This document shows positions 1-64,000 of a stretch of 64,000 bases of DNA, piece after piece. The notes beneath the pieces were generated by a model that had not been told where the DNA came from, made no database searches, and saw only the letters and a list, made by a program, of their open reading frames with translations. This stretch comes from Mesodorylaimus sp. YZB2_4. Its lineage: Eukaryota; Nematoda; Enoplea; Dorylaimida; Dorylaimidae. Numbering within the stretch: position 1 is the first letter of the stretch; each line of letters begins with the position of its first letter. The stretch lies in assembly GCA_030248295.1 (NCBI GenBank), contig JASANH010001537.1, positions 186,001-250,000 on the forward strand. Direction: 5' to 3'. The position numbers and the translations under genes are program-made.

Positions 1-60
1 CGCTTATCATATCATGACTGCTGGCCGGCTATAGGCAAAACGGGTTGTAAGTCGTGGGGA
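1..60 (+). repeat. 3' end of a SINE-A type repeat
   Basis: The first ~50 bases (from GACTGCTGGCCGGCTATAGG) match the 3' portion of the SINE-A copies ending near 13530 (plus) and 10600 (minus). The 5' part lies outside the window or is missing. Confidence 0.6.
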
Positions 61-224
61 ACTGGGGCGGCACGGGGCCCAACCCAGAAAAATTAAAAAA
101 AAACCCTACTGCGTGATTGAAAAGTCCTTTTGACGGTCACCTCTTCGATTACGATCCCATGCTACAGTATATAAATGCCGGTAAGCTTATCATCCCACTG
201 AAATGGCTCAGCACAAACACAGAC

Positions 225-395
225 AATTGTAAGCAGCGCACCCAAGCGGCGGGAGATAGTCGAGAACGAAGTCTCTGGGCAAAAATTCCGATTGGAGGTA
301 GGCGCCCCTAGAAACATCGACCGAAGAGGTTGACCTCTCCTAGGCAGGGGAGCGTATCGACTGCTCCTGACCGCCAAGAATGCTGGTTACATAAT
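225..395 (+). repeat. Dispersed repeat B, copy 1
   Basis: Contains GAAGTCTCTGGGCAAAAATT followed by a hairpin-like stretch near 317-350 and ending with a GCCAAGAATGCTGGTTACA block. The same blocks recur at 595-690, 14570-14745 and 49486-49715. No coding capacity is seen. The class is unknown. The rest of 60-1197 shows no gene. Confidence 0.5.
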
Positions 396-594
396 ATAAA
401 CGAAAAAACGAAGTTTTGGTATGTAGCCATTATATTCCTCGAAAGTGCCAAACGCGATACCACTCAGGATCACAGAGTTCCGTAAGATAATGGTCGAGAA
501 CTCGAAACTGTAAGAATATGAAATCCAGCGATGTTTTGTTATTTCGAGATGGTGAGACGTTGTCGAATGAGCACTTACACTACGACTACATAGA

Positions 595-690
595 TATGTA
601 ACCAGCGCACCAAGATTGCCGCGAGACAGGAGAGGCCGAAGTCTCTGGGACACAAAACTCCGACTATAGACCTATACTCCCCTGCAGCAT
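595..690 (+). repeat. Dispersed repeat B, copy 2 (partial)
   Basis: Shares the GCCGAAGTCTCTGGGACA block and flanking bases with the other repeat B copies; the 3' GGAATGCTGGTTACAG block is absent. Confidence 0.45.
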
Positions 691-1197
691 CAATCAAAGT
701 GATACGTCTCCTGGCCATACCCGTGTGCACGACGCGCTGATTTGATTACGCCGCGAGACCATGGTAATATCGATATACCTGTAGTTGGATAAATATGATG
801 ATTTCTGCGATCCGATAAGAATGACTGTATCGTCCAATTGATCAGCACTCTTCTTGACGCAACCTTTTGTGTAATCTCAAAGTCGTCCGCTAAACTCATT
901 TGGAGACCATGCAGCACAGCCGTAGCCCAAACGTGTGCGAACGAAACGAGGATACGTGAGCCATATGATTCCGTACTTCAGTAGAAAGCCCAGCATTGGA
1001 GACTCAATACAATATGTATGACCGGACCGTCGGAAATTATCCTTTAGCATTGTGGGTCTAAGTGGCTTGTATAGCAGGCACTTCCGCGCCTGCAGATTCA
1101 TGATCATAACGCTTTCAACTTTCACACAGCTATAACTACTGTACAAAGAGCTATACCATACTATACTGCATAATGCATATACTATATATCATATTCA

Positions 1198-2169
1198 TCA
1201 TTTCCTGTTTTCCGCTGCCGTTGCCGCTGCATCGGCGCTAATTGGTCCAATCTTATTCTTGAGGCAACACAAGAATTCCAGCGAGATTTGTTGAAATCCT
1301 TTATTGAATACTGCGAAAGCCACGATGTTCAGTACCGAATCCATACAGTATATCATAACTGGATATATGGTATAGCGTAATGGAAAGTGCACGCTGCCCG
1401 AGTTGTACAATGCGAGCAAGATATTTGGTATTACGACGCAAAATATGTTTGTGATGCCAATCATCAGCATACATTTGGCCAGTTTGATCTGTTTTCGTAC
1501 TCTAAGCATTTCGGCGTTGCTATTGGCTGGCATTTTCTTGATTCTTTGCCTCCCAACATGTACTCCAAGACCGGAGCATATAGTAGCGCAAATGCCACCC
1601 AAAACGGCAGGGCCATGCACCCCATAGATAGCGTATCGATCGCCTAGGATAGAGGGAGGGATACAAGCGGCAGATACGAAGTGATCGGAATTAAGCCAAG
1701 CCAACAGCCAATTGATACCCATGGAAATGACTCCTATCAGGAAGGAGAGTATGGTCAGCTGCCATAAATTACTAGGTGTGCAGTGATTGCGGTACCATAT
1801 CGGAGTGGACACAGCCAATAAACGATCCAGGCCAGCCAAAGCCAGAAATAACGGCAGCAGCTGGAATGTGGTGATGAATAGGTTAGGCCACATGATCCTG
1901 ATGCAGTACAGGCTGGTGACCAGGTCGAATTGGTAGACCGGGGTCCAGAAACCATGGATGGCGTGCATGAGACTATTCAATATGTGAGTTATAGTCAGTC
2001 CGATTAGGAGAGATGGCGATTTCAAGAGCCGTTTGGAATAGATAAAGGTGGCCAGGATGTACAAGTTGACTAATGTGCCCACGATTCCTATGCCTCCCAA
2101 GATCTGATATAAATAGGGACTGGGCGGAGGATCGTTGATGTAAGCTGAATAATCTCTAGAATTATTCAT
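1198..2169 (-). CDS. srsx-like seven-transmembrane chemoreceptor, intact
   Basis: Single-exon 323-residue protein with seven hydrophobic segments (about 23-46, 53-76, 94-118, 136-158, 183-205, 231-254 and 262-288). At the end of TM3 the DRY-like motif reads LDRLLAVSTPIWYR, with Asp115-Arg116; Cys89 before TM3 and Cys169 in the second outer loop could form the usual disulphide. TM7 ends LNIVAFAVFN. This layout fits nematode serpentine receptors of the srsx type, which act as G-protein-coupled chemosensory receptors at the cell surface, mostly in ciliated neurons. The ligand cannot be inferred. It is a more distant relative of the four plus-strand receptors at 19.6-33.2 kb and, unlike most of them, has no frameshift or stop. 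The start is the only ATG before TM1 and gives a short Asn-containing extracellular N-terminus. Assignment to srsx rather than a neighbouring serpentine class is tentative. Confidence 0.85.
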   Translation of the reverse strand: MNNSRDYSAYINDPPPSPYLYQILGGIGIVGTLVNLYILATFIYSKRLLKSPSLLIGLTITHILNSLMHAIHGFWTPVYQFDLVTSLYCIRIMWPNLFITTFQLLPLFLALAGLDRLLAVSTPIWYRNHCTPSNLWQLTILSFLIGVISMGINWLLAWLNSDHFVSAACIPPSILGDRYAIYGVHGPAVLGGICATICSGLGVHVGRQRIKKMPANSNAEMLRVRKQIKLAKCMLMIGITNIFCVVIPNILLALYNSGSVHFPLRYTIYPVMIYCMDSVLNIVAFAVFNKGFQQISLEFLCCLKNKIGPISADAAATAAENRK

Positions 2170-2300
2170 TTCCCAAAAATACAGTCTATGTCACTTGGCT
2201 CACTGGGTAAGAGACCACAGTAATCTGTTCCTGATCGGAAATAAGAAAATGACACAAGTCACAAGCGAATGGGTGTCGAGGAGGAGGTCATAGCCTCACG

Positions 2301-2312
2301 GGGTTTATATAA
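2301..2312 (-). promoter_or_regulatory. Possible TATA box of the 1198-2169 receptor
   Basis: Read on the minus strand this is TTATATAAACCC, about 135 nt upstream of the receptor start codon. Position and match suggest a TATA element; no transcription start evidence is available. Confidence 0.3.
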
Positions 2313-2736
2313 GGTAGGAATAATCAAGACTGAAAGCCGAGACTCAGGAAAATGCGCGGGGGTCAACTCAAGAAATTTCTAGGCTGAACATAAGAAATAA
2401 CTCTCCCCCTAATTTCAGGTAGGCCTACGACTGCACTATGTCATTATCACGTATTACAAGACCTTACAATGAGACAAACAGCTTTTTTCCAATCGCCCTC
2501 GACTATTCACGCGCCTTGGATGGAATCAAGCTAATGAGTGTAAACACGCGATGCGAAGCCCTCGTGAAAACGAAAAGGGCAAGCTAGAAATACTCCCTCC
2601 TGCAAGGACTTTGTTCGGTTCGACAGTGCGACAGACTTTTTGACTTCACACATGCACGGGGATACGAGTGAAACAGTACACGCATTACTTAGGGCAGGGT
2701 CATAAGACCCGCAAGTCATCATTGATTGTTGCAGCG

Positions 2737-2960
2737 GCCGCGATGGTGCACCAGTCCGGTGTTCGTCTCTCCGTATTGCTTGGGGGCGAGTGGTTGGACT
2801 CGTCCCAGGTTCGATCCCCAGTAATGGAGCTCAGTTTGCGGACCTTGCACACCAGGCCGTTGGTGACTCACCCAGTACCGTCGAGGTGCTCCCAGTGGAG
2901 ACACGCAGAGGAACGCTGCTGTGTGCGCTCGTCCCCGCAGAATTCTTCCATGTTTTCAAT
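2737..2960 (+). mobile_element. tRNA-derived SINE-A, internally deleted copy
   Basis: The 5' end is tRNA-like: a weak A box near 2742 and a perfect B box GGTTCGATCCC at 2808-2818. It continues with a unique body shared with 10590-11018 (minus) and 13203-13545 (plus), including GTACCGTCGAGGTGCTCCCA. Compared with those copies, about 100 bp of the body is missing. No coding capacity is expected. Confidence 0.65.
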
Positions 2961-3119
2961 GTTTTGGTTTTTATATTCCAATGGACCCCCAGCAAAAACC
3001 AAAACTTCAAACTTCCGTAATAAGTGACAGTTTTCAGTCAGGAATTGCTCCCTGCATCATCCTGACTCGATTGGGCTATAAAAACTTACCCTGCGCCTCC
3101 CCAGGCAGTTTTTATGAGG

Positions 3120-3821
3120 TCTAACAGTGCAGAAAATAATGACTTTCCCCGAGTGGACCCCCTTACGGGCACCCTACAACATTCTGGGGCAAAATCAATA
3201 GATACAGTATATACCCACCTACCTACATGAGACGCACATATTTACGCGGGCACATTTTTGCCCATAGAAGGAAATCAGTAGAGATTTTGGAAAGATTTTT
3301 GGTGAACACCTTCCCCAACTAGTCCCTCATGTCCAAACAAAATTTTTATCAGTTTTGGGCATGGATACACTAGAATAGGATGGGAAGAGGGGGGGGGGGG
3401 GGGGCGCTCGCCCACTGTGCGCGAAAGCGACGTTGATCGGCGGCGGTCAGCGCGACTTTTGCGAAAGACGGGTTTGTTCATCGATCCATTGACCTTGCAA
3501 ACTCCATCGTTTCCACCGAATCTATACATCATTTCAAAGCTGGAAATTCGGAGAATCCGACAGGCAATAAAAAAAGTAATTCGTTTTTGTTACTTTAAAA
3601 ATTTTTTGCGAATTAGAAATAAGTGATTTGGAGTGCCAGCGAGAGGGTGCTGTGGTCTGGTGATTACGCCAGAGCAAATGATCCGAGCTAGTTTTTTCTC
3701 GAAAAATCGAATTATCAGGACCTTTTTACATCTAAAGTGCATCTAATTCAGCCGAATATTGCTCGCCTTCTTTCTTTAAAGGTCGTCTGAAAATGACACG
3801 GTTTTTACGTGGCTTTTAGGA
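3120..3821. other. Gene-free stretch with a 16-base G tract
   Basis: No supportable gene. It holds a mono-G tract at 3389-3404 and AT-rich sequence. Confidence 0.5.
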
Positions 3822-4091
3822 ATGAAAGTCGATTTTTGCGCCAAATTAGAACCCTATATCGAGTCGCACAATCGGAGTCTTATTAATCTGCACGTCTGGT
3901 TTTGTCCAAACAAGTGTGGTAACTTGGATTGCATCATCAACGAGGATGGCAGTATTTCGGTGACGGGACACCTGAATCGATCTTTCCGGAGTGGTAACGA
4001 TGTAGTTGCAGCGATTTTGGATGGTTCGATTCAACAAGATCTAAGAAGCGTTCCACCACAACTTATCAATTTTCGAGTAATCTTTACTTGA
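3822..4091 (+). CDS. Unrecognised short open frame, possible exon
   Basis: An 89-residue frame that reads like ordinary protein (balanced composition, four cysteines, an acidic middle and a hydrophobic end), but I do not recognise a family. A TTTTAG just upstream of the ATG could be a splice acceptor and GTAATC near the end a weak donor, so it may be one exon of a larger gene rather than a complete protein. Nothing nearby gives it a role. It could be a chance open frame. Confidence 0.25.
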   Translation: MKVDFCAKLEPYIESHNRSLINLHVWFCPNKCGNLDCIINEDGSISVTGHLNRSFRSGNDVVAAILDGSIQQDLRSVPPQLINFRVIFT

Positions 4092-4286
4092 ATTCCGATG
4101 CGACTGATCCTGTCAACAAGCTTATCAGCAAACCGGAAATCGTTTAGCACAATTGATGTAAATTTTTGCCTTGAATACTCTTTGCACTGTTTGCGCTGTG
4201 TAGCCCTTTTATGTCTCAGGATTTTATTCCATTGATATTCATGAGTTGACAACAAGAATTGGTGACCGAAAAAGAATTGATATTCG

Positions 4287-4688
4287 TTAATTATCATATC
4301 GTAATTTCTTGACCTTCGCACGCAAAGGCACAGCAGGACTGTCATTTAAAGCACTCACACCTGCATTCTTGAAGCAATTCTTGAGCACCGAACATATGCT
4401 GACTCGGATAATGGATTCGAAATACCAATCCGGCAGGTTTTGCAGTAAAACAGCTGGCACTGCCGACGTACCTTGACAATACATATGTACCGGCGCCTCT
4501 CAGGCATCGTGCAATAAGAAGCACTGCAGCAATTCTTTTGCTCTGCCGTCCAGGTCAGGTAAATCCTTGATCGCACAAGTCCACAAGCTTTGCCAATTCG
4601 TGATCACTTCGTCGATTCTGATGAGCGCCACAATTCCGCCGATAAGTTTGGTTTCCTCCAAATTTACTTTGCAAGATTTCGATAACAT
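4287..4688 (-). pseudogene. Unrecognised degenerate coding fragment
   Basis: One minus-strand frame reads through protein-like sequence from 4688 to about 4345, broken only by a TGA at about 4500-4502. Both sides of the stop look coding (for example LPDWYFESIIRVSICSVLKN), and a donor-like GTGAGT follows near 4352. I could not place the family. A single stop in an otherwise coherent frame suggests a decayed exon. A sequencing error or a short unannotated intron is an alternative. Confidence 0.3.
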
Positions 4689-4765
4689 TTCGCTACACCG
4701 TGGCTAACATGGTTACAGAATTACTTCTCACAATATCACAGTTCAAATACAGGCGTACCGGTTCA

Positions 4766-4858
4766 TTAGCTGTACTGGTACAGTGCCGTGCCGTATCCTT
4801 CCGTCCAGCACCTTGCATTGGCACCATTGTATGGCACATCTATGAATTTGCACTTTCC
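4766..4858 (-). pseudogene. NlpC/P60-like family, 3' exon fragment
   Basis: The last ~30 residues of exon 2 of the family described at 6050-6495 are recognisable, including FIDVPYNGANARCW and a terminal GYGTALYQYS before TAA at 4766-4768. Upstream on the minus strand the frame breaks (in-frame stop), and no histidine region or exon 1 is found. It is a truncated relic, closest to copy A, which lies 1.2 kb away in the same orientation, so probably a tandem duplicate. Confidence 0.7.
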
Positions 4859-4972
4859 ATTACTCTATACCATATATCCAGTTATGATATACTGTTTGGA
4901 TTGCGCCGCGCGCCCCATGGATACACTTACGATATGGCCAGCCAACCAGCATATTTGAACTTATCCACTTGA

Positions 4973-6049
4973 AAATGCGACATAATCAGATACTCTTGGA
5001 CACGTAAATCATAAATGGCTCCTTTGAGGAAAATAAGATAATAAAATGTTCGAACAGTATTACCCCGTAGCAGGGAATGCGTGAACACATACGCATGGAT
5101 TAAAAAATTTTTGAATTTTTGCCTGTTTCTCGAGAGTGAGGTTTGACTTTACACTGCGGGCGAACCAACTATTCGGTACAGTATGTGCAGGGAAGCAAAT
5201 GGCCTATTATTTTAGAAGAAATCCAATGTTCTGTAAACAAAAAACATGATTATGCATAGCTCAATAATCAGTCTACTAACCTCAGCCTTCGCTTTCCAGT
5301 CAGTGTAACTCCCTTCCTAAAAAATGAAGAGTCGTTATCAGCTGACTAGGATCAAATTGTTTGTCTCTCTAAAACTGTCCGATCCACTTTGCAGTTGTTT
5401 TGGTTATACATACACGGTTGCTTACACGCAGCTGGTGCGCGTCAGCTAGCCACCGCTACTATCATGCTTCCTCGACATGTTGTCAAAGGTCATCTCGATG
5501 CTTAATAGAGCTGACGGGCGCCTGGTTGTATTTGCGTCTACGCTGCTTGTGAGAAGATCTTGTAAGAATCGAGTTCACGAAGAAGACAAGGAACGAGCAG
5601 TGGCATGCATTGAGCGAGAGTGCTGTGTCTGAAACAGTAACACTTAGTGAGTTAATGTGGACCTCTATTACGATTTCTGTAATCTATGTACAGTAGATAC
5701 TCTTATTCTAACATGAACACTGACTCGTCAGAACAGAAATGCTTCGAGTAGACAAGAAGGTGCTACCTGCCTTCATGGACGATGATGTAACAACACCCGT
5801 TTGTGCACATCGGGTGAGCTCAGCAGCACACTGTTTCCTGGCCTTGTCATTATGTGTTTGAGGGTTTTTGCAAAAATTCCCCGTAACAAATTCTTTGCAT
5901 CCACTCCATTCTTCTTGTCTTGGGCACTTTTACAGTTCTTAGATCTTAAACTCAAATTTGTACCAAAAAACCTGGCGAGCGCAGAAACCAGTGCCTAGGT
6001 AAAATATCACAAATATGTAAAGTTCGCAGTTATCCTGTTTGGGCGGGTG
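4973..6049. other. No gene recognised
   Basis: AT-rich sequence with no family-supported frame, no tRNA and no clear repeat structure. Confidence 0.4.
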
Positions 6050-6495
6050 TCAGCGGGGGTAGTTGTATTTGTACATCATGGTCCCATAATCCTGTGTCCA
6101 GCACCTGACATTGGCACCGTCGTACGGCACGTCGACGAATGTGCACGGGCAATAGGCGTGGCCGACGTAAATAGCCAGCCAGTGGAGGCTCCCAGGGAAT
6201 CCAACAATGTCTCCAGGTGTCACATTGTAATATGGATAAGTCCCGATTGGTGATCCTTGATTGTAATCCCTGGCCTGCGACAGAACAGCAAAGAATTTAG
6301 GGCATATTCAAAACCTATTGGAACAGCACTTACTGATCGATGAGGTTTTCCAAGAAGATCCGCAATCAGGCCACTGGCACCGGTGTAGTAGATTTGAATC
6401 ACTTTGTTACAGGCTTGTACAACATTGACGTTGTCTTGAAGACTAAGACTTATCAGACCGAGAATGACAATGGCAGCAAATGTGCGAGGGACCAT
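6050..6495 (-). CDS. Secreted NlpC/P60-like protein A, predicted inactive
   Basis: Two exons, 6334-6495 and 6050-6274, joined in phase 0 across a 59-nt intron (donor GTAAGT, acceptor CGCAG), giving 129 residues. It begins with a signal peptide (MVPRTFAAIVILGLISLS) and is probably secreted. The fold matches NlpC/P60 cysteine peptidase/amidases: helix motif ASGLIADLLGKP, then TPGDIVGFPG and strand LAIYVG, then a conserved CPCTFVDVP segment. In active enzymes the helix carries the nucleophilic Cys (CSGL), but here it is Ala; the histidine strand also has three extra residues and lacks His directly after PG. A hydrolase function is therefore unlikely, and a binding role or decay is possible. An in-frame upstream ATG at 6540 is less favoured because it would bury the signal peptide. 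Paralogues: B at 11669-12113, C at 17298-17749. Confidence 0.75.
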
Positions 6496-6540
6496 AGTGA
6501 GTTCAATAGGCGGAACCAAGTTCCAGTGGGAAGATGGCAC

Positions 6541-7922
6541 CTTTGGTAAGCAAGAAACTTATATAAGATATCACATTGGCATGAAGAAGTCGAAAATAAT
6601 TTCGGGTGTGCGCGCGAGTCTTCGATGAACTAAACGATAACATTCCTCTTTGCACTTTATGACATGCTATATTGACGCAACCTCGCCCGCCTTATCTCAA
6701 AGTCCAATTTTTCTACCTTTGCGCACTGCACAGCCCATGTCGTTGTCAGGCAGGGCAGACTTTTTTCACGGATTCCTAAGCTATTAGCTCGAGATGTTTT
6801 AAATTTTTACGGTACGTTATCAGACTTGATTCTAATATAAGTTGCAAAGCATTTTCTGAGATTGATTAACTTGTCAGGTCGTCTTTTTTGCATGCACATG
6901 GACTTATTACTATGACGGGTATTTGATTCGATCGAGATGAGGTAGTGTGTTTATGACTCAATAAAAGTGGCAGGTAAGCAAGGATGATGAGATGATAACT
7001 AGTTCTTACCTGTTACTGGGGTGCAAGGTACTCAGGCTACGAACTTTTTGAACTCCTTCGAGTATTTCAGGACGGATATTTGACACGCTGCCAATATCAG
7101 GCCAATTTTCTCTGCTTATCAAGGCAGCAGTTCAAATTGCAAATGTTATGTAAAAAGCCGATCTGAGAAGTGAATCAGTTCTCGATCCGATCCGACTGCT
7201 GGACCGACAGGATTGGCAACTGAAATTTTTCGCTCTTTATCTGCTAAAGAATTATAAGGAGTGCCATTATATGATGAGAAAGTTCCGTTTTTCCTCTCAA
7301 ATTAGCATTCAATCACACTTTATGCTCTGCTTATCTCCCACCTGTGTCCTTTGGAGTTGACTGACAGAGAGTGACAGCGAGGGAACATAGCAGGTTGGCG
7401 AGGACGCAGTGCCAAGTACGCCATCCCCATCAATCTGAAATTTTTTGAAGCGGATCGGATGGATCGGATCGGTCGATGCTGCCCTTGGACCAGGCGAGAG
7501 TAACCCAAGAAGCAAACGTGGCCGCTATCACAACATGGCATTAGCATGGCAATCGAATAATAAAACAAAGAGATCGTGAACTATTTGAGGCATATTTCAT
7601 ATCTTCTGGGAGTAATGATGACGATTTACGCATGAATGCTTTATTCTTAGACGAAGGCTCAAAATTTTGAATAGCCGCAGTTTCTCAAAACTGATGGTGG
7701 GGGAAACGACACGGTGGGGAAACCGTCACAGTGGGGGGGGGGGGGGGGAATCGACCAAGTGGGTAGAATCGTCTCACAATCATCAGTGCAGGCGGTCTTG
7801 CGCTTTGATGGTTAAAACGAAGAGGCTGAACGAGTTTGAAATTTTACGACAGGGCAGACACGATTTAGTACACGAACACGAGATCGAGATCACGGGATCA
7901 CGGGATCATCATCACATTGCGG
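6541..7922. other. No gene recognised; 16-base G tract
   Basis: No family-supported frame. A mono-G tract lies at 7733-7748, about 170 bp beyond the 3' end of the MSP gene. Confidence 0.4.
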
Positions 7923-8294
7923 TCACTCGTTGTACTTGAGGGCCATGTTCTTGCGGCGGACGATAGAATCGCCAGTGAACCAGTCGCGGCTGTACTTCTT
8001 GGGAGCACCGGCCGGGGAGTCGGTCCATTCGATGGTCACGCGATCCGACGACGTGTCGGCGCCAGAGAAGGGTTTGACCGTGACCCACAACGTGGTCGTC
8101 TCGCTCGGATCCAAGCAGCCGTTGGCCGGGTCGATTTCGATGCGGTCGGGACCGACGGTGCTCTTCAGATGAAAGCCGATGCGTCGCACGCCGCCGTTGG
8201 TCAGACGGATGCGCACTTTCAGGAATTCATCGAACGGCGCGTTGTACCACAACTGGTCGAACGGCACGGTCTTGATGTCGCCAGGGATCGACAT
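7923..8294 (-). CDS. Major sperm protein
   Basis: Single-exon 123-residue protein, essentially the family's normal length (C. elegans copies are 127). It opens MSIPGDIKT and keeps the family landmarks: YNAPFDEF, RRIGF, LDPSETT, DRVTIEWTDSPAG, DWFTGDS, VRRKN and a final YNE. MSP is an immunoglobulin-like fold that polymerises into the fibres driving amoeboid sperm crawling; in other nematodes it is also released as a signal for oocyte maturation. The frame stays open upstream to 8570, but residues before this Met match nothing in the family, so 8294 is the start. It differs from the C. elegans MSPs at many positions, as expected for a distant nematode. Expression in the male germ line is inferred from the family. 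Confidence 0.95.
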   Translation of the reverse strand: MSIPGDIKTVPFDQLWYNAPFDEFLKVRIRLTNGGVRRIGFHLKSTVGPDRIEIDPANGCLDPSETTTLWVTVKPFSGADTSSDRVTIEWTDSPAGAPKKYSRDWFTGDSIVRRKNMALKYNE

Positions 8295-8391
8295 GGTCAC
8301 CGAAGCTTGATGGCTGGACGCAACGAGAGATCGAAGTTGGCCGCACAGATGCTCGCTCAAGAACAGAATGATTGAACCTCTGTCAAGCAGC

Positions 8392-8400
8392 ATCTTATAA
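8392..8400 (-). promoter_or_regulatory. Possible TATA element of the MSP gene
   Basis: Minus-strand TTTATAAG about 100 nt upstream of the MSP start codon. Weak evidence: one short AT-rich match. Confidence 0.25.
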
Positions 8401-8599
8401 AGAATCATTTTGCAAAAAATGTAAAGTGTCAATAACTTTACGCTGGATTTTTCTGGGACGTTTGCAGCGCAGCGGAAGAGCGCTGTACAGTACATTCTAG
8501 CCAAATAATTCACGCATTGCACAGCATGTAACCAACGCGATTTAAATATCGAAGACGTTTCCAGGAACAAAATGCGAATTCGTCTTTACTGAAACTGAC

Positions 8600-9930
8600 A
8601 AAACTGGAAAAAAGGCAGTGATAAATGACTACGAAATCGCTTTTTTAATTGGTGGATCAATCCACTCAAGTTCAACGATTCTTGCAAATTTTTCATCCTG
8701 TAAAAGATGAAATGGAAGTCTTTTCAGATACTATTTCAGCAGAGACCAGCTTCAGAAACCAGGTCCGAGGGTGAAGACAGAAGACAGAACCCATACTTGG
8801 TATGCCCTATTTACTGTTTATTCCTCACGTAAACGCTTCAGCGCACTAAGATGGTGGGACACGCTGAAAACATAGCATACATAGATCAGTCAAAGAACAT
8901 ATTACAAAGCGACACTCGGAAGACTCTGTCGAAAAACATCAGTGCTGTATGTCCACGCCAATTCGGGACTCAATTCGCTCCATAAAATAATGGTCGAATG
9001 ATCAAGGCACTGCTCAAAAGCCTTGGTCCTAGTGCTATTTTCAGGTGAAAACAGTGAAGGCTCCTTGTTCACTCTTTCACTCATCCTCCAACACATGTCT
9101 GAAACGAGCATTCAGGCATCTTTCACAATTTGTGAAACTGAACTAGCTTCAGTTTGTGTCGCCTCCGCTGCCACCCCACAACTGATAAAAGGTGATAAAA
9201 GGTACATTCCCAAAGAAAACAAATAGTATGTATGCTGATCCATATATGTCAATGGCGGCCCTAATCGTGCCGGCGTCACATTGACCGCGAATGAGAGCAC
9301 ATCCAACAGTTTCGCAGTTGAAATAACAGCCGCTCATGAAAATCTTGCACTCCAATGTGCCCACTCATGATCTGCATGATCTGTGGCAGCGATTGTGTAG
9401 GAGAGGCGAACTGTGCTGCCGCTGATTAGTTGAAAGCACGGGGTACGGAGAGAGTTAGTGCTTTGAATGACCACAAGGACCAGTGCATATTGCGGATGAT
9501 GTCCGGCTATGTACTTCTGTTTAATTTGGGAATCTCACGCACGACTGGAGTGAGAATAAAAAAGAACAGTTTTTCTCATTCGAGGCCTTGCAAAGCCCAA
9601 GACATGAAGAGCCGGTTCGACAAGGGTGTTATCAGTTTCGGCAAAATTGTACGGCGACTTGCAATGAGCACATCGCCAAGTGGGCGAAACTGAGAGTGAG
9701 TATGACCAGTGTCCCAGAAGGCCTGCTGTAACGCCGCTTACCGTTCTGAAGTTTCGCTCGTCTCGTGAATCAATTACGCATGTCCACGTCACGACAGTGT
9801 GTGCGGTTTTTGCTGAGGAATCACTCATACCTGACTCAAACACACCATTATAGGGAGAAATCCCTGCAAATCCAAGAATGGACAAACGACCACAAAACTA
9901 CTTCAAATAAGCAAGAAATGACGGAGAGTA
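8600..9930. other. No gene recognised
   Basis: A short minus-strand frame near 9230-9364 has several cysteines, but no start, splice logic or family match supports it. Confidence 0.35.
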
Positions 9931-10048
9931 TGGTACGACCATACCACGGTGAAAATACGGCATCCCGTCAGATCTGCCAAGTCAAGCACCGTCGGGCCCG
10001 GTTAGTACTTGGATGGGAGACCGCCTGGGAACTCCGGGTGTCGTACTC
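9931..10048 (+). rRNA. 5S ribosomal RNA
   Basis: About 118 nt, close to the usual 119-120. The ends pair (GTACGAC with GTCGTAC), and the hallmark blocks TACGACCATACCAC, CATCCCGTCAGATCTG, TTAGTACTTGGATGGGAGAC and GCCTGGGAA are present in order and resemble the C. elegans 5S sequence. A run of four T (10049-10052) directly after the 3' end fits RNA polymerase III termination. In many nematodes 5S genes are arrayed with spliced-leader RNA genes; here only one copy is visible, so it may be a dispersed copy outside the main array. Confidence 0.9.
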
Positions 10049-10052
10049 TTTT
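10049..10052 (+). terminator. Pol III terminator of the 5S gene
   Basis: TTTT immediately after the end of the mature 5S sequence. Confidence 0.6.
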
Positions 10053-10228
10053 GCATCCCTCACAGAAGAATGCTGTTTTTCTGAATCGTGCAGTCTCTAG
10101 TGCACCCATGGTCGAGTCTTCGCTGACCCTTTTTGTTTTCCTGTTGGCCGTGCATTGCTTTTCTTCCAAAGTGACAATCTACGTGCAGTACAGGCGGATT
10201 TTGAGTCATGATCCTGATTACATATAGC

Positions 10229-10585
10229 TCACAAGTTCGACTGCCATCGATAATCCATCTCGAATATCAGACAAATTTGAGTCAGCTCATGACCAATCAG
10301 AACTGCGGACGCCTGTAGGAAATTTAAAAAGTCGATAAATTTTTGTGGAATAATTCGGGTGCACCGCGGTGTCACCAAAAAATGTAATGTATTGATGTAA
10401 CGTTGTTGTTCGAGCAAACGTGACAGATCTTCTTCGCGCTCGTACCGGCGGGTTCGGGCAGATCTTACAAGCGAGCGGTCCAAGGTCTTCAATAGCCCAA
10501 GCCTGGTAGAAAGGCTTATTCCTGCAGAGTATCGATCACTAAAACCCCGACTCCTCAACAACCCCCTCAGGCTTGTTCTAGACAT
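10229..10585 (-). CDS. Hypothetical 118-residue open frame
   Basis: A basic N-terminal half rich in Arg and a more hydrophobic second half; no family recognised. It abuts a SINE-A copy on its upstream side, so the promoter is unclear. It may be a real exon or a chance frame. Confidence 0.2.
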   Translation of the reverse strand: MSRTSLRGLLRSRGFSDRYSAGISLSTRLGLLKTLDRSLVRSARTRRYEREEDLSRLLEQQRYINTLHFLVTPRCTRIIPQKFIDFLNFLQASAVLIGHELTQICLIFEMDYRWQSNL

Positions 10586-10589
10586 ACAG

Positions 10590-11018
10590 CACTGTAGTTA
10601 TGCCGAAGCCCGTTTTTGCCTCGAGCCAGCCAGCAGTCACCGCCTGAGCAAGGCTGTGCGGGGGCCAGCACACACAGCAGTGTCCCTCTGCGTGTTTCCA
10701 TTGGGAGAACCTCCACGCGAGGGCACCCTGGACTGGACACCGGCTTCCTCGGACAATGGCGGGTGGCTTTTGAGCTCTTCCTGTCGGTGCTCGACAGCTG
10801 AGACTGTCTACTCGTTCGGTTTCCGTCTCTCCACTCGGAGCACCTCGACGGCACAGAGTGAGTCACCCAGGGGGCCTTGAGTGCAAGGCGAGCGAGGGTT
10901 TATGGTTCGCAAACCGACCTCCGTCACCAGGGATTGAACTTAGGACGAGTCCAGTCACTCGCTCCCAAGCAATATGGAGAGACAAATGCCAGACCGCTGC
11001 ACCACCGCGCCCGCACCC
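10590..11018 (-). mobile_element. tRNA-derived SINE-A, near full-length
   Basis: Reading the minus strand, it begins GCGGTGGTGCAGCGGTCTGG; TGGTGCAGCGG fits the pol III A box exactly, and a B-box-like AGTTCAATCCC follows. The ~430-bp body matches 13203-13545 along its length and 2737-2960 with a gap. The 3' end shares CTGGCTCGAGGCAAAAACGG-type sequence with the window start. Confidence 0.75.
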
Positions 11019-11668
11019 ACGAAAGCGTTGGGTACTTATAGTGGGATAGTATGTACGAGTAGTCTATTGTAGTGCAGCCAATTGATACCCTGCCACAATG
11101 TTTCAGAGAAAAGGATTGAAAAATTGTGCTTCTTTGAATATTTGCGGTATTCGTTCAGAATAAGCGTACTCGTAACAAGGCAAATGCGCCTCCTGTGCTG
11201 TTTTTCTTGGCGGGACCAGTGCTTCCAGGCATTAGAAGTCGGGACTATTCGTGAGGCGACCAACAACAAAAATGTGGTACCCCAGGTTTAGTCAGGGAGG
11301 GGCACAGAGTGGGGTAAATTCTCGGCCGATGAGGAAAAAAGTGAACATTTTCATGCATAATATTTCAAAAACGTTTTTCAAAGAGGAGCTGTGCCATCCA
11401 CGCACACAGTAAAGTCAGCATCTAAAAAACCCTGCCTACTTTACTTTACGAAACACAGTTAACAGTACAGTTAGGTAGAAGAATCGAAGCATCCCGGCCA
11501 CAGTGCTCTTTTACACGCACTGTAGGGACTGGTAAACTAACACAAAGCAAAGCTAGTAGTGCTGTGACTCTTTATTATCGTTCTGAACGTCCAGCATTCC
11601 AGAATTTATCAACAACGGAAATCAATCGTCAAAAGTAACAATTTGCAAATACAAACTGGATTTGGCGT

Positions 11669-12113
11669 TTAATTTGGGTAACTGTACTCGTAGATCAAAA
11701 CCGATCCATACCCGACTATATTGCACCTGGCGTTCATCCCAGGTCCAGGAACATCGATGAACAGGCACTGGCACCCTTGGTTGCCAATGTAAATAGCCAA
11801 CCACTGTAAGTGACCGGGGATTCCAACCACATCGCCTGGCGTGGCGTTGTAGTTATTGAAAATGCCTATCGGAGCTCCTTGGATGTACTCTTCCGCCTGT
11901 GAGAAAAGAGAGGGGATAAAAGGAATCAAGTGGTTTTAACCAGCGTCATACCGATTTCCACGATTTGCCCAGTAGCTGGGCCACCATATCACTGCTACCA
12001 CCGGGGAAGATTTTGGTAACCTTGCTGCAAGCAAGTTTTGGGTCCACGTTGTCCTGCTGACTGAAGCCCACCAAGGCTAAAAGAGCAATCGCAGTCAGGA
12101 GAGAGGGATTCAT
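11669..12113 (-). CDS. Secreted NlpC/P60-like protein B, predicted inactive
   Basis: Exons 11952-12113 and 11669-11896 with a 55-nt intron (GTATGA donor, TCACAG acceptor), phase 0, 129 residues. Exon 1 is the same length as in copy A. A signal peptide (MNPSLLTAIALLALVGFS) predicts secretion. The helix that should hold the catalytic Cys reads GSSDMVAQLLGKSW: Cys is replaced by Ser and the following Gly by Asp. The second exon has TPGDVVGIPGH and LAIYIG but with three extra residues (LQW) between His and the strand, then CQCLFIDVP as in the paralogues. The loss of the nucleophile differs from copy A (Ala there), implying independent loss. It could still bind peptidoglycan-like ligands. Confidence 0.75.
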
Positions 12114-12794
12114 TGTGCGACTGGTGAGTTCGAAGCGACTTTCTCAAGTAGTGTTTTCTACAAGAAGCTAGCTGCTTAAATGTAACTTACAAGCGAAGAA
12201 CTAACGAAAAATAGGTTGAGTACACACAGCTAGTTGGCATTCCTTGATTATGACGATTGTGGCAAAGATAAGACGCCTAAGCTGCCTTTCAACTTACGCG
12301 TCATGCTAGCGAGTATTATCTCTGCTGTGGGGCAGACATATAGTTGTTTCTGCTTGGAATTTTTCCGCCTGATGTGATAGTTCATTGTCGCACGCTTTCG
12401 TACTTCAAATTCCACAGAGCACGAGTATCAAAAAAGCCACACCACATAGCTACTCAATTTGCTACTTTGGACTTGGGAATCTGTTTTGAAAAAGTGTGTT
12501 GTAAATGTTGACGATGATACGCGGAGACGCCTTTAACTCTGTGACATTCGTGGCAAACGACTGTCATGCATGTCAAAAGTAGATTTCTCTAAAATATGGT
12601 CCCACTATGCACTCTAGCTTTAAATGTTGAGATACTGACAATGTGATTTGCATTCGTGAGCCTGAGATAATGCTCTTGTCCTGCAAACTGCGATGCTCAA
12701 AGCCACCCATGTTGAATGCAAAACGCTAGAATATTGCTGAAAATCCTTTTTTGACCTCACCAAAAATCGTCGCCTGCACCTCCTACGTAGCTAA

Positions 12795-12905
12795 TGTAAC
12801 CCGCACCTCCCCGTGCAAGTGGTTCCTTCTTCCTCATCCGCATGGCACGTGTGTTTCCAGCACGTGAAGTTACTTCCACGTGTCTTGCCCGTCCGGGCAC
12901 AGGGC
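12795..12905 (+). repeat. Dispersed repeat C, copy 1
   Basis: About 110 bp matching 36430-36535 in inverted orientation (shared blocks include AAGTGGTTCCTTCT and GGCACGTGTGTTTCCAGCAC) and, more weakly, 37165-37260. No coding signal. Confidence 0.55.
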
Positions 12906-12942
12906 AGATCAGCCAGACAAACCAGATCTCTCCCACCTTCTC

Positions 12943-12987
12943 CCGCCCGCCCCCCCCGCCCCCCCTCCCCCCCCCCCCCCCCCCCCC

Positions 12988-13020
<33 letters not shown>

Positions 13021-13035
13021 ACCCCGGCCCCCCCC

Positions 13036-13072
<37 letters not shown>
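12943..13072 (+). repeat. 130-bp cytosine-rich low-complexity tract
   Basis: Almost pure C with scattered T, A and G. It creates long artificial Pro-rich (plus) and Gly-rich (minus) frames. G-quadruplex potential lies on the minus strand. Imperfect interruptions suggest either slippage mutation or a poorly resolved assembly segment. Confidence 0.85.
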
Positions 13073-13074
<2 letters not shown>

Positions 13075-13202
13075 ACCCCACTGGAGTATGGCACGAGTGT
13101 TTTGGAGTTTTGGTATTTTGGAGGATTTTGAGAGATTTCTATCGAATTCAAGAGAAGAGAGAACTCGAAGTCATATTATAACAAAATTAAGACAGGCTTT
13201 TT

Positions 13203-13545
13203 AGCCGCAGCGGCGCAGCAGTCCGGCATTCGTTTCTCCGTATTGCTTTAGATCGGTGACGGATGTCAGTTTGCGAACCACAAACCCTCGCTGACCTTGC
13301 ACGCCAGGCCGTGGGTGACTCACCCGGTGCCGTCGAGGTGCTCCGAGTGGACAGAAGGAAGCCAAACGTGCAGACAGTCTCGGCTGTCGAACACCGACAG
13401 GGTTTAAGACCCCCACCATCGTCCGAGGAAGTCTGTGTGCAGTTCAAAGCTGCCTGTGCGCTGGTCACAAGCACAGCCTTGCTTATAAGGTTTGACTGCT
13501 GGCCAGCTATAGGCAGAATGGGCTTAGGCCCGCAAAAATTTAAAA
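13203..13545 (+). mobile_element. tRNA-derived SINE-A copy
   Basis: Starts GCGGCGCAGCAGTCCGG (A-box-like) and follows the same body as 10590-11018: GCCGTCGAGGTGCTCCGAGT, the GACAGTCTCGGCTGTCGA block and the 3' GACTGCTGGCCAGCTATAGG block. The B box is eroded by a deletion near 13255. Confidence 0.65.
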
Positions 13546-14163
13546 GACAGGCTTTCTGTAAGAGTTGACCTAGGGGCTCAGGTTTTAATTTTCTTTACGC
13601 ACGATGCATCCAACTCACGTACGTCAAAACTTTTAGCTAGTGCCTCCCCAGGTCGAGTCAGAAAGCCTGTCTTAATCCAGATGGCTGAAACAAACAGGTT
13701 CGTCAGAAGTTTAGAATCATAGTTTAGAAGTTAGATTTGAAGGCATTTTATTGTTTGATTATTATGATTCGTGTACTTATTGTGTAAAAACCTCTGATCC
13801 TTATATTTCAGGCGATCCTGTGGTGTTTTTTAGCAAGTATCAACGTATCTGATTCTGAGCTCTCTTTGGAGGCCTATCCCAAAAATGGCATTCCAATCGT
13901 GCACAGCAAAAGCCCAAGAAAAGTCAAACTCGCTCGGCACATCACGACTACCTACTTACTGACTTGGTGATTCAAGGAAAGCTTGCTGGTGGAGGAAAAT
14001 GACAAAATGCAAAAGGTGATGATGGCGATGAAATCATTGATTCTGGCAGTGATAACTGAATAAATCGAGATCTAGCGGAATGCTAGAACAATGCGGGTTT
14101 TCTGAATGATGTCTAACGATTTCCTGGGCTACTGTACCTCACTTCTGCCTGCCGCTTTGCTAT

Positions 14164-14346
14164 CATGTTCATGTTCATGTTCATGTTCATGTTTTACCAC
14201 ATCACCAAACGCTTATGCGCACTCGAGGGTGAAGGGACACATTTTACACGAAAATGATTTACCGGCCCGCGAGTCGAACACTCGCCCGTAACTGCGCACC
14301 TGGCGTGAGAGGCAGACGCCTAACCCACCAGGCCACGAGGCCGGTC
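14164..14346 (-). mobile_element. tRNA-Glu-derived SINE with LINE-like 3' tail
   Basis: The minus-strand 5' part (about 14346-14262) folds like a tRNA with CUC anticodon context CTGCCTCTCACGC and a B-box-like TGTTCGACTCG. It has a lengthened anticodon/variable region and a diverged A box, so it is not a working tRNA. The next ~65 nt (CTCGAGTGCGCAT, GCGTTT, AAAC) align with the 3' end of the LINE at 15766-15850. It ends in a (ATGAAC)n microsatellite at 14164-14193, parallel to the LINE's (ATGA)n tail. This is the classic partner arrangement in which a SINE borrows the LINE end recognised by reverse transcriptase. Confidence 0.75.
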
Positions 14347-14569
14347 CACGAGGGCTATATTGCTGTGCCGCAGTATACTGTATAACCCTAACGTTTGGGT
14401 AACGCGAGGATCTCAGGCTAGCGGATACTAGGCACGGCAAGTAACTGCCATAAAAAATGACGACTCTGGCATCTTCTGGCATCTAACTTTAGTCACAGAA
14501 CATTCTTCTTCAGTCCATGCACTCCGTAGCCACCGGTATACAAAAATTGTGACCGCGAAATGGCCAGGG

Positions 14570-14745
14570 AAGTTTAACCAACGTACCCAGGCTGCGAGAT
14601 GCGAGAGACCAAAATCTCTTTGACTAGTAACTCTGAGCAGTGTAGTCCCCAGGAAAACTGGCAAGACGACTGAAGAATGAACATCCCTGCCGGGGAATAG
14701 TATTAGTATCCCGACCGCCCAGGAATGCTGGTTACAGAAGCCAAG
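14570..14745 (+). repeat. Dispersed repeat B, copy 3
   Basis: Has AAAATCTCTTTGACTAGTAA and the 3' GCCCAGGAATGCTGGTTACAG block shared with 225-395 and 49486-49715. An 18-base poly-A run lies downstream near 14851-14868. Confidence 0.45.
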
Positions 14746-15765
14746 TAATTTGCTCACCCGAGGAGGCCCCCTTGTACAGTAATAGTTGTTTGGTCCAGTC
14801 CTGGCCCCGCGACGATGGGCCTCCCCCTTTGAGCAACACACACAACCCCAAAAAAAAAAAAAAAAAAACGTCGCATCGCAAGCTTATTTGACGCATCGCA
14901 TCGAACTATACTTCCAGCTTTATTGTAAGCCAAGAATTTGAACGAGACAGTTGTGAAAGGGATGTTAGGTATTTCTCTTACCTTTTCCCAAGGCTTTTTC
15001 AAAGGTGAGCCTTCACTTAAGTGCAGCCTTTAGCATAACAGGTTCCAGCTTGTTGCAAGATTTTTCTGTTTTGATCTTTTGTCACATGTGCAATTCACTG
15101 GACTCAACGACAAGGTCGCAACGGCAGCCAATTACTCGGGCACGTTCACAGGCCCGTCTGATGTTTTAGTGCAGTAGACCAGGTACTACATGACTTCTAA
15201 CGATAAGTTATCTCCGCAACGGACAATAACAACAGGAAAAGCCAGATTATTTGGCGATCTGGTCAAGTGAAGACAGTGGCTGCAAGATGTGTTCTGTCAG
15301 CATATTTCGCGTGCCTCACTTTTCCTACACCCAAACGTGAAAGGTTGTATAGGCGTTATACTGTAAGTAGGCACATCACTGTGTTCACATCACCTCGTCA
15401 GTCAATGCGCAATATGTGGGGACTGAATGGCGTCATGGAAATTCACGCACTGTAAAAACTTCCACGAGCATTTACTGATCAACCTACACAAAGCGTATCT
15501 AATGAAAACGTTCTGAAGGATGAGATTGGACTGTTGGAGCGTTTGCACTACGCCAAAATCCCAGTGCAGTGAGCCCAATCTTCCGACCTTGTTCATGGCC
15601 GTGACATCACCCTGATGGTGGAGCAATCATCACAGTTAGACAATCTTCTGCAATTATGAGCCACTCACATGTGCTTACACGTACATGTGCTGGGCTTACG
15701 GGTAACAGGTCCGACACGAGTCCTAATGGCATGCATAATCATGGAAATACTGCTTGCTACAGACA

Positions 15766-17050
15766 TTCATTCATTCATTCATTCATTCATAGTTTACTCG
15801 TACCTAAACGCGAATGCGCACTCTAGAGGTAAGAGACACGAACACGAAACCAATACAGATAAAACTCATAAGTCACCGAACTTTAGTGCAGACACGGCAT
15901 GTTTAAAACGAGTTAGTGACGACAGAGCTACATCAGAAGAAAGATCGTTCCATAAGGAAGAAGCTGAGAAAATAAAACTTTGCCTGTACGACTCAAAAAA
16001 ATGCCTCGGTAAAATAAGATGATGCGCTGCAAAGTCTGTCACTAGTTCTAAAATCAGATCTATGAATAAATCGCCGGTTACAAAAATCGTGCATTCCATG
16101 ATAATACTTGTAAAATTGGCACAGTTTCTGGCGCTTACGCCTATCAAAAAGAGAGCTCCATCCTGCGTGATTCAGCGCAACATCGTATGTACTCGTAAAA
16201 TCATTCAAAAAAAGCCTAAGCGCATAAAAATTTGCACGCTCTAACTCCTCGATATCACCTTTTAAAATGGGATCCCAAGCTACTGCTCCATATTCTAAAA
16301 CTGATCGAATACACGACGTATATACAGTGCCAAGGACAGAGTTAGAAATATGCCTACCCAATCTACGTCTCAGGGCGCCAATCATAATGTTACATTTGCG
16401 AACAGCATCAGAAACGTGTTCAGTAAATTTCATATCGCTCGAAAAGGTCACACCCAAATACTTTACCTCAGAGTAAAAGTTCAAATCTTGACCACCTACA
16501 AATAACTTTGGAGTACGCTGCATGTTGCCGCTACCATAGCGAAAGATAATTGCTTGGGATTTTGGAATATTGAAGCGCAGACCTGCAGAGTTCACCATTT
16601 CCGAAATGAAGTCAATGCACGGTTGTACGAAGCTTTCGACAGCATCCAAAGCGGGCACGGGTACGAGTAAACCAGTGTCATCGGCGACGCCTGGAGCAAA
16701 CAATCGGGAAACAATCTGGGAATTCCTGGAACAAGGGAAGGAGGAAAACAAAAAAAAAAGTTGGACAAAGGAAAACCCCCGTGGGAAACCATAAAAAAAA
16801 AGAAAGAAAGAGGGAAGACACAACAACAAGAAAAAAAAGGGTAGAAAAAAAAAAAAAAAAAAAAAAAAAACAAAAAAAATAATTTTAAAAAATAAAAAAA
16901 AAAAAAAAAAACAAAAAAAAAAAGTGTGAAGTTGATCAAAGGCTTTTTGCAAGTCAAGGAATACGCCAACCACGAATTTCGATTTTTTCGAATTTAGAGC
17001 GTCGTGAATAAATTGACATTGACATTGACAAATTGACATGTAAATTGACA
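15766..17050 (-). mobile_element. LINE (non-LTR retrotransposon) 3' half, broken
   Basis: Minus-strand reverse-transcriptase sequence: FLDLQKAFD near 16935-16965, the catalytic ADD motif (VADDTGLLV) near 16670-16690, then KYLGVTFSSDMKF and the thumb region AWDPILKGDIEELERA, ending at a stop at 15866. The fingers/palm stretch between FLDLQKAFD and ADD is replaced by A/T low complexity (16745-16925), and a frameshift occurs near 16020. The 3' UTR ends in a (GAAT)n repeat at about 15768-15790. The element is 5'-truncated near 17050. Its end sequence is shared with the SINE at 14164-14346. It is a relative of the LINE at 55836-56740 and cannot be active. Confidence 0.85.
16745..16925. repeat. A-rich low-complexity block inside the LINE
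   Basis: Long A runs with sparse C, G and T replace the central palm of the reverse transcriptase without closing the frame (it encodes Phe on the minus strand). It resembles the T-rich block at 57385-57510 and the C-rich block at 12943-13072. Confidence 0.8.
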
Positions 17051-17297
17051 GACAAAGTGAGCTTATAAATGCCACTCGTAATTATGGCGCAGTACACTTG
17101 CTGATAAAGAGAAGAGTGGCATCCGCTGACGAAACAGGCTAGTATCAGTGTTTAGCGCGAACCGAGTAACAATAGGATAATAAACAAAGGGTCTCCATAC
17201 ACGAATACCAGCTTGCGAAGTTTATTGATCGGAAATTCGTCGCGGTATCGCACTGCACACCGGCATATCACAGCTCTCACATAAGCCTGCGCCCATG

Positions 17298-17749
17298 TCA
17301 ATAGTAGACTTTATATACAGTCTGTGCTCCGTAACCATTTCTCACGCATCGCGCATTGGCGTTTGGTCCAGGTACGTCAACGAACATGCAATCGCAGCTT
17401 TGTCGTCCGACATAAACTGCGACGTGACCAGGAAAGCCTACTAGCTCACCAGGGGACACACCACTGTAGCGATTGTTGGAGCCAATAGATTGGCCTCGCC
17501 TGTAGCTGTCAGCCTACAAAGAAAGGCTGGTTAGCTCATTGGAGTTCGACCAACTGTGTCAGCTACTGGTGGGATTGCAAGCCTTCTTACCGATTTCCAT
17601 GGCTTTCCCAAAAGCTCAGCCGTCAACCCGCTGCATCCTTGAGCATAATATTTTCCGATTTTGCTGCACGCGGCCGATGTGCTGACCGTGTCTTGCAGGC
17701 TGGCCTCGACCAACACGAGGACTAGAAGGGCGTGAAACAAAGAACTCAT
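17298..17749 (-). CDS. Secreted NlpC/P60-like protein C, catalytic residues kept
   Basis: Exons 17591-17749 and 17298-17513, 77-nt intron (GTAAGA donor, TTTGTAG acceptor), phase 0, 124 residues. The signal peptide [18 protein letters not shown] predicts secretion. The helix motif [14 protein letters not shown] places the nucleophile at Cys39, and [17 protein letters not shown] places His at residue 83, the canonical NlpC/P60 spacing and local context. The third polar residue of the triad may be the Asp of FVDVP, which all four copies keep (inference). Enzymes of this fold cleave peptidoglycan stem peptides or related amide bonds, so a secreted worm version could act on bacteria in the gut or surroundings. 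It is the only copy here likely to be catalytic. Confidence 0.8.
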
Positions 17750-18598
17750 TTTTAACTGGCACTAAGAACTCAAGCTGAGAAGAAAGCAAGTAGAATGCCA
17801 CTGAACGACTTCACACAACTTCATATAGGCCCCGCGTGGATTTATCTTTATCGTATTGACGTAAGCGCGAGTCAAAGGTTGTTCTACTAACAGGATTCGC
17901 AAGTTCAGCGAACTCCGTTGAGGTGTTCCGCGAACACTCCTATCTAGCATCAAACATAGCCTTTCAAAGCAGGCTGCTAAACTTCGTGGCACTGTGCATT
18001 TTTGCTTTGCGAATATCACGCAGTAACTCGTCAATAGCTGATAAGAAAGCTGCGTAACCCTAGCAAATGTTTCTGAAAGCATGTTTTACTATCACAGCAT
18101 GCATGGGAGCAAGCGCGCGGCGGGTAGAGGGATCTAAAACCTATCTGCACCGGAACAAGTATAAATCAGAAAAGACAGTAGTTTCTGCTTGGCTCATGCT
18201 AAAAAGTGCACAATCATTGGAGCCGTCGTGACGAACAGCAATTTCTTGCGCCGTCTAAAAATTGGAAAACCTATTCATCTGACAGTTTTACATCGCATAC
18301 AAAGTTGGAACACTCACGCTCCAACAGCTTGCACGAACACAAATCATACCCTCTACTTTATGCTACCTATCTCCGTCTCACAAATCTCGTTCTTTCAAAA
18401 CCAAGTGGCGAGTGAGCTCTCTAGTCACATTACCGGCCTTCATAAGATTCATACCTGTTTTTTTAGTGGTTGTTTATGAGTGCCTTGCATGTCTTTTTAT
18501 GTGTGCCATGTATAAGCACGAAGGGAAACTTGGGATAATTCATCCATACCTTGAAAGCAATGCTGTGTGCTCCTAAAGCTTTGGTACCTTGTCACTTA

Positions 18599-19035
18599 GG
18601 GAGAAACTATGCTTCAGTTTTATCGTTCAGTCTCAGTTCAGTGCGGAGAAGTCCGCACGGAGATTACCACAGCCCCCGCATCTGAAACTATACATCCGTC
18701 GTGCGGAGTTGCGACTGATGTGCGCGGTCGCGGATGACAGACGGAAAACCAGAAATTTTCAAAATTTTACTATTTATTATTTTATTATTTTTATTATTGA
18801 TAAGCCAATTTATACATACAGAGGTCTTCTTTGTATATTTACACGACTAGGTTTGATTCCTGTTCACTCCCAATTCGAAGCAGAGGGCCTGCGGAGGTTC
18901 TCCGCGCACACTCCGCACGAACTCCGTCGCAACTGAGATTGAACTGAGACTGTGATTTGCAACTATACTCCCGGACTGATCTCGTGCGAACTTCGCACGA
19001 ACTTCGTGCGATAAAACTGAAGTATAGTTTCTCCC
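18599..19035. mobile_element. Harbinger/Tourist-like MITE with TTA duplication
   Basis: Terminal inverted repeats begin GGGAGAAACTATGCTTCAGT on the left and the matching inverse (GAAGTATAGTTTCTCCC) on the right. The element is flanked by TTA at 18596-18598 and 19036-19038, the target-site size of PIF/Harbinger elements. The interior (437 bp total) carries CGCACGAA-type subrepeats and no open frame. Confidence 0.75.
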
Positions 19036-19613
19036 TTACTTACTCACCTAAGTAGGCAACATACTGTACGTAGCAAGCAACCACCGCATGAAAGGCAGTC
19101 CTCGTGAACACAAAATTTTTTTGCGTCTGTAACCAAGGTGTCGCCGCTACGACATATACGTGCCGTATGCAAACAACAAAACGGCAGGCTCATTCTTGTT
19201 GGGGACGTACTTTGGCTGGTTCTCTCTCGAGAGATCAGTCCGAAATATCTTGGCAATCACATGAAACTGACTGGCCTATTGTCCAATTTCTAAGCTCGAC
19301 TTCCCTATAGACCTCATTGAAACGACGAGTCTTGGCAGTCCTGCATAAGTTAGAAGTTCGCTGGCGAAGGTACTACTGTATTTCAAACAAGGCACTTGGG
19401 GGCTTCATTTGAATTTTACGGTCCTGGCAATCTACTTCGTGTATGAGTTTTAATCAAGTTCATTTAGCGCTGCCTCATTTGCGCAAGTACCAAAGGCTCG
19501 AGAGCACTGCACATCTGCATCTGCACACACACAGTGGCCGTCTGGGGATGAAGAGGCTAGACCCTTTGATATGTACCCGATGCTCATCTCCGTTTCATGT
19601 TAGAATAACAAGG

Positions 19614-20340
19614 GTTAAGGGTTATGTGGCCCAACCTGTTCATCACCACATATCAGCTGCTGCCCCTGCTACTGGCACTGGCGGGCACCGAGCGGTTGCT
19701 GGCACTGGTGGCTCCCGTGTGGTATCGAAACAAGTGCATGAATCGAAGACTGTGGATCCTGACCACAGTCGCCTTCGCGCACACCCCGGTGTCCCTGGCC
19801 ATCAACTGGTTGCTGGCCTGGCTGAACTCGATGGGCCAACTGATCTCGGCGTCCAGCATCCCTCCTCTGGTAATCGGATTTCCTAACATGAGCTACGGCG
19901 TGCATATACCGGCTGTGCTGGGAGGCGTGTGGGCGACGGTATGCACTGCCGTTGGTGTGCACATTGGGCGGGGCAAAATCAAGAAGATGCCGACGACGAG
20001 CAAGAGCGAAATTGGGCGCGTAAACAAGCAGATCCGACTGGCCCAGTGTCTGCTCATGATCAGTTCGATAGACGTGGTGTGCGTCGTCATTCCCAACATC
20101 GTGTTCATACTCTTCAATTCGCAAATAATCTCCTTCCCAATGAGCCACACAATCTACGTTGTTGGTGTTTACTTGTCTGACTCGGTGCTGAACATCGTGG
20201 CATTCATTCTGTTCAATGAAGAATTCCGCAAGACGTCCATGAAGCTTTTGCGTATCGGCAAGACTACAGTGGGGCCTATGACCACTGATGCGTCAGCTAA
20301 CATCAGGGGGCATCTGACTGGAAAATCGGTCAGATGGTAG
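19614..20340 (+). pseudogene. srsx-like 7TM receptor, 5'-truncated copy
   Basis: The frame from 19624 encodes 238 residues that align with the receptors at 24259 and 32182 from the start of TM3 (MWPNLFITT) to the C-terminus, including TERLLALVAPVWYR and LNIVAFILFN. TM1, TM2 and the N-terminus are missing; similarity begins abruptly at about 19614, and upstream sequence is unrelated. A receptor without TM1-2 should not fold, so this is a truncated duplicate even though the remaining frame is open. There is no poly-A tail, so DNA-level duplication is more likely than retroposition. Confidence 0.8.
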
Positions 20341-21639
20341 GTACTTGAGTGAGTTCATTAAGCTCATTTAGCCAAGTTGGCTGTCAGATTGTGATGTTTC
20401 GAGTATTTCGTTTGGCCGAAACTTTTTTGCAAGGTACGCGTAAACAGAGCATGGATTGAAACTGAGGTGAGTTGCGACATGGAAATGTAAGATTCGGCAA
20501 CCCGCTTTTTACTGCTGGTTTGTAAACCAGTATGATGTCTTCAGCCCAGGATTTGTAGCGGTGGCCATGTCAAGTCTAAAATTTGTCTAAGCAGCAGAAA
20601 ATTGCAATAACTGCGGTGCCATGCTCTTACTTTGGTGATTTTTGGTTGTTATGCCGACGATGTAAACCGATTGACGGCTTGTACTCACCTTTTGCGTCAG
20701 TGATGTCTCAAACACCCACGTCAAGTCTACGTCGTGTAGGCCTCATTTATGACATTTATGACAAGTCTACGTCGTGTTTATCTTGAACTCTCAGTCAATT
20801 ATAGCATCTTTAGTGGCAATTTACTGTGATCGAGCGCGCCACCAGTGACAGTCAGACGCTCCAGTCTCGGGAAGTGGCAGAGCGTGAGTTATTCCAATCA
20901 AAGACTTTTTCGAAGATCAGATTACAGGACACAAGAAATAGCTCGGCACGCCGTGAACCGAATGAAAAGTTTATTTATACTTGTATTGTGCAAACTTGTG
21001 CGATACCTGACTGATACACCCTTCTATCATGGTTTGACGAATTGGGACTTCAACATACCCTTCGCGAGCGACTAGCTGCGCCTACACCGTTGAGGACCTA
21101 CAGTATACTCAGCAGCATTATGCCCTCTGCTGACGTTTTTCTCGAGCTCACAGTCAGTTATTTGATGTTTCTAACAACATGCGCCGATTTCAGTGCAGTG
21201 TTTAGCAACGACTGGTTGGAGGTTTGGACCGACTTACCAGTCAGGCCGCTGTCTGTCATTTCACGGTATGATCTACAGAATTCGAATTCAACACAAAAAT
21301 ATGGCAATAAATCAGAATATTCTTTTATCCTTCTATTAACTAAATGCTGGCAAATTTTTTTCGCACTTTTTTCCTTTTAAAAATGTTTTGCCTGAAAAAG
21401 GATGTTTCTGGAACTTTGTATAATGGGTGGAGTGTGGGGCAGTATATTCCTTCTGCAATAAAACAGTCTTAGAATCTGGAGGCAAAAGGCAGATCACTCG
21501 CAGGAACATCTAAAGCGAACTCGACAAAATTGCATTATCGCACGAATAACTAACGAAGCACGCAAGTGTAGATTTTAACCCTTCTCGATGAGGCCTGGCT
21601 GCAAGAAACTATCATAGAACTATCTTGAGCGTTCCTATA
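20341..21639. other. No gene recognised
   Basis: AT-rich, short frames only, no family or splice support. Confidence 0.4.
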
Positions 21640-22611
21640 CTGTAGGTGATGGCGACAGATCAAAGTCCAATGTAGCAAAGTCGTTGACGTGCGTGAAATT
21701 ATTCCGTGAAAAATTAGGAATTTGTTTCTTATTTAATATAGAAACGCGACGCAGTAATTTATTCTTTTGAAATAATCCAGGGGGCAGTGCTTCGATATTA
21801 TTAGAAATACGAATCGCAAGTTGACCAGATCGTCAAATGCGCCACGTTCAATTCTTGTCACATTGCTTTCATAAATTCCCAGCCTTTGTAAATTGACCAA
21901 GCCTTGAAGCAACTTCCTGCTAGTCGTGGGCATGATACAGTTTTGGACAACGATACCTTCTAATGTGGTTGCTGATTTTCGATAGACAGTCCGTGGAAAC
22001 GGCTCGTTCCCGCAAAGTTCATCAATCGACAGTTCGGTTAAATTGGAAAAATATGTTGCAATTAAAAATAATCGCCACGCAGGCTCACAAGCCTGTAATG
22101 TCAGTCCTTTTAGTGAATCCTCGACGGATTGCAGGGCCTCAATTGTATCTTCGTCAAAGCTAAAAATAATATGCTCTGAAATATTTGAGTTTAGGATTGT
22201 GTCGAAATGCCCTAGGTGGTATTTTTAAAACAGGGCGGGTTGATTGGTTGCGCCTGCAATGATGAATACCCAGACTCTCCATATTTGGCATCGAGGAAAA
22301 TATGGATTCGTCGAATGCAACGTTTCCACGAGTCTCTGAAATTTGCACAGCCTTGAGGCGAGGGGCGATTTCAGAGAAGACGTGGTTGACCGACTTGTTG
22401 TGTTCTTCCTTGATAGAAGCCTGTTGGAGAAATTGTGTTATTGTCTTCGCAGAGAGGTCGATATTTTGGCATTTTAGTATAATTTCGCAATTTCCTTCAG
22501 GGCAGCTAGAACGTGCTCTACAATCTGATGCATACGTATTGCCAAATTGGGAGAACAATAAATGGAGGAGAAAAGTGATGCAGTAATAAGACGGTATTTT
22601 CTCACTTCTCT
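21640..22611 (-). pseudogene. Leucine-rich-repeat secreted/surface protein, decayed
   Basis: Reading from 22611 on the minus strand there is a hydrophobic leader (ITFLLHLLFSQFGNTYA), a Cys-rich cap (CRARSSCPEGNCEIILKC), then LRR-like segments: SSMPNMESLGIHH, IPPRAFRHNPKLKYF, ATYFSNLTELSIDELCGN, LVNLQRLGIYESN and IERGAFDDLVNLRF. Defects: the expected start codon reads ATA (AAA-ATA-CCG), and a T5 run near 22160 shifts the frame, where T4 would keep it open. Further LRR-like sequence may continue to about 21640. Likely an extracellular LRR protein in origin. The homopolymer shift could be a sequencing error, but the missing ATG argues for a pseudogene. Confidence 0.55.
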
Positions 22612-23187
22612 GAAGGTCTTTCGCAATCTAGACTCCTCTGGCTTCACGACACGTACATAGAAACAGCTTCCGTTTCCTGTGAGGTTTTTTGTTGTTTTCC
22701 TGACGGTGTTAAACAATTGATGGCATTTCCTCAACCCTTCCACGTCAATAAAGAGCACAATTCAACCACCCACGCAAATTCCTTCCAGCTTACAGCCCCA
22801 ACCACTGGGAGTGAAATGTATGCTGATGTTTATCGAAATGCTTATCCTCTTTCAGGGACTTGAAGCAGCTGTTGGACGACAGCAGCACTTCATCATGTGT
22901 GTCCAGCACCTGTATGCATGTATGCCTGAGTATGAGGGGTGAAGAGGGATAAGGCTCCTGTGGTTATACTAGGTTTCCCCACCCAATATTGCTGTGTATC
23001 AGTTCATTTCGCTTGGTTCTTTCACTCACAGTCATCTCGTTTATCACGAGATCACCAACATTTTACTGAGTGCGCACCAACATCAATTGCACAAACCTTT
23101 CCAGTGTACATATTCTGGCTTTCATCCATTCGCACGTGGTCTTCGTTATTAGTCGAGAAAAAAGGATTCCATGTCAAAATATCGCAG

Positions 23188-23321
23188 TAAAAAGGTCGCA
23201 CGACAAAAGGTCGCAACAAAAAGATCGCAAGGGCATAAAGATCGCACGACAAAAGATCGCAACTAAAAAGATCGCAAGGACAAAAGGGTCGCATGGTATA
23301 AAAGGTCGCAAGAAACAAAAC
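23188..23321 (+). repeat. Tandem AAAAGRTCGCA-type minisatellite
   Basis: About ten imperfect copies of an 11-16 bp unit built on AAAAGGTCGCACGAC / AAAAGATCGCAAC. It lies 125 bp upstream of the FLYWCH gene. Comparable tandem units in inverted orientation flank the MULE at 54.3-55.1 kb, so this may be one terminal repeat of a MULE carrying the FLYWCH frame. Confidence 0.7.
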
Positions 23322-23445
23322 CATGAAAAACAATCAAGGTGATGACAGCTCATTTATGTCCCCCTATAAATTTAGCTGTCGATGAAGGTTTTAGCCATTT
23401 CAGCTGTTTCTTAGAGTTAGTTTGCGATTCTCTTTTTGCTGCAAG

Positions 23446-23943
23446 ATGCCTTTAGAATTCGCAAAAAGTCAGAAAGGGAAAGATCAGCTTTGTTATCGCG
23501 GGCACTTATTCGGAAAGGAGCGGGAAAGCGGAAACAAAATCGATTGGAAGTGCGTGAATTTCAAAAACAACAGGGGAAACTGCCGATCCCGAATGCAAAC
23601 TGAGAACGGACAGGTGTCGAAGGAGCCAGGCGAGCATAATCATGCCCCCGATCCAGCTAAGATAGCTGTGAAAAACGTCGTGAACAACATCAAAGATCGA
23701 GCCTCAGGAGCCCAGGAATCGACCCATCAAATTATTGCTGCAGTGACAGCTGGGTTGTCAGCTGCTGTACAAGGCCAACTTCCGCCAGTTCAATGTATGA
23801 AACGTACAGTGCAGAGAACACGACGGGGAGTACTCGGCGGTGTGCTTCCAAAAAAAAGCACACTCAAGACACCCTCGTGGACTGAGAAATCTTATGTTCT
23901 AAAAAGAAACATTGGGTGCATTCGAATTTCTGCGCATCGCTGA
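23446..23943 (+). CDS. FLYWCH zinc-finger protein, probably MULE-derived
   Basis: A 165-residue frame starting MPLEFAKSQKGK. Residues about 13-66 form a FLYWCH finger: hydrophobic core DQLCYRGHLFGKER, WKC at 36, C at 46 (NCRSRM) and HNH with His64/His66 as zinc ligands. FLYWCH domains bind DNA and are commonly found N-terminal to MULE transposases in invertebrates. Here no DDE domain follows before the stop, and the C-terminal half is Lys/Arg-rich without a recognised domain. It could be a transposase N-terminus cut off by decay or a small stand-alone regulator. The start is the first ATG and leads directly into the finger. Confidence 0.65.
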   Translation: MPLEFAKSQKGKDQLCYRGHLFGKERESGNKIDWKCVNFKNNRGNCRSRMQTENGQVSKEPGEHNHAPDPAKIAVKNVVNNIKDRASGAQESTHQIIAAVTAGLSAAVQGQLPPVQCMKRTVQRTRRGVLGGVLPKKSTLKTPSWTEKSYVLKRNIGCIRISAHR

Positions 23944-24258
23944 GGGAGCTCATTTCAGAAGCAGTCTTGGCGAGAGACTTGTCTCTTGCGAGCGAAAGAA
24001 TTCCCCACATTTACATAATATACAGTAGTACCAGCTACTTGACCGAATAGACAATTGGGCACTTGCACTGGATAACGGGCTGTCAGGAGATCCACTCCTT
24101 CGCAATGCAATATGTACATCCATTTTGTGTGCGAGTAACTATAACAAAGACAGGGCAATTCATTCAGAAGCTCAACTGCTGCACATGCGCCATTCCTTTT
24201 CAAAAAATATCAACAACTGTCGGCCGTATTTTTTCCTCGGCTGTAAATCTGCCCAAAA

Positions 24259-25250
24259 ATGAACAACACTGCCGATGAGCATGTGCTGGATGATCCTCCC
24301 CCGACTGCCCTGAGCTATCGAGTGGTCGGAGTCATCGGACTGGTGGCAGCTGGCATTAACATATTCATCCTAACTGTGTTCTTCTCGTCCAGACGCCTGC
24401 TAACCACCTCGGCTCTGCTGGTCGGACTGACGATTGGACACGCGTGCAACGGACTCGTGCATTCCATGTACGCCTTCTGGTCAGGTGAATACCAAAGCTT
24501 CATGGTGAGTCCGCTCTACTGTATCAAGGTTATATGGCCTAACCTGTTCATCACCACCTATCAGCTGCTGCCCCTGCTACTGGCACTGGCGGGCACCGAG
24601 CGGTTGCTGGCACTGGTGGCTCCCGTGTGGTATCGAAACAAGTGCACGAATCGAAGACTGTGGATCCTGACCATGGTCGCCTTCACGCACACCCCAGTGT
24701 CCCTGGCCATCAACTGGTTGCTGGCCTGGCTGAACTCAATGGGCCAATTGATCTCGGCGTCCTGCATCCCTCAGTTTATCACTGGAGTTCCGTACGTGAT
24801 TTATGGCGTCCATGTACCAGCTGCGTTAGGTGGTGTGTGGGCCACGCTTTGTACTGCCGTCGGTGTGCACATCGGGCGGGGGAAAATGAAGAATAAACCG
24901 ACGACGAGCAAGAGCGAGATAGGGAGAGTGAACAAGCAAATCCGACTGGCCCAGTGTCTGCTCATGATCAGTTCGATAGACGTGGCGTGCGTCGTCATTC
25001 CCAACGTCGTGTTCATACTCTTCAACTCGCAAATAATCTCCTTTCCAATGAGCCACACAATCTACACGTTTACCTGTCCGACTCGCTGCTGAACATTGAG
25101 GCATTTATTTTGTTCAATGAAGAATTTCGAAACACGTCCATGAAGCTTTTGCGTCTCGCCAGGACTCCAGTGGTGCCCATGAGCACTGATGCATCAACTA
25201 GCATCAGGCGAAATTTGAATGGCAGATTAAGTCGCAAGCTTGACGCTTGA
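24259..25250 (+). pseudogene. srsx-like 7TM receptor with a frameshift in TM7
   Basis: It opens MNNTADEHVLDDPPPTALSY and follows the 32182 receptor closely, with TM1-TM6, TERLLALVAPVWYR and both loop cysteines. At about 25065-25075, 7 nt are lost relative to the 32182 copy, so the frame runs into a stop at 25090-25092 (277 residues). TM7 and the C-terminal tail continue in another frame to 25250 (LNIEAFILFNEEF). Without TM7 the receptor should be non-functional. Its 5' flank (from about 23943) also matches the flank of the 32182 gene, so a segment including the promoter was duplicated. Confidence 0.8.
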
Positions 25251-25259
25251 GTGAGCAGA

Positions 25260-26152
25260 TTTAGCTAAATTTGCTGTCAGGCTATTATGTCGTTTATGAG
25301 CTGAGCTCTTCGGCCTAGTAGGCTGAGCTTCGCCTAGTTGGAGTAAGTGTTTGAGGTGGTTTGCTTTGGCCGATTTCAGTGTGTTTTGCCAGTCTCAGAA
25401 GCGTTTACAGTAAACAGCACCACGCGACGCCAACAGTACACCAAAAAACCAGCCGCAGCCTACCACAAACAAGACACGATAACATAATTATGTCACAAAC
25501 CATATTTGGTTAGGAGTGAAGCAGTGACCTCCAGAAAAAAGGAATGCACCAGTATAGCCCTCGATGAGAAAGTACAGCTAGCATAGCATCCACTGTAATC
25601 CAGTAACGTTTTAAAAAGACAACTTGAAATAAATCTACGTTATTTTCGAGACTTATGGCTGAGGTAATCAGAAAGCAACTCCTAAACTAATCCAGGCCCC
25701 AAATAGAAAACTCATTGGAATCATTAAACATTGGTACCTCGGCTATACCGTCATAAACTTGACAAGTCTAGGTCAAGGACTTATATGACTTACAAGATTG
25801 CCAAAAGCGTCGAAGCTGGCTTTCATAATAGGCAACATTTCGCTGCTCGTTTTTACTTCACGCCACTTCTTTTGCAACGGAAACAGTTTCTTTATGAAAT
25901 CTGACTCGGCGTTTTCCTACTGCTCAGCCATCGCGCATAACTCCGTGCATTTGTCCCAAATGCTAATCTTCCCGTGGCTTTGCGCCAGTTATTTACAAGG
26001 CAGCCATAATCCATGTCAATCATCAAACTACTGTAGGCCTACATCACATTCAATTGATAGCGAGTAAATGACATCATTTTTTGAGTTCTAGGATTCACAC
26101 CGTTGTTTTGTTCACACCGGAATAATTTTTCATCGGAAAAATAAAATTTTCA
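25260..26152. other. No gene recognised
   Basis: AT-rich sequence without supportable coding or RNA features. Confidence 0.4.
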
Positions 26153-26745
26153 TCATTTTTTTACCGTGCCGGACACCACCTTTTTCAGCAAATTCTTGCT
26201 TCGAACCACTCGCAATTTCTTCTGGTCTTCTGTCAAGCCATGCCGCTTGAGTTTCTTGTAGCATTTTAAGTGGAGATCATCTTTTAGCAGTCGATGCATC
26301 GTTTGCTTGTCAACCTTAAGCTCCTTGGCCAATTGACGACACCGTCTTTCAGGATCTCTTCGAATTCTTTCACGGACAACTTTCACCAATTTCTGAGTCC
26401 GGACAGTGCGTGGACGTCCCGATCGCTTCTGATCTTGAAGAGAGGAATGTTGTCGAAGTCGTTTATACCATCGTTGGATAAATCTAACATTGACACCGGC
26501 CGGTTTTAGTATTTTTGTCGCCTCCGGGCATGACACGCCATCATTAAACAGTTTTTTCACCAGAACCCGATGTTCTTTCATCTTTGAGACAAAACCAAAA
26601 ACAGTTTTTGCGAATCTTCACAGCGATCCTGGTAAAAGCAGACAAGTTGGGCTGTCGATTACTGTATCGCACATCTGTCGCAGGCTGCCGAAAGGTGAGC
26701 GCGAGGTTTGGAAAGACGATGCGACAAAACTTATGAGACACCCTG
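26153..26745 (-). mobile_element. Tc1/mariner-like transposase remnant, 5' half
   Basis: On the minus strand the element end reads ACAGGGTGTCTCATAAG at 26745, next to TA (26746-26747), typical of Tc1/mariner. The transposase frame starts at 26581 and encodes 142 residues of the paired helix-turn-helix DNA-binding region (NDGVSCPEATKIL, FIQRWYKRLRQ, SGRPRTVRT, TMHRLLKDDL). It stops at 26153 before any DDE/D catalytic domain. The other terminal repeat is not visible, so the element is truncated and inactive. Confidence 0.8.
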
Positions 26746-27494
26746 TAGTTTTCGTCAGCTAGGCACAGTAAGTTGTCCTAGTCCAGCCAACTCAGACGAC
26801 ACTGCAGTCAGCTTCCAGGTAGCTAATCGGCTACTAGAAAGGGCGATACCTTTCACTAGTATTGTCGTTCTGATCAACCAGGCCGATACCTGCAGTTGAT
26901 GTTCAGAGTCGTGTCCAATAAAACTATCATCCCGACCAGAAGTGCAAGGGGTATCTCGCACTCCTGCCAAGCTCGCCAAATGTAACGCCCTTCCCTGTCA
27001 AGCAAGGGCCGCTGCGGAAAAAGACCAAGAAGAACTTCCCCGAAGTCCGTTTATTCGTCCGCTCTCAGCCAGAGCATCACCCAAAAAAGCCCCCCCAAAT
27101 CACCCAAAAACACTCCTTATATAGGCGCAGCACAACAAGAGCACTCAAGTACATCCGCACAGTCAACACCAAACCTGTACGCACATTCTAGGCGAACGGT
27201 CAATCAACGACCACTCCATATCTAAAGGATAAATACACAAGCAAATGCACACAAAGATGGACAGAGAGGCTAAACAATCAACGCCCCTCCACCCAAACAC
27301 ATACCGGTACACGCCTGTTATCTTATCTTCACTTCCTCTTACGCCAATTACATAGGATTGCCATGGATATACCCTTGCAAGTGCCCAAAAGAGTTGAAGA
27401 CCGCGCTTTAGCACAAATTTAGAAGTCACGGAGAAAGTGAAAGATTCAGGACGCTGTTGGCCATAAATGCGATAATTACGCGTGCGAACCTTGA

Positions 27495-27946
27495 ACTGAC
27501 AAGGGAACATCGCCAACCGTTAAGTCGAATTTTGGAAAACCAAAAATTGTGACATGTTCCTGGGTGCAAAAGAAAGCTCTGTGCAAAATATTAGAAGCGT
27601 CTGGCCAACTGGTCAGTTCTGGTAAGCGCGAAGAGTACAGTAAAATTTTCAAAGTCCGCTGGATTTTTTGGGTTTTTTCAGCAAAAAACCCCAAACCCGA
27701 GTGTAGGAAGCTTAATCTCGAAACCCCGAACCCAAAAATCTAGTTTGGAAAGAACTTTGTGTGTTTTTCTTAACGCTCAGCTTCGTTAACACACAAAAAT
27801 TTGGGACTTTAGACGCTGACCATTGCTGACCAGTTGGCCGGACGCCTCTAATATTTTGCACAGAGCTTTCTTTTGCACATAGGAACATATTACAATTTTT
27901 GGTTTCTGAAAGTTCGACTTAACGGTTGGCGATGTTCCCTTGTGAG
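27495..27946. mobile_element. Foldback/MITE with ~120-bp inverted repeats
   Basis: Arms 27495-27616 and 27826-27946 are near-perfect inverses (ends AAGGGAACATCGCCAACCGT; inner blocks include TAATATTTTGCACAGAGCTT on the right arm). No open frame of interest lies in the ~210-bp middle. Flanking bases CTTGAACTGAC and GTGAGCTGCGATATT match a continuous stretch near 28212-28245, which looks like an unoccupied version of the target. Confidence 0.75.
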
Positions 27947-28184
27947 CTGCGATATTGCGTTAATGTTTTGCGAGCAGTTGTAATTCTGTCCGTTGGCGCC
28001 TGATTGCCGTGCAGGTCAGTTCCACAAATCCAAACAGAAGATGATCCTCCACTCGTTGAAAATCCTTGATAACTCGGGGCCATACCACTATTTGACAGCC
28101 AACGAACAAGCACATGCTCGCACCACACACATACTTTTACACGGGTTACACGGAGTCGCGATGTTACCCTTGGGCGGAACTTAC

Positions 28185-28377
28185 CTGGAGTCGCCAGTGT
28201 GCGATGCAGCACCTTGAACTGATCGTGAGCGGCGATATTAATTTGCACTCCAAGCTGCATAAGTAGGAGCATATTGGCGAGCCAATGCGACAGATGGACA
28301 CAAGTCGCACCGTCGGGATTAACTCGCTGGACAGACGTGTTAAGACTGTCATCTTGTTGTTTCAGTCGTAGAGACAT
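28185..28377 (-). CDS. Possible first exon of an unrecognised gene
   Basis: The minus-strand frame from an ATG at 28377 (MSLRLKQQDDSLNTSVQR) runs to a good donor, CCAG followed by GTAAGTTCC, near 28185. The following exons are not clear and no family is recognised. A 30-bp piece of this exon recurs around the MITE at 27.5-27.95 kb. Confidence 0.3.
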
Positions 28378-28385
28378 GATGAATT

Positions 28386-29077
28386 AGAATAGTTGAGCAA
28401 ACAAAACGAGCTGTCTAAAATTCAAGGGTGTAATTACAGAGGCAAATAAGGGGAATGAGGAAGACGCCTGGGCGGATGCATTTCAGTTTGAGGGAAGATG
28501 TTGGAAAGCCTTTTCTGTGCCGGAGTCATAAAATACATACCGTGCTTATCCCCTCTGCCCACGCCAGACTGCACAAACTTTGCTGTTGATAACTTGATAC
28601 TCGTGCTTGGTGCATTCTGAGCAGCACACGATTAGTTACAGTATGAGTTCTCCGTTTGGTGACTTCATGCATTACTGGCATTACGTACACCAAGATTAAC
28701 GAGATCAACAGTAGACCCATTTTCATGGGATTTGATTAGCGTAGTCCATAGACGACTGCTTCTTTCATAGCTTGGCATACGATATTGAGCGACATGCGAA
28801 ATACCCAACCTGCTTCTGCCTCTTGCGCATTCGTTATCGCATATTAGAATAACTACCCACTTTGGGAATTTAATGTTCTTGGCACAGTTTCTAGGAGAAA
28901 AGAGAAAGACCCTTCATCATTTGAATATAACATGCGAGATAAGAGATAAGGTTTGAGCGACGAAAAGGTTTGCCAAAAGTTCATTCTTTCAAAGGATTGC
29001 CGCGACTGGCTAGCTGTCAGGTATTCATTGACCAGTGCCCTTGCTGCAGACATCCCATCCACCTGAACACTCTCACA
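28386..29077. other. No gene recognised
   Basis: No family-supported frame or RNA gene. Confidence 0.35.
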
Positions 29078-30045
29078 ATGAGCAACAACACATTTGAAGA
29101 AATCGCGCAGATCAAACCCACCTCCAAAATTCTTGGACTCATGGGCATGTCAGCTGTCTTTACTAATTTATTCATTTTACTGGTACTTGTCTCAAATCCC
29201 CACCTTTTGAAATGCTCCTCATTGTTGACTGGACTGACTATAGCCCATTTATCCAATGGAATATGCCATGCGTTCGATGGGTTTTAAGGGGCCGAATATA
29301 TGTTCGATTTGGCAACCCCTCTGCACTGCATAGAAGTGATCTGTCACTTTGTCACATTGTCACTTTTCAACTACTCCCGGTCCTATTAGCTCTGGCAGGC
29401 ACCCAGCGGCTGTTGGCCTTGCCAGCTCCGATGTGGTACAGAAGCAAATGCACGCATCGACGGCAATGGCTAGTTACAGCAGGGTCCTTTCTCTGTGCTC
29501 TGTTGTCCATGGGGATTAACTGGATTCTAGGTTGGTTCAACTCCGGTCAACCCATTTCAGCCGCCTGTGTTCCGCCATCGATCGTGGGTATCGGCAACGT
29601 TACCTTTGGTGAGCATCTGCTGGCTGTGCTGGGAGGAGCATGTGCCACAATATGCACAGCTTTCGGGATCAATATCGGGCGACGAAGGATCAGCAAAATG
29701 CCTGTGAATAGTGAAAGCGAAATTGCCAGAGTGAAGAAACAAATCAGGCTGGCAAAATGTTTATTGATGATCAGTGTCATCGATGTGGCGTGTGTGGTCA
29801 TCCCAAATATTTTTCTCATTTTATACAATCTTCAGCTCTTCTATTTTCCACTCGAACATACAATCTTTGTGGTTATGGTATACTGCTCCGATTCCACGCT
29901 GAATATTATCGCGTTCGTCGTGTTCAATCGTGATTTCTGGAAGGCAGCACTCATATTATTGACTTGTGGCAGGGCGGGTGCTCAGCCACAAGTCACGTTC
30001 AATGAAACAAGCACTCCAACAAATATCGGTCAAAGGCACCGTTAG
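29078..30045 (+). pseudogene. srsx-like 7TM receptor with stop and frameshift
   Basis: It starts MSNNTFEEIAQIKPT with a normal TM1 and TM2. Where the paralogues have HGFW after TM2, this copy reads DGF followed by TAA at 29285-29287. A one-base shift near 29350 then moves the rest (FQLLPVLLALAGTQRLLAL to the C-terminus at 30045) into another frame. The remaining ~220 residues are well conserved, including CTHRRQW, INWILGWFNS and the TM7 LNIIAFVVFN, so decay is recent. It is more diverged from the 24259/32182 pair than they are from each other. GTQR replaces the DR/ER at the TM3 end, which may also impair G-protein coupling. Confidence 0.8.
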
Positions 30046-31847
30046 CTCAGCCCAATGCGGGCGTATCAATGATCGAAACCCTTGATTCTATGTCTTTAAG
30101 TCAATTTTTTCTTTCTGTAAATGAGTGCATAGGTCCACAGGGGGAAAGATGAAAAATGACAGTCTTGTGAGGGCAGTTTTGCTGACTTGTTGCAAACTAG
30201 CGTCATTAAACCGCACTCTTGCGCTTACATATCGCGTCCCCAAGACACCGCGAAGTTTTGAATTGTAATGGTTTATATAGCGCTATTCTGCACACTAAAA
30301 GTACTGCATCACGGTAGTGAGAACATACTTGAAGCAAAACCGGAGGTACTGTAACAGCGATTCGACCATCCCACGGTCTCATCCGTCCATCATCCATTTT
30401 TTGTCCTTTATGCGGACGAAAGGAAGAACAGAAAATAGTTCGCATAGAGGACGAAAGGAAAAGCAGAAAATAGGGGATCCAATTGCGTTGCAGGTGCCAA
30501 ATGTGTCGCTAAGCAAGAAGTAGAAGCTGTCATTAGTCGCTGATCTTCCAGATGCCTGGACGTATGAACACAGTCGGAGTCAGGAATAGATTGACACCAT
30601 AGCTGACACGTTCTATATGCGGTAATCACTTTTCGATTTCGAAGCTCTCGCCAGGTATTGGGGCTTGTCCAGCATGTCCACACGGGGCCAGTAGTTGTCG
30701 CGCATGAGGCCCGCGCGAGGATTTTCTAGAGTTTGTTATGGCGATAAGCGAATCAGCGCCGCCCCCTATTTAACTGTGAATTCGTGTATATTGTGAGTCA
30801 GTCGTAGTAATAGCACGGATAGTGGAAAGTTGTACATCGAATAAAACAGTAGTGAGCACGTAAAAGACAGCTGTCCTGGCATAATGCGATGCCCTCGCAT
30901 GCAGACGCGAACCTACAGTAAATCACCCTTTGACTGACAAAAGCTCCAAGATGTACCCTCGATTTCTAGTGTCAAATACTCAACCCTCGCACCAAACTAA
31001 TGATTGCAAAGGTTACTGTCTCTTTGTAGGTAATAATACAAGATAGCGGTAAGACTTTAGAGCATTGATTCGCAAATCTTGCCCTGCCCTGTGGTTTGGG
31101 TAGAATACGGGAATCGTAGGGACTCTAACCATTTTTGCGGAGAAGGATTGCTCGCTTACTGTATGACCTGACTCCCAGATAACTCGAATGCATGCTCATT
31201 CAGTCCGTTTACAGGAACTATGCCTCGTAAGTGGAGAGCTTCGCTAATCATCCCGTGTCTTTCCTTTTTTTCTTCAAGCTAAACTGTTTTGAGATCTTGC
31301 ATCTAGCAGTCCTCTCTTCTCTGCCAACGGCTGAAAGACAAATTGATCGCCAAACTTTAGAATAATTTATTTCCGTCGAGCGCAATTCACGTTTCTGATG
31401 ATTGGCGTCAAAGCGATTGCCGCTGAAGGAGACAACGTGAGCTGGCTGACTAAACCTGACAAACTTCTTTTACATATAACAAATTTTTTATAAGCTCGGG
31501 GTATCCACACTTTAGCGTATGCAGAAAGAGAAGCCGAATGGAGACATACGGTACTTTCTCCCATCTTTTCCCTGCATGTGGTTCTCCCTATATTATACGG
31601 CGATTCAACAGAACCTAATTTTCAGGTCTTGGCGCGAGAAAAATTACTTTTGTTTTTGCTCACGATCATATGCTCCCCTGACATAAATTGTTTGGAAAAT
31701 TCGCTACGGATTTGGAGTGCACACTCTTGCGTTACTTCAGGAGAAGAGCAACTTACAAAACGCCGATAGTAAGCTGACAACTTGTATTTAGCAGAACGTA
31801 TGGCTCCCACATGGCATGCTGTGTCTTCAGTTCAAATTTGGGCACGT
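30046..31847. other. No gene recognised
   Basis: Contains two near-identical GAGGACGAAAGGAA-type blocks at 30414-30470, but no supportable gene. Confidence 0.35.
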
Positions 31848-32181
31848 CGTTCAGGGAGCTCATTTATGGACCTGTCCTGGCAAGCGACTGTCTCTGATGA
31901 TAAAAAGGTTCTCACTTTCAATAATGTTGTGCCACAGCTGCCAGGACCAAGATGACAATGGCGCACTTGCACCTGGCTGGAAAAGGAGTTGTCTGGGGAT
32001 ACATCCTTTCCCAAGGGCATCATAAGTGGGACGTTTATGTAGGAGACTACATACATACACGTCCCACTTATTAATAGCAATAACAAGACAGAATCATTCA
32101 GAAAAGTGCCAGTTCATCTGCTTCGCAACACTAGTTAGCAGATATCTCTTTTTCCTCGCGACTGTACTTAATCTGCCGAAA
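31848..32181 (+). repeat. Duplicated 5' flank of the receptor genes
   Basis: From GGGAGCTCATTT onward this flank resembles 23943-24258 upstream of the receptor at 24259 (shared blocks around GGCAAGCGACTGTCTCT and before the ATG). It probably holds the shared promoter; no specific site is assigned. Confidence 0.45.
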
Positions 32182-33186
32182 ATGAACCATACTGCTGACG
32201 AGAATGTGCAGGATGATCCTCCCCCGACTGCCCTGAGCTATCGAGTGGTCGGAGTCATCGGATTGGTGGCAGCTGGCATCAACATATTCATCCTAAGTGT
32301 GTTCTTCTCGTCCAGACGCCTGCTAACCACCTCGGCTCTGCTGGTCGGACTGACGATCGGACACGCGTGCAACGGACTCGTGCATTCCATGTACGCCTTC
32401 TGGTCAGGTGAATACCAAAGCTTCATGGTGAGTCCACTCTACTGCATCAAGGTTATATGGCCCAACCTGTTCATCACCACATATCAGCTGCTGCCCCTGC
32501 TACTGGCACTGGCGGGCACCGAGCGGTTGCTGGCACTGGTGGCTCCCGTGTGGTATCGAAACAAGTGCACGAATCGGAGACTGTGGATCCTGACCATGGT
32601 CGCTTTCACGCACACCCCAGTGTCCCTGGGCATCAACTGGTTGCTGGCCTGGCTGAACTCGATGGGCCAAGTGATCTCGGCGTCCTGCATCCCTCCGTTT
32701 ATCACTGGAGTTCCGTACGTGATTTATGGCGTCCATGTACCAGCTGCGTTAGGTGGTGTGTGGGCCACGCTTTGCACTGCCGTCGGTGTGCATATCGGGA
32801 GGGGCAAAATGAAGAAAATGCCGACGACGAGCAAAGGCGAGATTGCCAGAGTGAACAAGCAAATCCGACTGGCCCAGTGTCTGCTCATGATCAGTTCGAT
32901 AGACGTGGCGTGCGTCGTCATTCCCAACGTCGTATTAGCACTGTTGAATTCACAAATAATCTTCTTCCCAATGAGTCACACAATCTACCTTGTCGGTGTG
33001 TACCTGTCTGACTCGGTGCTGAACATCGTGGCATTCATTCTGTTCAATCAAGAATTTCGAACTACGTCCATGCAGCTATTGCGTCTTGGCAAAAGTTCGG
33101 ATGCAGTGGTGCCCATGACCAATGAAGGATCAACTAGCATCAGAAGAAATTTGAATGGCAGCACCAGCTGCAAGGCTGATACTTGA
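32182..33186 (+). CDS. srsx-like seven-transmembrane chemoreceptor, intact
   Basis: Single exon, 334 residues, starting MNHTADENVQDDPPPTALSY. TM1 begins at GVIGLVAAGINIF, TM3 ends TERLLALVAPVWYR, TM5 GVWATLCTAVGVHIG, and TM7 DSVLNIVAFILFN is followed by a Ser/Asn-rich tail. It is the only fully open member of the four plus-strand paralogues (19614, 24259, 29078 and this). The frame stays open upstream to 32026, but that stretch matches the 5' flank of the 24259 copy and has no family match, so the start at 32182 is preferred. Predicted role: surface chemosensory GPCR in sensory neurons, ligand unknown. The C-terminus has no recognised motif. Confidence 0.88.
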   Translation: MNHTADENVQDDPPPTALSYRVVGVIGLVAAGINIFILSVFFSSRRLLTTSALLVGLTIGHACNGLVHSMYAFWSGEYQSFMVSPLYCIKVIWPNLFITTYQLLPLLLALAGTERLLALVAPVWYRNKCTNRRLWILTMVAFTHTPVSLGINWLLAWLNSMGQVISASCIPPFITGVPYVIYGVHVPAALGGVWATLCTAVGVHIGRGKMKKMPTTSKGEIARVNKQIRLAQCLLMISSIDVACVVIPNVVLALLNSQIIFFPMSHTIYLVGVYLSDSVLNIVAFILFNQEFRTTSMQLLRLGKSSDAVVPMTNEGSTSIRRNLNGSTSCKADT

Positions 33187-33189
33187 GCA

Positions 33190-35081
33190 GGCAGATTTTA
33201 GCTCAAAAAGCCAACTTGTTGCTTGTGATGGGAGACCACAAGTCAGCACCTGCGTAGATACGGTTGTTGTTTAATGCTCGACTTTTAGTCATTCTGATCT
33301 CCTCGAAGCGACGAAACTCCGGTCGCTGACGCTCTGGAAGTTTCGAGTTCCACATAATGACCATGTGAAACTCTGTGACCGCGAGTGGTTTTTCTTTCAA
33401 CACTTTTGTTGCATTTTAGGAATTCGTGAAAAACTTTTTTATTGGTCAAGTAATTTGCTGTGTGATGATTTTGGCATAGCGGGGACAAATTGCGTATTCT
33501 GTATATTTCTGCAGCCATGTCCACACTGCCCACTGTCCACACTTAGGTGCAGCACAAGAAATAAAATTCAAAGCAAAGTCAATGGCGATTAAAACAAAGA
33601 TTGGAAACGTATCGATTGAAAGTGTCATATTTACAATCACTGTGTCGTACGGTAGATCATTCCACAGCTATATGGCCGACATTTTAAAAGCCCGCGATGA
33701 AAAGGCAGCCAGCTCCAACTAAGATTTGTCCGGTCAACGGAAAATTGCAAGGTTGCTGCGCACGCATGCACGGCTTATGTCTAGCAGGGTCATCGTCTAC
33801 TCTATCTATGTTTACTAGGAACCAAAAGCCGTGAGCTGTACTCAGGAAGGGAGGGTGGGCATTTAAAGTCTCAAGCGGAACAAAAGAGTCGAAATAAGAA
33901 AAGAGGAAAACCAAACGTCGTGATGGCATCACTCAAATCTGACTAAACTTTTTAACATGATACAATCGTAGCTTGGAGAAAAAGTTTTGACAAAAGCTGA
34001 TGAAAAATGCAGTTTTTCTATTTGTGCTTTAAATTTTTCTATTTGTGTAAAAAATTTTGTATCGCTGGCAAGGGATGTGCTTCAAATCGATACAATGAAA
34101 ACAGGTTCAACTAATGGTGCCTACAGTATCCCGTCAGAATGTCAGAATGTCCAGAATGTCCCTGACAAAATACCCCCGAACAAAATGTGCCTGAGCAGTT
34201 ATGTCTCCATGCACAATGTCCCTGCAGAATACTGTACAGACACAGTATTTCTGTCCAACAAAAAACAAAAGCGGCAGACAAAGGGAGTTGTAAGAACAAG
34301 GCGGCGGTGCCCAATAGAGTTGCCCAATTAGTTGTTCATCAACCCTTCAGTGCTCCTTTCTTCGAGCTCCTCGGAGTTTCACCGTGCAGCGCTATCTTTT
34401 ACAACTGCGTTTATTGTTGGGGCAGCAAAGATTAGAATGAATTTCCTAGAAAGCATATGGTTTTGCAACTCACGTGTTATATTTTCTGAGTCCTGGTATG
34501 CTGTAACCGCTTAAAACTTCTCTGCACAAATTATAATTCGGCCTCTATAATGAGCATTTCGGACTTATGCGCCACAAATACCAAAATGGACGTGTCAGTC
34601 TTCGATAGAATTGCACGCACCTTGGTTTTGCTGTTCATGTGCGAGTAAAAGTTGTTTTCATTGGAGCCTAACTTTTTGTTTGCACACTACAAAAACACAC
34701 TTCTCTGATCAAGAACAATTCTTGCTAACTGCGTCAAAAAATACTCTTTCTGTCTACCGTATATGTATTTATTTCAGTGCATGCCTGCCATCCAGGATCG
34801 CAAGCCTCGTCCTCATTCTATCTATACAAGTCTTGTCCCACTCTCGACACTGCTTACCGAGTCCGCGACTGAACATTTCGAAGCAACTGACGCACCAAGA
34901 CGAGAAGCAGTCTACTCATATTCTTAACTCTTTTTCACGAACAACCTGAACTGAAAGAGCAAACACTCGACTCTGGAGGACTCCATCCACTTTTAAGACG
35001 CTCTATCGGCTCCTATGTTCACAACTCTTGGTCTAGAGTCTTACTCGCGTGTTAGGCTTGACCTCTTGAAGTTCTGACACA
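33190..35081. other. No gene recognised
   Basis: Short frames only. A CAGAATGTCC-type short tandem duplication lies at 34136-34165. Confidence 0.35.
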
Positions 35082-35714
35082 ATGAATTTGTATTTAATAA
35101 TTGTTCTTTTCACTCTGACCTATCTAAGATCTGGAGACAGTTTGAAAAATAGTGGAAACAGGGAGTGCCACAAATATGGTAAGCCTTTCATTCAGAGGGA
35201 GAAAGTTTTTGCAGGCTTCTCAGGCTGACCTGTTTTATTTTTTAGATTCTTGCACAGAAGACAAGAAAACTGACAAAAAGGAACCGATAGACTTCTGTTC
35301 GACAGTAATAACAGAAGCGCAGCATTTGTCAAAATCACATAAAACGGAAGTGAGTATTTCATTTGCTACATTTTTTATAGGATCATATTTCATATACACT
35401 GCTTGGATAACAATAAAAACTCTTATACCCGTAAAACATATTTTCAGCTTTGCTGCCTCCTCCGACAATTAGATGAAGTAAAAATTCATTGCATCACAAA
35501 ATATATTGAGCTCTGCGGAGACTTCCAGACAAGAAAATGTTTAGCTAATGAAACGGCTAATGGGGCTTCAAAAAAGAAAGCAATGAATGCAACGCATAGT
35601 TCGCTAACGAAGAAGAAAGGCAGCAAAAATGGTGATAACCTGAAGAAACACGCGAAAAAGAATGCTGTTTCTGCTGGATCTAATCGAGCTGCTCTGGTCA
35701 GGCAAAGTATGTGA
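35082..35714 (+). CDS. Secreted cysteine-rich protein 1 (unnamed family)
   Basis: Three exons: 35082-35178, 35246-35349 and 35448-35714, with canonical sites (GTAAGC, TTTTTAG; GTGAGT, TTTTCAG). The first junction is phase 1 and the second phase 0. The protein has 155 residues with a signal peptide (MNLYLIIVLFTLTYLRSGDS), then a cysteine module: C-x14-C-x18-CC-x11-C-x7-C-x7-C, followed by a Lys/Asn-rich basic tail (TKKKGSKNGDNLKKHAKKN). The paralogue at 59599-60520 has the same intron positions and phases and the same CC-x11-C-x7-C-x7-C spacing, which supports the model and a real family. It faintly recalls the nematode DUF19-type secreted domain, but I cannot confirm that. Function unknown; probably extracellular and disulphide-bonded. 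Confidence 0.75.
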
Positions 35715-35982
35715 ATCTCCAACAGTGCGAGATGGCTCTAAACCATATTGCGGGTCATTTGTCTTTGGAATATTAACCTTTGAATGTCCTTCTGTGTCAT
35801 AGTACTGCTTGCGTTCTAGCGAGCACTTGACTTTGGAGACTGACTGATGGGTTTGCACTGAGCAAAGGGAGAGTGGGTAAGCAGCTGACGACGAGGTGGA
35901 AGATGTTTCTGGAAATGGCACGTGAAACAAAAAGCGTACGCCGATCAACAGTCCACTAGCAATTTTGGGGAGGGTGATCAAT

Positions 35983-36304
35983 CTGTGGGCCATGACAAAA
36001 GGAAACACTGGAAAAATTTTGACGGCCTGATGAGGTTCTGATCAAAAGTGGCAAGTGGTCAAAGAGGTCAAATCTGAATTTTTCGAATTTTTTCGAGATA
36101 TCTTCAGGCAGGCTGCCTAAATTGGATGCACAAACTTGTCTCTCAAGCTGCGATATGCAATTTAAGCAGCCTGCGTGAAGATATCTTGAAATTATCCGAA
36201 AAATTTAAAATAGATCATTCACTTTGACCACCTGCCATTCTTGACCAGAACCTCGTGCGGCCCTCAAAATTTTTCCAGCGTTTCCCTCTGTCATGGCTTA
36301 CAGT
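35983..36304. mobile_element. Palindromic MITE, ~320 bp
   Basis: The halves 35983-36115 and 36167-36304 are imperfect inverses (outer GCCATGACA...GGAAAC paired with GTTTCCC...TGTCATGGC; inner AAGATATCTTCA-type blocks). The loop is short and there is no coding sequence. The target duplication is unclear. Confidence 0.65.
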
Positions 36305-36429
36305 TTGAGGCATGTCTCGATCCAAGGAAAACCTCAACAGTGGGCAAGCATTCCTTGTTAGAGACCACACCGTGTCAGGTGAGCTGACGACCTAAGACCG
36401 GTATTGATAATAATGGTTTGATTGGCTAG

Positions 36430-36535
36430 ATCTGATCTTGTGCACACGGAAGTGACTCACGTGCTGGAAACAAATGTGCCGTGCGGACAGGCGGAGAAGG
36501 AACCACTTGCTCGGAGAGGTGCAGGCTGTAACCAA
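36430..36535 (-). repeat. Dispersed repeat C, copy 2
   Basis: Inverted match of 12795-12905. A weaker third copy is at 37165-37260. A G tract sits downstream at 36994-37005. Confidence 0.5.
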
Positions 36536-37687
36536 CCGCCTGGTAGGCCATGGCGAGTGGTAGGGAGTAATCGATACTCTCCCCCGGCTGGAAGACGTCA
36601 ACCCCTCGGGTTGATTTTTCAGCCGTAGTTATACTCGCGAAACTCCAGACTCCAGGAGCTCCAGACGGTCAAGTCGGAGTTTTTGTCCTGCCACCTCCCT
36701 CCTAAGCCCGCCATTCCTGGTTTCAAGGTAACATAGTTCTCAGTCTATGCAGGGATTTTTTTTGACGATATGTGCCTGTCAGTTTGCTGCCAAGTCATCT
36801 TACATCTACAGTGATACTTGTAAAGAGGCATACTGTCGATGAAGAAGAAATAATCACATCTCATGGAATGTTATTTCTTCCGTCGAACCTGCACACGCGT
36901 CTAGGTCCAACTAGAAGAGCCTGTATATACGCACATGGCTTCATATAAGTTTTGACTGTCGGTCAGCTCAAGCAGACGGGATCCTCTCACAATGGGGGGG
37001 GGGGGTGGGGAGTTGACATAGTCGTGAACTGCATCATCTTGCCGTAAAAAACACAGCGTTATGAATGGATGTCACACAAAGCATGCATTTCAATCTCAAG
37101 ATGCCCTGTTTGAAGCATAAAACCTTTTTTGGGACATAACACTGATTATACGAGTACTTATGTAACCCGCATCTCTTGCTGAGGGTTCGTCTCTACCGGT
37201 TTGAACCGCCCGGCACGGGTTGCCTGGTGCAACACGTGAATACTTCCTGCGCTCGTCCTCTCTTGTCATGGAGCAAGGAGAGCGAGCCTGGATCTAATCT
37301 AGACTAGTTCTAGGACTGGTCGCCCGGACTGCCTTCAGTCCGTATACGCATTTCGTCACCAGCGGTTGGGTATCTCCTAACCGCCTCTCCCAAATTCAGT
37401 GCTCGCCTCTTGGCCCGTCTTCTACTTGTGGAGGTGTCCGCCCGTCGGCCCAATAGGGAGTTGTCGTTATTGGTGTCCGTTTCGGTAGGGACCGCGCAGG
37501 GATGATTCGAGCCACGTACGCGTGTAGGTACATCCACCCACAACTAGGAGGAGTATCACACTTACAAATATATATTTACATATATCCTGTATGCTGAAGG
37601 CCCCCTCGGCGAAGCCACGAGGGGCCAAAAATCGATCAAGCGGTATGCATTACAAGCAGACACTGTTATAAAATGGACACTTCGCGT

Positions 37688-38683
37688 TTAAGCCGTATTG
37701 TGAGCACTGGCGTGATCACCTTGTCTCATATCGATGACATTGGTTGTATTCGCCACTTTGACTCTTCCAACAATTGACATACTTGCTACGCGTATTTCCT
37801 TATTTCGAAACAAAAGTAAGTTCGTATTGACAAACAGGTCGACCGCCATCAAAATGGATCCGTAAAACGAGAGCCTTGTCTGATACTGGCTAATGACAGA
37901 GGCCAGGAAATATAACCATTTGGTGGACAGAGCCAGTGAAACGTGTATGAATACTTGATTTCTCAAAATCGGGATCAAGGCCAATTGCCTGTCCATAGCT
38001 ATTCGTTCAGCATTAGTACGAGCTTGAGCATGAATCCCACTGAACTGAAAACGAACGTATAAAACTAAGATCAGGTATAATAAGATAATAATAACGACCA
38101 AGAGAAAATCGACGATTCGAAAAGCCACGTTGGCAGTATCGCCGATGCCACTCTGCAAGCTGATGCACGGCACCACTTCGTCCAAGTCGACTCCCGTAAA
38201 CGATGGCGCATTCACCAGCAAGATGCACAAGGCGAATACGCCCAGGCAAGTATAGCCAGCCGAGGCGGGTGTGAAATTTCGATACTTGTGGGCCATTGCG
38301 ATCGCTAGCACACGATCGACTACCAAAACGATGAGCAGGGACGATTCTAAGGAGGAGCCGTGTATCAACCAAAAGTGCCACAAATCGCACACGTAACGCT
38401 TTTGAGGAACACCTAGGACCTTGGAATTGCGCAGGCATCTGTGCAAGCCCACTATGAACATCTGCATGCACTGGAACATGCGACTGGCTGCGAGGTAGCC
38501 AACAATGACAAAAAAGCGGCGACGCATTTCCTTGGTTCGGTATACTGCGACGGCGATGAGGAGATTGCAAAGACTGCAGTAGACACCACACACGGACATG
38601 TAGAAGAAGGTGGCGTGGATCCAGATTTCGGCATCGGTTAGGCTGGCTGCAATCGGAGTTGATTGCATGGTGCTGTTATTCAT
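37688..38683 (-). CDS. Seven-transmembrane chemoreceptor-like protein
   Basis: Single-exon 331-residue protein, starting MNNSTMQSTPIAASLT with two possible N-glycosylation sites. Seven hydrophobic segments are visible; TM3 ends VVDRVLAIAMAHKYR with Asp123-Arg124 (DRY-like), and Cys99 before TM3 can pair with the Cys of EVVPCISL in the second outer loop. It is clearly serpentine but distinct from the other receptors in the window: the TM7 sequence (SILMAVDLFVNTNLLLF) lacks their LNIVAF motif. Membership of a nematode serpentine class (srx/srsx/srt-like) is uncertain. Predicted to signal through a G protein at the plasma membrane. Confidence 0.8.
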   Translation of the reverse strand: MNNSTMQSTPIAASLTDAEIWIHATFFYMSVCGVYCSLCNLLIAVAVYRTKEMRRRFFVIVGYLAASRMFQCMQMFIVGLHRCLRNSKVLGVPQKRYVCDLWHFWLIHGSSLESSLLIVLVVDRVLAIAMAHKYRNFTPASAGYTCLGVFALCILLVNAPSFTGVDLDEVVPCISLQSGIGDTANVAFRIVDFLLVVIIILLYLILVLYVRFQFSGIHAQARTNAERIAMDRQLALIPILRNQVFIHVSLALSTKWLYFLASVISQYQTRLSFYGSILMAVDLFVNTNLLLFRNKEIRVASMSIVGRVKVANTTNVIDMRQGDHASAHNTA

Positions 38684-38699
38684 TGTGAAAGCAGTGGAG

Positions 38700-40150
38700 A
38701 AGATAAGAGGTGGACGAGGTAGTCAGATGTATGACGAAGAGCCCTGTTAGGACGACCGAGGTCAAGACTATGGTACGAGACAGAAAGTTCAGCCAAGAAC
38801 TAGGCACTACACAAATATGATCACGCTATAATCTTATCAGAAGCCGTCTTTTCGAGTAAGAAGGCTATAATAATATCTGATAAAGTTGTAGTTCGGCCAA
38901 CGGAATCTACATATCTACTGTACAGGCTATTCAGCGAAAACAGATTTCCCCTGGCCAGTTCAAAAACTGATTATCTTTAATTTAAATGGACATCAAGTTA
39001 CGAAAAAGGTACGTTATCCCAAAACGCGTAAGAAGAAATTCTTGGCAAACAAAGCAAGTTTTCTTAATTTAATAACTAGGGAAGAGTTTAATAAAATGTG
39101 AAAACATGGGCAGAACAGGGGTAAATCGAATTATGTACCCCTAAAAATACAGTACGAGTACATACTAATTGCCCTTCGTTATCCTTGTTATCACGAGTAG
39201 GACCTGTTTTGCAGAGGAGAAATCTTCGACATGATACAAGCTTTATAACTTTTCTGATACCATGTTTTCCTAATACTCATAAAGGCTCATCGGACATCGA
39301 TGCTTCACACAGCGAGCTGCTGGAATCGGTACCCGTATAGGCGAAGTTTTAGCCGCGCAGCATGTCAAGAAGGCTTGGTTGGCTGGTTTGTGTTCTCGCC
39401 GAGACTCACCCGTCACTCTCTAGCAATGGATTCCATGATAAAAAGCACTGATTTTTTCCTGTAATGTACTCATGCTGCAAAATTTTATTCAGTATCCGCT
39501 GATTGCACCCACCAATAACTATTAGACATGCGCTGCCTGCTTGTGTGAGAAAAAGCTTTGCCATTAGTCAATTTGAAGCTTGCCAAAAGATAAAGAGACA
39601 GGCAACTTTACGGGCGGGGTCATTTTATTGTATATCAAACCAAATAAGTCAATAGTCCCTGAAGCGAAGAAATGATAGTTGCATTCATGATACGCTGCTC
39701 TGCAGCGTGACTTGCAAAGTTCCCATTATCGCGAGTACGTCATACTTTTTTATCTTCATCGAACCACTTGCATCGATGGGTGCAAGCAATGCAAAAGAAA
39801 CCGTTTCGACACCTCACAGCGCATCTGGGAATTAAGTCCTGCTGGCATCAAGGACTTCGGGCCAGACATGTCGAGTTTCGCTGTAGCAGCGATTCCAGTG
39901 CACACTGGTCGTCAGTCATGCTGGGACCACATGAAACTGTTGCTCGCACAAAAATTTCCCACATGTTGCAATTCAGATGCATAATGCAGCTTTCTTGGAG
40001 GTTTATAGCCCAAGAACGATTCGTCGACAATGCATGCTCGGAAAAGAAAACAACGTGCATGCACTAGTTTTAACTTGGACGACGCAATCTCACTCTCAAG
40101 CGCGCTTCTTAATTGGTCATCAACAAAACTGAACTTCATACGACGCTCCC
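38700..40150. other. No gene recognised
   Basis: AT-rich. A 90-residue plus frame at 39712-39984 has several cysteines but no start or splice support. Confidence 0.35.
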
Positions 40151-40904
40151 TTAGCCCCCGCTCACTCCACGGCAGGTGAACTTGAATGTCTGGTCATCAT
40201 ACGCGTTGCTGTACGCATCGGGACAAGCTCATTTGAAGGTGAGCGAATAGTTGGAAGGCGGGCAGGTCTGAGGGGTGCTGTGGGCTCCCCGACAGCAGTA
40301 AGCATCGCTTTGGAACACTTCGCAAGCACTTTTGCACCCAACAACTCGGCCATTAGCTCGTACAGCCAGCTCAGCGGGACAAAAGGCGTTCAATTCGGAC
40401 GAGCAACCCGCCACTGAGCAGTCGTATTTGCTTCCATCGCCTGTGGCGTAGGTGCCAGCGATCGGCCTCATTTTAATCGGTAGATTGTATCCGTCCACCA
40501 AGCTGGCATCGTAGTAGTCCAGACCAGCGTGGCCATTTAAAGTAATCTCGGCCAAGGAAGCTGGTGGCTGACCAGTGGTCCCCTTGTACTGCAGACCAGC
40601 GCACTGACCTAGAATATCTGACAATGCTGCATCACCGAGGGATTCAGTTGTTAGCATCTCTTACCAGTCGAGCATCTTCCGTTGTTGTCGCAGTCGGTGC
40701 GCCTTCAGAATCCTCCATTCCATTTACTTGACAGGAATGGTGACAGTTTTGCTTTCGCCAGAGCTCAAACGCCAGCCTCCAGTTTCGGGTGTGAATTGGG
40801 TGCCAAATGCCCCGACCCAAATGGTGTACGTTCACAGAGCGTACTTCAGCGGCATGGGCGCCGAAAAACAGAGCAAAGAACGCGACAGTTGAGACGGCAA
40901 TCAT
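40151..40904 (-). pseudogene. Thaumatin-like protein, decayed copy 1
   Basis: Exon 1 (40665-40904) has a signal peptide (MIAVSTVAFFALFFGAHAAE) and, in shifted frames, TIWVGAFGTQFTPETGGW, SSGESKTVTIPV and RTDCDNNGRCSTG. Exon 2 (40151-40608; 56-nt intron, GTAAGA/TTCTAG) has QCAGLQYKGTTGQPPASLAE, LDYYDASLVDGYNLP, the GCSSELNAFCP and GCKSACEVF cysteine motifs, and CPDAYSNAYDDQTFKFTC. Lesions: ~8 nt lost near 40823 and 2 nt near 40735 relative to the partner copy, a TGA in place of the conserved Trp in exon 1, and a TGA at 40229-40231 just before the last conserved block. Nematode thaumatin-like proteins are secreted and may act against fungi or bacteria. This copy is non-functional as assembled. 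Confidence 0.8.
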
Positions 40905-42046
40905 TCTTAGAATTCGACTCGAAATACTGATTGGTGTCGGCTTCGGTTGACCCGTGGTCGATGCTGTGTGCTTTTATACCCGTACAGTATGTCCCCCCAC
41001 CTGCGGTTGTCAAACAAGACATGTGCCAGCAATGTAGAGCGAACTCTTTCACTTGACAAAAATTTGTGTACCCATCACCTGGGGAAGAAAGTATGCAACC
41101 AGGGTCGGACAGTGTGAAGACTCATAATCAGCTGTATGCTGCATTGTATGTATGCTCTCAGTTTCAGCTCATCATTGCTTGCACATCTGCCCCACGCATG
41201 TCCTTTGGCAATGGCAACCTAGGTTGGCGATAGCCTTTTTTAAGTTTGTCTACAACGCTAGTGCCCTCTAGTAGGAGACCTACTCTATCTCCGGGTGCCT
41301 ACTGTAATGATTTTTACCTCTAGCACATCTCGCTAGAAGTTCCCCCAAACTGCGTGCGCCATTGTCAAAGGACATGCGTGGGGCAGATGGGCAAGCAACG
41401 ATGAACTGAAACTATAATCATACAAGTGCAGCTGAGTCTTCCGCACTATATGACCCTGGTTGCATACTTATTTCCCAGGTGATGTGTACACAAAATGTTT
41501 GTCTAGTGAAAAAGTTCGTTCAACACGTTGCTGCAACAGGTCTTATTTTATGACAGCCGCAGGTGACAGGGACCTACAGGTATACTGTAAAAGCACACAG
41601 CCTCGACCATGAGGCAACTGAAACCGACACCAATCAGTATTTCGAATTCTGAAAATAACTGCCGTCTCAACTGTCGCGTTCTTTGCTTTGTTTTTCAGCG
41701 TCCATGCCGCCCAAGTGCGCACTGTGAACAAGTACCCGTACATCATTTAGGTCGGGGCATGTGCCACCCAATTCACACCCGAAAATGGAGGCTGGCGTTT
41801 GAACTCTGGCGAAACCAAAAGTCACCATTCCTGTCAATGGTGAATGGAATAGGCGATTCTGGGGGCGCACCGACTGCGACAACAACGGAAGATGCTCGAC
41901 TGATAAGAGATGCTAACAACTGAATCCCTCGGTGATGCAGCATTGTCCAATATTCTACTGTAGGTCAGTGCGCTGGTCTGCAGTGCAAGGGGACCACTGA
42001 TCAGCCACCAGCTTCCTTGGCCGAGATTACTTTCAATGGCCACGCA
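40532..42046. repeat. Large inverted duplication (thaumatin palindrome)
   Basis: The left arm ~40532-41222 and right arm ~41358-42046 match in inverted orientation, including thaumatin exon 1, its intron, the start of exon 2 and ~300 bp of promoter flank (for example GCCCCACGCATGTCCTTTG on the left against its inverse on the right). The unpaired centre is ~135 bp. Copy 1 continues beyond the left arm to the gene's end. Confidence 0.8.
41655..42046 (+). pseudogene. Thaumatin-like protein, truncated inverted copy 2
   Basis: Inverted duplicate of the gene at 40151-40904. The start codon reads ATA (41655-41657), the conserved Trp of TIWVG is TAG, one base is lost in the KTVTIP block, and the splice donor reads GATAAG. 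It retains NGEWNRRFWGRTDCDNNGRC, which copy 1 lost to a stop and deletion. Sequence similarity ends at NGHA in exon 2 (about 42046), so the last two thirds of the protein are absent. Confidence 0.8.
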
Positions 42047-42366
42047 GTTTCCTAAATTTTAAAGCAGCAGCTGTCCAATGACTGAATTAGTCCACTGCTA
42101 CCTATTTCGTTGTGGCAAGCCGAAAGCTTGAATAATAATGACTGGCCCGCGACTGGATGCGTGCTTTCCTATTCCGCAGCTAGTGCTGTACATATTGTCG
42201 CGATCGATGATACATTCAAATTATTTGGATTATTAAAGTAAAAGCGCGCAGCGAAATTAGTTACTTTGCACCTTTGTCGCAAGGATTAGGTATTCAATTG
42301 TGCAGAATGAAAAGTGATGTCAGCATTTCAGACAAAAGATAAAAAGATGTCTGGAAAAGTTTGGGA

Positions 42367-42560
42367 CTCATGTTCTGGTAAGTGATATATAGACAATTCA
42401 CTATTAGATGACAGAGTAAAGTCTGCACCTTGAATGTAGATCTCACCATCTATGGCTTCAAAGTTGCTATCCACGCCGGCAAGTGTGGCCAGCACCCGGA
42501 TCTTGACATTCGTGAGAGGAAGAGAGTCGCAATATTTATCGGATTCTTGAAAATTATGAG
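42367..42560 (-). CDS. Possible terminal exon of an unrecognised gene
   Basis: The minus strand reads coherent protein (SHNFQESDKYCDSLPLTNVK then LATLAGVDSNFEAIDGEIYI) to a stop near 42350-42370. No start and no clear upstream exon, since IFT172 ends at 42703. Weak support; may be a chance frame or the relic of a lost gene. Confidence 0.2.
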
Positions 42561-42702
42561 ATGTAGTCTTTAATTAACATTTTTGAATCCATCCCGCTCG
42601 AGCATTGCAAAGAAATAGGACAATAACACAATTTTTGATATTAATTTCAAAGTTTATGATTTTCTGCTTGAGTTCGTAGTCCCACACTTTTCTAAGCACA
42701 CC

Positions 42703-45700
42703 TTAAGACAACGCTAAGGAAATCTGAGTATTCGTCCAAGCACTCATAAACTTCAAGGTGCCATCGAGTTCCGGAGCTTTGGACATCTAAAAATAAAATT
42801 TTATTTGTATTCTTGCAGGCACAGTCACTCATTAGGGCGTCACTCCAAACCTTGCTCGTACCTTTGCCATCATCAATAGTTTATTCCAATCATCTTTATT
42901 AGCCGCTTTGTTCGAATTTCCAAAGACTTTTTTACTATTACTGTTCAAAATGGGGTACCCTGGAAATCGACTGTATTAGTCCAACTCCTTGAACCATGAT
43001 ACAATCGACATACCAGTCACGAGACACGCATCAGCTGTAGAACCGTCTGGATTCTGCAACGATGCTTCGTAGATACCTCGTTTATCATTCAGTAACACAC
43101 GGTCCATTTCCTTGTCAACGCTGACCGTCAAAACCCATTCCTTCACGTCGTCGTGTTGGTCTGGCTGTAAATGAGGTAAAAGTTCTTACCAACCTTTTTT
43201 CTTGGGGAGGGTATCATACCGTCAAGAAGAGAGTGGCGGGCAATGGGACTTCCGTGGGAATGTCCGTTTCAGAGAAATCAGTATAGTCGACGGCATCCGG
43301 ATTCTGGTCTTCGATTGCCTATAGAGGGTAGTCATGCAATGGAGAAGCCATCTTCTGCCGCTTCTACCAGAAGACTCAACGTTAGCTGCATCTACTTCTA
43401 CTATACTGTATACGCAACCGGCTATGCCAATGTTGCATCGGCTGATATACTAATAATTTTAACCATGTGCATCCAAAAACCCAAATATTCTTACTTCAGC
43501 CAAATCCAAATAATGATTCAGAAATACGAAAGCCATATTTTCATATCGACCACCTTGTTTCTGCAAGAAAGCTGATTGAAAATTGTTATCAAGAAACATC
43601 GCATGATTGTTACTTTGCATGCATTTCCAGCTTCATAAAAAGCTTTATCTGCTGGTATGACATCAGTATAGCGCAAAAGACTGATGCTGATCTTGGTGGC
43701 GAATGACTGCGCGTCGCTATCCGAGGTGCTGCCAGCTTTCAAGACGGCTGATCGAAGAGCGCAGTAATGAGCCACTGTCAGGTACTTGTCGAATACATCG
43801 GCATACCGAGGATCAAAGGACTCTTTCGATCCTTTGATGTTATTGCACTAAAAAGGTACCGCTGTCCTGCTGCAGTACACACGAGCATGCACCTGCAAAA
43901 CATACCAAGTCCAAAAGCATGTCTCGTAAACCCGACCAGTCCTCGTAGGCTTCCGCGGTGTCTGCGTTTTGTTTTCGCATCATTTCGTCGAGCAGGCGTT
44001 TGTAAATATTGAAATTCTTCACAGAAGAAACGTTTTACTTCCTAGCCTCAAAGTGTGCCTCAAAGCGTGAGCTTACTTGCTGATTAGCAGCCGCTCCGTA
44101 ACGACGAAAAACTTGCATTGCTGGCAAAATCTTGCCTTCAGTGATTAGCTCAGTTGCGTACAGTGCCACGTACTTTTGCAAAAGGGCCGGGTTCTATAAA
44201 TGGACTAGTTCGTAATCAAAAACAAAAAGTGCCTAATGTGAGTACCTTCTGCTGCTGAGCAGTATCGAGAGCTTTGTCCCATTGCTTCCTATCTATGAAC
44301 ATGTCGATGGCAGAGATAACGTCCAAATCGGCCAGCTAAATGGAGGCAAGACAACTGTAGAATTAGCAGAGTCATAATCAAAAGACATGATACTTGTTCA
44401 GCTTTCCCCTCGTTCCTCAGGTACTCTTTGTATCTCTCGTCCACATATGGCACAAGGTCAGGCTCAAGTTCAGTTGCAACTTTTTTCGCCTTTTTCCATT
44501 CGGCGCCATCGAGAAGGCAGTCGATAGCTTCCTTATTTAGTTCGACTGCCAAGAACAGTTCGGCTGCCTTAAAAAGACCCCGGAAAATAATCGATTACTG
44601 TCATTGTAGAAAGCAGATAGCCCACCTGATTGAAACAATTGATACTTATCAATAGAACGCATATCTGCTTCACCATTTCTTGCTTATTGTCCAGAAACTT
44701 CACTGCTAATTCTCCTGCCTGAAATCCAAGATACACAATGTACAATCAGTAACATCGCGACGCATTGCGCTACTACTGTACACAAGTGATAAATCAATCT
44801 GTTACCTTTGTCCAACACTTTTCCATCAATGCCGCATCACTAGTGAGTGGTCGATTGATCTTCATATAACACTGTATGGCCCTTTCATATTCGCCTTGCA
44901 CTTCCCAATCTTTTGCTTGAGCCAAATAGGACTGCACGCCTCTGCAACCGGGCAAGGGTAGTAATGGTGAGCAATGCACACACCTTTATTAAAGTGACTT
45001 ACTTCGCCCCAGACTTTAGCTGCTGCTGATCATATTCGTCTTGCAAAGACGGTAGCAGGTTCGGCAAGTATTCCTTGCAAATACGCAACGCATCCGACCA
45101 CATTCCAAGCTCCTATGGCCACGTTGAAATGAGTAAAGTTTGCATGCGACGGTCAGTCAAGTACCTTGTAAGTAGACACGATCATGTCCGGTTTCTGTGC
45201 ACGAAGCAAATAAGACTCCGCCTTTTGGTAATCTTTCTGTTGGAAGGCGGCTCTAGCCTGCCCTACGTACACGTCCGGGATAGCCTCTGGACAGTGCTTC
45301 TCAGCCAAGCGCTGGGCGTTGTCCCAATCTTGTTGTTGCACGTACCTAAAGGCTCCGAGGGATAATCATAGCAGCCATATTCTTCACAAGTCGCTTACAT
45401 TATTACAGCCTCCTTCGGTTTTCCAGCTTGCACAAACTGTCCTTCCGCCTCACCCGTTCGGCCTTCTTCTTCCAAATGGTGGGCATATTTCAAATGGACT
45501 GAAGGCATTTTCGTCTTCATACCCAACCGACATAATTCAAAGGCGAAATCATAGGCTCCGTTGTCAGCCGCATAATCGATAGCTTCTTCCAACATACCAA
45601 ATTTCTGCAGTAATTTCACGGCCGAATCTCCGCCCAAACTCTTGGCCCACCTGAAACATGACTGATAAATAACCAGAGAAAGAGGCTGATTTCAGGGGCC

Positions 45701-48700
45701 AGGACTTACATATAAGCCACTTGCTTCGGGGCCACATCACCCCCGTGTTGCTTAGCCACCTGAAATGGAAAAGACATGGCACAAGAGAATATGGAATAGT
45801 GCAAGGACTGGAACTAGTCATCCAATCAGCAAGACATAGGGGTACAGTAGTGTATACGCGTACATGTTATTACAGCTCCTGGGGCTATTCTACAGTCCTA
45901 TCCCATCCTATAGTCCTATTCTACAGTGCTATGACCGTCCTAAATTTAGGAAATGTCCTAGGTGATTGTGACTCGCACCTGCTGATGCCTATCCTACAGC
46001 GACCTCTGAATTATGAAAATACCCCCGGGGTTTCCTTACCCGATAAGCATCTTCCCACTGTTCAACCTGCTTATACATGTTCACAGCAGATTTCCACTCT
46101 CCGGCATCCACATAATGTTGTTCAGCCTCCCTAAATCGTCCACCCTCTTCTAACTCTTTGGCCAGCCGGGCGTACACGTCTTGCGCGTGCTCGGGATGAT
46201 ACTGCCGAATAAGTCGCATCATATTTTCGTACTGACCAGCTTTCTTGTACATAGCGATCGCCATGTTTGGTTGTTTGATTGCGATGTAAAGTTTTTCGGC
46301 TTCCTTATACTTTCCTTGAGTCTCTAGCTTCTGTGCTTGTTCTGAATGCATTTGTGTGCTCTCATCTTCCTGAAGGAATTCAGCGCCGACCTGAAATTGG
46401 AGAGTGGGCTTCAAAGTTAGGATATGTTTGGTCAGAAAAGACTGAACGTACTCTGTGAGCGTCAGACCATTTACCGGCTGCACTGTACATTTCGACCGCT
46501 TCTTTGAACATGCCCGCCTCGATGAAGAAACGTTCGGCACGCTAAAAACAGCTTCGGTAAATCATGACTACATTTATGATCACTGTAACAGTGTCTATCC
46601 ACGAGAAGCACCAGCCATCGAGCCCTCCAACTATGTGGAACCACTCACCTCGTACTCTCCCACAGAAGCATAGTGCTCTGCGATCCTGCCATAATAATCC
46701 TTGGCCATTTCTCGATTGTCCAGCACCTCGACGATCTGCGCGGCCTTGCTCCACTGACGGGCCTTCACTGCAGCTTCCAGTGCTTTCATCATGTTGTTGC
46801 TCTCTGCAAACAGGCCTCTGCACCTTAGTCAGCGTCAAGACACCCGTAGGACCTACCGATGTAATGGTTGATGGCTGCATCCATCTGCTTCTGACTTGCC
46901 AAATGATCAGCCCATTCTTCCTCCAACTTGATGACATTTTGAGGAAACGCATAACGAGCGAGTTCCAGAGCTACAAATGCGTGTTTAATTGGTCGGTCAT
47001 GAATGGGAGGAAGCGCCTATTTACCCCTATTGAAGGCTTTGGCTCTTCGATAGCACTCCAAAGCTCGATCAAAATCCTTGACTTTCTCAAATAGGTCGCC
47101 AGCCTAAAAATTCGGGCTGATCAATATCGTCTTGATCAAGCGTCAGTCTTACCAGCTCAAATAGCTCGCCTTTTATCAAAGCAACGGCAATGGTTTGGAC
47201 TACTTCGGTATTGTTCAGGAGAGTCTAGAAAAAATGTAAGCTGGCATACAGCTAGAACTGCAGTACCTAGAATGCAGGAGCTAGGTCCGAAGCTAGCAGA
47301 GGTGGTGCGAAAGAGAGTGTTTACTAGATCACTACCAACCTCGTGAGATGTCAGGACTTTGGCAGCTCTCGACGGCAAATTTGCCTTCAAGTACAAGTCG
47401 ATGGCAGCCATGTGATCACCTTCTTTTTCTTTTAGCTAAACGATATATTGGTTAGCACCTCAGACGTTTTTTAAAATCTTACTGCATCCTTCCCACCATC
47501 CACAAAACACTCAAACGATACCTCGCCAGCCTTCTCATCTTGACCAGTCTCAGCTAAATGTCTGTAATATTTCAGTCTGAGATTTTCGACGTCTGGGTGG
47601 CCCTATAATAGAGACAGCCATATCGTGAGACGATGACCTATATGCACCTTTGCGTTACGGCCTACCCTGGCAATGGCTAACTCCAGAGCTTCATCCCATT
47701 TGTGGAAGGACTGGTACATTTCTATGGCTTCGTCCATTGCGTTCTAAAACACCCAGTCTTCTCTGTCCATTGTATTGTACAGAGGACGGGCCTACCTGTT
47801 CCAGATAAATCCTTTCGGCTTCTTTGAATTTCTTTTCCATGATAGCTAACCGAGCTCTGACTTTGTAGTGTTGGGTGCCGGCGCCGCCCTGCAACAGTCC
47901 TTACTTGTAAGACTGCCTTATAAGGCAAGCCACTTACAATTTGCTTAGCGGCTTGCTTTGCCAGTTCCAATGTTTCATTGAGGTATCTGACCCGAGCCAC
48001 GTCGTTCAGCGCAGCGTAGGCTCTGCAATAATGCAAAGTACCGTAGAACTGAAAAAGATAATAGCAGAAAAAAAGCACGGCACCTCTGCGCAATAAGAAG
48101 CTGACGATGCTCCAAGGCAGCTTCTGCCAACTGTTTCCACATGGACTCGGCCTCCGGCGTGGACTCCAATGTTTCCAAGAAGGTGACTGCTCTGAAAAAG
48201 TTTTCTCTTGACCACATTGGATGGAGTCCAGAATTGATATTCCCGTGTCTAGCAGCATACAACACTTTCCATATGGCCACCACTTCCCCCACAATGAAGA
48301 CAGACTAGCCTCAGGCCCTACCTGACAAAATCAGCGTCCTCCATCGCAGTCCCAAATTCGATCAACCCCTCGTCCAGCGTATAACTGGCCTGCACAGCAC
48401 CTTCATTTACGATCACTTCGGTCTTCCCACCGTCACGGATAAGGTCGACCACGTCGCCCTGAAAATTGCAGTTTTGTTTGCTCGAGGAGAAACCATGCAA
48501 AAACTGGCCTGCTTACCTTGACTGGCAACATAGTCACTTGCTCAGGCATTTCAATATTGTACCACACGCACAGATTGTCTCGACTTTTGGCTACTACGAC
48601 ATCACTGCCAGGAACCCACTGCAAGGATAAAGAGTTCAGACCAAAGAGGTGCTAGAAATTGCTTCAAGTGGAAGATGCCTTACTTGCACGTAAGAGCAGT

Positions 48701-51700
48701 AGGTCAACAAAGGAACTTTCCAATCGGCTTGTACCATTTTCGCTTCTCCATCGATCGTGTACAAGAACAGGCGGTATCGCTTGTCGCGGAACAATAGCTT
48801 ACGGCCAGTTTCATTCAGCTAAAAACTGGAATGTGGAACACGCAAGAAAAGAGCTGATCTGGACTTACTTCCAACCAATCTATTTTGGAGTCATTAGCCA
48901 CTTGAGCGATGGTGGTGCCGAACATTAGGTCCACTAGAAGTAGGCAGCGACTTATGGATGGACAATGAGTGATATAGGGGCTATATTTTAGCTTACTTAT
49001 TGAAATTGTCTTCAAGTCCACCAAGTAGGCCATCCTCTTGACTTCATCCCCACTCCGTTGTTTTCGTTCGTTTATTCGAACACTAGAATCAGACTAGGTT
49101 ATTCAGAGGATGCGGAAAAATCATTAGCAAGTACCTGATCAAATGAGGATTCATGAATTCAGTTCTCACTGAACCCAAAATGTCATTATTGCCGTACTCA
49201 ATCAGAGTCAACTCGCCAGCGTTGAAAATTAGAGCTACCTGAAATTATGATCAATGTCGGAGTGGACTGGACAAAAGATGCGCGACTTACATTCTCGCAA
49301 TCAAAATAAAATTTTTCGTTTCCAGCTGACTGCCATTGAACCTAAAAACATGGAATAGGTCATGTTTTGATCTGAGGTGATGAGCTGGGCCTCCAATTCT
49401 GCGGGCTCAAAGGCCACAAGACATGTACGAGTATCTATAAAATGCTATACAGAGAGATTAGTCATGATTTTTGGCTGCACTAATCGTCGGATCGCTAGTC
49501 TAGCTGTACCACCCATCATCATCCTTACCCCATGGTGGTGCGGGAGATGCCGAAGTCTCTTGGACAAAAAACTTTGAGCAAAAGGAATTTCCAGGCTAAC
49601 TGGAAAGACGCAAGAAACATCAAATTTACGATTAGTTGTTTCGTGGTTCTCTGCTGGAGGGGGGGGGGGGGAAGAAGGATTCAGACGCCCAGGAATGCTG
49701 ACTACAGTGGTGTCTCCCTTACAATAGACGAAAACAGGCAAGGCACGGCCCTTCTACGTTGGGATCAAAAACCAATGAAAGTCCCCATTTTTGGTTCGCT
49801 TCGCCTTCTCTGTTTGTTTTCTAAGTAAAACAAATTTAAAAAAAAGATGTGATATTCCAACTCAAGCGGGCGTCTCATCGCTTTCCTTGGTCTTCCTCGA
49901 GAGGCCTGATCACCCAAAGATACCGTATTTCCTCGAAATTCTACCTGGGGGAGAAATTATTTCAAATGGGTCCCAGAGAAAGAATGGGGGAGATGGGACT
50001 CAAATGGGAGAATAACTAGAGGGGGGGATTTTCAGAGGGGGGAGAATAAAATTCAAACATTTTCCCGATGCCATTATAGAAAGATAGACAGCCTAAAGCT
50101 TCCCAACAAGTACCGCTAACTTTGTTTATTCCAATACTTCTCTTCCCGAATTCATGCTACTCATAGCCGAATTCAATTAATATGCACGATATCTGTCTGC
50201 AACCTCGTCTTCATCATTTGACTCTTCAAGGAAAACATTTTTATCTCGCCAACACTCATATCTTTCACATTTTCCTCACCTGATTATACTGTGCGGCAGT
50301 TCAAATTCGTCCCCGGGGGAGAATAAGCAGAGGGGGAAGATTTCGAGGGGGAGGGAGAATTTCGAGGAAATACCGCACTCAGTTGTAAGGAAGCTTGGCA
50401 GGCGTACTAGGAGAGAATATGGATGATCGAAATCAGCAGGACAAATCTTAGAGTGGAGCACGGCAGGTCTAGGACTACACCTACTGCTGAAACATCGACT
50501 CGAGGGGTCGACTTTCCCTACCAGGATTCAATAATCGGCTCTCACTCGTCATAACCCTCCAGACACGAGGGTTACCATATCGGCATCATAACCTGCTTTT
50601 TTACCGCAATTTTTAATGTCCTGCCCATACATTGAACCCACCTCGCTTGTTTTTCCAGTATCCATGTCTCCGAGCAAAAGCGTTTCGGCGGTTCTGGCCA
50701 CCACGAACCGTTCTTTTCCCAACACTTTGACGTCGTCTATTTCATACCCCAACTCCGATTTGACCAAGACCCGTTTGGCGTTTGACAAGTTTTTCACGAT
50801 GACTTGCGTTGGTCCAACGTAGGTAGCTTCGAATTTCTTGTTCAGAATCGACCGTTTCAAACAACAGTCGAACAGTTCCACACTGCCGCAAAGGGTACCC
50901 TATATACAGTACAGCAGGCTTTAAACTCGGCTTGGTAACACAGAGCTGGCTGTTCCTGTAAGAACACAGAATGAATCTTTTAGTACTTACAGCAACGATT
51001 CTTGATCCGTCAGGTTTCCATCCGAGGGTGGCGATGGTGTACAAGTACTTGATCTCCATCATTTTCCCATCTTCCCACGCTCCACGACGACTGTTCCAAT
51101 TGAAGACGCGCAGCCTAAAAGCAGTGTTTTTAGCAATTCCCGCTTTTCGGATTTGTGTTTTCCTGTTGGCGGTGCCCTCATACACGGTATCCGTTCACTG
51201 CCAGAAGAAGTGCGGAGACAGTAAGTAGGTAGTTTTAATGATCACTTGGCGACACCATTTTATGGCTGTAGTATGTGGTCAAATAAAGGAAATCAGAAGG
51301 CCAGTCAGCCACCAAAATTCACCTGTCAAAGCTTCCGATGACGACCGACTGCCCACTTGGACTGACAACAGCCGTCGTGAACTCGCACTCGTTGTCATCA
51401 CGGCTATAGTCAAACTGCTGCATGATTCTCCCATCACGATTGTATGATATGACTCTTTTGTCGCAACCAGCGGCAACGATAGCGTTTGGTGTCCAAGTCA
51501 GTGCGTATGCTGGGCATGGGTGAGTGCAGATTTTTCCCTTAAAAGGACAGTGGACAGGATCAGAGCAACAGTGCGCAAAAAAGAACGAGTCTCACTTGAG
51601 CTTCGCCGCTTCCCTCATTGTCCAGAAAATAACGCACAATCGAACCGTCAGCATGTGCGGCTAAGAAGCCCTTACCATTGGGGCTGAAACGAGCAGGATG

Positions 51701-52454
51701 ATGCAGCAAGTGAATGTCCCAGTTCAATGCTAATCTTGAAACGCGCCCAGGTGGCAACAACTTACCTAGCGGCCAATGTGCACACGTAAATATCAGTCTG
51801 ATACAAAGTAGACGATTTGTTGGTCTTCACGTTAGCTAGTCGAACCTAAACGACACCGCTGAAAATTTTTTTGATGCTTCTTTGCGCAACAGTACCTTTC
51901 CATCACCCAATCCAAATACTATTCCATGCTCAGATGGCCAAATCAGACAAGTGATTGCGCTTTGCTGAAGAAATTTATTGCAGATGACTTTTTTATCGTT
52001 CCTGGAAACGGAGGCAATGCAAAAGTGTTAATAACGGTCAAGTAGTCCTTACCACCCATCACCCAATTTGTAAACGAACAAAATGTTATCCGTTTGCCCA
52101 ACCGCAAGTTTTGTAGAGTCGGGCGAAAAAGCTAATCCTTTCACCATGTAACTTTTCTTTCCGTACTAAAAAGCGCCTTTGCGGTTGAGGGAAGATTGTC
52201 ATAGGACCAAACATACCTTGGAATCCACAGGTTTCGTACTGAACTTATCTTTTCGTTCCCCTTGTTCATCAAAAAGCATGATGACTCGATCGGCATTGCA
52301 CACGGCCAATTTGGCGTTGTTCGGTGCCCAGGCCATGGCCGCGATTTTGGCTGTCCCATCCTAAAGTGTCTCACAATTGGAGTGGATTAGATAAATCTAC
52401 ATAAAATTTGCAAACCTGAGATGGGACAATAGTTCTGATGTATTTCAGTTGCAT
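42703..52454 (-). CDS. IFT172: Intraflagellar transport protein 172
   Basis: More than thirty short exons with canonical splice sites. Examples: exon 1 at 52416-52454 ([13 protein letters not shown]), exon 2 at 52217-52360, last exon at 42703-42786 ending SLALS. The order matches IFT172 throughout: N-terminal WD40 repeats ([84 protein letters not shown]), then a long alpha-solenoid of TPR-like repeats ([74 protein letters not shown]) and the C-terminal GYPILNS...[12 protein letters not shown] block. IFT172 is a peripheral IFT-B subunit required for cilium assembly and tubulin turnaround at the tip; in nematodes (C. elegans OSM-1) it serves sensory cilia. I saw no disabling lesion. The 49341-50640 intron is swollen by repeats. 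Confidence 0.95.
49486..49715 (+). repeat. Dispersed repeat B, copy 4, inside an IFT172 intron
   Basis: Shares GATGCCGAAGTCTCTTGGAC and GCCCAGGAATGCTG with the other copies; contains a 13-base G tract at 49659-49671. Confidence 0.5.
49919..50379. mobile_element. MITE with CGGTATTTCCTCGAAATTCT termini
   Basis: The left end, TACCGTATTTCCTCGAAATT (49921 on), is matched by the inverse AATTTCGAGGAAATACCGCA ending at about 50377. Purine-rich GGGGGAGAA blocks lie just inside both ends. About 460 bp with no open frame. It sits within an IFT172 intron, so it must be spliced out. Confidence 0.65.
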
Positions 52455-53357
52455 TTCGAAGCAAAAGGAGAAGATAAACTGGCTGAGTGGTTGAATATTG
52501 CAATGAAGGCAACAGTGCACAGTTTGGCTATTGCCGTGGTAACAAGATACAAATGCGCGCGGGCGTTGCTAGGTGCTAATGAGTCAAGGCAATGGAGATT
52601 CTGAAAAGAACTGCTTCTCATGGGAGCCGCGGTATCTTGTGCCGAAAGCACACAATATCGTGGATTCGCGCTGATGATTGGCTCGAGCTGTTCTCTTCAG
52701 CAATCGGGATCGGAATGGGATCATCATGAAATGGGATTTTAGCAAATCAAAAAACTGCGAGAAGCATTTCCCCATGTAGCAGGTTCTAAGTCACTCGACT
52801 GTTGGGGAGTGAAATTGTGGGCGTTTATAAATGGCCACAATTTTCAGTTTTCTTCGTTCAATGAATGTCCACTGATACATGCATGTAAATCAAATGCGAA
52901 TCTGGACCGTTGTCATAGTCATATGTATTTTACTGTGCACTACGCTGCAAATGCGCACTCGAGAGTGTACAGACAGAAAACCAAAAAGTTTGCCGCAGTA
53001 GTATGCAAAGATGTGTTTTGCTTGCACACGAGTTGAAAATCGTATTGAATGCAAGTAGACAGAATAGGTACATACAGAGCGACGAAGTTTTGAGTTCTAT
53101 ATCAGCCATTTTTAGCAGGAAATTGTTTCAATTTTTTAAACCCAGTTCAAGTGACGGCTGGCTCTAGGAAGCCTTTGATTACTTGATAGTCTGCTAGAAA
53201 GGTGCATCACCTCACCATGGACTGCCTCTGTCGCGCTGTAAGTCGCTGACAAAACAAATAACCGCTCGATCATTATGAACACTTACAGTGCAAAACCATT
53301 AGTCGGTATCAGTGCCACATGATCTCATCAACGAGCTATTACATCGGCAGTATATCA
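52455..53357. other. IFT172 upstream region and LINE/SINE tail relic
   Basis: This should hold the IFT172 promoter; I see no convincing X-box. Around 52910-52985 (minus) the CTCGAGTGCGCAT end sequence of the LINE/SINE partners recurs with an ATATGACTATGACA-type tail. Confidence 0.4.
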
Positions 53358-55260
53358 TTATTGACGATTGGCCATTTGACATGTGTAATTCACGACAAAC
53401 AAAAGCAGTTGGACCGCGGTCATCAAAGTAGCCCCAACAAACAGCCCTAGAGTCCCTCCAACGTTATTCAACAATGTCGTAAACGAATAGGTTTCCACTT
53501 CACGATATACCGAGATTCCATCCTGATGCAGAGCCTCGTGCTCGAAAGCAATGACTGTTATTGACAAACAGTGTTGAATAGGGTTCTAGAATTTGCATCG
53601 ATTTGTTTCAGCCACTGATGAATGGGGCCTCACCCGCCCCAACTGCTTCGAGCAGCGTCCTGTCACACCCTCGGAAACATTGACCAAAGCAAGAATGGTT
53701 GACTGCGTGCTTCAGGTCATCCCAAAGAAGCTACAGCGATGTCTCATTGGCGGAATGGTCTTCCAGCCAGTCGCCACTATGAACAGCACTGCTCTCAAAA
53801 GAGTTGCAATACTATCCAGCTGACACGCAACTGGAATCGTGGAGAGAAAAGAACAGCTGGCACATCTAATGCTCCTTAAACAAATTTGTGGCGCAGTGGT
53901 AAAAGCAATTGGCACCTGTGTGATCACTTTTGACCTCGCATCGGTCATTTGCCGTGTCCAGTGAAACAAATCTGCGAGCCAAGATTTTGAAAATAGTGAT
54001 ACAGATGGATGAACTATAGCAGGCCAGGAATACATGCTCTGGGCGTCAGCATAAAGATATAAATACCAAATGGGACCTGCGTTTGTCACAACACGTGTTT
54101 TATCGATAAGTTTGATGAAAACGTGTTCCTCCTTTGCCAGTGCTCCCAGACTTCCATCGACGGGTTTCAACTGGAACCTGTAGCATATTGAGGACGAGGG
54201 TAGGAATACCTTTCGAGCTGCTATCATCATGTCATCCACACAATAAGCGGAGGAAACGTCATTCAATAATACCGCCGGCATCCGGACACTTCCTCCACGC
54301 CGTTTCGTCCCTGCCGTTTCGTCCCTGGCCATTTCGTCCCCGGCCTTTTTCGTCCCCGGCCAACATACGAGTATAAATTTTTTAACACGAGGCAACCTAC
54401 AGCTTCTTGCTCAAAGTCGGCAATGGTTCGGTGACGGAACGTTCAGCACGGCTCCAGCTCTTTTCAGTCAAATGCACACGATCCACATTGCCAAATACGA
54501 TGCCGTCCTCCCTGTCGTTTACGCCCAGCTTTGGAACATGTACCAGCGGACGATTTGGACGATCAACATCGCACTAACAACGACGTTGAAGGCTGGCATC
54601 GAGGCTTTCAAGAGATCTGTGGTTCTTCGTTCCCTCATGTTTTTCGCTTTATCGATAATTTTGAAAAAGCAACAAGGAATGCACCAGTACGAGGTCGCTC
54701 AGCTAGTGGCTGGAAACCCCGGCAACTCGAGAAAGAGCAAGAAGTATGCGGCCATCTATGCCCGTATCAAGACCATCGTTGAAGATTTTCAAAGTCGTGA
54801 CCTTATTCCTTATTTAAGTGGTATTGCATATAACTATGAGTTGGCTTAGGTTTGGTTGGCGTTTAGGGTCGTGCTTTATCGTTATTGCATTCTTGGTTGA
54901 CATCACTTTTTTCTGTGACAAGTACATACGAGTACACAGTACAGTGAGGACATAGTGAGTCGATTAGACAACTGGGGAGGAAATGGGTCAGGGACGAAAA
55001 AGGCCGGGGACGAAATGGCCAGGGACGAAACGGCGGGGACGAAAAGGCGGGGACGAAATGGCGGGGACGAAATGACCTACAGCCAATACCGCCATACAGT
55101 AGAATCAGTTGCTTCCACATCCGTTGAGACTGTTTTAAAAAAGTGAAGTGGGCTTATGATTGTACTTGTGAAAAACTTCAAGAAATCGAGCTCGGGCTTA
55201 GGTGCGATTGGCCACTGAAAAAGTATCTCGCGTCTCACGAAGATTCTAGCAGCTAAAATT
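53358..55260 (-). pseudogene. DEG/ENaC sodium channel subunit copy 1, split by a MULE
   Basis: Minus-strand order: 55085-55260 encodes ectodomain start RETRDTFSVANRT (then an in-frame TAA), VSTDVEATDST; after the MULE, 54268 down encodes KVFLPSSSICYRF and LKPVDGSLG...WYLYLYADAQSMYSWPAIVH; near 53690 FGQCFRGCDRTL is visible in another frame; 53358-53567 encodes the pre-TM2/TM2 hallmark LLNNVGGTLGLFVGATLMTA and a short cytoplasmic tail. This is the ASIC/ENaC architecture, whose members form trimeric amiloride-sensitive cation channels (mechano- or acid-sensing in nematodes). Lesions: MULE insertion at 54277-55084, an in-frame stop and frameshifts. TM1 was not located. Paralogue: 55721-57330. 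Confidence 0.75.
54277..55084 (+). mobile_element. Internally deleted MULE with tandem-repeat inverted ends
   Basis: The 9-bp direct repeat AATACCGCC flanks it (54268-54276 and 55085-55093), the normal MULE target size. The left end (54295-54362) is a run of TTTCGTCCCYGCC-like units, and the right end (54987-55076) is the inverse GGGGACGAAATGGC-like run. Inside, the plus strand encodes transposase pieces: QWFGDGTFSTAPALFSQ with the first catalytic Asp context and VLPVVYAQL, then abruptly RTNNDVEGWHRGF of the C-terminal end; a frameshift near 54670 leads to GMHQYEVAQLVAG. The middle of the DDE domain is deleted, so it is non-autonomous. It disrupts the DEG/ENaC copy 1. Confidence 0.85.
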
Positions 55261-55720
55261 CTGGCAAGCTGTTGCTATGGTCATTTGTGATGTTTTTCTT
55301 CGGTTTTTGACCCGATATTGAGGGGGACCGTCAAATAGGCTAAGTGTAGCCGTGAGGAATGCTTGTGCGATTAAGCTCGAAACTTGAAAAATACTCTGTA
55401 ACTATTTTCAGATTATAAAAACTTTTTGTGAAGGTGAAGGCTACGGTATTTCCTGGGTTCAAACAAGTCTCACGCCATGTTTTTTAAACTTGTGGGTCGA
55501 GCCCAGTGTCGTCAGCTCCCTAACGGGACTTCCAAGCCGGTTAGCTGGTCGGCAGTCATGAATATGATAAGCGAGGCCATGATGTGACCAACTCACACGG
55601 CAGATTCCCTCAAAGCTCCCGGAACCGCAAAGCGCCCCCCCAGCAAGGCCATCTTGAGTCTCTCGTCGGTGCTTGCAATACCCAGCGGTCCAAGGCAAGA
55701 ATGAAAGCGCTGTACTTCCC

Positions 55721-57330
55721 TCAGGCACTGATTCTTGTTTCACAGAAGTACTTCACAAAAAACATTATCAGCTGCGCCAAGGTCATCAAAGTAGCGCCAA
55801 CGAACAGTCCTAACGTTCCTCCCACGTTGTTGACCAAATTCAATCATTCATTCATTCATGCTTTATTCGTAATGAAACACATATTGTGCACTCAGAACAT
55901 TACGAAACACCAGATAAAAAAGGAAAAAAGATTATTCAAAAATTGTCTGTCTCAGAAATTTGCGAAAACTGAATACCGATGAATTAAAAGCTACGTGCGC
56001 ATCCAAATTGTTCCACAGGACCATGGCGGAGTATAGAAACCTTTGTTTGAAAGATTCACGATTATGAACTGGTAAAACCAGATGATGCGGGGCAGTTAAT
56101 CGACTGCTAACGCGCCTTCCACAAGAGTCCTTGTGAATAAAATATCGGTTTCCGAAATCATGATATTCATGGTAAAATTTAAAAAATTGGACGAGTTTGA
56201 GACGTTTTCGTCGATCGTGTAGCGGCGTCCAATTGGCTTTGGTCAAGCCATCCCGATAGTAAAATTTGGAAATCACTTAGGTACAACCGAAGGGCAAATT
56301 TGTGAGCGCGCTCCAGAGTTTTAATATCATTTTTATGAAATGGGTCCCAAGTGGCACATCCATAGTCCAACGTGGCACGAACGCACGAATCATAAAGAGT
56401 ACTCAAAAACGAGTTGGGGACGCCTATCATAGATGTAGCCAGTTTTGACGCATTCGAAATGTGATCCGAAAAAGATAGATCCTCGGAGAAAGTAATTCCA
56501 AGATACTTGATTCGGCTCGGTAGAGGTATGCTTAAACCACATAGTCTAAGATCTGGAACAATGGCGAGTTTACGTCGATCATATCGATGATTATTAACTG
56601 CGTTTTCGAAATATTTAATTTGAGACCTGCTTACCTTATCCAATCTGCTATGAAATTTACAGCAGGTTGAACTAATGGAACGACGTCATCGAGCCGCTTG
56701 ACGGGGGCCAAGAGCGAAGAATCGTCCGCAAAATTCTGAAGCAAAAAATCAGGGAAGCTAGCTCGACATTGCCGCAATAAGCTGTCTTTGATCAGGAACA
56801 TATTGCCAATCGACTGGTGAACAATGGTTGGCCAAGTGTACATGCTCTTGGCGTCTTCGTACAGATGCATGTCCCAAATTGCGCTAGCAGTCACTGCACC
56901 ACCTGTTCGGTCACCAAATTTGAAAAAAAAGTTATTTTCGTCTGTGAAAGGCCCCAATCTTCCATTGACTGGCTTCGGATAAAAACTTTAACAAGTAGAA
57001 TATAGTGGTACGAAGACCTTCCGCACAGACAGGAAATCGTTTGCCCAATAGGAAGGAACAGTGGCGTCGAAATAAGCTGCACTCGAGTTGGTGGATTCCA
57101 TATCCACCGAGACTGCATCAAAGTAGGCCAGTAAACTGCTGAACTTTAACCTGTAGAAGACGTCATAAAATCTTTCTCGGGTTTCGGTGAGATTGGCCAC
57201 CGCTAGAGTGTCACGGGTCTCAGAACACGTATAGCCGAGGGAATGCTTCAAAATGTCCAGTGTAAGCCCGAGACGCAATGCCTTTTCGGTATCGAGCCAA
57301 GCATCGATGCAGAGGACGATGGGTAGTTAA
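55721..57330 (-). pseudogene. DEG/ENaC channel subunit copy 2, disrupted by a LINE
   Basis: 57330-56740 encodes LPIVLCIDAWLDTEKALRL, SLGYTCSETRDTLAVANLTE, FDAVSVDMESTNSSAAYF, KVFVPLYSTC, an in-frame TAA in place of the Tyr seen in copy 1, then KPVNGRLGPFTDENNFFFKF and MHLYEDAKSMYTWPTIVHQS. After the LINE (55836-56740) the channel resumes at 55840 with NLVNNVGGTLGLFVGATLMT, TM2 and a short tail ending ETRISA at 55721. The Cys-rich second half of the ectodomain that should lie between is missing, so the LINE event was accompanied or followed by a deletion. Non-functional. The upstream exon with TM1 is not seen; a T-rich block lies where it would be expected. Confidence 0.75.
55836..56740 (-). 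mobile_element. LINE 3' fragment inserted in DEG/ENaC copy 2
   Basis: Minus strand: NFADDSSLLAPVKRLDD (catalytic ADD), IKYLGITFSEDLSFSDHISN, CATWDPFHKNDIKTLERAHK, a frameshift near 56270, then DRRKRLKLVQFFKFYHEY and a C-terminal LWNNLDAHVAFNSSVFSF to a stop at 55932. The 3' end, GAGTGCACA...ACGAATAAAGCATGAATGAA, shows the same design as the LINE at 15766 and ends in (GAAT)n at about 55840-55858. It is 5'-truncated just before the ADD motif, as usual for target-primed insertion. Confidence 0.85.
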
Positions 57331-57339
57331 AGTTTTTCT

Positions 57340-57386
57340 CATTATTTTTCACTTTTCCTTTTCAATTTTTTTTTTGGTTCTTTCGA

Positions 57387-57427
<41 letters not shown>

Positions 57428-57520
57428 CCCCTTTTTTTTCGCGTTTTCTATTTTTTCAATCTTTTTTTCTATAACTTTTTTTTTTATTAACTTCTTTTTT
57501 TTTTTTTTCTCCCGTCCATT
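57340..57520. repeat. T-rich low-complexity block
   Basis: Includes a 40-plus T homopolymer at about 57389-57427 and further T-rich text. It lies immediately upstream of the first visible exon of DEG/ENaC copy 2. Confidence 0.85.
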
Positions 57521-57758
57521 ATTAGCTTATGCCCCCTGCGAACCCACAAATTGGTGCTGAGCTGCAAGCGTAAACTCAGGACAGGCTCAATCTTATGTTG
57601 CTTTGACTTTTTTGATTGGGCGAGGGTCCTTAATGAATTGTCGTGATTCAGTACAAAATATCTAGTTTCGGCGTGCTTCGCATATGAGACTGCAGTCTCT
57701 TAGTCCTGCAGCATTTATAATATGCGGTCAAGGCAACCATCCACGCGCAAACGACATG

Positions 57759-57816
57759 AAACGGGTAGCCTGGGTAACTGATTACGCGCGTAATCAGTTA
57801 CCCAGGCTACCCGTTT
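57759..57816. repeat. Perfect 58-bp palindrome
   Basis: Each 29-nt half starting AAACGGGTAGCCTGGGTAAC is the exact inverse of the other, with no spacer; the centre is CGCG. It could extrude as a cruciform or form a long hairpin RNA. A partial third half follows near 57832-57850 (TAATCAGTTTATCTGA). Confidence 0.9.
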
Positions 57817-59598
57817 ATCTGATCAGGTAATCAGTTTATCTGAGAGGGATAGATTATTGGAATAATGAAAAGCAGAATTCCATTGCTGCATTGATACAGT
57901 ATTTTCTTCTCCCTGTCCTAATTAGAGAGTTAGAAAAGAAGAGCAACGGCATGAAAAGTTAGTCGGATTTGTCATAATTGACGCGCCTGCAAATCAGCAT
58001 GCACAAGACTACTGTTTGAGGTCTTCGCAACATTTACAGTATGTGATGCTAAGCAGGTAGTACTTAACACACACTTAGTTTCCCTTCAAGATTCGCACAA
58101 AATTTTCAAAAAAATATGCAATATGTCTTACATCTCGTGTAAACGTTCCCAATAGAGATATTGATTCAAAAACTAAAACATAGATAGATATTCTTATAAC
58201 AACAAACAAAGGAGGATAGAATGGTACATTTTTCACAGGAAGAAACTAGAAGGTCTCTATGTTATCCCGTGCATTTTAAATATATGCGCTGTCGCTTTTC
58301 ACCGCTTCTTCCAGGCCAACGATACTGCTTACATTCTTCGCCAGTTGTCGAGGTATAGAATCTAAGGCAGTGTTTCTGTAAAGGTCGGCTGTAAGACCCT
58401 ACCAAGTGCAAATGTTGACCACAGGATTTTGTAAGGAAACCCAACCCAAAAAATGGGCTGGGTTGGATTTTGTATATTTTTTAGATTTCTTGGACTAGAT
58501 AAGTGAAATATGACCTGAATATGGTCTTTTTTGTCCGCTATTTTTGTGTGTTTGGAACGGTGCGAAATAGTTTGTCGCTTTTGCGTCAACACAGGCCAAA
58601 TTTTTACTTGGAAAGCTCCTTTTTTAGGTCGACCCACTCAGAAACCCTATCTAAAAATTATATATTACGTAACTAATGCGCGACGGTTCTGATGGCTGAA
58701 AGAGTCCTCAGTACGCCATTGCCCCACCGCGTGAATAGTCTGCCGTAGCAACAGCTGTACCTACTTCTTATCATCGCCCGAAGCAAAATCTTCACTTCTC
58801 ACTTCTGATACTGTGCCTTTCTTTCTAATCATGGCCTCCTCCTGAATCCTTTTTGGATTTGGGGCTGATTGAGTCCTCGTGTTCTCTCCAGACACTACAT
58901 TTCTATCTGAACTTCGAAAAACCCTTTCCAAATCCGCCAATCTATTTTTAATGTTGGCAATCTCGGTGTCTAATTCTATTCATTTCGTTTCCCGACTCAC
59001 ACCAGAGTCCGTTTTCCGACTTGACTCTGGTTGTGCCATTTGCGCTTGGAGAGGGCAGTGCCACTCGCTAGCGTATGGCAAGGTGGGCACTGTTTGGAGT
59101 CTGACAATGAGCATGCATCTGCGCTGAGCAGTAACTAATCGTAAGGAAATTTGATCCATGTGTGTGGACCCACAACACTTATCACGTAGCGACTATTTGC
59201 TCGGTCCTTTATTTACATTTATATTTTTCCTTCCATTGGTTTTCGACTAGGTCATTTACGAGCTCACTTTCCTCTTTTTTCAACACTCGTCCCACTTATA
59301 CTACTGTACAGTAACTCAAAAAATCATGTAGGGCGGCCACTCCGAAAAAAATGTGCGCTACAAGCGCTACGAACGGCCACAACACAAATCAGGTAAATAC
59401 ACATCATGTGGATTGGTGTGTGACGTCAGAGTCGAATCCTACGCAAGCACACTCATACTGTGAAGTAAGTACATACACCGTACTAAATGCAGCGTGCACG
59501 AAATACGTACGGGATCAAATATGTAAACAGACACAGAAACACGTTGCTATGACCCCGTCAAGCCCCAACATCCACATGAGTCACGCGCCGGAAGTGCA
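57817..59598. other. No gene recognised
   Basis: Short frames only, without family or splice support. Confidence 0.35.
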
Positions 59599-60520
59599 TC
59601 ATCTTTTCATGGGCTGCTGCTGACGATGAGATTTTTTCGTCTTGTAATAATTCCATTTAGTTTCGGACTTTTTCTCCGGTCGTACTTCCAGTGATGATGG
59701 CTTGTGGGACAAAATCAATTTCTCTGCTGTTGTGCCATTGTATATGTCTGTGTCCTCTTCAATAATAGGCATGGCTTTGGGTGGGAGGATACGACGACGA
59801 GGCTTCGGACAATCGCGATCATTGTATGTTGAACACATGTCGCGAACTTGGCGACAACAGTTGGAACGGACTGATTGCGAGGATAACAGTGTACAGCAGA
59901 ACTGAAAACACCGACCTGTATCAGATCACCTCACCCGCGTTTGGTGATGTAGTAAGAATGAACAGATATGAGCGGCAGGCATCGAGTGGGTGGGGTGGGG
60001 GGGGGGGTGAAGGCTAGGTCGGCACAATGACATTGTGCTTAATTCTGTGCTATGTTCCAACACCCGTGTTTAGACAAGGGCTTGCACGCTCGAGGATGTG
60101 ACACTGTACCATGCCCACTGCGCGACCGCTATCTAGTTTCTACTGCATACCTCTTTATCATTGATTTCTAAACCAGGATCCCGCAAGGCATCAATAAGCA
60201 AGTCGCAAGTGGAAAATTGCTTCGATTGTTCATCCTCAGATAAAGCCTCGCTTTCGCAGTCTGGAATCAAATACAGTTTTGTTTTACCTCCCAAAGTCCT
60301 TTCTCAAAAATCTCTGCTTACCCCAACTGAGTTCTTCTCCAACAGGCACTTCGCTGATGGTCTGGTTTCCACTCTCTGGCGTTTCCAACTGGTTTGTCAA
60401 ATCAGCGAAGGTTTGCTTAATTGCAGCTGGCAGATAAAATGGCCAGCAAATTGAGGGCAATGAAACGAAAATGAGTACAATCTGTGGAAGAGAAAATGAC
60501 ATTTTGTCCAAAATTTTCAT
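59599..60520 (-). CDS. Secreted cysteine-rich protein 2 (paralogue of 35082-35714)
   Basis: Exons 60322-60520, 60151-60260 and 59599-59901, with phase 1 then phase 0 junctions exactly as in the 35-kb gene (GTAAGC/TTCCAG; GTATGC/TTTTCAG). The protein is 203 residues from the outer ATG; an inner ATG at 60502 (MSFSLPQIVLIFVSLPSICW) gives a better signal peptide. Cysteine module: C-x16-C-x19-CC-x11-C(C)-x6-C-x7-C, matching the paralogue. The tail differs (RRRILPP, an acidic IIEEDTDIY patch, then a basic KKSHRQQQPMKR end). The second intron holds a G tract at 59998-60007. Function unknown; predicted extracellular. Confidence 0.75.
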
Positions 60521-62213
60521 GATTCCAAGTTACTCAAACCACAGTCTTTTTCGCGACTGGACTTCGTTCGGGCAGAGCCGACTCAAAATTGGGAAGAGTT
60601 TACGGAACTGAATTGGTCAACGTGCGCAGTGGACGAAATGGAAATGCGGTGGAAAGGGGGCTAGTTTTCGAGTGCCCTTTGAAAAGGAATGCCGTCGTCC
60701 GACCTAGAATAGCACGGTTTGACCGAGTCCAGTAAAAATCCGTTTTCAAATGCCCGACAGAAGGCATAGATTTCGTTCGAATAAACACCGGCTTATTTAC
60801 ATTCTGCGAATTTTCTAGAACTGCCGGAAAATTGGGCTGCATTTGTCGGCCGGAACCGGACACGTATTCACGGTCATGGTCGGATTTTGGCCGTCGAGTG
60901 GTTTTGGGGGGACTTGCTGCGTAGACCTTTGGTATGTCGAGCCACGCAGACCTATTTTGTTGTCTCGCCCTATTTCCTGTTGTTTTTTATGGACTTTTCT
61001 GGATTCTGAACTTGACTACGCAAGTAGTGAAGTTTGGGGTATTTGCAGTTTTTCCAATTCGAGAATATCGCACAAAAATACAGCCTTGCTATTACCGTTT
61101 CGTGCGCATATTGGCACCAGACAGTAAAAATTGCAGCAGCAGGTGACCGCGTGTTTAAAGATATCTTTTTCGCACCTATCCATCATTTTATTGTGATTCA
61201 GAATGTACTGTAATGCATTATGCTATCCTACGATACCTGGGCCCACCACTCCGCCTAAAAGTCGTTAGAAAACAGACAACATATGGAAACCTGATTCCAC
61301 ACCCAGCAGCACATGCCAAGACGACTCGCCAACGCAAAGATTCCTGACTCATCTATTTATGGCAACTGTACAAGGCTTTGCAAAACTGACTACTACCCCT
61401 TAATGGACTTTCAACGTCCTCAAGTCACCAAAAATTTGCCTCTGTTTCCAACATGCACAGAAATATGGAACACTAGCTCAATATGGTGCAGCATATTCAT
61501 CCAAACGATGGCGTTTTTGTGCAGAAACCTACTATTTCTGCCAAGCGTTGCCAGTTGAAATTTAGTTTTAGGCCAGTTTTCATCCAATTTTCTTTAGTCA
61601 TATCTAATTTTAAAATCGTAAACGTTAACTCGTACAAGCGATTGTCGTGGAGACGCCGTGGAGGCCATTCACTGGGTCAACTGCCTCTATGGCTTTGGGC
61701 AAGGACATATTGTCAACGCTCCAACTCATGGACATCGAATTTTTAAAAACTCCAAAAACTGGTTTCTAGTTATAATTTGTCATCTTAAATGGGGCAGTCG
61801 TCATTTTTGGGTGCGACGATGCGTCACTAGGATTCAAATTGAACCTTTGCCCGCCACACGCGAGCATATGTGTAAATAGGAAGTTTGAATTGCCTCGGGC
61901 ATTTTAGCGCCGTCTTAACAAAGTTCTCGAGGGATGAATCGACAAAAACAATCCATGACTAAGATAAAATTTCATTCAAGGACGCCCCCACTGCGGGAGG
62001 GCGGATCGTAGAAATGCGAGGTTGGAGTTAGGACTAAACATGGGCACTAACAAAGGAGTACATATCAAATCCGATCGCGAGTGTAACTACCACACCAGCC
62101 ACCTCGAGCCCCACTGTTCACTCGCTCCTATTTTACTTACTTTTTATAGGACCACTCTAACGGCCAGTCTTTTCCTTATTCGTCGCCTCGATCATTTTTG
62201 AGAGTCCCTGAAA
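60521..62213. other. No gene recognised
   Basis: No supportable gene. TTTTTATAGG at 62141-62150, about 65 nt before the next ATG, might serve as a TATA element. Confidence 0.35.
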
Positions 62214-63380
62214 ATGACCAAGCTCGGAATGATGGTCATTTCGTGCTCTTTTATTGCTTTAACTTTATTGTCTTCCTTTTCCATTTCTGCTTCCACTGGA
62301 TCGCAGACAAGCCTCGTTCAAGAGAAGGTGATCGCGGCTGATATCGCACTGGCTATCGATCAATCGGCCAGCATCCGTGAACATTATCGACAAGAATTAG
62401 ATTTTGCCAAAAAATTTGTTAGCTCGTTTCCAGTTGGAGTCAATGAAACTCGTTTTGCTTTGGTTCAGTTCAGCTTCGCTAATATGACCAGGGTTAGATT
62501 ACCGTGGGCCGAAGGAACGTCCAAGGACGTCGTCCTATCCGTCATAGATTCGATGGAAAAGGATCAACTAGGTGCTGGTACTGATTTTGCAACAGCTTTG
62601 ACCATAGCTTACGAACAAGTTTGTACTCCCAGCGCCGGCGATCGACCAGATGTTCCCAATGTATTGGTCTTGGTTACGGATGGATTTTTCAATAATCCTT
62701 GGGAACTGAAGGAATCGGCCGACGCTGCGGCCAAATTACGCGACTCAGGTGTCCTTTTGTACGCTATACAAGTCAAAACGGATCCTTCATTGCCCGTAGG
62801 ACAAGGACCCATTGATGATTTGACCTTGCTCACTGGAAATCGATCTCGGGTATTTGCGGTGGAGAACTTTGAAAAACTCACCAACGAACTCTTGGCTCGT
62901 ATCACCCAACAGATCACAGTCGAATACGAAGACTGTGTCTACGAATACATCCCCGCCGGTGCTTGCTACCTATCTGATACTGGCAAATGCGTTGCGGACG
63001 GAGACCTCAAAATCGAAAGACCAGCAAGACAACCGCATGGTCAACCGTGTCCTAGCCTGAACCGTACCCAGATCGACTGTAAACAACAGGGCGGATGCCG
63101 GGTCAGTGGAAATCAGGAGAATGCCATAAATCCATTGCCTTTCAACGCGGCCAAAGAATCAGCCCCGAACGACACCACTTCCGCGAAGCTACCACTTTGG
63201 GCCATCGTAACTATTGCCGCCGTTGGAGGCCTTATCCTCCTCTTGATCGTTCTGGCCATTGTTGTGGTTCGAACGCCGCGTTGGAGAGCCATTTTCACGC
63301 CGTCTAAACCGAGGAAGCCGCAATTGCCTGGGAACAGTGCTGATGATAGTCATTCGTCGTCGATTAGCAGTGGTGTTTAA
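62214..63380 (+). CDS. Type I membrane protein with vWA and TSP1-like domains
   Basis: Single-exon 388-residue protein. Signal peptide ~1-27 (MTKLGMMVISCSFIALTLLS). The von Willebrand A domain (~40-235) has a complete metal-ion-dependent adhesion site: Asp49-x-Ser51-x-Ser53, Thr123 in GAGTDF and Asp156 in VTDGFF. Residues ~240-296 form a six-cysteine TSP1-like module (Cys241, 251, 259, 279, 289, 295; GQPCPSLNRTQIDC is characteristic), though the usual Trp ladder is missing. One membrane segment (~327-352) and a ~36-residue basic then Ser-rich cytoplasmic tail follow. The architecture suggests Mg2+-dependent adhesion at the cell surface. A vWA-TSP1-TM order is best known from apicomplexan TRAP-type adhesins; in animals vWA occurs in integrins and collagens. 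The lack of introns is unusual for a gene of this size here. Confidence 0.85.
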   Translation: MTKLGMMVISCSFIALTLLSSFSISASTGSQTSLVQEKVIAADIALAIDQSASIREHYRQELDFAKKFVSSFPVGVNETRFALVQFSFANMTRVRLPWAEGTSKDVVLSVIDSMEKDQLGAGTDFATALTIAYEQVCTPSAGDRPDVPNVLVLVTDGFFNNPWELKESADAAAKLRDSGVLLYAIQVKTDPSLPVGQGPIDDLTLLTGNRSRVFAVENFEKLTNELLARITQQITVEYEDCVYEYIPAGACYLSDTGKCVADGDLKIERPARQPHGQPCPSLNRTQIDCKQQGGCRVSGNQENAINPLPFNAAKESAPNDTTSAKLPLWAIVTIAAVGGLILLLIVLAIVVVRTPRWRAIFTPSKPRKPQLPGNSADDSHSSSISSGV

Positions 63381-63777
63381 AGGACTGCCAATTTCAAGCC
63401 TTGCCTACCAGCGGAGTCGGGGGACGGATCGGGTCTGTTGCAATAGTCGCCCCTCCTGGTAGGAGAATGGCATAACAGATTGATACTCATCTTTTTGCAG
63501 GAGCGAGGTAGATGATATGCAACAGGCCCCAGCTAGCGCGCTTTATCCGTGTCAGCCATAGTTTCATGCGATGCATTATTTCACATGACTGTTTGCGCGT
63601 GACCTTGTTTTGTGCATTTTTGTCGCCTACTGCATTGTGTCAGGATTGTAAATAGTAGCTGCCACTATTCCAACTCGATCGAACGCGGAAATAGAGATAT
63701 ATACTAACGATAAGCCAGTATGCTGTATCCGTTGGCAAACAGCAAGGTACCTGTACATTATACGGCTCAATGCAAGT
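63381..63777. other. 3' flank of the vWA gene; nothing recognised
   Basis: No canonical AATAAA close to the stop; no gene or repeat recognised. Confidence 0.3.
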
Positions 63778-64000
63778 CTACTCTGAAGGACGTTGGAAAA
63801 CACGGGAAGCCATTATGCAGCTGAGCATCAGAGCATGGAGCCGTATCCGATTGTGCTGGACGAGGCTGTACGACGATGAGCCATTGCAGGCGACAATGTA
63901 GTCATCTCGGTTGTTAGCGAAGTGCGAATTGCCCGACCGTTCTCCAATTTCACAGTTGGAGATGGCGAAGCCATGTACGAGATGCAACTTCGGGAGGGTG
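63778..64000 (-). CDS. Possible partial gene at the window edge
   Basis: One minus-strand frame is open from the edge to a stop at 63778 and reads protein-like (NCEIGERSGNSHFANNRDD). No family recognised; the start would lie outside the window. May be chance. Confidence 0.25.
   Translation of the reverse strand, partial: TLPKLHLVHGFAISNCEIGERSGNSHFANNRDDYIVACNGSSSYSLVQHNRIRLHALMLSCIMASRVFQRPSE

Follow-up and report, generated by a model that had tools for sequence, protein, structure and literature searches.

Three neighbouring genes on the minus strand of a 64,000-nucleotide window (the whole stretch of contig JASANH010001537.1 of Mesodorylaimus sp. YZB2_4 that was analysed) encode small proteins, here called A, B and C, that are remotely homologous to the NlpC/P60 (C40, PF00877) domain. 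We consider it probable, at roughly 60%, that they form a secreted, shortened NlpC/P60 family in which C is a working hydrolase with a Cys39-His83-Asp99 triad, while A and B descend from one disarmed duplicate and have been kept as non-cutting proteins. The proteins would be secreted and probably the nematode's own, each consisting of a single domain some 105 residues long that two disulfides hold together. C would most likely be a cysteine hydrolase that cuts bacterial wall peptides, with a role in feeding or defence. In the duplicate that became the ancestor of A and B, the geometry of the His would have been lost through a Trp and a three-residue insertion and the Cys would have been lost as well, the nucleophile position now being Ala in A and Ser in B. 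Selection would then keep A and B as non-cutting proteins that, most simply, bind wall peptides within the old cleft.

The genes extend over 11.7 kb (6050–17749), at 6050–6495 (A), 11669–12113 (B) and 17298–17749 (C). An earlier, sequence-only reading had given each of them a single phase-0 intron, and the exons and splice sites bear this out. Exon 1 (159–162 nt) lies at 6334–6495 in A, where it encodes the hydrophobic N-terminus and GASGL, at 11952–12113 in B (GSSD) and at 17591–17749 in C (GCSGL); exon 2 up to the stop (216–228 nt) occupies 6050–6274, 11669–11896 and 17298–17513, respectively. The introns, all GT-AG and in phase 0, are 55–77 nt long (A, 6275–6333, 59 nt; B, 11897–11951, 55 nt; C, 17514–17590, 77 nt) and interrupt the proteins at the same residue, following ...KS in B and C and ...RS in A. 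An AATAAA is found approximately 90 nt downstream of exon 2 in B and 70 nt downstream in C; neither AATAAA nor ATTAAA occurs within 200 nt of the stop of A. Protein lengths are 128 residues for A, 129 for B and 124 for C, and the identity of A (48%) and B (50%) to C over the whole protein, together with the shared intron position, places their likeness beyond chance. All three possess four common cysteines, and their hydrophobic N-termini lead into a conserved QD(N/T)V, an arrangement consistent with a putative signal peptide. The family had been drawn as starting at position 4766; its genes are real, but they begin at 6050, and the start of that span covers only the relic of a fourth copy (4769–4852, minus strand), 28 codons of exon 2 that are closest to A and 64% identical to it there. 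Searches of the whole 145 Mb genome with C and B as queries, exon by exon, revealed no further copies, counts obtained in this way being lower bounds.

The evidence from single sequences for membership in the NlpC/P60 family is weak. C matched only NLPC_P60 in Pfam, at 12.6 bits relative to a gathering cut-off of 23 (E 0.13), A and B had no Pfam match, and a PF00877 scan of the nematode's own genome gave none. When the PDB was searched with C, the NlpC/P60 protein 8er5 was second of three (E 0.16); a three-sequence profile of A, B and C retrieved no NlpC/P60 protein there, and a predicted structure of C exon 2 only (pLDDT 61, five strands) had no NlpC/P60 row in its fold list. Of 99 stretches in GTDB genomes that fit a pattern, two code for a relative: one from Nakamurella (L007) is 43% identical over residues 39–89 and is part of a protein with a passing NLPC_P60 match (4e-10), and the other (L008) is 64% identical over residues 65–89 and has no Pfam match. 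Comparison of C with 394 actinobacterial genomes yielded 19 matches spread over 18 genomes (E <= 0.01). Nine of these (L016, L022, L023, L026, L028, L029, L030, L032 and L036, the motif of L023 being degenerate) are NlpC/P60-like by motif, a call made by eye, and align Cys39 with Cys and His83 with His; the other ten, including those ranked second and third by E-value, resemble chance frames. An alignment of eight of the nine led to NlpC/P60 structures in the PDB. One phage match (E 0.6) and two plasmid matches (E 0.2 and 0.4) were non-significant; all begin at Cys39, and one of them is annotated as a C40 peptidase.

A test independent of C was provided by running the PF00877 model on 60 genomes of the actinobacterial phylum, 49 of which matched; 30 loci were taken, and 29 domains cut out by a CSG-type motif were made into a profile. 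Alignment of the A/B/C profile with these 29 actinobacterial PF00877 domains by hhalign gave a probability of 96.5% and an E-value of 8.1e-10. It runs from the nucleophile to the F(V/I)DVP segment, which falls on the bacterial MINAPSKGNNVRI, the third-triad strand, so that the nucleophile and the Asp of this segment are both in register with the PF00877 domains. The relationship to NlpC/P60 proposed in the earlier reading is supported, as remote homology. Against the 29-domain profile, the single proteins scored 17.2 (A), 13.9 (C) and 6.9 bits (B), relative to 7.8, 8.3 and 6.6 bits for the best of 1000 shuffles of each, respectively, leaving B barely above its own shuffles. In its own alignment, C again matched its Cys39 and His83 to the bacterial Cys and His, although in the profile-profile alignment the insertion of A and B moves the His of C off the bacterial His column. 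The Cys precedes the His in C, without circular permutation, as is expected of an NlpC/P60 protein.

C keeps a putative nucleophile, base and third triad residue, namely Cys39 of GCSGL (codon TGC, 17633–17635), His83 (17424–17426) and Asp99 (17376–17378), all on the minus strand, with codon positions here and below reckoned from the first base of the exon. Across 37 bacterial domains, Cys fills the nucleophile column in 37/37, which is partly assured by the way these domains were found, through a CSG-type motif or a match to C (eight were chosen for matching C), and His fills the base column in 37/37. The third column holds His in 18, Glu in 8, Asp in 4, Ser in 4 and other residues in 3; A, B and C all have Asp where 30 of the 37 have H, E or D. 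A CxCxF(V/I)DVP segment had been singled out earlier as a feature of this family that might supply the third triad Asp. The Asp is indeed at this position and the CxC pair is specific to the family, but the Asp is not, because the segment aligns with the bacterial third-triad strand. Based on the Cys-His-Glu triads described for RipA and RipB in excerpts of two reports (PMC12067865, PMC6628586), an acidic third residue appears to be normal in NlpC/P60 proteins of this group. His83 is the only His of C besides His6 of the hydrophobic N-terminus, and C has five cysteines where A and B have only the shared four, an even number; this pattern suggests that C forms two disulfides and has one thiol left free. 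It is plausible from these residues that C is an active hydrolase.

As had been read earlier, the nucleophile position, Cys in C, holds Ala in A and Ser in B, and a three-residue insertion is present in both (SLHW and HLQW, versus H in C). The residues in question are Ala40 in A (GASGL, codon GCC, 6376–6378, minus strand) and Ser40 in B (GSSD, codon AGC, 11994–11996, minus strand). A further difference, absent from that reading, concerns the residue that leads directly into the strand VAVYVG / LAIYVG / LAIYIG: a His in C, it is Trp86 in both A (6179–6181) and B (11801–11803, both minus strand). Opposite the bacterial His, MAFFT places Ser in A and His in B, and the bacterial HMM, as well as the register of the following strand, places Trp in both; we favour the latter because the following strand is a fixed element. 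In A, both sites are replaced whichever register is used, the nucleophile by Ala40 and the His by Ser under MAFFT or by Trp under the HMM and the strand, and B combines Ser40 with a site that reads His (MAFFT) or Trp (HMM, strand).

In a tree of A, B and C with the 37 bacterial domains, where the family sits on a long branch, ultrafast bootstrap values were 97% for A with B and 100% for the family. A and B are related, as first proposed, being sister copies with intact, constrained frames. The further proposal that each had lost its nucleophile separately is not supported as it stands: the shared insertion, the shared Trp and the grouping of A with B fit one loss and suggest that catalysis was probably lost once, in their common ancestor, and that the nucleophile position diverged afterwards. 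The three codons found there (TGC, AGC and GCC) are compatible with either path and do not decide the matter.

A and B might instead be decaying duplicates without function, an improbable reading to which the missing triad, the truly decayed fourth-copy fragment near A and the lack of a polyadenylation signal (AATAAA or ATTAAA) within 200 nt of the stop of A lend some substance. Against it are the open frames, the intact GT-AG introns and the pattern of substitution. The A–B comparison had been named at the outset as a check for plain decay; over 128 codons it gave a pN of 0.33 and a pS of 0.73 (dN 0.44; dS 2.8, near saturation), and the corresponding values were 0.39 and 0.75 for A–C and 0.36 and 0.79 for B–C. 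With nonsynonymous divergence (33%) falling well short of that at the near-saturated synonymous sites (73%), A and B are not the product of plain decay, and substitution in all three pairs indicates that the reading frames have been constrained for much of their history. Such past constraint does not prove that A and B function at present, since the decayed relic also shows a pN of 0.18 versus a pS of 0.63 relative to A over its 28 codons.

A stronger competitor, although still an unlikely one, holds that A, B and C all use an NlpC/P60 scaffold for binding or signalling without catalysis, and that the Cys and His of C are inherited and unused. The Asp of the bacterial DCSG motif and the loop before the nucleophile are missing from all three proteins, in which the residue preceding the nucleophile is a Gly aligned with the Gly of bacterial PYxWG. 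This Asp contacts gamma-D-Glu in RipA, according to an excerpt of PMC6628586, and because Asp and loop are absent, C may have changed its specificity or be inactive. Conversely, the Cys and His of C are retained and stand in register, as does its acidic third residue, and C has a fifth Cys in addition to the four that are shared. Very improbable is an origin outside NlpC/P60, with a chance or convergent likeness of a short secreted beta protein; the sub-threshold Pfam score would fit this, as would the failure of the three-sequence profile in the PDB and of the fold list to yield an NlpC/P60 protein, but the Pfam, PDB, GTDB genome, phage and plasmid searches led to NlpC/P60 in the same register, and the profile comparison with domains not selected by C reached E 8e-10.

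For A and B as disarmed relatives of an active C, the reading that we prefer, the closest precedent is RipD (Rv1566c) of Mycobacterium tuberculosis, whose NlpC/P60 domain is described, in an excerpt of PMC12067865, as carrying Ala83-Ser132-Glu144 instead of the triad and as binding peptidoglycan without cutting it; in the MAFFT register, A similarly reads Ala-Ser-Asp. RipD is bacterial, whereas A and B are single-domain proteins of an animal genome with four conserved cysteines and an insertion whose last residue, a Trp, falls at the His, and it is by analogy with RipD that they may bind wall fragments. The endopeptidases RipA and RipB of the same bacterium resemble C in their acidic third triad residue and, unlike C, have the DCSG Asp and regulatory pro-regions. 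LytFM of the house dust mite is, in the available part of its report, a 14-kDa single-domain NlpC/P60 endopeptidase with an extra Cys pair that is likely a disulfide, nearest to some actinomycetes in a tree (PMC5586350); by description only, it is like A, B and C in being an animal protein of about 14 kDa with one NlpC/P60 domain and an extra Cys pair, while inactive sister copies are not mentioned for it in that part. Trichomonas has a eukaryotic NlpC/P60 gene family as well, nine peptidoglycan-active, laterally acquired proteins of a protist with a Cys179-His234-His246 triad and two SH3b domains, and the same excerpt mentions unnamed animal matches (PMC6299479). Eukaryotic NlpC/P60 proteins (mites, PMC5586350; Trichomonas, PMC6299479) and a disarmed one in mycobacteria (RipD, PMC12067865) are thus already on record; a literature search found no paper on nematode NlpC/P60 by title.

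If the preferred reading is true, these genes represent an animal case in which a family of bacterial-type wall enzymes has divided into one member that cuts and preserved members that do not, and in which the role of the disarmed copies is directly testable with small recombinant proteins. Because A, B and C fall under standard domain cut-offs, similar families may be missed in annotation. A more tentative extension, possible though doubtful, is that a nematode lineage acquired a bacterial wall hydrolase, pared it to a disulfide-locked mini-domain and duplicated it, one branch becoming constrained disarmed receptors or decoys beside the active enzyme. PGRPs show an enzyme/binder split, and by analogy A and B versus C might be an animal counterpart of RipD and akin to that split.

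The genomic setting suggests a nematode host. An MSP-domain gene occupies part of the interval that separates A from B. Receptor genes are present, one matching Srsx at 23.4 bits (cut-off 24.1) and another, without a Pfam match, 55% identical to this Srsx-like gene. The 145 Mb genome contains abundant TTAGGC arrays.

Adjoining the relic of a fourth copy of the NlpC/P60-like family, the minus strand at 4853–4940 reads, by eye, as the protein letters WLAI followed by GTAAGT, with 78 nt from this point to CKFIDVP, the family segment that holds the Asp at the third triad position. Because of this arrangement, the fourth copy may once have had an additional intron, or else have received an insertion.

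Between genes A and B of this family lies a minus-strand open frame, 7923–8585, in which Pfam recognises a major sperm protein domain (PF00635, E 1e-8, above the cut-off). A 5S rRNA gene at 9931–10049 on the plus strand (106 bits) was the sole Rfam match at gathering thresholds in the whole window. Judged by eye, the minus-strand open frame at 15993–17081 reads like a reverse transcriptase fragment, and it includes a plus-strand A-rich tract near 16850–16925. Pieces of a dispersed repeat, 74–90% alike piecewise and present in both orientations (2734–2939, 10657–11014 and 13255–13446), are perhaps SINE-like by the same kind of inspection. Two inverted repeat arms at 40527–41215 and 41358–42045, each about 690 bases long, share 83% of their sequence.

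The window also holds a cluster of receptor-like genes or pieces, at 1198–2190 (minus), 19609–20340 (plus), about 24230–25269, 29361–29928 and 32149–33206. The first matches Pfam Srsx slightly under the cut-off; the second had no match in the Pfam search but shares 55% identity with the first across 228 residues. Among the copies at 19620, 24528 and 32451, DNA likeness is 87–90%.
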